A stretch of 64,000 nt of DNA from NCBI GenBank assembly GCA_949130485.1, contig OX422189.1:1621720-1685719 (forward strand), written 5' to 3'. The notes beneath the pieces were generated by a model. It worked only from the letters and a program-made list of their open reading frames with translations, was not told the DNA's origin and ran no database searches. This document shows positions 1-64,000 of this stretch, in pieces. Positions within the stretch are counted from its first letter, which is position 1; each line of letters opens with the position of its first letter. The position numbers were made by a program, and so were the translations under genes. The stretch is from Agelas oroides (taxonomy: Eukaryota; Porifera; Demospongiae; Agelasida; Agelasidae).

Positions 1-156
1 GAGAAATATTACACGTTGGCCAAAGAAGAGAGTACGCCTGGTGTTGGCCACTGTGGAGACTGGAAGACCGTATCCAAAATCTTGAGCAACATGAATACGA
101 ACGTAGGTTTTGTGTCCAGATGGGGATCTAAAGTTGGAGCTTTAATTAGCTACTGA
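1..156 (+). CDS. 3' coding fragment, unidentified
   Basis: The window opens inside a 51-codon open frame that ends at a TGA at 154-156. It includes the stretch GDWKTVSKILSNMN. A possible splice donor (AAA|GTTGGA) lies at about 132, so this may be an internal exon rather than the gene end. I do not recognise the family. The next 500 bases show no convincing coding sequence. Confidence 0.3.
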   Translation, partial: EKYYTLAKEESTPGVGHCGDWKTVSKILSNMNTNVGFVSRWGSKVGALISY

Positions 157-693
157 ACCTCAAAGTGTTCTCTTAGTGAATATATACATTTATGCATACT
201 TTGATTACATGTAGTGCAAATGGGCTGATAAGTGTGGAGTCCAAATGTTCTATGTTCTCTGCTACGGACCAAACCATTATGCTGGAGGAACACAGTGTGG
301 AGTTCAGTACCTACAGTCACATGCCAACATACCAATGGACTTCCTCCATTCCCACAAAGGTACCATACAAGAGTGTTCTCTAGACATTTGCATTTGTAAA
401 GTGCAGAATTTACATAATTATGAGCGTGAGGACAATGTCTCAACACAGCCCTTTTAATTGTGATGTAACAGGACCTTTGTTACATCACAAAACTATATTG
501 TGTGAGTGGCAAGTATAGTAACTACATGTTTGAAATTGATTCGTTCTGAGCAGAATATAATACTTCATTCTATCAACATAACATACCAAAGCATACTCAC
601 TCGTGTGTTTCAGAAGGTGAAATGTGTGCTTGTAGTGGATGTCACTCAGTATTAAATTTTTGATAAACCATAACCTCTACAAAAAACATCCAG

Positions 694-1925
694 GGTCCAA
701 CTCTGTGCAACACCCTGGGAGCAGCTCTGGTCGAGAGGAATGGGAGTGTTGCCGGAAGGCAGTACAAGAACTCCTAAACTTGAAATATGGTAAGTCCTTC
801 TATAAAACAGCTTATGTTACCAGTCTTTTGATTGAAACTTCATCTCCTCACAGCCTTGGCTCTTGGGAATCCCAAGGCAAAGGTGCCATACACAACCCTG
901 CTGCCCTCTCAAGTAAAGAATTTTCCAGCAGATCTGAAGTTTGGACCCCCTTCTTCTTTTGGTAATCAATCCCTGAAGAGGATTCTGGATGCAGCAGATG
1001 CCATTTACTTTGACTGTAAGTATACATATGTGAGTACCAGAGAATTTTGGAGTTAGTGGTATCTAGTCAAAAACAGCCCTTGTTTGGAACAAAACTCACT
1101 CAGTGAATACTGCCAGGTGAACTCTAGATTACCATTTGTGATGCATTTCCTAGGAACTGCGTTGCAGAAAAGGAAGAACTATAGCTGGCAATGTGGAGTT
1201 CACCAGGCAGTGTCCTCTGAACAAGTTTTGAACAAGGGCTGTTTTTATTTAGTATGAGACTCATTACATCATTCATGTAGCATTATTTGCTGGCTTGCAG
1301 ATTTCATGCTTCCAACCTCCATATACTCGTGTGGTGCACTATGTGTGTGCGCACACACAGTGCACATGTGTGTGCATGTGTGTGGCATGTGTGCACACGT
1401 GTGTGTGTGTGCTTCTATGGGTGTGTGTACACACACAAAACTGCATGTTTGTACAGGTATATACTTGTAACTCAGGGATGAATGTTTTCCCAGTTTCTAC
1501 AGATGGCATCCATGAAGAACACAGTTATTGCAAACCAGCAAAGTCTGCTCCAAAGCATATATCCCAATCTTTGACTGGATCAACAATGTTGTCAGCCTTA
1601 GTGTGTGATGAAGACATTACTGCATCGCTGGTATTAACAACCAAGAAACAGAAGACTGCACAGAAAGTTGTGAAGAAGAAGAATGAAAGCAAGTCTATAC
1701 CTCCGAAAAGTAAAGTTGCACTTCGAAAGAGTTGTTGCTAAGGGTATCACCCTGTCAGGTGATATACTCCATGGACATGCCTTACCCTTGGGGTTCACAA
1801 AAGTTATGATTGAGGAGGTGTTCGATCCTCAGGCCAAACTTCAAGTAGGACACTTTGATGATGATGAACAATTCCTCCAACCAAACTTGATCACCGCATG
1901 GCAAGATGAATGTATTCAAGTATGA
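694..1925 (+). CDS. Possible three-exon gene, 3' part, frame-disrupted
   Basis: Three exons join in phase. One ends at 789 (donor gtaagt) and reads ...AVQELLNLKY. The second is 854-1015 and reads LALGNPKAKVPYTTLL. The third starts at 1503 after TTTCTACAG, is lysine-rich (KKQKTAQKVVKKK) and stops at about 1741. A second frame then continues to 1925 with HGHALPLGFTKV and ends LITAWQDECIQV. That second frame looks like real protein, so a single frame slip around 1700 is likely. The HG-x-PLPxGFxKV segment faintly recalls a domain found next to some DNA-transposon proteins, which is a weak resemblance. The exon starting before 789 has an uncertain 5' boundary. A TG-rich microsatellite lies in the last intron. 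Confidence 0.35.
1327..1436 (+). repeat. TG/CA-rich microsatellite
   Basis: Alternating TG and CA runs with interruptions. The spurious reading frames over it are Cys/Val- or His/Thr-rich and should be ignored. It sits in the last intron of the possible gene that ends at 1925. Confidence 0.8.
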
Positions 1926-2329
1926 GGCCTGAACACATTCATTAGGAGTTGACAGTGTGGCATGGTAAATGCACCCTAGCTATTGTAAATCTTGATGTGT
2001 TCTTGGTTACCAACTTGTATTGTTACAGTGCTACGATGGAACTTTGGTCTTGGCATCTTTGTATAACTATTGCATGCTTAATGCAAAGTATAGACACCGT
2101 AAAATAACTAAGTGCTGGTATGGCTACATAATATTGTATACAATAATTATGCCGGTATATGCTGGCATATATTGTAGTATATGTATATAATATACATAAT
2201 GTACATAGCCACCTTCATGATCACTCAAATGCATCAAGTTTCATAATATGTAGCTAGTGTGAAACATGCATGTTCAATAAACTTGCTGAATATATATTAT
2301 GTACTGAATATATATGGCTGCATGATGTT

Positions 2330-4089
2330 TCAGCAGTGTTTGAAATGGGGACCAACAGTACAGATCTTTGATAGCTGCAAATCTTTCTTTGACAGGTTGA
2401 CAGCTCTTTGTAGTCTCTCCTTTTTCCACTTGAGATAGGAATGCTTACGTTTCAGAGGCAGTGATCCATCAACTGTATAGAACAGATACAATGCTGGTAA
2501 CAGTGGATGTCATTGAAAGCCCACATAACAATACCTTTCCGTTGCTGTCGTTTTGCTTGCACTTCAAGTTGATTCAGAAGAGCTCGGTCATCTGGTCCCA
2601 GCATATCACTGATACCAGGAAGTTGTTCACTGCAATTGTCTATAAGAGGATTAACAAACCACAAAATGAAAATGAATGATGCCACTGTTACTCAATACCT
2701 TTTACCTTCTCAAACTCTTCTCTCCGCAGTCTATTATGTAGCACTGTGATATACCTCTCTTCCTCCATTGCCTCTTCATCCTCATCCTCTTCCCACTCAT
2801 TATTCACCATGTGTACACTGTTTGCTTCCTGCTTCCTCAAACCTGCTTCTTCCTCCAACTCATCTGCTTGGTCCTCCCTCTTCTCCACCCACACACCTTC
2901 CTCCTGCTCCCAAGTGTCTCTGTCATCTGTCTCCTGTTCCCTCAAACCTGCTTCTTCATCCCACTCATTTGCTTGCTCCTCCCTCTTCTCCACTGTGCTA
3001 TCCACTGATTCATCAGAATCAGAAAGATATAGTCCATGTTCTGAACAGCCAGCAGACAAGTCAGGATAGTGCAATGGAGAGGGAAGAGGTTCCTCCTCTA
3101 GATCATCTTCCATACTAAGTTCTTGCTGTTCTTGGATAAAATCCATGTTATCGAGTGGTGGCACATGTAAGTCAAGATTCAGACTTGTAAGATCCGGAAC
3201 ATCAACATGCTGCTCATAACTGAAACAACAGGAATGAAGTTCTTCTTTAACTTTGCTGAGTCGTACTTTAAGCATTGAAACACAGCCCCTGTCATATGCT
3301 GTCATGGTTTCTGATTCTTCAAGTGTGCCAATAGCACTAGTAAGAGCAGCTACATCCTTCATGTGGAACGCCATTACAGTTTTCATCTTCTGTTGTAACA
3401 TCACAACCTCTTCTTCTGTTCGCCTTTGTGTCATCAGGGCATTGATTGCTGCTATTCTAACTGGCTTTGGAACTGGAAGGTTAAGTGGCTGCTCCAGTCG
3501 TAACCACACTTGTGCAGATGGGTGGCAGACTTCTTCCCATGTTGACTGCTCAGAGGGAATCACAGCACTGTTATACTCAGCTAGGAGGTGCTTTAATCGA
3601 GTTGTCTCCTTGGTAATAGCCTTGGAGAGACGTGAGGCCATGTACTGCCCATCTGCAGGTTAGATTATGTCTTATGTCAAGAGCGCATAAGAACAGGCGG
3701 CTAGAGTAAGGCACTACATTCTACAGCATATCGGAATATCAATGCTCGGCTTAAACTCCCATGCCTTTGCTGCTTTTAGCTTCCTCTTTTCATGTGCAGT
3801 TTGCTGCCCATTGTTTTCTACAATATCACCCTCCAGATTCAATGATCCGTCAATTGCCTTCCCTTGGAAGTCATACCCCAGAAGGCTACTGGAAACATCA
3901 TGCACGTTGTAAACTGGGTAGGTCATCCTCAGCGTCCCTTGTACTGTCTGCATTGTGTCCTACTTGGCTGGTGAATGGAATACTCACTCTTTCAATCCGC
4001 ACATCCCTAGATCTCTTGGAGGATCCACTACCTTCTCTCACTATGTTCAGATGATAGGCATCTGGCTTTCTCTTTCGTCGAATAGACAT
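2330..4089 (-). pseudogene. KDZ-transposase-like gene lacking its catalytic core
   Basis: Kyakuja-Dileera-Zisupton (KDZ) transposases are long proteins with cysteine-cluster and DDE-type core regions. Here only the two ends are present. The N-terminal part starts at the ATG at 4089 (MSIRRKRKPDAYHL) and, after a frame change near 3900, reads HEKRKLKAAKAWE, a typical KDZ N-terminal motif. The C-terminal part is well preserved over three exons that join in phase. Exon 2699-3652 begins GQYMASRLSKAITKETTRLK, has a KDZ-tail-like LMTQRRTEEEVVMLQQKM and then an acidic stretch. Exon 2535-2639 and exon 2330-2472 follow, ending FKHC. Introns are about 60 bases. Only about 60 bases separate the two parts, so the roughly 3 kb of core is gone. 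The family call rests on remembered motif style; the exon joins are seen directly. Confidence 0.55.
3677..3710. repeat. 34-bp dispersed motif, copy 1
   Basis: A 34-base stretch containing GCGCATAAGAAC and GGCTAGAGTAAG recurs at 36749-36782 with one mismatch. Here it sits exactly where the KDZ-like gene lost its core, between the N- and C-terminal parts. Confidence 0.7.
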
Positions 4090-4104
4090 GATAAACCTTT
4101 CCAA

Positions 4105-5031
4105 TTTTCGTTGTCCTTCAAATGAATGTTAATATGTACTTACGGTATACCTAACATGTGACGCGGGCAATGCTTGATGATTACGGAAGATAACTACTGG
4201 GTTATCAGCAGGCAGCCAGCGTGCGAATCGGGTGGCTTTGATAAGAGCTGCGGGATACGTCCCCTACCACGTGATTATCACGAGTTGACATGTAATTTGC
4301 TGATTCAGCTGTACTATCTATCAGCCCACGGTGAGAAGCAGTAAAGTGTGGTAAGTTGTATAAGTAAAGCTAAAATTATGTTAAAAAGCCAGTGCATGCA
4401 CTGACATCAAAAGTTCCTGCATGTCAGTATAACCAAGTCCTTGGAATTTTTAGACCCCTTGGCTACTATAGACTTGTCCACAAAATAAATGTCCAGAATC
4501 AAGGAGTGGTAGTAGTGTGCTTTTCCACTCCAAACTTCTAAGCGTGTAATTGGAAAGCAGGTTGAACCACTTATAATGCACACACATGCATGTCCCTGTA
4601 CTAGCCTTGTTCTCATGCCTGAAGAGGAGGAAAAAGGGCCTGGTTTCAGCCGTTCACACATGCACCTAAGTATTACTGTAGGGTTCACAATCGAAAAAAT
4701 TTTTTCTTCATATAATGTTCCAAAAGTAACTGCCAGCACTACCCGCCAGGTACTGAATTCAGATCGTACAGTAACTTTTTCCAAGTCTTCTTCACTTCGC
4801 GGTAAACGCGCATGCAAATGTTTGCGAAAATGCCCACCTACGCAGAAAATTGGGATTACGTGTTTCCTGTGATGCGCAGTACAGAAATGAGTATTTAGTG
4901 CTAATTTCTGTGTACTAAGCGAGAAGGAGGGGGACGAGAAAGGTGATAATCCACGGTTACTCTATATTCTACTTTCAATAACGCTTTTGTCTTCACAAAC
5001 TTCCACCCTCCATTGAGTGGATGATACATAT
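4105..5031. other. Intergenic, repeat remnant only
   Basis: No coding sequence is convincing here. On the minus strand, 4585-4672 is a diverged copy of a repeat also present at about 14115-14225 on the plus strand; both share GGCTGAAACC and CTCCTCTTCAGGC. A cytosine-poor tract follows. Confidence 0.5.
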
Positions 5032-5854
5032 ACAAGTCACAAAAAAGTTTTCTGAATGAAAACAAGTGCATGTAGGGATGGAACCCTCAAAAACCAACCA
5101 AACTAGATGGGAATGACACCACAACAATTTCACACCATCCCTACATCTTGTGCCATTTTGCCAACTATGCTTTGTGTTTGTTAGTTGTGTTCATAGGAGG
5201 GTTGTGGAAGGCAGTGGGATGGGTAGTGCTGGGTGTGGAGTGCATGTTGATGTGCATGGGGGGTGAGTTATGTTGTGGGTGGCTGTGATGTAGTTGCTAT
5301 GCTGAGAATGGCAGGTATGGTCTGTCTTGAATTAGTCTTGCAAGCCAGACCCTTTCTGCGCAGCACCGATCGCTTTCAGTATGCGGCACACGGAGGGAAG
5401 AAGTTTGATGTTTGGATTTACAATTTCACTTCAAAGCATTTATGACGATTCTTAGTGCCTTCCTCTGCGTGCCGATACTGAAAGCGATCTGCACTGTGGA
5501 ACGGAAAGGGTCTGGCTTGTGAGACTAGTCTTGAATGCAGAAACTGTCGAGTGCATGAGCTGGGTCTGTTGGAGTAAGTGATGTTGTGAAATTTTATTGC
5601 TGCTGAACATGGCAGATATGGATTGTCTTTATGTAAAAGGCTGTGGAGTGAGCAGCGCTAACTACAGCTAGTATTCATTTAGTGGGTGTGAATAGGCTAG
5701 AGAGTTTACTGGTGTGCATAGTTGGCAAAATGGCACAAGATGTAGGGATGGTGTGAAATTGTTGTGGTGTCATTCCCATCTAGTTTGGTTGGTTTTTGAG
5801 GGTTCCATCCCTACATGCACTTGTTTTCATTCAGAAAACTTTTTTGTGACTTGT
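5032..5854. mobile_element. TIR element with 139-bp inverted arms
   Basis: The arms 5032-5170 and 5716-5854 are near-perfect inverted repeats, each carrying TGTAGGGATGG and the complementary of CCATCCCTACA. No transposase is inside, so it is non-autonomous. The motif TAGGGATGGAACCC also occurs at about 44978, suggesting a family. A second element is nested inside at 5333-5527. Confidence 0.75.
5333..5527. mobile_element. Nested 195-bp TAGTCT-type hairpin MITE, 9-bp TSD
   Basis: The element begins TAGTCTTGCAAGCC and ends with the complement of TAGTCTCACAAGCC. It is flanked by the direct 9-bp duplication GTCTTGAAT at 5324-5332 and 5528-5536. A TSD of 9-10 bp is typical of Mutator-like transposons. 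Its ends match other TAGTCTC/TAGCCTCG elements in this window. Confidence 0.75.
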
Positions 5855-6625
5855 TCCTGCTCTTTTTTTTTTTGTATTGCTTTTTAGGAATGGTAAGAGA
5901 GAAGTGACATGGGAGGGTAGGCCGAGGGGAAGATGCATGGTGTGTACAGTATGATAGTAGAAAGAGCTAAGAATTGTCATAAATTCAAACGCTTTGAAGT
6001 GAAATCGTCAATCCAAACATCAAACTTCGGGGGGTTTAGAAGTACAGTCCAAGCAAAGCCTCATACAAACCAAGTGAAAAGCAGATGAGTTTAATAAGGC
6101 TTTGCATGCAAGCTTATAAATCCTGTGCTCATTTCACGTGGACTACTAATGGGTTCATCGAAAAACTCTCCATAGACTGTAAACAGAGTATTGAGTCATA
6201 AGACCCCATTACAGAACTGTTTGATGGTGAGTAGCTATAGTCTAAATCGGTTTGAAACGAACGCATAGGGGTCTGTGGAGCTGAACAACCGCCAGTTCTG
6301 TGGCCACCTCTAGTGCAGAAGTTTGGAATGAAGCCATGCACTGTTGACTCGGTGCTACTAGAGTTTGAGTATACCAAGCTACCAATAGGCTGCCACTTGC
6401 TTCGTTGGAGGAATATGAAGACTCAGGCACAACACAAAAGGAGGATGTTAAGAAGACACCAGCCAAAGTGCTACCATCAACTCGCAGTAAACATTGTATG
6501 TGTACTATATGCATGTAAATGACTATAACAAGCAAATTTGAAATGTGAAAGTTGACAATAAAACTTGAAATTGAATATCAGTGGCTAGTGTTCTAAGTCA
6601 TATGAAGTACTTGATGGTTAAAACA

Positions 6626-7134
6626 CTAGCTGGCATAGTACCGTCTATACCACTTGAGCTTGGCTTTTGCAGCCTTCAAATTAGTCATACGAGCTGCTGC
6701 CCTTTTTTTGTCAGGGTTCCTCCAATAACTACTATGGGAGGATACGCAGGAAGCTGCCCTTCCTTTCTCAGGGTCCTCCCAATAGCGGGTATGGGAGGAT
6801 ACGCGGGAAGCTGCCCTTCCTTTCTCAGGGTCCTCCCAATAACGGGTATGGGAGGATGCCCTGGAAGATGCCCTTTTGGTCTCAGGGTCCTCCCAATAAC
6901 GGGTATGGGAGGACGCCCTTTTCGTCTCAGGGTCCTTCCAATAACAGGCATGGGAGGACGCCCTTTTCGTCTCAGGGTCCTTCCAATAACAGGCATGGGA
7001 GGACGCCCGGGAAGATGCCCTGTGTTTCTCCGGGTCCTTCCAGTAATTATTACGGGACGCTTGCCTTTTTTTTTCCCTTTGTTTCGCAGGTAGTTCTGCT
7101 TGTCCTGCGCTTGTTTCTTGCGGACATTACGCAT
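6626..7134 (-). pseudogene. YW-x-DPE repeat protein, frameshifted
   Basis: From the ATG at 7134 the protein begins MRNVRKKQAQDKQNYLR and runs into a run of nine A residues near 7065-7073. One extra A there would continue into a frame that stays open to the stop at 6626-6628. In that frame a 15-19 residue unit repeats, e.g. YWKDPETKRASS and YWEDPEKGRAASRVSSHTR, and the end reads LKWYRRYYAS. DPEKxRAAS-type repeats are known to me from sponge and cnidarian predicted proteins, often near transposon-linked genes; their function is unknown. The homopolymer slip may be real decay or a sequencing error. Without the shift, the minus frame encodes a PPMPVIGRTLRRKG repeat. Confidence 0.5.
6705..7058. 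repeat. Minisatellite, 45- and 57-bp units
   Basis: Seven to eight units containing GGGTCCTCCCAATAACGGG and GGTATGGGAGGA. Unit lengths are multiples of three, so the open frame is preserved through the array, consistent with selection on a coding repeat in the past. Confidence 0.85.
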
Positions 7135-7139
7135 ATTGC

Positions 7140-8180
7140 GTTCGATGTAAAGTGCAGCACAACCACGTCAACTGATCCACGAAATCAGATTTGCAAACTG
7201 CAACGCTCAATTCTCACCTTCTCTACGAAGTACTGAACCACGTGCTCAGTTGAACCCTGGTGAAGTAATTATGAATAATATTTAATTCGAGCAAAATGGC
7301 GTGTAGCAGCTAGCGTAAGTGTGAGATTACCTGAGAATCGCCGACAAGTTTGAGTTCTTTCTTTTAGACCGATAAGTGGCAGGTGCAATACCTAGTGATT
7401 TATCCTGTTGTTTTGCGTTTGAATCGTTGTAAAAGCTCCAGCCGTTATCGTGCTATCGCGGTGAGAGGCAGAAGAAAGTCAGAAGATAGACGATTTGTCC
7501 GTTTTGGCGACTTGCCGGTCTGGTGCTTAGCGATACTTTCCAGCAAACTTAACAGTCTTTTTGCTCATGAAAACACTCGATAATGCCTGATATGGCTCAT
7601 ACAGGCCTTTGACTAATCTAACGAAGACATTTCGAGCGTGTTATTTGTGCACTTTTAATGTGGCGGCCATTTTTTTTCGGGGTCATCCCTACATATGGCG
7701 CACTACCGTACGCCATGATTAGGCTATACGTGAGTAACAACTGAGACATGAACAGTGCCTGCATAAATAAATACAGTATGTTGATTTAGGCATGAAAAGT
7801 AATTCGAACAGCACATTCAAGATCAGGAAAGAGTGCCTGCTGCAATAGAACTCCAGGAACCAGTATTCTTGCTGTAGCTACCTACAATAAGGTATAAATA
7901 AGATAGTAAGTCTTATGAACTGCATATTACTCTTTATTTTCTACTACCTGCATGTATATATACAGTCTAACCAGATGCATGACCAGCCATATACAGTCAG
8001 CTATTGCATAAGTTCTACTGAATCCCCCAGTCATGCACTTTACTGGAAACTTGTACAAGCTAGTCATATCAAACAGGCAGGAATGTCTAGTGACTGGACA
8101 TCTCGTCCATCCATGTACTCAAAGCACTTGAGCAATATCCAACCTTTGCTACTGGAAACATACTACAAACATCAAAAGTA
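7140..8180. other. Intergenic, no supported gene
   Basis: Only short chance frames are present on both strands. The region is AT-rich towards its right side, with no clear repeat apart from a GGTCATCCCTACAT motif near 7681 that echoes the TAGGGATG element ends. Confidence 0.5.
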
Positions 8181-9329
8181 GAGTAACCAATCAATTATCG
8201 GACACCCCACATTATCGGACGGCTGCATAGCACGAATGGGAGTAACAGCGGCCCTTGTTTCTGATCCAGTAGGTAGGTTGATGCAACTGCTACGTGCACC
8301 CCAAATTTGAGCTTTATAGATCAGTGAATGTGGACGCTATGCCCCAATAAAGGGCGGTGTCCGATGGTCGCGACCATCGGACGAAACTACCGATCTACGG
8401 ACGACGAAGTCCTATAAAGCGAGGAAGGCAGCACTGTCCACCAAACTTGGTGTTCAGCTGCAGCTATCCTTCCTCTACCTAACCTCCAATTATCAGCGAT
8501 TCTGTTGTTGAACGGAGACAAGTGTCGCGTGAAGAAGCGAGTAGGTTCAACCCGTCAATCATCGGACGAGAATAAGCATGCGTATATGGATATTTTGACA
8601 TTGAAAAGGCTTTAGGAAGGTAAGAATCCTTCAAAAGTAGGTGAATAGTCTGACATATGTATGTACTAGTAGCTAGTGGTAAATAGGCTGAATACGAAGT
8701 GTGGAACGTGTGATAAGTAGCCTGTATATTGGAAGTGTGCATGGAACGTGGTATAGCATACTTCTCTGCAGTATGACACAGCTTATCACACGTTCCACAC
8801 TTCGTATGTAGCCTACTTACCACTAGCTACTGGTACATACTATGTCAGACTATTCGCCTACTTTTGAAGGATTCTTACCTTCCAAAAGCCTTTTCAATTT
8901 CACGTGCTTTGTCAAAATGTCCATATACGCTTGCTCATTCTCGTCCGATGATTGATGGGTTGAACCTACTCGCTTCTTCACGCGACACTTGTCTCCGTTC
9001 AACAACAGAATCGCTGATAATTGGAGGTTAGGTAGAGCAAGGATAGCTGCAGCTGAACACCAAGTTTGGTGGACAGTGCTGCCTCCCTCGCTTTATAGGA
9101 CCTCGTCGTCCGTGGATCGGTAGCTTCGTCCGATGGTCGCGACCATCGGACACCGCCCTTTATTGGGGCATAGCGTCCACATTCACTGATCTATAAAGCT
9201 CAAATTTGGGGTGCACGTAGCAGTTGCATCAACCTACCTACTGGATCAGAAACAAGGGCCGTTGTTACTCCCATTCGTGCTATGCAGCCGTCCGATAATG
9301 TGGGGTGTCCGATAATTGATTGGTTACTC
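8181..9329. mobile_element. 1.15-kb foldback element with TA flanks
   Basis: Nearly the whole element is an inverted repeat with arms of about 550 bases around a short centre near 8740-8775. The ends are GAGTAACCAATCAATTATCG and its complement, each flanked by TA (8179-8180 and 9330-9331). ATCGGAC motifs recur inside the arms. Each arm also holds a perfect 24-base palindrome centred on GGTCGCGACC. The ATTATCGGACACC style and TA flanks suggest a pogo/Tigger-like (Tc1-mariner group) non-autonomous element; that family call is an inference. No protein is encoded. Confidence 0.8.
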
Positions 9330-9339
9330 TACATCATTT

Positions 9340-10010
9340 AGTACTAATAATACTTTTTTTTTTACCGTTGAGCGTCACAGGAGTGCACATCATACAAAAT
9401 AACCCTTCACTGACTTCAGTGAAGGGCATACACATTCAGGAATCAAAGGTATGAAAATTTAGGTGACTTTTGTAATAGCAGAGGCATCAAACTACCCTTG
9501 TTTTAAAGGTCCCTACGGACTGAAACTGCTGATACCGCGCGCAAGTGAATCTATGCAGAACTCGTGTACAAGCAGGGCGTCCCGCCCCTTTTCCCATGCA
9601 GTAGGCCTAAGTACAGAAAATATAGGACATCCGGTTCAGGTGACTTTTCAAGTGACACACAAAATCAACTACGCTCAAAAGTAAGCTTAGGCTGGCTACA
9701 GTTTATATCAAAGTAGCGCAGGATCAAACTCACTTGGGTTTGGAATCCCGTAGGAACCACCACAGCTCCGGAAATTGACGCAGTAGGTCGGCAGTCACTT
9801 TCACTCTTGAAATATATATCATCACAAATGTTCTCTAAAGTTGACTAAACAACAGCGACTTTCTACGCTTTGACTAGCTACAGCTTACACAGCAAAATCG
9901 TACGTTTTGAATCAGACCCGGTTAGGTTCCGATACAGATATGTTTACATTCCGATACAGGTGCGCAGTAATAAGATGCAACACAACTTTTTGGCAATTGT
10001 CAAAATGTAA
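9340..10010. other. Intergenic, no supported gene
   Basis: Short frames only. A motif near 9889-9914 (ACAGCAAAATCGTACG) is repeated near 10690 inside another repeat. Confidence 0.45.
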
Positions 10011-10017
10011 GTGCTTG

Positions 10018-10242
10018 TCTGATTCAAAACGTAATCGGATGTGTAACAGTTCAGTATACTGATCTGAATCATTGGTTGTGTTTACAGGTCTGTTTCATCT
10101 CTGATTATATTCGTGCGATACTGGTGCGCAGTGCCAAGTTGCCTGATTCAAAATGTAATCGGTTGTGTAACAGTTCAGTAGACTGATCTGAATCATTGGT
10201 TAGGTTTACAGGTCTGTTTCATCTCTGATTATATTCGTGCTG
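10018..10242. repeat. Tandem duplication, about 100 bp twice
   Basis: 10020-10119 and 10141-10242 are direct copies differing at a few positions; both contain GTAACAGTTCAGTA and GGTCTGTTTCATCTC. Confidence 0.8.
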
Positions 10243-10683
10243 TTGTCGTAGCGTTAGCGTTACACGTATTACAGCGTATACTTTGACAGAAAACGATTAT
10301 ATCACTATAAAATACAAAATAAATGAAAAAGGTTACCGAATTATATCAGAAAATTACAATTTAAATAAAGAGGATCACTGGTTTATGCAATATATGTTAA
10401 GACAATAACAGTTGTTTGTGTAGTCATGCCTAAAAGTCAGCTTTCGTTTTTCAATGTTCTCACGCTCTACTCTTTGTGTGGATGTTGCTTCAGCAAAGAC
10501 ACGTGTCAGTGCATTCGTGGATGATTGAAACATAAGTTCTCATGGAAAGTGGCTTGATGGTGTTGATTGTTGATGTCATGAACAGGAGGGGACATTGAAA
10601 ATCATTTGTCACTGGTTCACTGTTAATATTGATGACTTGCATTTCTCTCACAAGACAATAGCAGCGGTTGTCCTTGGAGAAAC

Positions 10684-11008
10684 ATGCTACACAGCAAAAT
10701 CGTACGTTTTGAATCAGAAGTGGAACCAATCTGATCCAGATCTGTACCCAGAAACGCAACGGAACTTTTTGGCAACGGGTCTGATACCGAACTGTAAATC
10801 TGATCTGTATCAGTTCTGCAGCTCTGTATCAGTTCAGCAAAAACAGCCCTAAGACATGCTATTCGTACAGGTCTGATACAGATATGTGCGTACTGATCTG
10901 ATACTGTCCTGATGCTACTGCGGTACTGGTTCAGTTCCGAAAATACGCCCGTAACAGAAATTTTTGGCAACGGAACTATATCGGGTCAGAAAATTTTTGG
11001 CTGTGTAG
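10684..11008. mobile_element. MITE with CTACACAGC ends
   Basis: Starts CTACACAGCAAAATCG and ends TTTTTGGCTGTGTAG, giving short terminal inverted repeats. The right end, with GGCAACGGAAC and TTTTGGCTGTGTAG, recurs at about 13443-13485, so a second partial copy exists there. Internal sequence is rich in CTGATAC and CTGTATC motifs. Confidence 0.55.
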
Positions 11009-11121
11009 TAATACAGCATACTGTGCAGGCTGCAAAATTAAGGAAAAAATGAGAGTAAATAATGATTTATTTACTTGTTAAAATAGTGGAGGTTTATAAT
11101 GTATAGCTCCATCAATTGAGT

Positions 11122-11328
11122 TTATATTTTATCATCTATACACACCATGTTAATTGTACGTTTCAATCTTACCTCAGAGTTGTCTGTAATCCTTATGAAT
11201 TCTCCTGTCTTTACAAGTTGCTGCTCGTGAGACAGCACTGCACCATATATTTGGACCTTGTCCTGCAGTGACAGGTCACTTGGCAGATGGAGATTCATGG
11301 TGCTTGGAAGGTTTTCCAGTGTTTCCAT
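11122..11328 (-). CDS. Possible exon, unidentified
   Basis: The minus strand reads METLENLPSTMNLHLPSD and continues to ITDNSE, followed directly by a good donor (GAG|gtaagattg) at about 11170. The composition is protein-like and helical. No partner exon was found downstream on the minus strand. The ATG could be a start or internal. I do not recognise the family. Confidence 0.3.
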   Translation of the reverse strand: METLENLPSTMNLHLPSDLSLQDKVQIYGAVLSHEQQLVKTGEFIRITDNSEVRLKRTINMVCIDDKI

Positions 11329-11439
11329 ACCATCTTATATATAGCAATTACACGCTGGGGCCAAGGGATCTAAGCTATTTAGAAACCCTAAGGCCCGAGG
11401 CTGTGGCGACCCGAGCATGTCTGAGATTTAGAAACCTGT

Positions 11440-12360
11440 TAATGACTACTTGATTTATTACAGCTATACTCTAAATGGTGTTGATCCAATTGATCCAATC
11501 CACTACCAGTCTAACCTCTCCCTGTAGCACTAGCTCGCAGCATGATGAATCCTTATATGGTTCCCCGAACTATTAAGCCCCACCACCACAAGTAGCACAA
11601 TGCAGTACAAATGGGCATCACCCCTACCCTCCCTCAACCATCCACACGCAATAGGAGAAGGTACAAGTTACACTATCAACTCAACCAATGGAAGCTATGA
11701 TGTGTGTAGCAGTGTTGGCGCTCCCCCGCCCAACATCCAAACTCCCTCCCTTCATACTGTTTCATCCTCTACCATTCTCCACTATGCTTCTATCCCCCTT
11801 CACCAACTTCCTATCATATTGTTCCCTCCTCACTCTCCTCCCATTTTTTTCTATTCCCCTTGCTCTATCAGTAGCAATAGTTCTTCTGCATGAGTGATAT
11901 TAATAATTCAATGATAATGGAATTACTGCCAGTGTCATGCAGTGTTTGTGGCATATGTTACTGAAGGTGCATAACCTGGAAACTGTTGATTGATTGGAAT
12001 ATTGTAAGTTTATGTGTTGTGTTTGTGGTTGTGTAACCAATCAAAAAATAAATGATGAATTTTGATTTATGTCCAAGCTGCTGGGGTGGGGCAAGGAGGT
12101 GTGGAAAGCTTGTTAATAGGAGCTTTTGCAGTGCTCATATACCCTTCTCTTCTTACCCAGCTGTGATACATACATTCCCTGGGTAAGTGCAATTCTCCGT
12201 ATACTAAGAGAGTATCTGTGTATTTATCTCACTTTGTTATAATGTAAAAGCTTGGAGGTAAATACATAAATGAAGGTTATCACATAATATGTATGGCACT
12301 ACAATGCATTATGTTATCACTGGTTTAAAATTGTATATGGTAGTGTAAATACAAGAGTAA
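11440..12360. other. Intergenic, no supported gene
   Basis: Open frames at 11600-11897 are proline/serine-rich and low complexity from CCTC-rich DNA. I see no splice-supported coding sequence. Confidence 0.45.
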
Positions 12361-12366
12361 CAATAT

Positions 12367-12907
12367 TTAAAATCCAAAAAGAACATCATCTACGTCTATA
12401 GTTTGAGGTGGTGTGTCTTTGCTTATTTTCCTTCTCTTCACCCTCCTCCGCACATAGCCAGGAGGGGTGTAAGATACCCCTCGCTTGCAAAGAAAGGCTG
12501 GCTGTGATACGTAGGCCCCTGATAGTTTGGGTCATTGCCATATTCGTCAGTCCAAGAGGAGTCAGATTCTGTGTCTTCCTGGTGTTCATGCTGTAAAAAA
12601 ATATCAAAGCTAGGTTAAACGTCAAGTACATTAAACTTATTTCTGGTGTTAGTGTAGAAATTTTGAGTGGAGACTGCATGGGTGTGGCAAGGAACACTTA
12701 AGTCATTGTAAAACTTTTATATACACAATAAGCATATTATCCATTACATACCTCACTCGATGCACTTTCAACTGTATCCCTGTGGAGGAAACCAACCCTG
12801 CAAATCTAGTGTTAACAGTTTATGTATGTATGCTTCAGTGGTCTCACTCACCCACTTTCAGCGTCCTTGGACGATTCCTCTTCAAATATCCTCAGTTTCG
12901 ATTCCAT
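12367..12907 (-). CDS. Small three-exon acidic protein gene
   Basis: Three exons join in phase with consensus GT-AG borders. Exon 1 is 12852-12907 (ATG at 12907, MESKLRIFEEESSKDAES). Exon 2 is 12752-12797 (VGFLHRDTVESASSE). Exon 3 starts at 12590 (HEHQEDTESDSSWTDEYG). The direct frame stops at 12438-12440. A one-base shift inside exon 3 would instead give a basic stretch (YVRRRVKRRKISKD) then PPQTIDVDDVLFGF ending at 12367. That basic segment resembles a nuclear localisation signal and IDVDDV resembles a SUMO-interacting motif. The choice of ending is unresolved. No family is recognised, and the middle exon is too short to appear as a long frame. Confidence 0.5.
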
Positions 12908-13499
12908 GCTATTAGAATTTTGTAACTATTATCGTATTGCAATCAATATACTTAGTCTATTTGCGACGATGTTAACCGCGTAAGAATCCTGGTCACATCA
13001 CTCTTTAATTCTGCATTGTATATAAAATAGACTTTGTATTGATTTTTTGGCAATGTATATAACATTAAATATCTAACTGTACCGTCTATTTCGGCCAAAA
13101 TGGTTTGCAAAGCCAAGCTTCTTTCTGATGCCGGAGACTTGGACGCCATGACTGTCGGAGACTTGGATGCCATGGTAATAACAAACTGCGTATCTTTCAT
13201 TTTGTATCTGATCTGTTGATTCATATTATCTGTATCGTTACTTTTATAACACGTCTGATACAGGCATGAAGTTTTACACATAAGATACATAAACGTACTG
13301 CAGTTCTGATACAGATTGTACTGCTGCAACGCTCGGCATTATATACTGATGCGATACGGTTCCGTGCGTAAGGATCTGATACTGTTCTGATTCCGCTGCA
13401 GAACTGATCCACTTCCGTAAACTTATCCGTATCGTTTACGAAAGGCAACGGAACCGTATCATGTCAGAATATTTTTGGCTGTGTAGAGAAACATGTGAG

Positions 13500-14700
13500 C
13501 GTTGAAATGTTTCGTGACCAAAATTTGACCGGAAACGAAAATTTTTTCATTACGTCACTGTCGGAAAAAGTACAGCTCCAGTCAACGCAATGTGCACCCA
13601 CGATTAGGACTTGAGTACAGTGTTTCACCGAGCGCATGAAATCGTTCATTGCAGTGCTTTCGTATTCCAAGTTGCGAACCCTAATTACTGACCTGTTCAT
13701 CAGTGGCAGGGTGATAATGATGCTTAAAGTCACGTGGTCGATTATTACTGGCCTGGCTAATCTGAGTAGCCTCCACCTCAGTACCTTAGCAAGTAGCCTT
13801 GTGCTGTTTTCTTGCAATACAAAGTTTTAGCAGAAAGAGCAGACAGCAGTACAATGGAAGCCCAAATTATCTCTTGCGAAGGTTTTACTGGTAGATAGTC
13901 TCTTCTTCTGGTCAACTGAGTCCGACTCAAGAGCTTGCAGATTTCATTTACAGCTTCAGTAGTTGCCACTGGATGTGCATGAGTGAGTACTTTGCATGCC
14001 ACATGACTATATACCGGTATGCTACCATGATTAAAACCTACAGACAGTATAACTTTCATGTATTGAATTTGATGTCAAAAATGTATAAGTATATTGATAG
14101 TATGTGGAGGGCATGGCACTCTATGACGATTAAGTGCATGTGCAAATGGCTGAAACCTGGCTTTTACTCCTCCTCTTCAGGCCTGGAAAAAAGGCTAGCC
14201 CTTATACGTGGAAGGACCAAACAACCTGCATGAATATACAGGCATAAGCTTTGTAGACACTGACTCTTACAAAAGCTGAAAGGGAAGAACGCGTGGCGAC
14301 ACCCCTGGATATCCATGGAATCAGAATTGATCTCAGAGTATCTACAATTTATATGCAAAGGGAAAAACGTTACGCTCTCAATCTCTCCCACCCCCTCCCC
14401 ACGTTACAATAGTACCCACACTCTAGAACGTCTTCCATTGACTAGCCACTCTAGCTCTTCCTGCATCTGCCACTGTTATTTAAGGTGAATTGTCCAGTTT
14501 TTGGGCAAAGTATAATTGTTGTATTGAGTGCATGGGGGGTATATTTTGTGAATGCTTTAATTTGTACTGTATTTTCCTTGTACTTTGCAGGTATGAAGAA
14601 AACCGGCGGCTACTGCATGTGTTCCTTGGGTGTACTTTTGTTCAAACATTCTGAAGTGTTAATTTCGGTATGGTGGCCACATGTATATATGCCACACAGA
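13500..14700. other. Intergenic, dispersed-repeat copy at 14115-14225
   Basis: No supported gene. 14115-14225 carries GGCTGAAACCTGGC and CTCCTCTTCAGGCCTGG and is the inverted relative of 4585-4672. The rest shows only short frames. Confidence 0.45.
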
Positions 14701-14904
14701 AAAGGAAGGTAAGTGGGGAACAAGATGCTAAGAGAGATTTTTATAAACACATTTATGTTTGCTATGGTGATGCTGATTTTCAACAATAATCTCTATGGTA
14801 AAAGTTGTCGTATTTGTAATTCCGTCCAGTGCTTGGGGCAAGCCAAAGTGATCGATCAGTTGCTGATCGACAATGGAACAAAAAGATATCAATGTCTCAA
14901 AAGT

Positions 14905-15090
14905 GTTGTAAATGTGCTTTCAAGAATGGGTGAACATCAGAAGCAACTTTTGGGAGGCATAGCAGTTAAAGTTGCACGTGAATGATATTGTCGAAGAGCT
15001 TTTTGCAAATGCTATTCTTTACAAGCTCGATCATTCTTTGTGGCTGTACTAAAAAGGTTGAACTTGGTAGTGCATTACAAAAGATGCTAG
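14905..15090 (+). pseudogene. Decayed C-terminal fragment of cluster family
   Basis: 14905-14984 encodes VVNVLSRMGEHQKQLL and VAVKVARE-like residues, then frameshifts, and 15025-15090 encodes ARSFFVAVLKRLNLVVHYKR. Both match the C-terminal domain of the copy at 25755-26808 almost codon for codon, including the sequence after the stop (ACTATATCACCATTACC). It is therefore a tandem-duplicate remnant of the RING-TRAF family. No N-terminal part is visible upstream. Confidence 0.8.
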
Positions 15091-15261
15091 TAACTATATC
15101 ACCATTACCCTCATGCACACATGCAACATCTACTGACGGACACAGAAGTCTTGTTGTGTGCCTTTATATACTAGCTCTTTCAGCATCTTGTTCCCCACCT
15201 ATACCTTTGTTAATTTATGTTCTAATGTTGGCTAACCATCGTTTGTACTTTGTAGTATTTT

Positions 15262-15487
15262 ATATGACAATTCTAAGAGTCCAAATGACTCACATCTAAA
15301 AATTTATGAAAGTTATCGGCCTCATTGCTGATTTTTCAAACTTTGGTACTTAAGTATTGAGTTCTGTGGTGAGTGCCAACTTTTTGTATCTCGACACCAC
15401 AGAACTCTGTATTTAAAAATCAAAGTTTCAACCACAAGGCCGATAACTTTCAGATTTGAGTGATTTGGACTCTCAGAATTATCATAT
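15262..15487. mobile_element. Hairpin MITE
   Basis: The arms share GACTCTxAGAATT ends, GAAAGTTATCGGCC and ACCACAGAACTC in inverted orientation around a short centre near 15375-15395. A related end (TATATGACAATCCTGATAGTCC) occurs at about 39150. No coding content. Confidence 0.7.
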
Positions 15488-15489
15488 GA

Positions 15490-16230
15490 AACCTTGCATT
15501 ACCATGGCAACATAAATAATGGTTCCTATACTCTACCCTAACCCAGGCCATGCATTAAAAGTGGAATGAAGCTACTATATTGTCAGTCAAATTATGTTGA
15601 CATAATACCATTCTCTGCTTACTACGTATCATCATCTTTATCTGTGCAAATAAAATCTCTCTCACAGTGGCTAATTTGTGGCAAACAGACACCTTACAAG
15701 GTTTGGGTACCTACCTAAAAAAGGCAGAAATAATTGTTTCCTGGGGGTAAAAATGCTCCAAATTAATTGTGTCAAGCACTGGTCAATGGAGCTCAATAGC
15801 CTGCTTTGATTTTGTTCAAGGGGGTTATGCTAAATTTGTTGTCCAAGGGGGTGGGGGAACTGGAAAACAGTTCATCCACAGAGCATAACTGCTAATAGCC
15901 TGCTGTACCAGCAGGTTCAGCTTGGCATTGGACACACATAGATAATAGAGATGGAGTAGGGTTAGGTTTGGAAAAATGAAGAGGGATTGACCAAACATGC
16001 TCGCATATATTATAGCTAACTATGTTCCAGGCTCTCATGTGAGAGAATAGTCCCCTTGATAACTGGCATGCTACAAAATTTCATCTACAGGGGTTATACT
16101 GCAAATTCCCATTGGGTATGTAACTGAGCATGCATGCATCAAATGTGCACATACACTAATGAATGTGTGCATTAGTTATGGATTATGCATCAAAGCTGAG
16201 TACATGCACAGGTATAATGACAACATTTAG
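15490..16230. other. Intergenic 3' of the intact RING-TRAF gene
   Basis: No coding sequence or repeat is clear. The stretch probably includes the 3' untranslated region of the minus-strand gene that ends at 16235. Confidence 0.4.
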
Positions 16231-16234
16231 ATAG

Positions 16235-17986
16235 TTACTGTCTTCGTCTATATTCCACTTCAAAATTCAGCTTTTTCAGTACAGCTATGAGAAGTGATCG
16301 AGCTTCAGCTGGGTTGTCAAGAATCATTCTTGCAAGAAGATGTTCCACAAAGTGAAGATGACGTTCACGCGCAACCTGGATTGCTGTACGTGCAACATGT
16401 TGTTTCTCCTTTTTATCCGTCCTCGAAAGTACACGTGCGGCACACTTACTGCGCTCAACAGCAAATTTTGCCCCTGACAATCCCCACACTACTGCACCAA
16501 CATAAACACCACCCATTATTTTGAGTCCAGTAACACTGCAAAAAGCAGCACCCATAAATGAACCTATAAATGCACCTATAAATGCACCTATAACTGCAAG
16601 GAAAATCAATCTGACTGCTGTATTTCTGAAATTGGACAAATAAATATCCTCATTTTTCAATGCAATATCCTCAAGGAGTTGAAAAATTGGCACATAGAAG
16701 ATGCTCTGCATGTCAACAACTTCAACCTCTACCTTTTCAAGTACTTTTGAATAAGCTGATTCCATGTGTGCTTCCAAATCCTCTATATGCTTCCTCTGTG
16801 ACTGAACATCTGCTCTTAGCCCTGAAATTTCCCCCTCTTTTAATGCTGATAATGCTGAAAGTCGTTCTTTCTTAACGCTTGCTTTCAGTTCCTTTGTTTG
16901 TTCCTTTATTTGTGACTGAATATCTCCTCTTAGCCTAGAAATTTCCCGCTCTTGTGACTGAACTTTTGCTTTTAGTGCTGATACTGCTGAAAGCTGTCTT
17001 CTTTCAATGTTTGCTTCCAATTCCGTTATTTGTTCCTTCTGGGACTGAATATCTTCTCTTAGCTCCAAAAGCTGCCTACTCTGTGCTTTGTTGTGCATAC
17101 TTAGCTCATCGATTACTTTACCTTTATCTGCCAACTTCTTTTTGAAGTGTGAGGCAACTGTACCAAGATGAGATGGCATGTTTTCACTTATATGTAGAGC
17201 CATATGTGTTCGAGGCCGACGAACTTGACAGCCAGTGTATTCAAACTCACAACCAATTACTTCAAGAGCACACTCTTCCCGAAGATGCTTATTGACCTTT
17301 CGGCGCTGAATTTTCCCTACACCACACTTGTTGGGGCATTCCACTGGGTATTTTTCACATTCACCATGATGTACACTCGTTATTAACTCCCATTTGTCTT
17401 TGAAGCCACAGTATTCACAGCTGTATGGGCGTGCAGGGCATGTGCTCTTATGATGAGACAAACTGTTTCGCAGGATGTATTCACTTTGACAGTAATCACA
17501 TGTTACTTCAACAAAACCACAAGAGACATCCAGATGCCGTTCAATGCTTCCAAGCTCACCTACCCATTCGCACCCATGACCACAGCTAGGACATTTGATT
17601 TTGAGTTCCTTCACTCTTCGAATGATCGACTTATCAAGCATGATATTGTAGTACTTTTCTTGGCAAAGGGGGCACGGTTTTCCTTCATTTTTAATGCGCC
17701 AAATGCACAATTGGCAGAAGTGGTTTCCACAACAATCGGTCAAGTTTGTATCACGCAAGACAGAGAGGCAAATGGAACAGATTAGCTCATCTGGCGGGTT
17801 GCTAACAAATTGATAATCGTAACCCCCACACCTGTCAGCATTCAGTTTCGCACGGGACCGGGCGCAACTATCATCAAATTGTCTTCTATCCACTGGAAGT
17901 TGAGGCGGTGTAGTTAGTTGCCTGGTAGTAGATTCTTTGTTCCGCTTGTATTTCCCCCGCTTCCCTGGCCGACTTTGGCGATCCAT
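16235..17986 (-). CDS. RING-TRAF zinc finger-coiled coil-C19orf12-like membrane protein (copy A, intact)
   Basis: Single-exon gene encoding 583 aa from the ATG at 17986 (MDRQSRPGK). An upstream in-frame ATG at 17995 adds three residues, but sister copies support the inner start. Residue numbers count from the 17995 ATG. A basic N-tail leads to a RING at 73-111 (CSIC...CCGNHFCQLC...CPLC). TRAF-type Cys/His fingers occupy about 135-268. A coiled coil with recurring VQSQ units spans about 281-420. Next come FQLLEDIALKNEDIY, then glycine-zipper hydrophobic segments (GAFIGAFIGSFMG), then a helical tail (EKQHVARTAIQVA, AVLKKLNFEVEY). The tail plus glycine hairpin resembles the C19orf12 family of membrane proteins of the ER and mitochondria. 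Inferred role: membrane-anchored ubiquitin ligase. It lies head-to-head with copy B, 860 bases away. Confidence 0.85.
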   Translation of the reverse strand: MDRQSRPGKRGKYKRNKESTTRQLTTPPQLPVDRRQFDDSCARSRAKLNADRCGGYDYQFVSNPPDELICSICLSVLRDTNLTDCCGNHFCQLCIWRIKNEGKPCPLCQEKYYNIMLDKSIIRRVKELKIKCPSCGHGCEWVGELGSIERHLDVSCGFVEVTCDYCQSEYILRNSLSHHKSTCPARPYSCEYCGFKDKWELITSVHHGECEKYPVECPNKCGVGKIQRRKVNKHLREECALEVIGCEFEYTGCQVRRPRTHMALHISENMPSHLGTVASHFKKKLADKGKVIDELSMHNKAQSRQLLELREDIQSQKEQITELEANIERRQLSAVSALKAKVQSQEREISRLRGDIQSQIKEQTKELKASVKKERLSALSALKEGEISGLRADVQSQRKHIEDLEAHMESAYSKVLEKVEVEVVDMQSIFYVPIFQLLEDIALKNEDIYLSNFRNTAVRLIFLAVIGAFIGAFIGSFMGAAFCSVTGLKIMGGVYVGAVVWGLSGAKFAVERSKCAARVLSRTDKKEKQHVARTAIQVARERHLHFVEHLLARMILDNPAEARSLLIAVLKKLNFEVEYRRRQ

Positions 17987-18299
17987 TGTCCACAACTCAG
18001 TGGCTCACCGTGCACGTGCCTCACGTTTCGCCCCACGCACTCGACGGAATTCCAAATATATACGCACGGGTGCAGCAGTGCATATCAACAGATTCAACCC
18101 ACCATGGTTTTGACTGTGATATCGTTGAAAATCAGCAGCATCACCATAGCAACATAAATACTAGCATTTGGGGGCGAACCTGAGTTTAGTGCATATGTAT
18201 CGCTACAGTATAGCCATAGATATAGCTATATCTTACCTGAAATATGAAAGTGTATGCAATGATTCCAAAACAGTATTTTTTATAAGAGCTCACATGAGC

Positions 18300-18848
18300 T
18301 CACCTAGGTAAGAAAGAAAGAAAAAAGTCGGACTGGGTTCGCTTGTCAATTTTACCAGGATCGGTACACTTTCCAGAACTGGTAAGATCACAAAAAATGG
18401 GCACGTGACCAAATATATTTACCCTAGCAGGTAAAATTTCCTTGTTCTTGTGACCACGAACCACTGCAAACAAGACTACCATAAAACGGCAGTGAGTAAT
18501 ACATTATAGGTCTTGGATGGTAAGTTCTTTTTGAAAACCAGGCCCATGGTTTTGTGTGTAAAGCCAGGGGCCACGTTTCAGGACTTTACCACTTCTGGGA
18601 AAGTGCAATGACCTTGTGAAAATTGCCTTGCAAACCCAAACCATCTGTGGTTTCATTTTTACCTGGGTGGGCTCTTATTTCAGGTTGGATACCCTATATA
18701 TATCTATTATGTAGCTGTGGCCCATAGCCTATAGTGCAAATCGGCCATTGCCATGCCAAATTTAATTCCCCGTCAAATTTTACGGCGGCATCTTTGAGGC
18801 GCCTTAATTAGACTACCCTCCTCCCTAGCCTCGTCGGAGAAAAGGGTT
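18300..18848. promoter_or_regulatory. Shared upstream region between copies A and B
   Basis: The 860 bases between the starts of copies A (17986, minus) and B (18849, plus) hold no gene. It would be a bidirectional promoter if both were transcribed, but B is a pseudogene. No core promoter element was identified with confidence. Confidence 0.3.
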
Positions 18849-19502
18849 ATGGCCCGTCGCCAAGGTCGCCAAAGTAAGCATGGGAAACACAAGCGGAACA
18901 AAGTACCTACCACATATACAGGCTCCTTTGTTGATACCGGTTCCTACCATGGGAAATATACTGCTGGTAGTGGGGGTTACGATTATGAATTTCTTAACAA
19001 CTGCCCCCCCCCCCCCCCCCCCCCCGATGAGCTTATCTGCTGCATTTGTCTTTCTGTGTTACGTGATCCAAACTTGACTAGCTGCTGCAGAAACCACTTC
19101 TGCCAGTTGTGCATTGGTCACATCCAAGTTGAAGGAAAGCCACGCCCCCTCTGCAAAGAACAGTACTACACTGTCATGCTCAATAAGTTGTTTGTTTGAA
19201 GAGTGAATGAGCTCAAAATCAAATGTCCTAGCTGTGGTCATGGATGTGAGTGGTTGGGTGAGCTTGCATGGAAACACTGAACGACATCTGGATGTTTCTT
19301 GTGGTTTTGTTGAAGTCCCGGATGAGCGAAAAGAAGAAACTACATGTAGCTATAGCAATCATATAGTGGCTCAGGAACACAAGCTTGACTTTGTAGAACA
19401 GATTCTTGTGAAAGTCATTCTTGACAACCCAGTTGAAGCTCGATCATTTCTCATGCCCATACTAAAAGGCTGAACTTTAAAGTGGAGTACAAAATGTACT
19501 GG
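18849..19502 (+). pseudogene. RING-TRAF family copy B, internally deleted
   Basis: The start (MARRQGRQSKHGKHKRN), RING (CCICLSVLRDPNL...CCRNHFCQLC) and part of the first TRAF finger are present. There is an in-frame TGA at 19197-19199 where sister copies have CGA (Arg), and a one-base insertion near 19270. At about 19317 the sequence jumps straight into the C-terminal domain (DERKEE... to VEARSFLMPILK), so the coiled coil and membrane hairpin are deleted. The two prolines before the RING are expanded to seven by a poly-C tract at about 19004-19025. The end was read through a further frame change to about 19502. Confidence 0.85.
19004..19025 (+). repeat. Poly-C tract inside copy B
   Basis: About 22 consecutive C residues encode a proline run just before the RING in copy B. 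The intact copies have only PP at this place. Confidence 0.9.
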
Positions 19503-19504
19503 TA

Positions 19505-20045
19505 ACTATAAGTATGCATGTAGTGTCGTTCACCCTCTATCCGCACATACAAACATAATTAGCCTTTTAGCTGTTTGTGTTCATGTGTGTTGTGTTCAAT
19601 CCAGAATTGCCCTTTGTATTACGTTTGATGTTTTGCTGTGTTGAATGTTGGTATATTACCAGCTCTTTTTATGGGTGTCGTATAGCTTACAGTACATCTA
19701 CATGCATGCATATAGTGATCAGCCTCAGCCCTAGCTACAATTTGCAGATGTAAACATGCAAATGTGAACGGAACTTTGGTATTATTTTAACATGCATGAA
19801 TTTCTTGTGATCATCGTACTGCTTCTAAACAATCAGTAGGGTTCTCAGTTGGCTCCTGCATAAAATGGTCCGATTTTAAGTTGGTAACAGAGAACCTTCT
19901 ACTCCTAAACGTTTTGATGATGTGTAGCTAACTAAGTAAGAATACCCAGTACAAAAGAAACAAACACTCACCAAACAATCACCATTATGAAAGTAGTTTG
20001 CAAACTGCTTGGCGTTCAAAACAATTTTTGTGCTTAAAAGAAAAC
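19505..20045. other. Duplicated 3' flank of copy B
   Basis: No gene. The segment from about 19840 is a diverged direct copy of 32050 onwards (shared CTCAGxTGGCTCCTGC and GATTTTAAGTTGGTAA), showing that the duplicated unit extends past the RING-TRAF copy. Confidence 0.6.
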
Positions 20046-20310
20046 ATTTAGGTGAGAGTCTAAGTGCTCCTGAATATGTTGAAACCTGTCTCGTCCCATG
20101 TAGTCAATCCTTCCCGTTTCAAAAGCTGTGGTGCTCATCTGGGTCGCCTGAGGCTGTGGGATGGTCCTGAGGCACTCCTTGGTCCTGAACGAAAGGTGGT
20201 AGTGAAAAGGGCACTGAATCAGAGCTCACTGGCTGATTAGCTACATCACTTTCAGTGCAAACTACCGATATGATTGGTTGGTGTACATGAATGAGGCCCA
20301 CTTAAGGCAT
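20046..20310 (-). pseudogene. Duplicated last exon of glycogenin, frameshifted
   Basis: The minus strand reads [36 protein letters not shown] and then DPDEHHSF, where a small deletion shifts the frame. Beyond it, GRIDYMGRD and [10 protein letters not shown] follow in the other frame. This is nearly identical to the real glycogenin terminal exon at 32279-32545. No other glycogenin exon is nearby, so it is a stranded duplicate carried with the neighbouring cluster copy. Confidence 0.8.
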
Positions 20311-20339
20311 AGAGTGAGAAAAGGGATAGAGAATTAGTT

Positions 20340-20530
20340 CAGAGCATAATTCTTATTTCCATACTGCAAGCGACGGAAAAGCTGGGCGGGGCCTGGGAAC
20401 GAGGCTAACTAGGAGGCGGAATGCTGGAGTGCACGGTGAACGGTTAGTCATGAGTGATCTTACTACGGTCTCGTTCCCAGGTCTTCCCTCCATTGCTTGC
20501 AGTAAGCAAAAACACAAGCGATCAAAAACC
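20340..20530. repeat. GCCTGGGAACGAGGC/CTCGTTCCCAGG repeat pieces
   Basis: Contains GGGCCTGGGAACGAGGCTAA near 20388-20407 and CTCGTTCCCAGGTCTTCC near 20470, both ends of the TAGCCTCG-type TIR family scattered over the window. The second piece recurs at 32705 in the duplicated segment. Confidence 0.6.
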
Positions 20531-20779
20531 GAAGCATTGGAAGTCCTTGGAAGCCAGTAATTTACAGTGGTATGTAAACTGAACAAACACATCAAAGTTG
20601 CTTACTCAGCATCAGGAATGAACGGGGTCATAGCTTCGGGCCTTGTTCTAAATATGCATGATAATAATTATCTCGCATGATTGTTAGATCACATATCGTG
20701 GACCGGATAGGCGCGGTTTCGTGCTCGCAGTCGTCGATGTACCGGACCATAAATAATCCTACTACACTATGGATGGACA

Positions 20780-21309
20780 ATGATCCGCCAAGGTCATCGA
20801 GGACGGCGTGGGAAACAAAAAGGTAACAAAGCACCTACTAAGCAGCTAACTGTGCCGACCATAGATGAGCCGACTATACAGCCCCAACCTACGGTAGATA
20901 CTTTTACAATAAGGCATTTTAACGGTGTTGCTCCAGTTCTGAACGTTGGTGCGGACGAATTCTATTCCGGTTCCTTTGGTGCAGCCAGGAAACCTGATGA
21001 CAAAAATGGGGGTTACGATTATGAATTTGTTAGCAACCCCCCTGATGAGTTGATCTGTTCCATTTGCCTTTCAGTGTTACGTGATCCAAACTTGACTAGC
21101 TGCTGTGGAAACCACTTTTGCCAGTTGTGTATCTCTCGCATCAAAAACGAAAGAAACCCGTGTCCCCTGTGCCAAGAACAGGACTATGCTGTCATGCTTG
21201 ATAAGTTCTTCGTTCGAAGGGTAAAGGGACTCAAAATCAAATGTCCTGGTAACAGTCACGGATGTGAATGGGTAGGTGAGCTTAGAAGCATTGAAAGACA
21301 TCTGGATGT
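20780..21309 (+). CDS. RING-TRAF family copy C, 5' half, interrupted
   Basis: Start MIRQGHRGRRGKQKG at 20780. The RING reads CSICLSVLRDPNL...CCGNHFCQLC...CPLC, and the first TRAF finger follows (IKCPGNSHGCEWVGEL). The frame is intact up to the codons for HLD, where a Ty3/gypsy element is inserted. Removing the element and one copy of its 5-bp target duplication joins this half in frame to 25755-26808, giving 527 codons plus stop. As it stands, translation runs a few codons into the LTR and stops, leaving RING and one partial finger. The gene is therefore a very recent null, or an allele that is intact in other individuals. Confidence 0.85.
21305..21309. repeat. 5-bp target site duplication, left
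   Basis: GATGT immediately left of the 5' LTR; the same GATGT is at 25750-25754 right of the 3' LTR. Five bases is the usual Ty3/gypsy length. Confidence 0.95.
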
Positions 21310-21514
21310 TGTAGTGATGTCACTGTTCTATTGTTACTGTTCTATACTTAGTTATGTATGCACGTGATTCATGAGTATTTAAGTCTGGGTTTGTACAGTT
21401 TTATCAGTTCTCTCGAGTCTCTGTAGTTCTCTCTTGTTCTCTCTAAAGTCTCTCTTGTACCCAGTTATTACAGTGATTGCAACTGAACCCACATTTTAGT
21501 AGTAGGTTACTACA
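21310..21514 (+). repeat. 5' LTR
   Basis: 205 bp, TG...CA ended, identical by eye to the 3' LTR. It contains TATTTAAG near 21377 as a possible TATA-like element, then a run of TCTCT-rich sequence. Confidence 0.95.
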
Positions 21515-21556
21515 TTGGCGACGAGAGGTCGGATCGATACGAGAGACTCCCGAACT

Positions 21557-24500
21557 ATGGCGATACAGTTCGGTCATGTGGGCGAATTCGAGGAAGGTCG
21601 CGAGGAATGGACACAGTACGCAGAACGCCTCGGACACTTCCTGACGGCTAACGGAATCACCGACGGGGAAAAGAAACGAGCCGTGTTTCTGTCTGTGATT
21701 GGCCCCAAGGCGTACAAGTTGCTTGGGAGCCTGATCGCGCCGGCCAAACCGGGCGACAAGACGTACGAAGAGTTAGTCGAGGTGATGACGCAGCATCACA
21801 ACCCACCGCCCTCCGAGATTGTACAGAGGTACAAGTTCCACACACGGCAACGACAGCCGGGAGAGACGATTGCAAAGTATGTATCGGAGTTGCGCTCGCT
21901 GGCGCAGACGTGTCGATTCGGAACGACACTCGAAACGATGATTCGAGACCGCCTCGTGTGCGGAGTGAACAACGACCTCATTCAGCGTCGACTATTGTCA
22001 GAAACAGAGCTGGGCTTAAAGAAAGCTCTGGAGTTGGCGCTGGGAATGGAGACCGCAGCAAAGAACGTTCGTGAACTGCAAGGTACGAGACGTGCAGCGG
22101 AACCGCAGCTGCATAAAGACGTGTGCAAAGTTCAGCGTGAGGTCATGAATAATTGTTACAGGTGTGGAAAGCAAAACCACAAGTCCGCCCAGTGCCCATT
22201 CAAGACTGCCAGGTGTCACAACTGTGGCAAAGTAGGCCATATAAGGAAAGTTTGCAGACAACCAAAGAGACCACCCACTTCTCAAGGGAGACAGACACCA
22301 AGACACCCTGTCAGGACAGTGCAGGAGGGAGTTGAGGACCCTAATGAGCTTTCATATGTCTTGCACACCCTCAGAGCTCAGACTGGCCAACCTCTGGAAG
22401 TGGACTTAATGTTAGATGGAAAGCCACTGTGTATGGAGGTTGACACTGGAGCTGCCGTGTCATTGGTGTCGGAGAAGACATACCGGAGTCTGTTTCCAGA
22501 ACGTCACTTGCAGCCTTCAAAAGCCTGTTTGCGTACATACTCAGGAGAGTCAATTGCAGTGATAGGACAAACAGAAGTGGAAGTGTGTTATGAGGAACAG
22601 CGAGTGAAGCTTCCTCTGCTGGTAGTCAAGGGTGAAGGTCCAAGCTTGTTTGGACGAGATTGGCTGACAAAGATCCGTCTCGACTGGAGAGCGATCAACG
22701 CAGTGAAATGCGGAACATTAACCAGTGTGTTGGAGAGCTACAGCTCAGTGTTTGAGTCAGGCCTTGGAACATTGCAGGGATACGAGGCCAAGATTCATGT
22801 TGACCCTGGAGCTCAGCCGAAATATTGCAAAGCACGTTCAGTCCCTTATGCCATGAGGGGTAAAGTCGAGGAGGAGTTAGAGCGCCTCGTGAGCGAAGGC
22901 ATTATCGAGCCTGTTCAGTTTGCTGATTGGGCAGCTCCAATTGTGCCCGTAGTGAAGAGCGACGGGAAGTCCCTCCGAATCTGTGGTGATTTCAAACTCA
23001 CCGTGAACCAGGCCTCAAAACTTGACAGATACCCCATCCCAAAGGTCGAGGATCTCTTTGCGAAGCTCGCAGGAGGAAAAGCTTTCACAAAGCTTGATAT
23101 GTCTCAAGCGTATCAGCAGCTGCTACTTGACAAGGAATCCCGAAAGTATGCAGTCATTAACACGCACCGTGGGTTGTTCCGATACAACCGACTCCCATTC
23201 GGAATCTCTTCGGCCCCGGGGATTTTCCAAAGAGTGATGGAGTCCATCCTCAGCGGTATTCCAGGTGTAGTCGTCTACATTGATGATGTCTTAGTGACTG
23301 GAAAGTCTGAAGCGGAGCACCTGTCCGCGCTGGAGGAAGTCCTCCGCAGGATCATGGAATCTGGACTCAGACTGAGGAAAGACAAGTGTGTGTTTCTGGC
23401 TCCATCTGTTGTGTATCTGGGACATCAGATTGACTCAGAGGGTTTGCACCCTGTTGCAGAAAAAGTCAAAGCAGTGCAGGAAGCACCTGCTCCAAAGAAT
23501 GTCACCGAGTTGAAGTCATATCTCGGGCTGCTGACCTACTATTCAAGATTTCTGCCAAATCTGTCATCAGAACTCGTGCCGCTCTACAAGCTGCTAAAGT
23601 ACAGTGAGCCATGGCATTGGACTTCAAGGCAAAAGAAGGCCTTTGAGAGATCCAAAGAATTACTGCTGTCGTCGCAGTTGTTGGTTCATTTTGATCCAAA
23701 CCTGGAGATTCACCTAGCCTGTGATGCATCATCATACGGTATCGGGGCAGTGTTGTCACACAAAATGCCAGATGGGTCTGAGAAACCCGTGGGATTCGTA
23801 TCCCGTACACTGACAGATGCCGAAAAGAAGTACTCTCAAATTGAGAAAGAGGGGCTAGCGTGTGTGTATGGAGTGACGCGTTTCCACTCATACTTGTTTG
23901 GACACCACTTCAAGCTGCAGACTGATCATAAGCCTTTGCTAACACTCTTCAATGAAAGCAAAGCAGTTTCGCCTCAAGCATCAGGCAGAATCCAACGTTG
24001 GGCATTGACCCTAGCATCGTATGAATACACAATTGTGTGCCGAACAACAACACAACATGCGAATGCAGATGCTATGAGCAGGTTGCCACTCCCGGACATT
24101 CCAGTCCAGACACCTGTTTCAGGAGAACTAGTGCTGATGGTTGAAAGATTGGAAGATGCCCCCATCTCAGCAGCACAGATAGCAACGTGGACACGACGAG
24201 ATCCCTTGCTGTCGAGAGTGCTCCGTTACATCAGGGAAGGATGGCCAGACAGTGCAGACATTGAACTGAAACCGTATTGGATGAGACGTCTGGAACTAAT
24301 TGCCCATGATGGATGCATCGTGTGGGGAGGGAGAGTAGTGGTCCCACCACCGGGCCGAGAAAGTGTGCTGGTTGAACTCCATGGAGGACACCCTGGTACA
24401 TCACGAATGAAGTCGCTTGCTCGAGGTCTGGTGTGGTGGCCAGGAATGGATCAGGAGATCGAGAACATGGTCAAACAGTGTTCAGACTGTCAACAAAGTC

Positions 24501-25495
24501 GACCGTCTCCTCCCACAGCACCACTACATCCATGGTGTTGGCCGACCCGACCCTGGACACGGTTACATGTGGACTTTGCAGGTCCAATGGAGGGGAAGAT
24601 GTTCTTAATAGTGATTGATGCTCACTCAAAGTGGATTGAAGTCTTTCCCATGGCAACAGCTACCGCCTTGACAACCATCCAGCGACTGAGACAGTTGTTT
24701 GCCCAGTTTGGAATTCCAGAATCTATTGTGTCGGATAATGGTCCACAGTTTGCTGCAGCCGAGTTTCAAGAGTTTTGTCGATTGAATGGAATTCGTCACA
24801 TTCGAGTTGCACCGTATCAGCCTTCGTCTAATGGATTGGCTGAAAGAGCTGTACAAGTGTTCAAACAAGGATTTCGCAAGTCATCGATGGGTACTCCGAG
24901 TGATCGAATAGCAAGATTTCTGTTCCAGTACAGAATCACACCACATACGACCACTGGTCTGTCACCTGCTGAAATGTTGTTGGGCAGGAACCTCCGCTCA
25001 AGATTGGACTTACTTAAGCCAAATTTAGAGCAGAAAGTTGCTGAGAAGCAGAGAAGGCAACAGTTCGACCATGACAAACATTCCAGAATGCGTCAGTTCT
25101 CTGATGGTGAAAAAGTGTTTGTTAAAAACCAGGGCAGAGGAGAAACGTGGTTGCCTGGTCATATCATAGAGAGTTCAGGACCAGTGTCATTCAAAGTTCA
25201 ATTGCAGGATGGCAGAACAATTAGCCGCCATCAGGATCACTTGAGAAAACGATTCACAGAGGATCCAGAACAGTCTGATATTCCTCTTTGTGAGGATGAT
25301 ATGGACATTGCAATTGGTGCTAGTGGAACGACTACCACTACCAGTGCTACATCCTCAGAACAGGACAGAACGCCAGTTGGGCAGGGGACACTGCCAACTG
25401 TTGAACAGGACAGTGAAACTGTTACACCACTACCTGAGTCTGCTATGACTCGTCGTTACCCCTCTCGAACGAGAAAGCCACCAGAGAGATATTGA
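21557..25495 (+). CDS. Gag-Pol polyprotein of Ty3/gypsy element
   Basis: One frame of 1312 aa from the ATG at 21557; the frame is open from the LTR end at 21515. Order of domains: capsid-like gag; two CCHC zinc knuckles at about 200-213 and 220-233; aspartic protease with DTGA at 296; reverse transcriptase with YIDD at 574-577; RNase H (LACDASSYGIGAVLSH); integrase with an HHCC finger; catalytic Asp 1006, Asp 1060 and Glu 1096 (35 residues between the last two). The domain order RT-RNaseH-IN is that of Ty3/gypsy. No stops or frameshifts are seen, so it may be active. Fusion of gag and pol in one frame means there is no programmed frameshift. The C-terminal tail is Thr/Ser-rich. Confidence 0.95.
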   Translation: MAIQFGHVGEFEEGREEWTQYAERLGHFLTANGITDGEKKRAVFLSVIGPKAYKLLGSLIAPAKPGDKTYEELVEVMTQHHNPPPSEIVQRYKFHTRQRQPGETIAKYVSELRSLAQTCRFGTTLETMIRDRLVCGVNNDLIQRRLLSETELGLKKALELALGMETAAKNVRELQGTRRAAEPQLHKDVCKVQREVMNNCYRCGKQNHKSAQCPFKTARCHNCGKVGHIRKVCRQPKRPPTSQGRQTPRHPVRTVQEGVEDPNELSYVLHTLRAQTGQPLEVDLMLDGKPLCMEVDTGAAVSLVSEKTYRSLFPERHLQPSKACLRTYSGESIAVIGQTEVEVCYEEQRVKLPLLVVKGEGPSLFGRDWLTKIRLDWRAINAVKCGTLTSVLESYSSVFESGLGTLQGYEAKIHVDPGAQPKYCKARSVPYAMRGKVEEELERLVSEGIIEPVQFADWAAPIVPVVKSDGKSLRICGDFKLTVNQASKLDRYPIPKVEDLFAKLAGGKAFTKLDMSQAYQQLLLDKESRKYAVINTHRGLFRYNRLPFGISSAPGIFQRVMESILSGIPGVVVYIDDVLVTGKSEAEHLSALEEVLRRIMESGLRLRKDKCVFLAPSVVYLGHQIDSEGLHPVAEKVKAVQEAPAPKNVTELKSYLGLLTYYSRFLPNLSSELVPLYKLLKYSEPWHWTSRQKKAFERSKELLLSSQLLVHFDPNLEIHLACDASSYGIGAVLSHKMPDGSEKPVGFVSRTLTDAEKKYSQIEKEGLACVYGVTRFHSYLFGHHFKLQTDHKPLLTLFNESKAVSPQASGRIQRWALTLASYEYTIVCRTTTQHANADAMSRLPLPDIPVQTPVSGELVLMVERLEDAPISAAQIATWTRRDPLLSRVLRYIREGWPDSADIELKPYWMRRLELIAHDGCIVWGGRVVVPPPGRESVLVELHGGHPGTSRMKSLARGLVWWPGMDQEIENMVKQCSDCQQSRPSPPTAPLHPWCWPTRPWTRLHVDFAGPMEGKMFLIVIDAHSKWIEVFPMATATALTTIQRLRQLFAQFGIPESIVSDNGPQFAAAEFQEFCRLNGIRHIRVAPYQPSSNGLAERAVQVFKQGFRKSSMGTPSDRIARFLFQYRITPHTTTGLSPAEMLLGRNLRSRLDLLKPNLEQKVAEKQRRQQFDHDKHSRMRQFSDGEKVFVKNQGRGETWLPGHIIESSGPVSFKVQLQDGRTISRHQDHLRKRFTEDPEQSDIPLCEDDMDIAIGASGTTTTTSATSSEQDRTPVGQGTLPTVEQDSETVTPLPESAMTRRYPSRTRKPPERY

Positions 25496-25544
25496 ACTCT
25501 CATGTGCTGTTTCTTTTTGTTTTTGTTTTTTAGGGGGAGAGGAA

Positions 25545-25749
25545 TGTAGTGATGTCACTGTTCTATTGTTACTGTTCTATACTTAGTTATGTATGCACGT
25601 GATTCATGAGTATTTAAGTCTGGGTTTGTACAGTTTTATCAGTTCTCTCGAGTCTCTGTAGTTCTCTCTTGTTCTCTCTAAAGTCTCTCTTGTACCCAGT
25701 TATTACAGTGATTGCAACTGAACCCACATTTTAGTAGTAGGTTACTACA
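25545..25749 (+). repeat. 3' LTR
   Basis: 205 bp, identical by eye to 21310-21514, preceded by the purine tract at about 25532-25544. Confidence 0.95.
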
Positions 25750-25754
25750 GATGT

Positions 25755-26808
25755 GTCTTGTGGTTTTGTTGAAGTTACTTGTAATTACTGCCAGAATGAA
25801 GACATCCTACGAAAGAGTTTGTCTCTTCATAAGAGCATATGCCCTGCACGCCCATACAGATGTGAATACTGTGGCTTCAAAGACAAATGGGAGTTCATAA
25901 TGAGTGTGCATCATAGTGAATGTAGAAAGTACCCAGTGGAATGCCCCAACAAGTGTGGTGTAGGAAAAATTCAGCGCCAAGAGCTTGATAAGCATCTTCA
26001 GGAAGAGTGTGCTCTTGAAGAAATTGGTTGTGAGTTTGAGTATGCTGGATGTCCAGTTCGTTGGCCTCGAACATACATGGGTTTACATCTGAGTGAAAAT
26101 ATGTCATCCCATCTAGATATGGTTGTTTTGCACTTCCAAAAGAAGTTGACAGAAAAAGATACAGTAGTAAAGACACAAACTGGACAACTTTCAGCATTAT
26201 CATCATTCAAAGCTAGAGTTTGGTCACAAGAGAGGGAAATGTCTAGACTAAGAGCAGAGGTTCAGTCACAGAATGAGCTAATAGAGGAGCTAGAATCAAA
26301 CAATGATTCCCTTTCAAGAGAACTTGATAAGATGAAGCTTGAAGCTATAGCTAATGATACACAAAGTGCCTTCTGTGTGCATGCTGTTTTTCAGCTCCTT
26401 GAAGATATTGCATTGAGAAACCGTGATATTTGCGTGTCCGACCCAATAAGAGACAAAGCAACTGGCATGTTAGGTGTAGTTGGAGGTGCTGCCCTTGGTG
26501 GTAATGCTGCACGTGAAATGGGACCAGTTGGTGTTGTGGTTGGTGCAGTACTTGGTGGCTCGATTGGGGCTATAATGGGCTTTGGTTCTACTGAATCTGA
26601 ATGTGCTGTAAATGTGCTATCAAGAATGGGTGAGCATCAGAAGCAACTTGTGGCAGGTGTAGCAGTCAAAGTTGCACGTGAATGCAATCTTGATGTAGCC
26701 GAACAGATTTTAGCAAATGCTATTCTTTACAACCCAGCTGAAGCTCGATCATTCTTTGTGGCTGTGCTGAAAAGGCTGAACTTAGCAGTGCATTACAAAA
26801 GACAGTAG
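25755..26808 (+). CDS. RING-TRAF family copy C, 3' half
   Basis: Continues the interrupted gene from VSCGFVEVTCNYC. TRAF-type fingers (CPARPYRCEYCGFKDKW, ECPNKCGVGK) are followed by a shorter coiled coil than in copy A, FQLLEDIALRNRDI, and a very clear glycine-zipper hairpin (GVVGGAALGG...GAVLGGSIGAIMG). The helical tail is EHQKQLVAGVAVKVA to AVLKRLNLAVHY. The best C19orf12-like match in the cluster is here, because the glycine-rich segment and tail have the same order and spacing as in that family. The polypeptide has no start codon of its own next to the LTR, although LTR-driven transcription from 25545-25749 could express it. Confidence 0.85.
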
Positions 26809-26819
26809 TAACTGTATCA

Positions 26820-27094
26820 CCATTACCTTCATGCATCACACTGATCAAGTTCGGATGACAGGCACGAAGGGCTTGTTATTGGTGTTTGTGAGCTGTGATT
26901 TGCTTTATACTTAGCTCCCTTAGCCACCTACTTTTTCTGATGTCATTATGCATGGTTATGCATGTATGGCAAGATTCATGTGAATTACACGCTCGTTCCG
27001 TTCCGTTCCGTTCCGGGTTTTACTAATACCCTTTTGTCACATGACTGTTTGAGTAGCAATAGCAGTCTTGAAAAGGGTGAAATAGAGCTTGGAC
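26820..27094. other. 3' flank of copy C
   Basis: No gene. It includes a short CGTTC pentamer run (about 26994-27014). Confidence 0.5.
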
Positions 27095-27550
27095 ATAAGG
27101 TAGATGCTGGTATTATGAGCCAGCTAAGCTGAATTATACTGCTCATTAGTGTAGTTTATTTTTCAGTCGCAGCTAAAGGATTGAAACATTTCTCCAGAGA
27201 ATGTACGGCTTATAAAATAAGTTTCCCTGTAAGCAGAGGTTGTAAAAGAAAGAACCTATGTAAATCACTCTTGCATGTATTATGAGTCAACTGCTGATAT
27301 TATGAGTCACCAGGTGCTTTGTTGATTGAAACATTTTCAGTTGGAGTTCCAACTGTACTCTAGCATTGCACAACCTGTCTTTGTTCTGATGGTCATTTAT
27401 CTTGACTAAAGCACCTTCAGTCCACCATGGTATTATACACTGTTTAAGATTCATAATGTGGCACCCTAAAGGAGTTAAAGTTATATGTGGACCCATAATA
27501 CCCTCTGACTCATAATACCCTCTGACTCATAATACCAGCATCTACCTTAT
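27095..27550. mobile_element. Hairpin-ended MITE (TAAGGTAGATGCTGG)
   Basis: 27095-27121 and 27524-27550 are inverted copies of ATAAGGTAGATGCTGGTATT. GACTCATAATACC is repeated near the right end. No coding sequence. Confidence 0.7.
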
Positions 27551-27557
27551 TTTCCGC

Positions 27558-27667
27558 TAGCCTCGTTCCCAGTCCTCCCTCGTTTTTGTTCTTCGGTTTA
27601 CGTTCAGCCGCTCTTCCGCGTATTATACTGAACGTACAAAAACGGGAGAGGCCTGGGAACGCGGCTA
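27558..27667. mobile_element. TAGCCTCG-type short TIR element
   Basis: Begins TAGCCTCGTTCCCAG and ends CCTGGGAACGCGGCTA, with an internal inverted CAAAAACGGGAG motif. It is a member of the dispersed family described at 36854. No clear target duplication is visible here. Confidence 0.6.
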
Positions 27668-27876
27668 GCTTAAGGAGTTGTAAAAGCACTTAGACACAAT
27701 TCCTCGGAGAGCGTGCAACCATGCAACAGGTAATTCAAGAGTGCAACCTGATTACATCATCCAGCCGCTAATTGCATTCCGGTGGGACACGACCTGTATA
27801 CACAGCTTTCCTTTATTTGCGGAAGTGGGTCGGGCTTGCGAGACCAGGTTTGTACGCTGGCGCTATCCCGCTTGGT

Positions 27877-28176
27877 ATAGTCTAAGTTCACCCGGTTTGA
27901 AACCGTTTCCTGTTACGTCACTTTAATAACTATTTATGTTCAGTCGCGCTGCCGTAGGTTAAATACATTAGACCATACAGCATGGTGGTCGCCAGAAGCA
28001 GCTCATTGGCTAAATGGGTAAAGGTTAGAGTTAGGGCTAGGGTTAGGGTTAGGGCTTGGGCCAGGGAATGCAATAAATCTTTTTTTTTTTCCTTCTGGTC
28101 TTACAAAATGTTATTTGCTTCGGTAGCCTCTTATAAGATGACGTAAACGGTTTCAAACCGGGTGAACTTAGTCTAT
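27877..28176. mobile_element. MITE containing telomere-like repeats
   Basis: The inverted arms share CTAAGTTCACCCGGTTTGAA and AACCGTTT near 27880-27913 and 28143-28175. Its centre (about 28022-28058) holds several GGGTTAG/AGGGTTAGGG units like vertebrate-type and many invertebrate telomere repeats. Confidence 0.65.
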
Positions 28177-28357
28177 CCCTATCTCGCTTGCCCTGCCGGA
28201 GTGATCTGGGGAGCGGCACACTTTTCGTTCACACGTGCGTAATCAATCTGTCAATCAACCAACCTAACTTACGTGTAGCTACAACGTTAGCGTGGCGTCC
28301 TCTCATGTAATCTGGTATCAATGATTGGTTTCAGAATAAGTACAACCGTTACTACAG

Positions 28358-28429
28358 GTAAGACCATAGATAATATACCTCCTCCCACAAGCCACAAGCA
28401 ACTTCGGGGAGGAGGTATATTATCTTAGC
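28358..28429. repeat. Short palindromic repeat
   Basis: AGATAATATACCTCCTCCC on the left and its near complement GGGAGGAGGTATATTATCT on the right enclose a short loop. Confidence 0.7.
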
Positions 28430-28561
28430 CTCGTTCCCAGGCTCTCCCCTCGCCCCGACGAAAAATATAAACGGAGGGAGAGAGCCTGGGACCGATTCGC
28501 ACGTGATATCGCGGCACGACGACTTTGCACTAACCATTAAATAACCTGAAACGTCACTCAT

Positions 28562-29487
28562 ACAGATGTGAATACTGCGGCTTCAGAGACAAATGGGAGT
28601 TCATAACAGGTGCACATCATAGCGAATGTGAAAATTACCCAGAGGAATGCCCCAACAGGTGTGGTGTTGAAGGAATTACACGTCAAGAGCTCGATAAGCA
28701 TATTAGGGAAGAGTGTACCCTTGCAGAAGTTGGCTGCGAGTTTGAGTATGTTGGTTGTCAAGTTTGTGGGCCTCAAGCATATATCTGAGTGAAAATGTGG
28801 CATCCCATCTTGGTATGCATGGTTGCCTCTCACTTCGAAAGGAAGTTGGCAGAAAAATATAAAATAATAGTTGAGCTAAGAAAGTATAACAAAACACAGA
28901 GTAAGCAGACACTAAGAGCGAGGGAAATTTCAGAATTAAGATCAGATGTTCAGTCACAGAGAAAGCAAATAGAGAAACTGGAAGCAAATCTCAAATCTTA
29001 TTCAGGAGCACTTGAGGAGATGGATGTTGCTGTTGGTAAATTCTGGATTATCTTCTATGCACAAATTTTCCAGCTGCTTCAGAACATTGCATCGAGAAAT
29101 GGCGACATTTATGTGTCCAACTCCAAAGACGATGAAACAATTGGCATGTCAGGTTTGGTTGTAGGTGCTTCTCTTGGATTTATTGCTGGACATAACATAA
29201 TGGGACCAGTTGGTAGTGTTTTTGGTGTACTATTATGGGGATGGGTTGGAGCAAAAGTAGCTTTTGCTTATGGTAAGTCTGTTGCAATTGTGCTGTCAAT
29301 GATGGATGAAAGGGAGAAGCAACATGTGGCACGTATAGCAATCCAAGTTGCACATGAACGTCATCTTGACTTTTTGGAAGAGATAATTGTAAAAGCCATT
29401 CTTGACAACCCAGATGAAGCTCGATTCTTCCTTATTACTGTACTAAAAAGGCTGAACTTTGAAGTGGAATTCAAAAATTATCCATGA
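28562..29487 (+). pseudogene. RING-TRAF family copy D, 5'-truncated
   Basis: Sequence similarity begins abruptly inside a TRAF finger (YRCEYCGFRDKWEF at about 28560) with no RING upstream. After PQAYI a stop interrupts the frame (about 28785), and a four-base insertion near 28820 restores the downstream frame. From about 28831 (MVASHFERKLAEK) the coiled coil, FQLLQNIASRNGDIY, a hydrophobic glycine-rich hairpin and the tail (EKQHVARIAIQVA to VLKRLNFEVEF) are intact to 29487. The downstream frame alone would give a 220-aa membrane protein resembling copy E, so it is not certain that it is dead. Confidence 0.75.
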
Positions 29488-29489
29488 AA

Positions 29490-30290
29490 GACAAACATGA
29501 ACATTATTTAGTCTTGTTTTCTATAAGATATGTGTGCACATTTGGTCAAATGAATTTGCCCTTAGCATCTACTTACATAACTGTACTTTATTGTCACAAC
29601 TTTCCACATCACTAACTTTTGTGTACTATTTCCTCATCACAGCCCCCACCCAAAATTTCATAACTTATACCCGTGTAATTTAACCATTGTAAATGATGAC
29701 TGATCATCCTCAGCAGCTAGGAGGGTAGCATAATCATTCTAGCCAGTGAAAGGTGGTGGTGAAAATGGCACTGAATCATAGCTTATTGGTTGACCAGCTT
29801 CCAGTATGCTAATCTAACCCTAATTCTCCACATTTGTATACTCAAAGCAATCAAACACTAATTGAAGGTGGCGAAGGCCTGGGAACGAGGAAAGAGATAA
29901 AGTGAGGTGAAAATTTTTTATTTCCATGAAAAGTTGCAGAGACAATAGTAAGCTACAACTGCATGAACAAAAGAGGACCGGGTGTGCAGCTAGATGGATC
30001 TATAGGTTGGAAGCATGTATAAGCTTCACAAGATATATACAATAAAAAAAAACTATTGGTAGCTAGGAACCTAAAATTAATGTGAAGTTTCACAATAAGA
30101 GGAACAAAACAGGAAGTCACACAATAGAAAGTGTGGAGATAGGTGCATATGAGCAAATAATGCAAGGCAATATGTAAAAGCTGAATCTTGAGAGTATGCA
30201 TGACCTGTACACATATTAGCTAGATGAGATGTCTGGTCTGAATTGAAGCGGCAAGCTAGATGTTGAGTCTCACCACTTGACCCAGGGCCG
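29490..30290. other. Intergenic between copies D and E
   Basis: No supported gene. A GGCCTGGGAACGAGG end of the TAGCCTCG family sits near 29876-29890. Confidence 0.45.
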
Positions 30291-30317
30291 AGCTAGTTTT
30301 GCGGAAATGTTCCAGAA

Positions 30318-30650
30318 TTAATGTCTAATCCCATCCCAGAATGTCTAATCCCAAAATGTCTAATGCCAAAATGTCTCACCAAGTACTAATTAGAACTGTA
30401 CCATGAGGATCTACTTAGAATGTTTAATCAATGTCTCTTGCAATTCTCTTCTGTTTGTTTGGGGTCCACTGTGGGCTACTATGCCCACAGTGGACCCCAA
30501 ACAAACTACTATGTTCCACATACGTGGTCTAAACTGCCCATTCATCCAGGTTTCGTCGAAATAATCAGAGTAACTCTGCACCTTACTATTATCTGGCATT
30601 AGACATTTTGGGATTAGACATTCTGGGATTAGACATTCTGGGAATGACTC
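30318..30650. mobile_element. Hairpin element with perfect 24-nt core stem
   Basis: The outer arms repeat AGAATGTCTAATCCC on the left and GGGATTAGACATTCT on the right, each about two to three times. The centre is a perfect inverted repeat, arms 30453-30476 and 30483-30506, with a six-base loop. It lies about 100 bases upstream of copy E. Confidence 0.75.
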
Positions 30651-30755
30651 AGTTTTGCATGCCAGATCCATTCCGCGATCCGTTCGCAACACGTAACGTC
30701 ATTTTCATGATTGGTGTGTAGGCCGGCCAGTGGACGTCTTGACGATCGATGAACA

Positions 30756-31523
30756 ATGGATAGGCGGGCGAGGTGGAGTAAACACAAGCGGAGCGAAGAA
30801 CCTGCTGTCGACGACCTCTATGCAGCCAACGGTAAACCTACCGAGAGGAGTGGGGCTAAAGAGGAAGTAGTTGATGAGCTAAGAATGTGCAACAAAACAC
30901 AGAGTAGACAGCTTTCAGCACTAAAAGCAAGTGTTCAGTCACAAGAAATGAAAATTTCAGGACTAAGGGAAGAAGTTCAGTCACAGAGAAAACAAATAGA
31001 AGAAATGGAAGCAAAGATGGAAAGTAGTGTACGAGAGAAGGTGGAGGTTGAAGTTGTTGACATGCAAAGCAACTTCTACAAGCAAATTTTCCTACTCCTT
31101 GAGATTATTGCATTGAGAAATGATGACCTTAAGATGCCCAATCCCAATAGAAGTACAACAACAATGTTAGGTGCAGTTGGAGGTGCTACTGTGGGTGCCC
31201 TTACCATTGGTGGTATTTCTGGACATGAAGAAACCGAACCTGCTATTGGTGGTGCACTAGTCGGGGGATCAATTGGGGCACTAGTAAGCTTTGCTTTGGG
31301 TAAGCCTAAAAGTATTGCTAGTGTGCTTTCAAAGATGGATGAAAAAGAAAAACTACACATGGCACGTATAGCAGTCAAACTTGCACGTGAACGTAATCTC
31401 GACTTTGCGGAACAGATTCTTGCAAAAGCCATTCTTGACAATCCAGCCAAATCTCGGTCATTTCTCATAGCTATACTCCAAGTCAAAAAACTGAACTTTG
31501 AAGAGTACAGCTACTTTATGTAA
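30756..31523 (+). CDS. RING-less coiled coil-C19orf12-like protein (copy E)
   Basis: 255 aa, intact. The N-terminus MDRRARWSKHKRSEEP matches the basic tail of the RING-bearing copies, and the conserved AACAATGGAT context supports the start. It then passes straight to the coiled coil (QSRQLSALKASVQSQE, QRKQIEEMEAKME), skipping RING and all TRAF fingers without losing frame. The membrane part is intact (MLGAVGGATVGAL, GGALVGGSIGALVS). The tail is MARIAVKLARERNLDF to AILQVKKLNFEEY. Likely role, inferred: a partner or competitor that can oligomerise through the coiled coil and sit in the same membrane without ligase activity. Confidence 0.8.
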   Translation: MDRRARWSKHKRSEEPAVDDLYAANGKPTERSGAKEEVVDELRMCNKTQSRQLSALKASVQSQEMKISGLREEVQSQRKQIEEMEAKMESSVREKVEVEVVDMQSNFYKQIFLLLEIIALRNDDLKMPNPNRSTTTMLGAVGGATVGALTIGGISGHEETEPAIGGALVGGSIGALVSFALGKPKSIASVLSKMDEKEKLHMARIAVKLARERNLDFAEQILAKAILDNPAKSRSFLIAILQVKKLNFEEYSYFM

Positions 31524-32278
31524 ATATGGATTCAGTTATGTGTACATGTGTGGTCAATTCAAATTTTTTTGCTCGTGTTACGTTTTAATTGCTGTGTTCA
31601 ATGTTAGTATTATGGGCTCGTTTTAACTCTCAGAGGACAAATTCTCCACCCATGCAGCTGTGCTATTGCCTTCTGATGATCAGCAGGATCAGGGGAGCAG
31701 AATATCCCATGCCTCTCAAACTTCCTGTGCAATCAATATTCCCATAAGTGTCTAAAGCACCCTTGTTCAAGCCTAAGGATGATACTCAGGCCATCAATCG
31801 TCATGATGATATCAATCATGCATGGGGAATCTTAGAGATATGTATCATGGTGACTCTACCCTGCAAACAGCTAGACCCTTAGCTAGAGTATGGAGGGTGC
31901 ATGCAAGTGCCACATGTACATTAATTAGTTTAGCGCTTTGATTCGCTATATCAGTGCGGCACATGCCTTCTGACGTGCTGGAATTTTGTAATGTACATGT
32001 TGTAATGTACATGTAGTAATATTGCTTGTGACCATCATACCGCATTCAGTAGGCTTCTCAGCTGGCTCCTGCGATTTTAAGTTGGTAAGAAAACTTTCTT
32101 TCCACTCCTAAGCAATTTGATGATGTGAAACTTCCTGCAAACAGTTATAGCTGTGAGTGAGGTTATTTATAACAAAGTTTGGTAGAAACACTCAATAATT
32201 TCACCAAAAGATAAAGTAATAATAATTTGCAAACTGCTAGGCAATCAATTGTGTTCAAAACAATCATTGTACTTAACA
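31524..32278. other. 3' flank of copy E, duplicated segment
   Basis: No gene. From about 32040 it is the source or partner of the duplicated segment at 19840, extending through the glycogenin exon to about 32800. Confidence 0.55.
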
Positions 32279-35200
32279 CTAATCTTCATTTAGGTGAGAA
32301 TCCAAGTGTTCTTGAATACGTTGAAAGCTGTCTCGTCCCATGTAGTCAATCCTTCCCGTTTCAAAAGCTCTACGGTGCTCATCCAGGTCGCCCGAGGCCG
32401 TGGGGTGGTCCTGAAGCACCCCTTGGTCCTGAGGCACCTCTTGGTCCTGAACGAAAGGTGGTGGTGAGAGTGGCACTGGTGAAAAGGGCACTGAATCAGA
32501 GCTCACTGGCTGAGCAGCTACATCACTTTCAGTGCTAACTACATACGATTGGTCGGTGTACACGAATGAGGCCCACTTAAGGCATAGAGTGGGGAAAAGG
32601 ATAGAGAATTAGTTCAGAGCATAACACATGATACTTATTCTTGCCTACTGCTAACAGCAATAATCAATAGGAGGAATGTTGGAGTGAACTGTTAGTCATG
32701 AGTGATCTTAGTCTCGTTCCCAGGTCTTTCCTCCATTGCTTGCAGTATGCAAAAACACAAGCAATCAAAAACTGAAGCCATGGGAATGAGGTTAGTATGA
32801 TCTAGTGATACCATACTGCAGTCCTTCAAATCTCTGAGTGCATAGCTTGGCAAAAAGTACCCACTCTGTGCCAGCTGTTATTGTTGCTACACATGCTTTG
32901 TAAAAACTAAGGGGAAGCCTAATCACAAGATTAGATTGCAAACAACTATAATAGGCTAATGATGGTGAAATTGCAAAGGTTTCTCACCTATTATATGTGC
33001 TGATGAAATTGATCAAACTTTGGCTCAGAACTAGTTGGTAGTTGAGGAAATGGAGAGGGAATGAGCACAATCCAGAGTTACTAGAACATTTTGGGGGCGA
33101 GCCTGATGCTACTATGGCTACATGCACATGAATAGATGAGCTGAATCCGGCTAGCGGTTATGAGTGTCGTTTATGCACGACCCTTACCTGAAGTAATCTC
33201 AACCTGGCGTGTATAATTTGTACGGTCTGCGAGCAGCCTGCCGTTGATGGTCAGTCCGTAGCTGCTGTGACAAACAAGAAGTAAGGTTCCGAGTGTGCTT
33301 AAACTTGAGCCGTCTCCGCTACAATTGCCAACGCTGCACTCTGGAAGTACCTACTAAGTGCAATTTTCGGGAAATATTTAAATGCGCATTTAAAATTTAC
33401 AGTATATGGCTGCAAGCAAGCACGTACGTACATTACAAACATACTTCCGCAACGCAGTCCCACTAGTGTGGGGCTCGCTCAGGCTCACCCCAATAAAAGT
33501 CTAGTTGTGCTATCAACTCATGTAGAGGATGGAGCAGTGAGCCATTTAGCTAAGGTAAACTAGCACTGAACTTTCAGGTCACTGGGAGCATCTTGGGGTG
33601 TGGTTTAGGTAACTACAACTAAACCTTTACTAGTTACTAAAACTGTAACCAAGATTAAAACAAGACTGTGGGAACAAGACTAAGGCTTGTAAAGTTGATT
33701 TCTTGGGAACTGATGCCGACTGAAAATTCTTGAAGACGTGACATGACGTACCTGTACCTGTTCTGTGCTGAGGTAGACATGCCACCATTGTCTGATGAAG
33801 TCTTGAGCAACACTCTGTGAGGAGTAGGTGCCAGGGGAGATGATGACCGTGTCCACCTCACGAAGATAGCGATGCTGCCAGGGCTTCACTGGACCAATGA
33901 AATGAATGATCTTTGCATTTCTACCGAATCTGGTGTGACAGTCGTAAAAGTTGAGAGCAGGGAGAGATCAGGAAGAGCCATAGTGCAAGTTTTTATATGA
34001 GTCTCTAATGTTATACTTAATGCACCTTTATACTTAATGCTGATGTACTGCAAAGAGAGTTTAGCGGAGATGCATTGGGAGGAGGTCTACAAGAAGAGTT
34101 GGCTTTGTCTTAGACTATCAGTCTACCATAGATCGGGAAATTTCCACCTTAAAAATAATTCATGTAAAAAAATTTTCATGGTGTTAAATTTTCGTGGTTT
34201 CGTTTGATCCGCGAAATTTTTTTAACAGTTGACAGTTACAATATGGATGAGCACCTGGAGAGTTCCTAGCGTTTGGTCTACTACCAGGTATCAAGAGAGC
34301 CAGGTATCGCTGGTTGTAGTCATTGATCGGACATTTACCTCGGGGGGTGTGGACTTCACACGCACGCTTATTCATTGATCATCGCCACGTAAGTTTTATT
34401 TTCGCGTATTAAATTTTTGCGGTTGGTCTCAACCGCAAAATTATTTTAACAGCGAAATTTTCCCGATCTATGGTATTACTTAGTACTAAGTAATACCAAG
34501 ACTTTATTACAGTTTATTACAGTAAGAGTGTGCAATGGTTTCTACACCCGCCATCTGGACAGTATGACGTAGTAATCAGCAGTGAATATACTAAGCTGTA
34601 AAAACACAACAGCAAAGAGGTGGGCCTTTGCTACAGAGTTCACTCAGCTAATGTACACTAGCACCTGCTATATACCGTATTTCTTCGAATAGACGCGGCC
34701 CTTGAATAGTAGCAGCGGCTAGTATACGCGGCACACGCACATGTATGCGAATAATTTCTGACGACGGTCAATGGGCTAGCGCTAGGGCTGTTTGTGTTGT
34801 ATGACTCGTTTCCACATACCTTATCCAGCCATCACTGATGTCGGCGCGCTTTCCAAAGAAATAAATGCCGCCCTCGAACAGTAGCCGCATACAGACAGGC
34901 AGTGAAAAAAATAGTAGCCGCGGCGTCTGATCGAAGAAATACAGTAAGTATTATTCACTGCTGATTGCCTACATCATAACTGTCCAGATAGCAGGTGTAG
35001 AAATCATATGGGAGTTGCACACTGTTAATGTAATATACTCTTGGTAATAGACTGGGACCAGAATAAGTAGCCACAATAAAGAAGAGGCTGCCTTTAACAG
35101 TGACAGATTTCATAAGTCTCCTAGCTCACCCTCAAGATAATCTACCACTAGGTGAATGTAGGACATTGTGGGGGCAAGCCTGGGTGAGTGCAAGCCTGAG

Positions 35201-38125
35201 TGAGTGCAAGCCTGGGTGAGTGCAAGCCTGGGTGAGTGCAAGCCTGGGTGAGTGCAAGCCTGGGTGAGTGCAAGCCTGGGTGAGTGCAAGCCTGGGTGAG
35301 TGCAAGCCTGGGTGAGTGCAAGCCTAGGTGAGTGCAAGCCTGAGTGAGTGCAAGCCTAAGTGAGTGAATATATATGGCATGCTTACATTTCAGTCAAGCA
35401 GAGGGATGACCGCTTGTGTATTGAGTAATGAAACAAGCTCTCACCAAACTCACATGCAACCATTTATCATATGAGTCCACAGAGCTACTACAGCTACACA
35501 ATCATGGGGTAAGCACCCAAACATGAAGCTAGCAGGTAGACCTCTCCCATCCATACCAATGTGGTATAGTTTGTTTACAGTGGAAACTACATTGTATATA
35601 ACAACAAGGATCAAACAGGCAAGACAACATGGTAACCCGGATGGGATTTAAGGAACCAATCCTTGTCTTCAAACTCCACCCTCAGAGTTGGGTTGCTATT
35701 GACCATAAATTCCTAGCTACCATCATGTAGTGTTGTTCTAGTACAGTTTTTTTTTACCATCATCATAGTACCGTGCAATAATGATTATGTAATCCCCAAA
35801 CAGGTGCTGATCCACTCACCTCTGAAAGGCAGGTGCGTAACCATAGGCTACATTGGGAACCACATTGTAAATGAAGGGCAGGTGGTACTTGATATCCTTG
35901 GTGGCCCAGTCTCCCCAGTAAAGGTTCAGGAGACCCTGGTCCCCACCTGCATGGGAAGAAGAGCACATTGGCACCATGGCAACCAACAGCATTGTTGGAG
36001 ATTGACTGACTACCGTATAGTGCAAATATTTTGCCAGGAACTTGGACTAGGTAACTGGCAGAAAGTTACTCTAACAATGTAAGATGACGGGGACATGCTT
36101 TTTTTTTTCTGAGAGAGTGAAAAATGAATCCATGGAAAAAAAAATCCGGGATCCACCTGGGATTCGAACCCAAGACCTTCTGAATAGTAGTCAGATGCTC
36201 TTACCATTAAGCCACTTGGACCCGTGGCAGAGGAGCAGAAAACAAGAAGACTATACACTATATTCTCTAGGTAAAACAAAATTACCCTGTGTCCAACTTA
36301 CCGTCAAAGCTTCCGTTCTGTCTGGCAAAGTCCAAAAGATTCCTGAAGGTTTCCATGGAAGGCACAAAGACAAACACGCCCGTGTTGAAACAGTCAGGCC
36401 AGCCAATATCAGGAGCGGCCGACAATTCTTCTCTATCAAAGAGTTCGTCCACATTCTGCAGGACCAGTGTGTCAGCATCCAGGAAGACGCACTTGGAGTA
36501 GTGCGTTAGTCTCCAGGCGTGGATCTTGGAGAAGGTCACACCGAGCTCTGGTCGTGTGAGAAGAGCCAAGTGTTCTGTGTCTCTGCTGTCTAGCTCCTCA
36601 ATGACCACCAGCTCGTCCCACAGAGTTGAGAGACGGTTTCTAGTGGAGAGGAAGAAGATGAAGAACAAGGTTACATTCGGCTACCGAATGCTTCCTTGGT
36701 AGCCATATCATAGTAACGGGTTGAATTAAAAATGTGTGTGTACATGCATCAAGAGCGCATAAGAACGGGCGGCTAGAGTAAGAACGTGTAACATACATGT
36801 GCATACACTTGTGCGTGTGTGTTTGGGGGCACTAGAGGATCATCAACTAGGCCTAGCCTCGTCCCCAGGCCTCTCCCCCCCGAGAAGAGGCCTGGTACAC
36901 ACTGTTTGCGGATGCGTGTAATATCCCCAGTTTTTAGGGGATTCGTAAAATAGCGTATATTTACCGTACATTAGTTACGTATATGAACCATGCATGTTCG
37001 TTTCACGCAAATAAAGGAGAGAGTGACTGCAGCTCCATGCAATTCGCTGCTTGCTAAGGCTGTATCGTGCGCCGTTTCTGTTGTAAAGGCCGATTGTGTT
37101 CAAGGCGGAGCCGCTACAAACCATGTACGAAGGGAGATAAGTATTTCTGAACGGCCCTTTTTGGTAAATCGTGTTGGATTGTACGTTTGGAAAAATGATA
37201 CTGCCACGTCTGAAAAGTAGTATCCCAGCAGGGTTAAATCGTCACTGGAGTCTATTTCAAAGAAAGCTCTGTATTCTTGGTTAGTATAATCTTCCGCATA
37301 CGGACAAGGAAGTGCACGAAGCTTTTTACGGAAAATATAACGGAATATTTCGCGCATGCGCAAACAGTGTGTACCAGGCCTCTCCTCGGGGGGGAGGGGC
37401 CTGGGGACGAGGCTACAACTAGGCCCTGAGATGATGGCTACTTTATTGTGTGTGTGTGTGTGTGTGTGTGTGTACATGTGTGTTGAGGGGGCACTAGAGG
37501 ATCATCAACTAGGCCCTGAGATGATGGCTACTATGTTTTTCTGTATGATTGTGAATACCTTCACACTGATGCTGGACATGAATATAAGAAACTGTGGTTG
37601 AACCACAGCTGCCAATGTGGATAAGGACAGAGGCCAAGTTATGACAACAGTGTAAACAAGGAGTGGAAGACTACCTGTTGAATGGGCAGACTAATAACTG
37701 AACTTTGTACTCTCAGAGGTTTTCACTTTCAGGTTACTTGTCAACCTTGCAATATGCAAAGTCTACTTGTTTAAACTAACCACTAATTAAATTGTTACAC
37801 AAGCAGGCTTTGGTAAACAGCCTTAAATCATATGATCATGAGTAGTTACATGAGATCATTCGAGATCAATAACCGAACTGCACATACACAATAATATGAT
37901 AATGGCAGAGAACTATGTCCCTATACATAGGTACGAGAGGGGTTAGAAACTAACATGCAACAAAGAGTGACCTAACCAAAGGTCCAACTCACCTCATTTC
38001 GGCAGAGACATTGTTTGTTATGAGCAGTGCTAGTTTTCTGCTGGTGGATGCATCTCGGAGTGACCTGCCCAGACAGATGGCTCCCATGCCATAGCTGTCG
38101 TTGGTAACCAAGGATACAAACGCCT
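32279..38125 (-). CDS. GYG: Glycogenin (self-glucosylating glycogen primer), partial
   Basis: Glycogenin glucosylates its own tyrosine to prime glycogen. Exons with in-phase joins on the minus strand: 37993-38125 ([15 protein letters not shown]), 36302-36639 (DxD motif in [29 protein letters not shown]), 35820-35946 ([15 protein letters not shown], and AYGYAPAF, which holds the expected acceptor Tyr), 33752-33929 ([17 protein letters not shown]). The terminal exon at about 32279-32545 ends with [20 protein letters not shown], the glycogen-synthase-binding tail. The tiny first coding exon upstream of 38125 and the link between the last two exons were not resolved. A spliceable segment at 33190-33272 might be an exon but gives a stop in the expected phase. 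Glycogenin is cytosolic. Confidence 0.9.
32700..33190. other. Glycogenin intron, duplicated repeat
   Basis: Starts with the CTCGTTCCCAGGTCTTTCC piece shared with 20470. Nothing else is supported. Confidence 0.4.
34124..34475. mobile_element. MITE with TACCATAGATCGGGAAA ends
   Basis: Perfect terminal inverted repeats of about 17 bases (TACCATAGATCGGGAAA and complement). The interior contains inverted CGCGAAATTTTTTTAAC-type sequence. A similar CGCGAAAATTT-rich element lies at 61303-61804. In a glycogenin intron. Confidence 0.75.
34674..34946. mobile_element. MITE with ACCGTATTTCTTCGA ends
   Basis: Left end CCGTATTTCTTCGAATAGAC, right end ATCGAAGAAATACAGTA. The internal inverted GAxAGTAGCCGC motif occurs three times. 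In a glycogenin intron. Confidence 0.7.
35174..35361. repeat. 16-bp tandem repeat, about 11 units
   Basis: Unit TGAGTGCAAGCCTGGG with few variants. In a glycogenin intron; the histidine/proline-rich frame over it is spurious. Confidence 0.9.
36155..36228 (-). other. tRNA-like sequence (SINE head or tRNA pseudogene)
   Basis: The minus strand has TGGCTTAATGGTAAGAGC (A-box-like), an anticodon-arm-like TCTGACTACTATTCAGA and GGTTCGAATCCCA (B-box/T-arm). GGGTCCA and TGGATCC can pair as an acceptor stem. D-arm spacing is not canonical, so a functional tRNA is unlikely. Located in a glycogenin intron. Confidence 0.5.
36749..36782. repeat. 34-bp dispersed motif, copy 2
   Basis: Matches 3677-3710 with one mismatch. 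It is isolated here, inside the large glycogenin intron. Confidence 0.7.
36854..37415. mobile_element. TAGCCTCG TIR element, 562 bp, 10-bp TSD
   Basis: Begins TAGCCTCGTCCCCAGGCCTC and ends with its near complement. The inverted arms extend about 75 bases and include CTGGTACACACTGTTTGCG. It is flanked by CAACTAGGCC at 36844-36853 and 37416-37425. A 10-bp duplication and long TIRs suggest a Mutator-like non-autonomous element. It inserted into the first unit of a local tandem duplication (GGCACTAGAGGATCATCAAC at about 36829 and 37490). Confidence 0.8.
37447..37472. repeat. TG microsatellite
   Basis: Uninterrupted TG dinucleotide run in the glycogenin intron. Confidence 0.9.
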
Positions 38126-38129
38126 CTGG

Positions 38130-39150
38130 GGGAGAGAATGGACAAGAGTGATGGCATACAAAACAAAAAAGTTCCCATGAGCTGTGCTGGTGTTGACTGG
38201 GAGATGGGGGTTGATGTTCCATGCAAGAAGCTTATACATGTATAGTCAGGTTGGGTGACTGGGAGATGGGGGCTGATGCTAGCATCTCTTCACATGCATG
38301 TGCATATACATTATTGTCACATGCACATGAGCCATGTCAATCAGGAAATTGGATACCTAGCACTTGCACAAAGTCTTTTTTTTTGCAGCTAAGGATATAA
38401 ATCGTGAGCCAGGGCCAAAAAGTGTTGCAGGTTGCCAGGAGTGGCTGGGGATCAAATTACGAAGTGGACAGAACACCTTGAACTGTGGATGCCACTGAAG
38501 CTTATAGCTCATTGCGTAATCTGACACAAGCACAAGCTAGTTTGGTTCCCAGACCCTTCTGGTGCAAGGAAGGAAGGAAGGAATGAAGGAAGGGTCTGGT
38601 GAATAACTCGGCTCTGGCAGTTCAATCTTCAAAATTGTCTTCCTGTGTAGCGTTTCCAATTTATCCATGCTTCTTTGTTTCGTGCAGACTGTTTTAGTAG
38701 CAAATTCTGCTTCCAGGACTTCAACATGATTGGCCAGTAACTGTTCCAAATTTCACAATATCACTGACAAGCCGATCACAATAAAGAATGGTGACATCGT
38801 GACAGTAGAACTCGGACTATGGTTATCCAATGTCAATGGATCCATGCTAGGGTGGAGGTATTCACCAGACCCTTCTCTCACTCATGCTCACTCCTTCCTT
38901 CTGCTGAAGGATCAGGGAACCAAACTAGATTGAAGCAATTCTCAACAATTAGCACACATCTGCTCTACACTCAAGAACACCAAAATGTCCACATTTCAGC
39001 TGCACTCCTAACAGCAATTGTACACACATAAAGACCTGGTATGGCATCCTTGAGCTCGGACATGATCAGTGTGTATATACCATGTGCCCTCTAGAAACCA
39101 GGGGGCGTGGCTTCAGACTTAAAAGGTTGCCATGGCAATACCAATTTTAT
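38130..39150. other. Upstream of glycogenin exon 2, no supported exon
   Basis: The first coding exon (a few codons, MTxx-type) should lie upstream on the minus strand but could not be fixed. An inverted CAGACCCTTC pair flanks about 38548-38880. Confidence 0.35.
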
Positions 39151-39207
39151 ATGACAATCCTGATAGTCCGCACGACTCAACTCTGAAATATGGAAGCATA
39201 GATAATT

Positions 39208-40256
39208 GGGGCGAGCGCAGCGAGCCCCACACTTGTGGTGAAAACGGAAAATTGTCTATATATATATATGTAGGTATGTTTGGTACGTGCGTATTCCGTA
39301 TATATACATCCTGCCCCATTTGTGCGCGATGCAATATTTCTACATTGTATGTTGACCACTGTTGCTCAAGAGACAAGACTAGCAAGACACAATGAAGACA
39401 GAAAGGCTGAACCGTGGGAACCAACGTAACAGGGACTTGAAAATGGTTAGGAAAGGGAGGCGCGACTAGCAAGACGGAGACTGATTACTAACGTGCTGCG
39501 TGACACTGCCGCCAACGGGGAGTGCTCCATGTGCTCAGTGTATTAACGACAGAGTGATTAGCTTGTGAGGACCCGAACCAGAGAGGTCTGCGTGACTCGA
39601 CGAAATAACCGTCGTGAGCAACAGCTACAGAAGAGCTTCTAAAACCCCATACCACAACTCCAATAATTGTGCTCTGGAAAAGGGCTGACAGTGTAGTCTG
39701 CACCACCCTGACTCCATACCTCTGAGCTGAAAAAATCCTGATTCCACAGCTGTGTGTGCTCAGCAACTATCAATGCACTATAGACCGTGACTGAGGAGAC
39801 GGTGCCAAGATGTGAATAAGTCGGAGACACTAGAAACCAACGAAATATATTTGTTCGTACAAAGACGTTGAACCCTCATCCTCAACTTGCAACTGTTCAA
39901 GCCGCCTCCAAATATAATGCTTTGAGCCCTTGTTGCCTGCAGCAGTAGCTACTATTTCACGGTAATGACACAGAGTGTGTACAATGAACCCAAGATTAGC
40001 ACACATATACCCACGGTACAAACACCGGCATACATTGGATGTCCTACATAGCCTCTTCCCCAGGCGTTCTTCGCCATTAGTTTTACAGGCTACAGTTGGA
40101 GGTGGGGAAGACCTGGGAATGAGACTATTGTTATGTGAGAGGTGGGAAAAGGTAGTGCTATGGATTCCATAGCACTACCTTTTGGTAATGGAACACTAAT
40201 GTACCATACAACTCCCTCACGCTCGCCCCACAATGCACTGCATTCCCCTAGTAGAG
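39208..40256. mobile_element. About 1-kb dispersed element, copy 1
   Basis: Starts TGGGGCGAGCGCAGCGAGCC and ends ACGCTCGCCCCACAATGC, giving short inverted ends with GGGGCGAGCG. The interior matches 47251-48185 over most of its length (e.g. GAAAACGGAAAATTGTC, AATGACACAGAGTGTGTAC). A TAGCCTC...GAGACTA piece is embedded near 40048-40126. Reading frames are shared only as repeat-derived frames. Confidence 0.7.
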
Positions 40257-40937
40257 CCTATTATCTATGATGGAAGCTACCAGCTTTATGGTTGATTTGT
40301 CCAAAGCCACGCCCCCTGGATTCTAGAGGTACGCCGCGCTTACCGGATTCTGACATGCTTGTCCAAACAGAGAGCTTGTCCTTTCCTTTCACTTCTGGAA
40401 CAGCAGCACAGAAAGCGTCTCCCCTGCCACTAATCCTTTTATGGCGCACTAGCAGGGCTGCTACCGGGAAACCCTGGGAAAGAGACAGGAAACGAAAACC
40501 TTAGGGAAATTCCCGTTTTAATTTGCGACATTAACCCCTTGTATACGAAATATTGCAGCTGATTGAGCCATTGAACATGTGGTTGAACAATGGGGATCGT
40601 CTTTGCAGCGGTTTTCCTGGGTTTCTCCACCGCTCTCGCGCTTCTTTTTCCCGCCGACGCAAAGGTGATCAGAGGAACCGTGAGTTCTCGCGAGGCCTGG
40701 GAGGAAAACGGGAAATTCGTGACCAAATTCTGTTTTCATGGTGAGAGCAAGCGTTATTTTTCTATTTAATGCCTCTCCCCACCTCGTCTGGGATACTATC
40801 AGGATCCCAGATCTCTGCTGAGGAGGCACGTTTGTTATGCTACAATATGCAAATGATTTGCAAATTTGCAATTTGCAATTTGTACATAATTTATGTACAT
40901 CAGCTCTGTTCTATCAATCTTTGTGATGCAATTGGAC

Positions 40938-41440
40938 TGTCACGGGAATTTTGGTCCTGGAAATTTTGGTCCCCCGGCCCAAAATTTTTGGTGGAAAATA
41001 TGGTCCGCCTCATCAAAAATCGGTCCGGGTTGAAGACGCTCATTTTAGGCCTTCTTTCTCGAAAAGGGAATATAAAACGATAGCAAATCAACAAAGGGTA
41101 AGCCTAGGTAACTATCGACGCACCTGGAGAAGTCCCAAACAAAACTAAGCTGCTGTAATGGCAAGCCGAGTCGGCCACGCTATTGTTCTAATTAAAGCAC
41201 ACTACCCGCTATTTGCATGAATTTAGCAACTCTAGTAACTTATTTTGCTTACCAAACTATTTCAGCACTTTGTGATACTATACAGACACTTTGACACAAA
41301 CTTGTGTCATTGAAGTGCTTACACCGAAGTATTTACGCTCGGACCATTATTCCACGTGCGGACCAACATTTTCTGAAAATAATAGTCCGGTGGACCAAAT
41401 TTTCCGGGAATTTTGGTCCCCCGGACCAAAATTTCCGTGA
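40938..41440. mobile_element. Foldback element rich in TTTTGGTCC
   Basis: Left end GTCACGGGAATTTTGGTCC and right end GGACCAAAATTTCCGTGAC are inverted. Inner ATTTTGGTCCCCCGG units recur, and another partial unit follows at 41441-41525. Confidence 0.7.
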
Positions 41441-41589
41441 CATGTCACCAGAATTTTTGATCCTGAAAATTTTGGTCCCCCAAACCAAAATTTTCACTGA
41501 AAAATATCGTCTGTTGCTTGGACCAAACCATTACTTCAGGCTTTATGATACTCTTTTTAACTCAAAATTATACTAGGAATACGCATAGT

Positions 41590-41950
41590 GCATGCATATG
41601 ATGCCTCATGCCGTGCATCACGCATGTGGGTGGGATGCGCAGAGCAATCATCAGAGAATTTTACACTGCTGGTTTAGTGGGAGCCAAAAGAACAATACCT
41701 GCATGGCTTGTGAAGACTCTCCAGTACATGCTTTCTACTTTTGAACTCTTTGCTGTTCTCTTCTTGCTCTCTTGGCTTCTACGGCACTGAGATTACTAAA
41801 AAGCTTGTGATCTTTGTTGGTACCTCAAACGTTCCATATAGAATTGTTGACAACATCGAGTTTCGTGACCTTCTGACCACTCTTGACAGTCGCTACTGTG
41901 TCTCTGGTAGGGCACTGATTGCTAAGGAGGTACAGTACAGTCACTGTCCC
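41590..41950 (+). pseudogene. hAT transposase fragment with dispersed flank
   Basis: 41600-41750 matches 46520-46700 (shared GGTTTAGTGGGAGCCAAAA and GACTCTCCAGTACATG). It is followed at about 41790 by EITKKLVIFVGTSNVPYRIV and FRDLLTTLDSRYCVSGRALI, the segment of hAT transposases just after the DNA-binding part. The same segment recurs at 43343-43480. Confidence 0.6.
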
Positions 41951-41959
41951 TGTCCCTGT

Positions 41960-42930
41960 CCGCTATCATTTGGTAAGTGGGTGGGTCCAAACCAAATGAT
42001 AACAAAACTGAATCACCTGTGCACAGGTAGGTGAACCCAATCTGGCTGCGAGGCTAAGTGTCTCTGTCGAGTTCAAACAGCCCTCCTGTTGTCCGCATCC
42101 TCCAACATCGGGCATCTCTGCTCCTACGGTCTGTGTTCTCCCGGCGATCGTCGCCCATGTGGTGCATCAACATCCTTGCGCGACAGTGTCTCTGGTGGTC
42201 ATGAGCACTGGTTTCGGGCATAGCCTCTGCCCCCAAAGGTGGACAAAAGCATGTTTTCAGCATCGTTGGTTTGAGGCCTTTATATACTATCGAGGATCGA
42301 CATGTAGGTCGAAGTCGAGGTCAAAGTCGCAGTCAAGGTCACATGGCAAATCATTGCGCAAACAACAATATGGACTTCTCACGCACTCTCGCACAATCGT
42401 AGATGACGTCATGTTCGTGACAGATGGACAGATCTAACATTTATGTATTGACTACATTACATTACAGAAAAATACTCTACACTTTAGAAGTATTATGTTT
42501 ATGTATTACACTTGGCAGAGTACATTTATGAACTACAATTTTTACCATTTTCGCATTTTTAGCTCTAACAACTAACTATTACAAGAATTATATTGGCTAA
42601 TTAAACTATAATTTAAGCACAGCACAGGTTTCCAGTGATTATCATACCAATACTAATGTAATCCTCCCTACAAATACTTCTGAACTTCATGAGCATGCAA
42701 GGTGTTTAGTCACATACCCAAACCTTTATGAGAGTACCGGAATCGGCATCTTGCTCATGTGAGCACTTTTACTTAACTCGTGTACAGTGTAGTTGCTGAG
42801 TGGTTGAGTGTTGTTTCAGCTTGTTTTTCCCTTCTCATGGTGTCTTGTTCCACACTGAGTATCTATGGTTGAGTCTACGTTCATGTCGTTTGTTGCATTT
42901 CTCACGCTGTGTCTTCTCTGTTGTAATAAT
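41960..42930. other. Intergenic, no supported gene
   Basis: Short frames only; a GTCGAGGTC-like microrepeat at about 42305-42345. Confidence 0.4.
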
Positions 42931-42936
42931 ATCAAA

Positions 42937-43742
42937 ATGGCAGAGACCCAACTGAGTCCACTGTCTCCTATTTCTGCTGTCAGTACCGATAGTACACCTG
43001 AGTATCAGCGGCAGTACTCCAAGTATTTATGGTAGAAAAGGAGCAAGTCTCGTGTGGCAACATTATGAATATAACGCTTCTGAGAATAAGAGCATCTGCA
43101 ACGGCCAAGAAGTTTGTGGAAGGGAAATTCCAGGAAATTTGCCAAGAAATTTGAGACACCACATCAGGATTGTGTACCCCGAAGTGTATGCAACACTTCT
43201 GGAGAAGGAGGAGGCTGCAAAGACGGCTAAAGTGGAGAAAACAAGTACGAAACTGGGATCCTCTTTGAAAGCGAGCTATCAGAAAAACACTGACTCTTTC
43301 AAGAGTGGGAAACACTATGATAAAAGTAGCAAATGACACGTTGAGATTACTAAAAAGCTTGTGATCTTTGTTGGTACCTCAAACGTTCCATATAGAATTG
43401 TTGACAATTAATATCGAGTTTCGTGACCATCGACCACTCTTGACAGTTGCTACAGTGTCCCTGGTAGTACACTGATTGCTAAGGAGGTACAGAAATTTCT
43501 GATCAAGTTGAAAGCCAACATTGGGTCCTTGGTGAAGGCCAGTAAAGTCAGATTCTGTGCCAATGAGTAGTCCAAAAAAGGGACTTACCTCTTCATACCT
43601 GGGCATCACAGCCCATTTTTCCTCAGGAAAAGACCACCGCAGGCACTGTGCTACCCTTGCTAACCTCACAAGGGAAGGTTATGTGCCAGACACCATTCTT
43701 CCCGAGTGGCAGAAGACAGGTGGATTCCGCAGCGATCTTTAG
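42937..43742 (+). pseudogene. hAT-family BED-finger transposase, N-terminal remnant
   Basis: ATG at 42937 (MAETQLSPLSPISAV), then a frame change near 43030. A BED-type zinc finger follows (VWQHYEYNASENKSICNGQ, CGREIPGNLPRNLRHH), with a two-residue insertion between the first cysteines. A second segment near 43345-43500 matches the duplicate at 41790. A stop sits near 43567, after which KKGLTSSYLGITAHF and KDHRRHCATLA match the start of the hAT catalytic domain. Three disruptions and no C-terminus: a dead remnant. Confidence 0.75.
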
Positions 43743-43744
43743 GC

Positions 43745-45180
43745 TTGAGTCAATTTTGCTCAGTATTGTACGTACTATACTAGAAACCGATTGCTGACAT
43801 GCTTGCTATTATTGTACTCAAGTGCTAATCTGCATTGACACTTATGTGCCAGTTATTACTTCAGACTTCCAGTAGCATTTTGGGATTGGATTCACTTGAA
43901 TCGCTACGACTCGATGTACCCGCCCATCCTCTGGCTTGGGCTGAGCACGTCCAACTGGCTGTCCACTAATTTTCTGCAGTGATATAGAGAAAACAGAAAG
44001 ACAATGCCTCCACTACTTCTCCACAGTGCAAACTCCAGTATACTTCCCCTCCCCTCCCTTCCTCCTACCCTTTCTCCATCCTTCCCTCCAGATCCAGGTT
44101 CTGATTTTGATACTAATCTTGGCTCCCTTCTTTACTCAGATGGTCTGACTCTCTCTGTCTCTGTGCCTCCTCCTCATCATTGCTGCCTGTTCCAAAAAAA
44201 AAACAAAAAAAACTGAGCATGCACTGACACCATGAGGCCTTGCTCTTTACTTCTTTCTTCGGCTAGGACGATTACAGTCCTTGAAGTGGCCTTTATCACG
44301 CAATCCAGGCAAGGAAAGTCGTACAGCAGTGAGAGCAACGGGGAGAGGGGGGCAGACTTTATTTAATGCACATCACAGAGGTTAATATGGTCTATACCAG
44401 TCTAGCAATTAGAGCTGTTGTTTGTATGATCTTAATAGCTATAGTAACTCACTTTGGAGCCATTACTGTCATTGCAGTTGTTTGTGGTGGCCTTTGAACT
44501 ATAAGTGCTAACGCTAGTAACCCTATTGCTAGGAAGCTTACAGTACTTGAAGCGTGACAGTGATGGACCCAAAGTGAATTGCTATAGCTAAGTTACACAG
44601 CTACAACTGTAGAACATACTAATCGTCATGATGTGCACTAAATGGAGTCAAAGCCCCATCACTCTCACTGCCATCCTTGCCCACATTGCCTTTGTGGTGG
44701 CCTTGGAACTGTACGTACTGTTTAGCTATTGTCTGAGCCTATCACCTCAGTAAATATATGTTCCATACAAATATGCACATTCTCACAGTGTTCCACTACC
44801 TACACTTCCGCTTTCTTCATCTTCATCCACAACCCTCACCTGTCCAATATCAAAGTCTTTGAGTACCATTTCCTGTTCAGCACTTACCACTTGCAATTGC
44901 ACGTACCCCACATCCTCTCACAACAAGCAAAATTCTTGCCCCCCCAAAAAGTAACAGAAAAACATTGAAAGAGCATATAGGGATGGAACCCCCCAAAAGA
45001 ATCCATGCAAACATCACTATAAAAACAAAGTTGCTGTTTTAACAAATTGCTTGGGTACTACAATTGTGTGCCTATTCAAAGAATGTGGTGCTTGTAAAAC
45101 TTTTTGTGGGAGGCTAGTAAAGTTCACTCAAGTATAAGTTCCCACTGCATGAATCTTTTCCAGCACTGCATTCATAAAAT
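43745..45180. other. Intergenic, repeat remnants
   Basis: No supported gene. TATAGGGATGGAACCC near 44973-44988 matches the end motif of the TIR element at 5032-5854. Confidence 0.45.
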
Positions 45181-45187
45181 TTGCATA

Positions 45188-45388
45188 GTAAGGATAGTCA
45201 CGCAACTGGATAGCAGCACAAACAACACCATTGCCAATGCCATGAATTCGTAATTACATCCACTGGAAGATAGGAGCATGAACGACACCATTGCCAATGG
45301 CATGAATCTGTAATTACATCCGCTGGAAGATAGGAGGACGAATGACACCATTGCCAACGCCATGAATCCGTAATTACATCCGCTTCTA
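45188..45388. repeat. About 66-bp tandem repeat, three units
   Basis: Each unit contains CACCATTGCCAATG, CATGAATxxGTAATTACATC and a CTGGAAGATAGGAG-like part. The minus frame over it is a chance repeat peptide. Confidence 0.85.
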
Positions 45389-45627
45389 CTCACACGCTAT
45401 ACTTTACACACTTGGCAGAGGATTTACACTCGTTTAATAACAAAAATAAGGCAGTAGTAGGTATTTTCTAACTACCAAAAGTCATACGCACTCACACAAA
45501 TATAATGTACCTACTACAGACTATGGCTACTACTGTATGTAATTACTGAGTCACTACTATATATGTGTATACTTCTCACTACATGTCTAAGCTAACTAAA
45601 GGATACTGTGTGTATACTGTAGTTCAG

Positions 45628-46137
45628 TTACAGTATAGTACAGCCATTTGATGAACGTGAAGGAGCAGGCCTACTAGGAGGCAAGCTTCTTTGGCTCCTT
45701 TCAATTGAGCGGAGAGGTTCGATGTAATTGTTCTCCATCCACCTCTTCTCAAACAACATGATTTTCAGTATCTTCTTGCTCTGTCCTCCAACGACGAGAG
45801 AGTCTGTCACCACCAAATTGGTCTTGACAGCGTTCAACTCAAGGAACTTGTTACTAAAGCCTCCACAGTCGCTGGAGGGGTGAAATATGACGCCAATGAG
45901 TTTATCAGGACTGAGTGCAAGACACAGTGCCAACAGCTTAGCCTTCTCATCACTAGTGAGTCTTGTGTAGTTCTTGTAGTCCCTCAGACGCTGGACAGCA
46001 TCGCTGCTCTCAAACTCAACACAAGAAGCGACACAATCGAAATAGTACATCAGTTTGGCTATGGGATCATTGGGGACAGTAGTCGGTGTTGTTGTGTCCT
46101 TCACACTTATCTGCACTCTTCCCATCATAGCAGCCAT
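45628..46137 (-). CDS. Orphan 169-aa protein with CaaX-like end
   Basis: Single open frame from the ATG at 46137 ([14 protein letters not shown]). Middle segment [20 protein letters not shown] and [20 protein letters not shown], then [31 protein letters not shown] and a basic Ser/Pro/Arg tail. The last four residues are CTIL, which fits a CaaX prenylation box with Leu, the geranylgeranyl type, preceded by a polybasic region. No signal peptide or membrane helix is seen. I do not recognise the family. Composition is even and not repeat-like, so it is probably a real gene. Confidence 0.55.
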
Positions 46138-46499
46138 GACTAGATATGAGTAAAAGATCAACAGTACTGCATGTCACTTGACTGAGTACTAGTACAACAC
46201 ATGAATGCTTGGGGCTACTGGTGTCAGCTAAAGATATATATGGAAGCTGGAATTTATACCCTACACTAACACTGATATCCTGTTAGCACTACTGGCTTGC
46301 TCATGTCTGCTAAACAAATATAGCAATAATAATATCTCTGTGTGTACACATCAATGCATTGATCACCGGGTAATCTGATTTGGTGATTGGCTGGTTAGTA
46401 TAGCCCTGCTCATGCACTTGTTTCCTTGTTAAATGAAGTGTTCATTGAAGTTTGATCAATGCACTTCACAGTCTATACCCAACGAGTATATCACCTACA

Positions 46500-46720
46500 T
46501 GCTACTCTAGGACTATGCATGCGTATGGTGCCTTGCGCCACGCCGCGCCATGTGCCAGTGTGTCTATGTGCATCGCGCATGCGGGTGAGGCGTGCAGCAA
46601 GTGTCAGAAATTGTGCACTGGTGGTTTAGTGGGAGCCAAAATAACCTGGCTTGTGGAGACTCTCCAGTACATGTTTTCTACTTTTGAACTCATTTCTGCA
46701 CTTGACTCCGCCAAATACGT
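46500..46720. repeat. Dispersed repeat, partner of 41590-41760
   Basis: Shares CACTGGTGGTTTAGTGGGAG, GACTCTCCAGTACATG and TTTCTACTTTTGAACTC with the hAT-linked flank at 41600. Confidence 0.65.
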
Positions 46721-47250
46721 ACGTTGCAAAGGTCCAGCCGCATGTCCTCCCCGTCCTCCATCGCCAAGAAATGTCGTCCCCCCAATTCTGTCCTCCATCG
46801 ACATCCTCGTGTAATGCACATTTCGGTGACACCCGATTCTGAACGTGAGCGCAAATTGACATTCCTAAGCGTGACAGCCTCGTACGTACGTACGCACATC
46901 CCGAGAATAGATCCCCGATTCAGAGCCTTGCGCTAATGCCCTCGGCAAAAATGTAACAACATGTATAGCGATAGCAGAACAGCAAAAAGTATACTGTTTC
47001 CATACTTTATGCTGTTCTGCTATCTGTACACGTTGTTGCATTTTATTACTAATCTTGTTTCTTAAGCAGCAGCTCCATGCTTGAACTGAAGTTTACTATC
47101 CATATATCACTGAACAGTTTGGTTGCAAAACTGGCTCAGAGGGATGAATGTGGTTTACCATTCATATTTCAGTGAAACTATGATCGATAGCAAACCTTGT
47201 TCCATCCCTCCAGATGTGTCTGGTGGTAACTCATATTGTAACTATGTTCT

Positions 47251-47298
47251 AATTGGGGCGAGCGCAGCACACTTGTGGTGAAAACGGAAAATTGTCTA

Positions 47299-47337
<39 letters not shown>

Positions 47338-48185
47338 ATATATATATATGGTACGTGCAAATTCCGTATATGCATTCTGCCCTATTTGTGCATGATGCAA
47401 TATTTTCACATTGCACGTTGGTTCATGCATAGATAGTGTTACTCTACTATCTATGGTTCATGAAGCCACTTTTGCTCAAGAGACAAGACAAGCAGGACAA
47501 GAAAGGCTGAACAGTGGGAGTCAACACAACAGGGACTTGAAAACGGTGGCGAAAGGGAGGCACAACTAGCAAGATGGAGACTGATTATTAACAGCGTGCT
47601 TCGTGACTCTGCTGCCAACGGGGAGTGCTCAGTGTACAAAACAATTAGCTTGTGAGAACCCGAACCAAACCTCCAGTAATTGGACTCAGGAAAAGGTGTG
47701 ACCATATAGACTACATCAAAAGATAGCTGACCCCATACTTCATAGCTGAGAGAATCCTGATTCCACAGCTGTATGTGTTCGGTATACACTTGAGGAGACA
47801 GTGCCGAAATGTGAAAAAGTTTGAGTCACAGGAAATCAATATACTTGTTTGTACTAAGGTGTTAAACCCTCATTCTTGACTTGCAACTTGATCAGGCCGC
47901 CTCCAATTGCTTGGAGATTTTGTTGCCTACAGCTGTAGCTACTATTCCACAGTAATGACACAGAGTGTGTACAATGAATCCAAGCACATAGCTACCCAAG
48001 CTATATTGTTCCATGAACGTTTGACACCCTAGCCTCATCACCTTACAGGCTACAGTTGGAGGTGGGGAAGACCTGGAAATGAGCCTATTGTTATGTATGC
48101 AAGTGGCAAAAGGTTGTGCTATGAAAAACTAATGCACCATGCAACTCCCTCACGCTCGCCCCACAATGCACTGCATTCCCCTAGT
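47251..48185. mobile_element. About 1-kb dispersed element, copy 2
   Basis: Matches 39208-40256 from GGGGCGAGCGCAGC to CGCTCGCCCCACAATGC. A TATC microsatellite has grown at about 47298-47350, where copy 1 has a short TA run. Confidence 0.7.
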
Positions 48186-48450
48186 ATATGTGGACAAGCC
48201 ATTGCTGTTCTTGTGTGGGCTATGATTGTATAATGAGTGAACATGTGGGGGTCATATGCTTGGCTTATGAATCTCAATGATTAGAGTATATTCACAAAAT
48301 TGTCATCCCATGCATGCATCCCCTACTAAATGACCCTCAGCCTGCAGCTGGATCCATATCCCTCTGAAATCTTTATTCAAATGCATATAGTTAAGTTTGA
48401 AATTCAGACAACCAAATTGTGGTTAGAATAAACTCTTCATTGTACCTCAG

Positions 48451-48713
48451 AGCAACAGAACTCTGTCCTCACTGGCAGCAGGCTTCTTCAGTTGGTGTCA
48501 TCTAGCCCTTAATTATGCCCTTGGCTTATGGATAACTGACTTAGGTATTACTCTTGCAGCATTGGTAGAAGAATCACTGACCAAGGCGTTTGTTCAAGTG
48601 ATTCTTCTACCAACGCTGCAAGTGTAACACCTAAGTCAGTTATCCGTATACCAAGGGCAATAAGGAAGCCTGCTGCCAGTGATGAGACTTCTGCTGCTCT
48701 GTGATAGATGGTA
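48451..48713. mobile_element. Hairpin MITE
   Basis: Imperfect inverted repeat: ACTGGCAGCAGGCTTC on the left pairs with GAAGCCTGCTGCCAGT-like sequence on the right. GATAACTGACTTAGGT and AGCATTGGTAGAAGAATCAC lie near the centre, at about 48580. Confidence 0.75.
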
Positions 48714-48729
48714 AACTTCAGCTCAAACA

Positions 48730-49310
48730 TGCAACTGCTGCTTAAATGACAACATAAATGGTGATTGTGTAACTGTTCTCTACATCTATCAGAGTGTAAT
48801 TCATGTAGAAGGATATGCTTTCTGAATTGTTTTCATGCTTGCGTATGCATAAACTCACCCTTTGTGTGACTCTGTATCTCTCCAAGAACTGTTACACTAA
48901 TACTTCAAAAGTTTCCTGTGGCAATGAGAAATGGCTTCAATAGTGAAATATTAATAGTGCTGATAGTTGTATTCATAGAGGCCTGGTTGTGGCCAGTGAA
49001 AAACCAGTTTGCTAGGAATGTTGCGGTATTCATGAGGCAGTCAAAGAGTCTGTTTTACCAATGGAGACTTACTACACTACAGCTCCAAAGTTAGTGGACT
49101 TTGTATGGCAAAAAAAAAAAATTGGCAAATGAAAAGAGTATGGAAGATGCTTCCAGTATGTGTTAAATTGGACCAATGCTTTGCAAGTTAAAATTGCTAT
49201 GTGTACACATGGGCTTCAATCAGTACTGCATATACTGCCACATACTGTACATGTTGTATAACCAAGATAGCAGCTCAAGTTTAGTATACAGAATATGATT
49301 ATGTTGTATA
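48730..49310. other. Intergenic upstream of receptor-like gene
   Basis: No exon recognised. The N-terminal exon(s) of the next gene may be hidden here or further left. Confidence 0.35.
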
Positions 49311-49553
49311 TGTGGCAGTCCTGTGTAGAAATTGAAGATTATTCCGTCGCATATTTCGATTGCATCGCTGTGTTCAAAGTGCCGTTAAAGGCAGGACTCA
49401 TACATGCTTTGTAGACTTACTAGATATTCATGCATCTACGAATCACGTATGAGCCCCACCCTTAACGGAAGTTCAGCGATACGGCGCTTCAAACACAGTG
49501 ATGCGATCGAAATACGCGACGGAATAACCTTCGATTTCTACACGGGACTGTCA
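49311..49553. mobile_element. Hairpin MITE, family GTGGCAGTCC, copy 1
   Basis: Ends GTGGCAGTCCTGTGTAGAAA and complementary CTACACGGGACTGTCAC with possible ATAT flanks. Interior arms share CGTATGAGCCCC and TTAACGGAAGTT. Related to 53398-53656. Confidence 0.75.
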
Positions 49554-49618
49554 CATATAGGTCCAGCTAACGCCCACCCTTCCTCATTCGCATCTTTTCA
49601 CATACAATGTACAAACAG

Positions 49619-55986
<6,368 letters not shown>

Positions 55987-56052
55987 AGTATTTTCCATGT
56001 CATCATTCACTTGCCAATATTAGGAGTTAATATTAGTTATGAATTGTCCATG

Positions 56053-56470
56053 ATGGGGGACAGGCCACGAGGGCTTTGTCATGTGCACGTGTGTGTGTGT
56101 GTGTGCATCATTCTGTGTGGAAATATGCACACACACACACAATGATGGGGGACGGGCCATGAGGGCTTCGTAATGTGCACGTGTGTGTGTGTGCATCATT
56201 CTGTGTGGAAATTAAGCACACACACACACAATGATGGGGGACGGGCCATGAGGGCTTCGTAATGTGCACGTGTGTGTGTGTGCATCATTCTGTGTGGAAA
56301 TTAAGCGCACACACACACAATGATGGGGGACGGGCCATGAGGGCTTGCATGTGTGTGTGTGTATGTGTGTGTGTACTTGTGTGTGTGCTTGTGTGTGTGT
56401 GTGCTTGCGTGCGTGTGTGTGCTTGCGTGCGTGTGTGTGCTTGCCTGCGTGTGTGTGTGTGTGCGTATGT
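56053..56470. repeat. Minisatellite of about 88 bp, four units, plus TG tail
   Basis: Units contain ATGATGGGGGACGGGCCATG, GCACGTGTGTGTG and CATCATTCTGTGTGGAAAT. The final unit grades into a (TG)n/(TGCT)n tract. It lies just 3' of the receptor-like gene. Confidence 0.9.
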
Positions 56471-56479
56471 GTGCTTCGT

Positions 56480-57010
56480 GAGGTTTGGATTGATTTAACC
56501 TACAATGGGTGACCCTCAGTTGCAGAACTTTGGCCCGTATATATGACCTCCAAATTTTCCCAATTGCATGCTGAAAGCGATATAAAAAACTTGACAGTAG
56601 GAAGGCCTACAGTCAAGCTGTGTGGAATTTGTCAGAGTAGCTAGTGGAAGGTGTGGAATATCCAGGTAATACATACAGACATTACATCTCTGAAATCTGA
56701 ACTGGACATGTACAATGTCATGCTATAGAATTCTTGGGGCAGTGTCCAAGACTTGATTGGTCCAAATTAGTGTAGAATGACAATACGTGAAAACGCAAAG
56801 GCCTGCTTTCGTAACCTGTTTTTTCCTAGAATTGTGTACATTCTAAGTACTCTATGAATGTGAAATAACACTGTATTATAACAACTCTGTTAGGTAAAAT
56901 GTTTCAGAGGTTCTTGTCAATGCTTTATCTCCAGTGAGTAAACCCCGAAGATTTATTTAATTGTAATTCAGTGTAGGTAGTGTGATCCCCATGGATCTAT
57001 ACTCGATTAA
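56480..57010. other. Intergenic, convergent gene ends
   Basis: No gene. TTTTTTCCTAGAATTGTGTA near 56820 recurs in the repeat array at 62188. Confidence 0.4.
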
Positions 57011-57011
57011 T

Positions 57012-59957
57012 TCAGTGTGTTTGCTTTCTTTTCTTTGGCCAGATGGCTACTTTCTTGATGTTCTGAGGGAAATACCTAACGTGAGGAGTTGCAAAGTGGC
57101 CTCGTCTTCTGTACCTTTTCCGCTTTTTAGTGGACTTTGAACTCCCCTGGCTTGGTTGAGGCTGTTTGTTTGCCCCTTCTGCCTGCTCTTCTTTCTGTTC
57201 GTTAGCCTTACTTACTTCTTGTGTTGTTTCCCTGGACTTAGAGCAAGAGGAATCACCATTGCTTGTACTGTTGTCCTTGGCAAGGCTTGTCTGAGTTTGC
57301 TCAACTGAAGAGTTTCCACTTCGTGCTCCCACTGTGAGCCATGGGATGTTAATGGGGGGAGAAAGTCTCAAGATTGCTCCAACCAGATCTCGAAAGTAGT
57401 CTCGACCAGAATCAATTCTCTAACAAGTGAAGAAAGTTCAATAGCTGATTGAGTTGAGGGTTCATCTACAAACAGCCAACTGGAGCTTCCAACAAATTAA
57501 GCTAAATACTTGAGAACTGCTTGCCTTAGATGTTCAATGATAATGTGCAGTCAAACAGAAGAAAGTAAAAAGCAAGCAGTTATGTGAACCCAAGGCTCCC
57601 AGCTGGAGCCACCAGTGCTTGACCACTGTAACTGAACTGGTTGGTGCCTGCCTGGTGAACATAGCTCAGTGGTTAGAGCACTAGCAGCTTTAGCAGTTGC
57701 CTGAGTGACTGCAGGCTTTTCCCTTTCCTTGAGCTGTTTTGTCTCATGAACATAGTAATAAAAGCACAAGGCAAAAGCAAGTCATGAATGATTTAGAGCA
57801 CTTGCAGGGTTAGGTTAAGGTGGTGTCAGCAAGATTACAGAATTTGCCAGCCATTTTTTTCCCTTTTAGCTCTAGAGGGTAAGTAATAAACCACCATGTT
57901 ACAACTTGACACGCTCACCTTGAAACCAATTGCTAGTGCACTCTTCACTCCCAGCAGAGGAGTTACCGTTTTACTGAAATCTTTGAGACCAGCGAACGGT
58001 ACTCCACGTGTAGAAGCTAGCATGACAAGGTGGCGGTGCAACACAGCAGGTTTGGCAGACAAGCAGACAATTCCTGCTCTAAGACCATCCCTCTCAAGCT
58101 CCCTGGTCACAGAGTTGACACCAAGCACCAACTGGGAACGCTTCTCTTTCAGCTGGTCTGCTTGGGGGTTGGGATGTTGGTTATCTGGAGTCCTGTGGTT
58201 GGTATCAGTTACAGCATCTTCCAAGTCCTTTCTCACATCCTCCAAGCATTGTTTTTTACTTGGCGGTTCAACACAAGAACTGGTCCCAGTTTGTGAGTGA
58301 ATTTCTGGTACTTCTAGTGGCTTTTCTGAAGTTGTTTTCTTTGTAGATTTCTTTTTCTGTGGTTGCAGGTCTGCAAATGATCTGGGAGTTTATCGTTAAA
58401 AAATTGATGGTTTCAAACGTACAACAAATTAGCACACATCTACAGGACTGTAAATTTAACCTTCTTAGTTCATCTTTGAGTTGGGTAGCACTTTCATTGG
58501 AGAGTTCAGGCCTGTTGTAGAGAAACACACAACACATTAGCAAGATGCAGTTTCCAGGCTCTTTTTCTTGGAAATGTACTGCATGTAGTCACAGTGTGCA
58601 TGTAGCTACATGTACTACACAGAATTTGTAGTGGATACCTTAGAGTATGTTGTTGTAGCTGTAAATAAATGACATGTTTGAGGCAAAACAGAGAAAAGCG
58701 AAAAGCCGGCAGTCCACCAGGAATCAAACGAAGGGTCCCTGGTTTGAACAGCTCGAACTAGGGATCCTTGGTTCAATTCCTGGTGGCTGCCTGGGCTTGA
58801 TGTCCAGCAGTTTCCAGCTTTTCACTTTCTTCTATTTGACCTCATACCATCAAACATGCATTTTGTGAAAAAAATTTCAGGTATGAGACTGTGTGCAGGA
58901 GTAGCCGCTAACATCTCACCTGTAGAAACGTTTACGACCAGCTAGGATCAAAAATCATCATTGTTAAAAGATGTTCTTGATTGCTCTGATTGCCCCCTTA
59001 TGAAGCTCTTGATGGATTGACTCACACTTTGGGAGTTCATCTTACTTGATCCCTCAGTCAGCTCTTACTTTTTATTTTATTTTATTTTTTTATAAAAGTT
59101 TATGCCAAATAGCAAGGGATACATAAAATAGCAGAGCTAATGTGCAATATGCATCCATACATGTGATCTCAAATGTGGTACGTAACTATTAGACACAAGT
59201 GAGACTGGTAGTGTGTTCCATATAGAAACTGTACGAGGGACAAACGAGTTATAGAAGTAGTTAGTGTGGGCGAAAGGTCTATAAAACAAAAAGGGTCTGT
59301 TAGTACTTTGAGTTCTACCTGAGTAAGTATTAAAAATGCCAGAGGGAAAGTTAAATAGCCCGTGCACATACTTGATGCCTCAGTCAGCTCTTACACTGTA
59401 TGTCAATCACTGATTTCCTTTTGATCCAAACACATAATTTTCTACAGGTGAGATGTATGATCACATCATAGATAGTAGGGTAATACTCTACTAAGTCTAT
59501 GAATGGTGTGACTCGAGTGTGGTAGGGTTAAAGGTAGTCTCGCGGAGCCAGACTCTCACACTGGCTCCGCGAGACTAGGTTAAAGGTTACGAGTATTATC
59601 ACCATTTGAGCCGAAAGGGAGAATCCAGTGTGTTCTTAAAGACCGTCTGGCCACCCCTCGTGACAAAGGATTTAGCAGGTGCACCGCCTTTTGTGCCACC
59701 GCCACTCATGATCAGATCAGATCATAGTCTCGGAACCAGACCCTCGAAAAATCGAAAAGGAGGGTCTGGTAAACGGGGCGGGGTGGAAGTGTACACTTCG
59801 GAATGTTAGGAATTTTATTAATTGCTTACCTTCCGTAGCCAGTTAGAGCTTTCTGCTGAACCAGATACTCGCAAAAGTGTTCTAATCTTTCCCGCTTGGT
59901 GTTCACAGCTTTCTGAAACGAAGCTAAACGCGAAAACGGCTCTCGTGCGGTTAGCAT
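57012..59957 (-). CDS. RPP38: RNase P/MRP subunit p38 homologue
   Basis: RPP38 is an L7Ae-family RNA-binding subunit of RNase P and MRP in the nucleolus, acting in tRNA and rRNA processing. Four exons join in phase. The first is 59830-59957 (ATG at 59957, MLTAREPFSRLASFQKAV). Next are 58444-58511 (PELSNESATQLKDELRRLNL) and 57919-58370. The third holds the L7Ae core: LVLGVNSVTRELERDGL, IVCLSAKPAVLHRHLVML, VTPLLGVKSALAIGFK. The last, 57012-57419, reads YFRDLVGAILRLSPP and INIPWL, then a long charged tail ending in KKRKRYRRRG and PKKRKQTH, likely nucleolar signals. The core and the VPWL-like motif fit RPP38 well. Exon 1 is the least certain, as this part of RPP38 is poorly conserved and the exon lies inside a TIR element. 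Confidence 0.85.
57650..57760 (+). mobile_element. tRNA-derived SINE, copy 2
   Basis: ATAGCTCAGTGGTTAGAGCA A-box head, then GGCTTTTCCCTTTCCTTGAG and TTTTGTCTCATGAAC, aligning with copies 1 and 3. In the last RPP38 intron. Confidence 0.65.
58700..58860 (+). mobile_element. tRNA-derived SINE, copy 3
   Basis: GGATCCTTGGTTCAATTCCTG (B-box-like) followed by CAGCTTTTCACTTTCTTCTA and TTGACCTCATACC, the same tail as copy 1. In the first RPP38 intron. Confidence 0.6.
59069..59368 (-). mobile_element. 5'-truncated LINE with target duplication
   Basis: The minus strand encodes the C-terminal end of a LINE reverse transcriptase polyprotein (YFYNSFVPRTVSIWNTLPVS, a conserved CR1/L2/Jockey-like tail) and ends in a (TAAAA)n-type tail at 59069-59095. 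A direct repeat of about 26 bases with one mismatch, ending CCTCAGTCAGCTCTTAC, flanks it at 59043-59068 and 59369-59394. It is in the first intron of RPP38. Confidence 0.8.
59534..59576. mobile_element. Minimal TAGTCTCG hairpin, 9-bp TSD
   Basis: TAGTCTCGCGGAGCCAG and its complement with a short loop, flanked by GGTTAAAGG on both sides. Only the ends of the TAGTCTC family remain. Confidence 0.75.
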
Positions 59958-60096
59958 TTCTAATAAACGCACATCAGAATGCTAATCAAAAGCCAATCGG
60001 AAGTGCGCCTGCATACCGGGCGCGGTGTACACTTCCACCCCAGCCGATTTACCAGACCCTCCTTTTCGATTTTTCGAGGGTCTGGTTCCGAGACTA
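59725..60096. mobile_element. TAGTCTCGG TIR element enclosing RPP38 exon 1
   Basis: The inverted ends run from TAGTCTCGGAACCAGACCC through GAAAAGGAGGGTCTGGT to GGAAGTGTACAC, about 70 bases each. ATCAGATCA is duplicated at 59716-59724 and 60097-60105. Between the arms is the 128-base exon 59830-59957 with its splice donor. Confidence 0.8.
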
Positions 60097-60307
60097 ATCA
60101 GATCATGCAGCAAGCCGCGCACGCCCCTCGAGCTAATTGCCCCACCCATGCATCATTGCAATTTGATCACGTGCTTTCTCCACACGCTAATAACGAGGCC
60201 TCGGCTCAAGGAGGCTACTTGTCACAGTCTTGTGTTGTGGAATTCGGACTTATGTGCACAAATGAGCTAGCAAGCACTGGTAGAAGTGAGAGAAAATTGA
60301 GTTAAGG

Positions 60308-60406
60308 ATGGCCCTCAAGACGGGGAGACTCTTCCTGAGAAGCTATAATGACTGTTTTCTTCACGCAACAGCATCTTGGCTGAAGTACTGGAATTTCAGC
60401 CTGGGG
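60308..60406 (+). CDS. Putative first exon of divergent gene
   Basis: ATG at 60308, 33 codons (MALKTGRLFLRSYNDCFLHA...), then a strong donor GGGG|gtaagc in phase 0. It starts 350 bases from the RPP38 start on the other strand, so they may share a promoter. The motif DCFL and the later exon at 63141 weakly recall the N-terminal domain of the peroxisomal ATPase PEX1; this is speculative. Confidence 0.4.
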
Positions 60407-60409
60407 GTA

Positions 60410-61300
60410 AGCGTTGTTCAATTACATGCCCTCTCAGAGTTTTTTTTTAGCCTTATGTGCAGAACCCTCAATTTCATTTTGACACAGTCAAGGAGGAGGA
60501 GTAGCTGTGTACTCAGAAATTGAACCACGAGCTAGCTTATTGGGTATTAAGGGCTAGGTAGCTTGGAACAGAACACTTCTTTAATTTCTTACTCTGTTAC
60601 AAAAGTTTTTTGGAACTGTATTTGGAAATCAGCTTGTACATTTTCTTGCCATGAGCTGCTAGACTGTGAATCTGACCTTGCAGAGTTTTTTTGTTACTTG
60701 TTCAATATCCAGCTCAAAAGTAAATCTACAACCTTGTTCTCAAGAAGTCCACACCCAGCTTTCTATTGCCTGCAGTACAAAAAAGCTAACCCTGACCTTG
60801 CTTCTTCATACTGCGAATGATGGAAAGTTGGGCAGGTGCCTGGAAATGAGGCTATCAATAATTTAGATTTTCCAACAGTGGGCATACTTAACCAGCTTCT
60901 ACAAGGTCTTCCGTACTTGCTCTGGTGCTGTGAGAGGTAGGGTTAGACCCTTCCAACTGGTATTTCTGTTTCTGATCAGGTGTTTTCCTTTGCTGTGGTG
61001 TGGGTGGGCGGATAATTAGCAACCTTACAAGCAAGTATACACTTACTTAGCAGGTGTCGACTGTATAGTATACACACATCTCTTACGGCAAGGTTATTCC
61101 AGTGGACAATCAGGCAGTTTAGTGGTGCTACAGTTCACTGCAAATGGCCAAGGTGATATATTAACACAATTTATAACTCTCTTGAGTACATGCGTACCTG
61201 TTTGCGGGTATATACTGCTCATGTGCAGAAGTTGAGTTGCTGGATCAGCAATTGGTATGGGCGGAGGACCAGAAGCAGGGATACGAGTTGGAATGGCCTT
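60410..61300. other. Probable intron, no exon recognised
   Basis: No repeat or exon could be fixed between the putative first exon and the element at 61303. Several short open frames have no supporting splice sites. Confidence 0.35.
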
Positions 61301-61302
61301 TT

Positions 61303-61804
61303 GTACCGTATAGCGGATATTTTTCGCGGGGGTGTAATTTTCGCGTTTTTCACGGTCAAGTGGGATCCGCGAAAAATTCACCCGCGAAAATTTATGACTT
61401 GTATCCACGTGCATGTACAGTTCTGTCCATGAAACACGTCACTGCTACAATAGCCATCCCGCGAAAACAGTTACCAAACTCCAGGGGCCCACTCTCTTTC
61501 TTGGTTTAGCCTGCTGCTGTCCGTGCCTAGTCTTGCACGAGCCAGCCCACTTCCGCTAACGATACTAGTCCGCATGCCGCTAACGAGTGCGTCCATAACC
61601 ATAATACTGCACAACTTGACAAGGATCTCCGTTACGAGCATCTCTGGTATAAACTATAGCTAGCTTCGTGCTTCGTGAATGCCAATAAGTGAATTTTGAA
61701 AATTTGGTTCCGCGAACATTTAACCCACGAAAATTTTCTGTAATACAATAGATCGTGGTTCAACGAAAATTTTACCCCACGAAAAACACCTGCTATACGG
61801 TACA
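61303..61804. mobile_element. MITE with GTACCGTATAGC ends
   Basis: GTACCGTATAGCGGATATTTT on the left and AACACCTGCTATACGGTAC on the right are inverted. CGCGAAAATTTATG and CCACGAAAATTTTCTG lie in the interior. Confidence 0.75.
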
Positions 61805-62187
61805 TTATAAATGCATGTTTAATATGTACGACAAGAAGGGAACACTCCTAAAAAGTAAGAGTTAGAGGCAGATGCATAGTCTAGTATAAATAAACAAGCT
61901 CTTTGTTCATGTTATGTGGAGGGGTACATTTTCTGTTGAAAGTGTTTCAGGTTGTCCCACCCACCAATTTAACCTGTTCCAAGTTACTCTATAAACAAGC
62001 GGAGGAGTGTAGGAGTTACTCATGTTCCACCCCAGTACTTATGATCAAAGTACCAGTCATGGAAAATTACCTTGACCAGATTTGGTGGTCAGAAATTTAC
62101 ACACAATTGTTAGTCCTTGAATTGTGTGTAGAATCACAATGCGTTGAAACCTGAAGGCATGCTTTCACAAGCCTTATAAATGTAAAG

Positions 62188-62490
62188 CTGGTTTTTCCTA
62201 GAATTGTGTACTGATCTCGTCAAACTCTGTAACTGATGAAGGCAGTACCAAGCATCCTTTTGCTAGTTTGACGTAGGAGGGTCTGGAGTCCATACTAAGC
62301 TACCTAAGTATATAGCTGTCTTTTCCTTGAATTGCGTCCATACCTTGTCGAACTCTGCAACCGATAAAGGTAGTCCCAAGCATCCTTTGCTACCTAAGTG
62401 TACAGTTGGCTTTTCCTCGAATTGTGTACACACCTCGTCGAACTCTGCGACCTATGAAGGCTGCACCAAGCGTACTTGGACTTGTAGGAA
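62188..62490. repeat. Degenerate tandem repeat, three units
   Basis: Units carry TTTTCCTxGAATTGTGT, CTCGTCxAACTCTG and GATGAAGGCAGTACCAAGCA-like sequence, 80-115 bases apart. The first unit matches the solitary sequence near 56815. Confidence 0.75.
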
Positions 62491-62499
62491 GGCCACAAA

Positions 62500-63140
62500 G
62501 GTTGGCTTCAGTCATTTTATTATGCTAAATTGGATTAGCATAAATATACTAAGACTCGGACTTGCGTAGAATTGGGTTCATGGTAAACTCCTGGAATTGA
62601 ATTTCATACGTTAAATTAGAGTATTATTATGGTAACAGCTACATTTGCAAACCAAGCAATTTGGTGTCGGCTGCAGTAAAGACACGAAGTCCTCAGTAGC
62701 AAGTTACATGGCCACAGTTACAAACACAAAGCAACTCAAGTTGGTTGCTGTTCTCTTCAGGCCAAAAGGTCCTTTGTAAGTCAATTTGGTGCATTCAGAG
62801 CTACTTTCGGCAATTTGGTGCTTTCAGAGCTACTTTCACTTCTAGGCTACATTTTGAGGGGGAATGTAGAATGGAATATGGCATCCTTCATATAGACATG
62901 TGGTGAGAACTTGGCTGCGTTTATGCTTACACAAAGAGAGTGTGTAATAGACCATCCAGCTGGTATGTATATTTACAGCATTTCATGTGCGGGAGAGAGG
63001 CAACTCTAATTGCAATTCCTTCCTTTGATTAACCAATGTGCTTGTACAGGAGCTACATATTGACCAGCTAGAGTAGCTGAAGTGCCCTACAGTAACTGAA
63101 TGAATGTAACATGTTAAGCATTCAGTTTTGTTGGTCTCAG
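62500..63140. other. Probable intron, no exon recognised
   Basis: A short direct repeat (GCAATTTGGTGCTTTCAGAG-like, about 62784-62831) is visible; nothing else is supported. Confidence 0.35.
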
Positions 63141-63326
63141 GATCATGTGGCGATTGTTCGAGTGACACTTTCCAATGAGCGATCCTTCCTCACCACACTC
63201 TCACCGACTCCTCTCTCCTATGACCTGGTGAGGAAGGGTGTGTCACGGGACAGATACCTGGAGATTGACACAAGATTTGCAAAGGAACTGGGCATCACCT
63301 TACCAGACACTGAGGTGACTGTATAA
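63141..63326 (+). CDS. Exon, unidentified
   Basis: Follows a good acceptor (TTGGTCTCAG) and reads DHVAIVRVTLSNERSFL, YDLVRKGVSRDRYLEIDTRF, AKELGITLPDTEVTV then stop. A donor-like GAG|gtgact near 63315 means the exon could instead splice before the stop. It is in phase 0, as is the putative first exon at 60308. The alternation of strands and the E-I-x-x-x-x-A-x-x-L-G pattern fit a small beta-barrel domain. Confidence 0.55.
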   Translation, partial: DHVAIVRVTLSNERSFLTTLSPTPLSYDLVRKGVSRDRYLEIDTRFAKELGITLPDTEVTV

Positions 63327-63329
63327 ATA

Positions 63330-64000
63330 GAAACTCGTACTTTTATATGGTGGTTTTTGTGTTAAGTTACAGTGTTCTGTTTTGTTAACTCAGATATTGC
63401 TTAGGAGGTAACTTATGTGGTCTAGTGGTTCCATTGATGTACATGTGAGCACTCAAAATGTCCAATGGAGTACATTTAGTTTGAGTTTGCCCCTGTTTGA
63501 TCCTACTGTGAATAAGCCAGCAAACCCATTTGATGCCTTTAACAATCATCGGGATGACCACTTGCAAAACCAACTGTACAAGTGACTATGGTTAGAGGAT
63601 GAGCCAAGGTTTGTGGTAGTTACAAATACTGGTGTACCACAAATGCTGAGTCTTTGCCAATACATATATGTGCACAAATCCAGTGATCATAAGTCATTAA
63701 ACCAGAACTCAAGTTTGCCTGACCTGAGAAAAGCAGTGTCTAGGGTAATAGGGCATCAACTTGGTGTGATAAACCTAATGATAAAACAAACCCTAGTTGT
63801 GCATGCAGTAACTGAATTGATTTTTCGCTCAAAACAACCTAGAAATGGCCTGATCTAAAATTTGAAGAGTTTCCTGGGGAAGGGAGAAGTGGAGAATGCT
63901 TTCAGACCTAACTAGATGCTTCTCCAGTCTCATGCCAGAACACAGCCCTCACATGTGGAAAAAGTCTGGTGGCATAGCCTATGAATCAGCAGGCTTCTAG
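63330..64000. other. No supported feature
   Basis: Short frames only on both strands up to the window end. Confidence 0.4.

Follow-up and report, generated by a model that had tools for sequence, protein, structure and literature searches.

The window analysed, a stretch of 64,000 nucleotides from the sponge Agelas oroides, carries a local family of genes in which copy A (16235..17986, minus strand) is the only intact full-length member, because copies B, C, D and E are broken, split or short. Copy A occupies 589 stop-free codons (16235-18004), a run so long that the base composition of the window predicts ~1e-10 of them, and from the ATG at 17986 it encodes 583 residues (P0001) with matches in both Pfam and PDB. 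This single frame runs through a basic tail, a RING, TRAF-type zinc fingers, a putative coiled coil, a glycine-zipper hairpin and a helical tail, in that order. The RING (17663..17779, residues 70-108, measured between its outermost zinc-ligand cysteines) has a complete zinc-ligand pattern, with its four top Pfam RING models at E 1.8e-4 to 1.1e-3, all under cut-off; the fingers (17192..17599; approximately residues 130-265) match zf-TRAF (PF02176) over two stretches, best at 206-265, with E 4.1e-18 in one scan and 5e-18 in another. The closest solved relative is the TRAF6 RING and fingers (PDB, E 1.9e-13), and the 161-residue C-terminal part, at 16238..16720, is C19orf12-like. A misreading of separate RING and tail genes as one is excluded by the single frame, and also by 22 further database proteins that have both fingers and tail.

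The remaining copies lie on the plus strand. Copy C, like A, had been described as full-length from the sequence alone; A is indeed intact, but C is split by an LTR retrotransposon (21310..25749; LTRs 21310-21514 and 25545-25749). The 5' part (20780..21309) encodes the basic tail, RING and first finger and ends in the target duplication GATGT (21305-21309), which recurs (25750-25754) at the start of the 3' part (25750..26808), encoding fingers, coiled coil and a C19orf12-like tail (26344..26805; PF20721 E 8.4e-4). The retrotransposon is young; its LTRs are identical at 205/205 positions, and its gag-pol-type frame (21506-25495) is matched, in two pieces, by protease, RT and RNase H models. Two Pfam RING models match copy C above cut-off, and the database protein P0015 is a nearly identical but uninterrupted version of copy C, with 345/351 and 154/161 aligned residues identical, the latter alignment having 17 gap positions. 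Copy B (18798..19473) consists of a RING piece, which has lost a cysteine, and a tail piece, and is further damaged by a stop codon, a deletion and changes of frame; copy D (28534..29487; tail 29032-29484) has fingers, coiled coil and tail without a RING, its fingers being separated from the coil by an in-frame stop. Copy E (30756..31523; tail 31053-31520) is an open frame of 255 residues with basic tail, coiled coil and tail, and has neither RING nor fingers. The tails of C, D and E are 49-52% identical to that of A. Fragment F (14900..15117), a broken tail whose DNA is 89% identical to copy C, lies outside the interval described in the sequence-only reading.

Proteins of the same architecture, for which that reading had proposed a search, occur in the protein database, which gave 22 more with fingers and tail (P0002-P0023), plus one distant protein, P0032. 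P0002-P0023 are 42-84% identical to the copy A query at 79-99% coverage (54% for P0004), and the strict, full RING ligand pattern occurs in 19/22 of them (20/23 of P0001-P0023; 21/24 of P0001-P0024). All 24 members have PF02176, and coiled-coil Pfam models give only sub-threshold matches to the putative coil before the C-terminal domain. With copy A in a single frame and these relatives, the proposed family joining RING, TRAF-type fingers and hairpin is real. The breakage of B, C, D and F in the window counts against the functional interpretation that we favour below, and would suit a decaying local expansion, mostly of pseudogenes, whose fused protein has no selected function; dN/dS values of up to 0.75 in the tails and 0.86 between the 3' part of C and copy D point the same way. 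Such decay is nevertheless very improbable given that copy A is open, that P0002-P0023 retain their length, similarity and, mostly, their RING pattern, and that dN/dS, below 1 in each pair compared (range 0.23-0.86), is only 0.23 for the 5' part of C against A.

The head of these proteins appears to derive from TRAFs. No MATH domain was found in P0001-P0024, whereas PF22486 or PF21355, which we take to be MATH-domain models, match 61/65 of the remaining proteins. In a tree of the heads, the tail-bearing, MATH-less set P0001-P0023 (n = 23) forms a single clade (support 97) that is sister (100) to the MATH-bearing proteins P0025-P0028. By sequence comparison the heads are thus nested among RING-TRAF-MATH proteins, and therefore the MATH domain was probably replaced by the C19orf12-like domain. 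The sequence-only reading correctly identified RING and TRAF-type fingers in the head, but missed that together they amount to a TRAF minus its MATH domain.

The kinship of the tail with C19orf12 is most evident from profiles. None of the natural proteins scanned reaches the curated Pfam cut-off of 30 bits for PF20721, the C19orf12 family (best 22.9 bits, P0013), and 15/24 members match at E <=10 (best 8e-5); the tail consensus, however, has PF20721 as its top family at E 1.4e-6 and 28.6 bits. Profile alignment with hhalign pairs tail positions 10-149 with C19orf12 positions 20-153 at 97.3% probability (score 70.6, 129 columns), against at most 20.6 for 60 shuffles. A C19orf12 HMM matches 26/41 tail-bearing proteins and 0/65 others; the GPxG turn pattern, picked after viewing the alignment, occurs in 14/41 tail proteins, 105/120 C19orf12 proteins and 0/64 others, and a hydrophobic stretch is present in 10/10 family proteins tried.

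Much of this signal is carried by the glycine hairpin, and the likeness might have arisen by convergence, with a generic glycine-zipper hairpin set amid unrelated helices in membrane ligases that are still TRAF-derived. A reversed C19orf12 profile keeps a score of 31.4 over 26 glycine-rich columns, glycine-zipper models also match the hairpin, DUF6861 outscores PF20721 in 3/10 proteins (P0009, P0011 and P0016), and with the hairpin removed the flanks give probabilities of just 9-18%. Yet each flank outscores its 100 shuffles (21.7 vs 17.2, 15.9 vs 12.1 and 22.4 vs 17.8), the full match is collinear across its 129 columns, the second family for the consensus stands at E 0.025, and PF20721 matches extend to profile position 108-126 in the nine of ten proteins for which they are listed; we consider convergence improbable. 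Bacterial glycine-zipper families as the home of the tail are excluded, as their models end at the hairpin; DUF6861 ends there in P0009, P0011 and P0016 and continues beyond it in P0013, and the match in the tail region of P0006 is DUF3482. A PDB sequence search for a solved structure of the tail gave a dehydrogenase as its best match (E 0.14), and Foldseek gave seven matches, none below E 0.001; the structure models are themselves weak, with no defined hairpin in the copy C tail and a pLDDT of 39 for the C19orf12 control. We conclude from the profiles that the tail is C19orf12-like and divergent. The relationship to C19orf12 suggested earlier thus stands for the consensus and the profile alignment, but single proteins fall below cut-off and, in those three cases, prefer DUF6861, and much of the profile score comes from the hairpin.

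We suggest, with somewhat better than even confidence, that these proteins are oligomeric ligases of TRAF origin that are anchored on the membrane of an organelle and probably serve innate signalling. They would represent a lineage of TRAF-type RING ligases, probably of sponges, that lost the C-terminal MATH domain and bears a C19orf12-like membrane domain instead. As TRAF6 does, the protein would dimerise and bring in an E2 through its RING and first fingers, and it would form oligomers through its putative coiled coil; its hairpin is predicted to insert in ER, mitochondrial or lipid-droplet membranes from the cytosolic side. The ligase would then be gathered through membrane state or hairpin clustering rather than a receptor tail, its likeliest output being organelle-surface ubiquitin signalling in innate responses, NF-kB-type or antiviral. 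Copies that lack a RING, E for one, could enter the oligomers of the full ligase and damp this output.

TRAFs act mostly in immune and stress signalling, and a TRAF head therefore counts against the rival in which the same fusion serves quality control of organelles or lipid droplets, with the ligase marking organelle proteins for turnover. A multicopy family with RING-less and broken members also seems to fit conflict-driven turnover better than housekeeping. The innate-signalling interpretation draws on Nazo, the fly C19orf12, described as an antiviral factor induced by STING-IKKbeta (PMC9127187, PMC12384588). The quality-control rival, which we rate as rather unlikely, draws on reports that place C19orf12 at the ER, at mitochondria and at contacts between the two and describe it as connecting lipid droplets with mitochondria (PMC12384588), and that find Nazo maintaining lipid droplets in germ-free flies too (PMC10883546); this microbe-independent lipid role counts against a function in innate signalling.

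The proteins described here share with TRAFs such as TRAF6 and P0025-P0028 the order of RING and TRAF-type fingers, followed in their case by a putative coiled coil, and differ in having the C19orf12-like membrane domain where MATH would be. With C19orf12/Nazo, a stand-alone protein of ~150 residues, they share the order of N-terminal helix, glycine-zipper hairpin with GPxG turn and C-terminal helices, but their tail is divergent, scores under the Pfam cut-off and follows a ligase head in one chain. MUL1, TRIM13 and TRIM59 are RING ligases anchored at ER or mitochondria via their own membrane segment; to our knowledge their heads and membrane segments are different ones, and none has a C19orf12-like domain behind a TRAF head. 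No description of such a fusion appeared among the open-literature matches listed, and overall the sequence-only interpretation is partly supported. C19orf12 is mutated in MPAN, a human neurodegeneration with brain iron, and its function is for the most part undefined. Finding its domain fused in nature to a TRAF-type ligase would be a Rosetta-stone clue tying this domain to membrane ubiquitin signalling; it is consistent with the antiviral role of Nazo and renders that link testable. A TRAF in which a membrane domain takes the place of the receptor-binding one also offers a possible path to receptor-independent signalling.

The fusion may have arisen twice, as the head of P0032 falls elsewhere in the tree; its placement in the clade of P0001-P0023 is excluded (AU p 0.0025, on 72/81 tree rows, nine distant or long-branch rows being omitted). 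A bolder and, we think, unlikely proposal is that TRAF-type ligases swapped MATH for a membrane domain of C19orf12/Nazo type at least twice, making a membrane sensor and signaller in one protein and giving C19orf12 a place in an animal immune pathway of ancient origin. If true, the twice-made fusion joins an NF-kB signalling ligase to what in the fly is a separate antiviral effector induced by STING/NF-kB.

One gene family is represented in the window, between roughly 14.9 and 31.5 kb, by a single intact copy and several damaged ones. The intact copy, A (16235-17986 from its ATG, minus strand), is read in one frame of 583 codons; its stop-to-stop frame is 589 codons, with a chance expectation of ~1e-10 at the window's base composition. 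It encodes, in order, a basic tail, a RING, TRAF-type zinc fingers, a putative coiled coil, a glycine-rich hydrophobic stretch and a helical tail, so that RING and hairpin belong to one gene, as the sequence-only reading held. That reading also took copies A and C to be full-length; this stands for A, in one frame, but not for C, whose identical plan is interrupted by a 4.44-kb LTR retrotransposon (21310-25749). The element has LTRs identical across 205 bp, matches to protease, reverse transcriptase and RNase H, and a flanking 5-bp target duplication, GATGT; the reading frame of copy C is unchanged across the insertion (flanks HL, DV and SCGF). Because an uninterrupted near-copy of the C protein exists (database protein P0015; 345/351 and 154/161 aligned residues), which may be either allelic or paralogous, the insertion either happened recently or is specific to this copy. 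An in-frame stop interrupts copy D, which has no RING. Copy E (30756-31523) is an open frame of 255 aa with neither RING nor fingers, but it keeps the C19orf12-like tail together with the basic tail and the coiled coil; copy B is broken, as is fragment F. Copies C to E are bracketed by a pair of non-coding direct repeats (20045-20540 and 32287-32783), ~12.2 kb apart and 81-95% alike over several blocks.

Querying a protein database with copy A, scoring the 7,995 candidates with most words in common, listed 89 proteins. In all 24 of P0001 (copy A) to P0024, PF02176 is present and the MATH model absent; 23 have the tail, P0024 stopping short of it, and 21 match a strict RING pattern, the exceptions being P0017 and P0022, which start late, and P0023, which deviates. 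PF22486 or PF21355, which we take to be MATH models, occur in 61 of the remaining 65 proteins; three match neither MATH nor tail, and the last, P0032, is built like copy A, having a RING, TRAF fingers and the family tail. The fusion proposed for the window thus extends, among the 89 proteins listed, to 22 besides copy A with PF02176 and tail, plus P0032. P0001, P0005, P0012, P0015 and P0101 may share a genome of origin; P0064 is a TRAF4-like protein of Halichondria panicea. The four window tails as query found 17 proteins, including RING-less forms P0091 (copy E), P0093 and P0098. The latter two also lack the fingers and retain the same three parts as copy E; such members may act as dominant-negative partners.

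The likeness of the tail to C19orf12 shows in a comparison of profiles. A human C19orf12 sequence found 665 proteins, the best 120 of which were listed (vertebrates where named), and 88 of these, of ≤160 aa, formed the C19orf12 profile. As hhalign E-values apply to one comparison, we quote scores and controls: tail positions 10-149 aligned with C19orf12 20-153 over 129 columns (97.3%, score 70.6; without P0032, 97.1%, 68.7), against 31.4 for a reversed profile, confined to 26 glycine-rich columns, and at most 20.6 in 60 column shuffles. The part after the hairpin alone scored 21.7 (18% probability; 100 shuffles ≤17.2), the part before it 15.9 (12%; shuffles ≤12.1) and both flanks with the hairpin removed 22.4 (9%; shuffles ≤17.8); much of the signal therefore comes from the hairpin, with a further contribution from the flanks in correct order. 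A consensus built from 38 tails matched the C19orf12 family PF20721 best (E 1.4e-6, 28.6 bits; Pfam cut-off 30 bits), with a glycine-zipper family second (0.025). The earlier identification of the tail thus holds for profile and consensus, but the matches of copy C (E 8.4e-4, 19.6 bits) and copy D (E 4.1e-3) fall below the cut-off; the complete Pfam match list of copy E does not include PF20721, nor do the best 25 of 29 families for copy A.

Across the family, PF20721 was found in 15 of the 24 members P0001-P0024 with E no higher than 10 (lowest 8e-5), in P0032 (E 0.01) and in P0090, P0094 and P0101; the Pfam scan did not find it in P0091 or P0100. A detailed scan of ten members found it in nine, the match ending past the hairpin at profile position 108-126, and not in P0006; DUF6861, mainly over the hairpin, outscored it in P0009, P0011 and P0016. 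Residues 366-516 of P0006 (coil and tail) match DUF3482 (PF11981) at E 3.1e-5, below its cut-off. A C19orf12 HMM matched 26/41 tail-bearing proteins and 0/65 others (E ≤10; 226 sequences searched). A GP-turn pattern, written post hoc from the alignment, occurs in 14/41 tail proteins, 105/120 listed C19orf12 proteins and 0/64 others. On P0107 numbering, Gly58 of C19orf12 opens this turn, with Gly42 and Gly54 upstream in the hairpin; Gly58 is a patient mutation site (PMC12384588, in excerpt). An AlphaFold tail model from 33 sequences (mean pLDDT 62) gives helix, strand, helix, hairpin, four helices and strand, with the hairpin (residues 36-82) unresolved at pLDDT <50; Foldseek returned no match under E 0.001 for it. 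The model from 20 vertebrate C19orf12 sequences (pLDDT 39) is too poor for fold comparison and again has four helices after the hairpin.

In a tree built from the heads of 81 of the 89 proteins (232 columns), the 23 fused proteins, a group set by architecture beforehand, form one clade (support 97), with the MATH-bearing P0025-P0028 as sister (support 100 for the pair). On the simplest reading of this tree, the tail would have taken the MATH domain's place. Compared with the family tail, that of P0032 scores 99.9 (98.8%; 100 shuffles ≤24.0), and alone it matches C19orf12 weakly (27%, score 27.7; shuffles ≤18.8); the head of P0032 pairs with the MATH protein P0037 (support 93), a placement to which long branches may pull. 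Placing P0032 inside the 23-protein clade was rejected (AU p 0.0025; 72 rows, nine left out by the analyst) in a test run after it was seen apart. A second fusion, or a single fusion with head exchange, is possible. NG86 dN/dS is below 1 for every pair of window copies, weakly so for pairs with a broken copy: 0.23 (A-C5, the 5' part of copy C), 0.50 (A-C3, the 3' part), 0.44 (A-D fingers), 0.49 (C3-D fingers), 0.55 (A-D), 0.86 (C3-D), 0.58 (A-E), 0.47 (C3-E) and 0.67 (D-E); for tails, 0.49 (A-C), 0.57 (A-D), 0.64 (A-E), 0.75 (C-D) and 0.51 (C-E).

The head resembles that of TRAF6, and would bind E2 and dimerise; the putative coiled coil would oligomerise the protein. In TRAFs the C-terminal site is held by the receptor-binding MATH domain, whereas here it is held by the tail, so the ligase would be recruited via the membrane. 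Reported locations of C19orf12 are the ER, mitochondria, ER-mitochondria contact regions and the cytosol (PMC12384588, in excerpt). Our preferred reading, each functional step of which we infer, is a ligase that acts in innate signalling from an organelle membrane. The fly relative Nazo is induced by STING and IKKβ, and picorna-like viruses in S2 cells replicate less when Nazo is overexpressed and more when it is silenced, by a mechanism described as unknown (excerpts of PMC9127187 and PMC12384588); in a sponge given LPS, TNF-pathway genes changed, including those annotated TRAF2, TRAF5 and TRAF6, most patterns varying between replicates (PMC8242945, in excerpt). The main rival is a function in lipid or organelle quality control: C19orf12 is reported as a possible lipid droplet-mitochondria connector (PMC12384588, in excerpt), and Nazo still maintains lipid droplets in germ-free flies (PMC10883546, in excerpt).

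No TRAF- or RING-C19orf12 fusion was found among the matches listed from titles and abstract starts of the open-licence literature, where "C19orf12" and "TRAF" as whole words co-occur in two papers, one about ALS genetics and the other about mitochondria and autophagy; a term search of the available part of an eLife survey of immune domain architectures (PMC8195603) found neither C19orf12 nor Nazo. What appears new is a set of TRAF-derived putative ligases with a C19orf12-like membrane domain. Elsewhere in the window lie a tandem array of 16-bp units (35116-35398) and exons of ordinary-looking neighbouring genes, matching glycosyltransferase family 8 (36282-36680, minus strand), the GPR180/TMEM145 transmembrane domain (53112-53489, plus strand) and, sub-threshold, an L7Ae-type family (57835-58389, minus strand).
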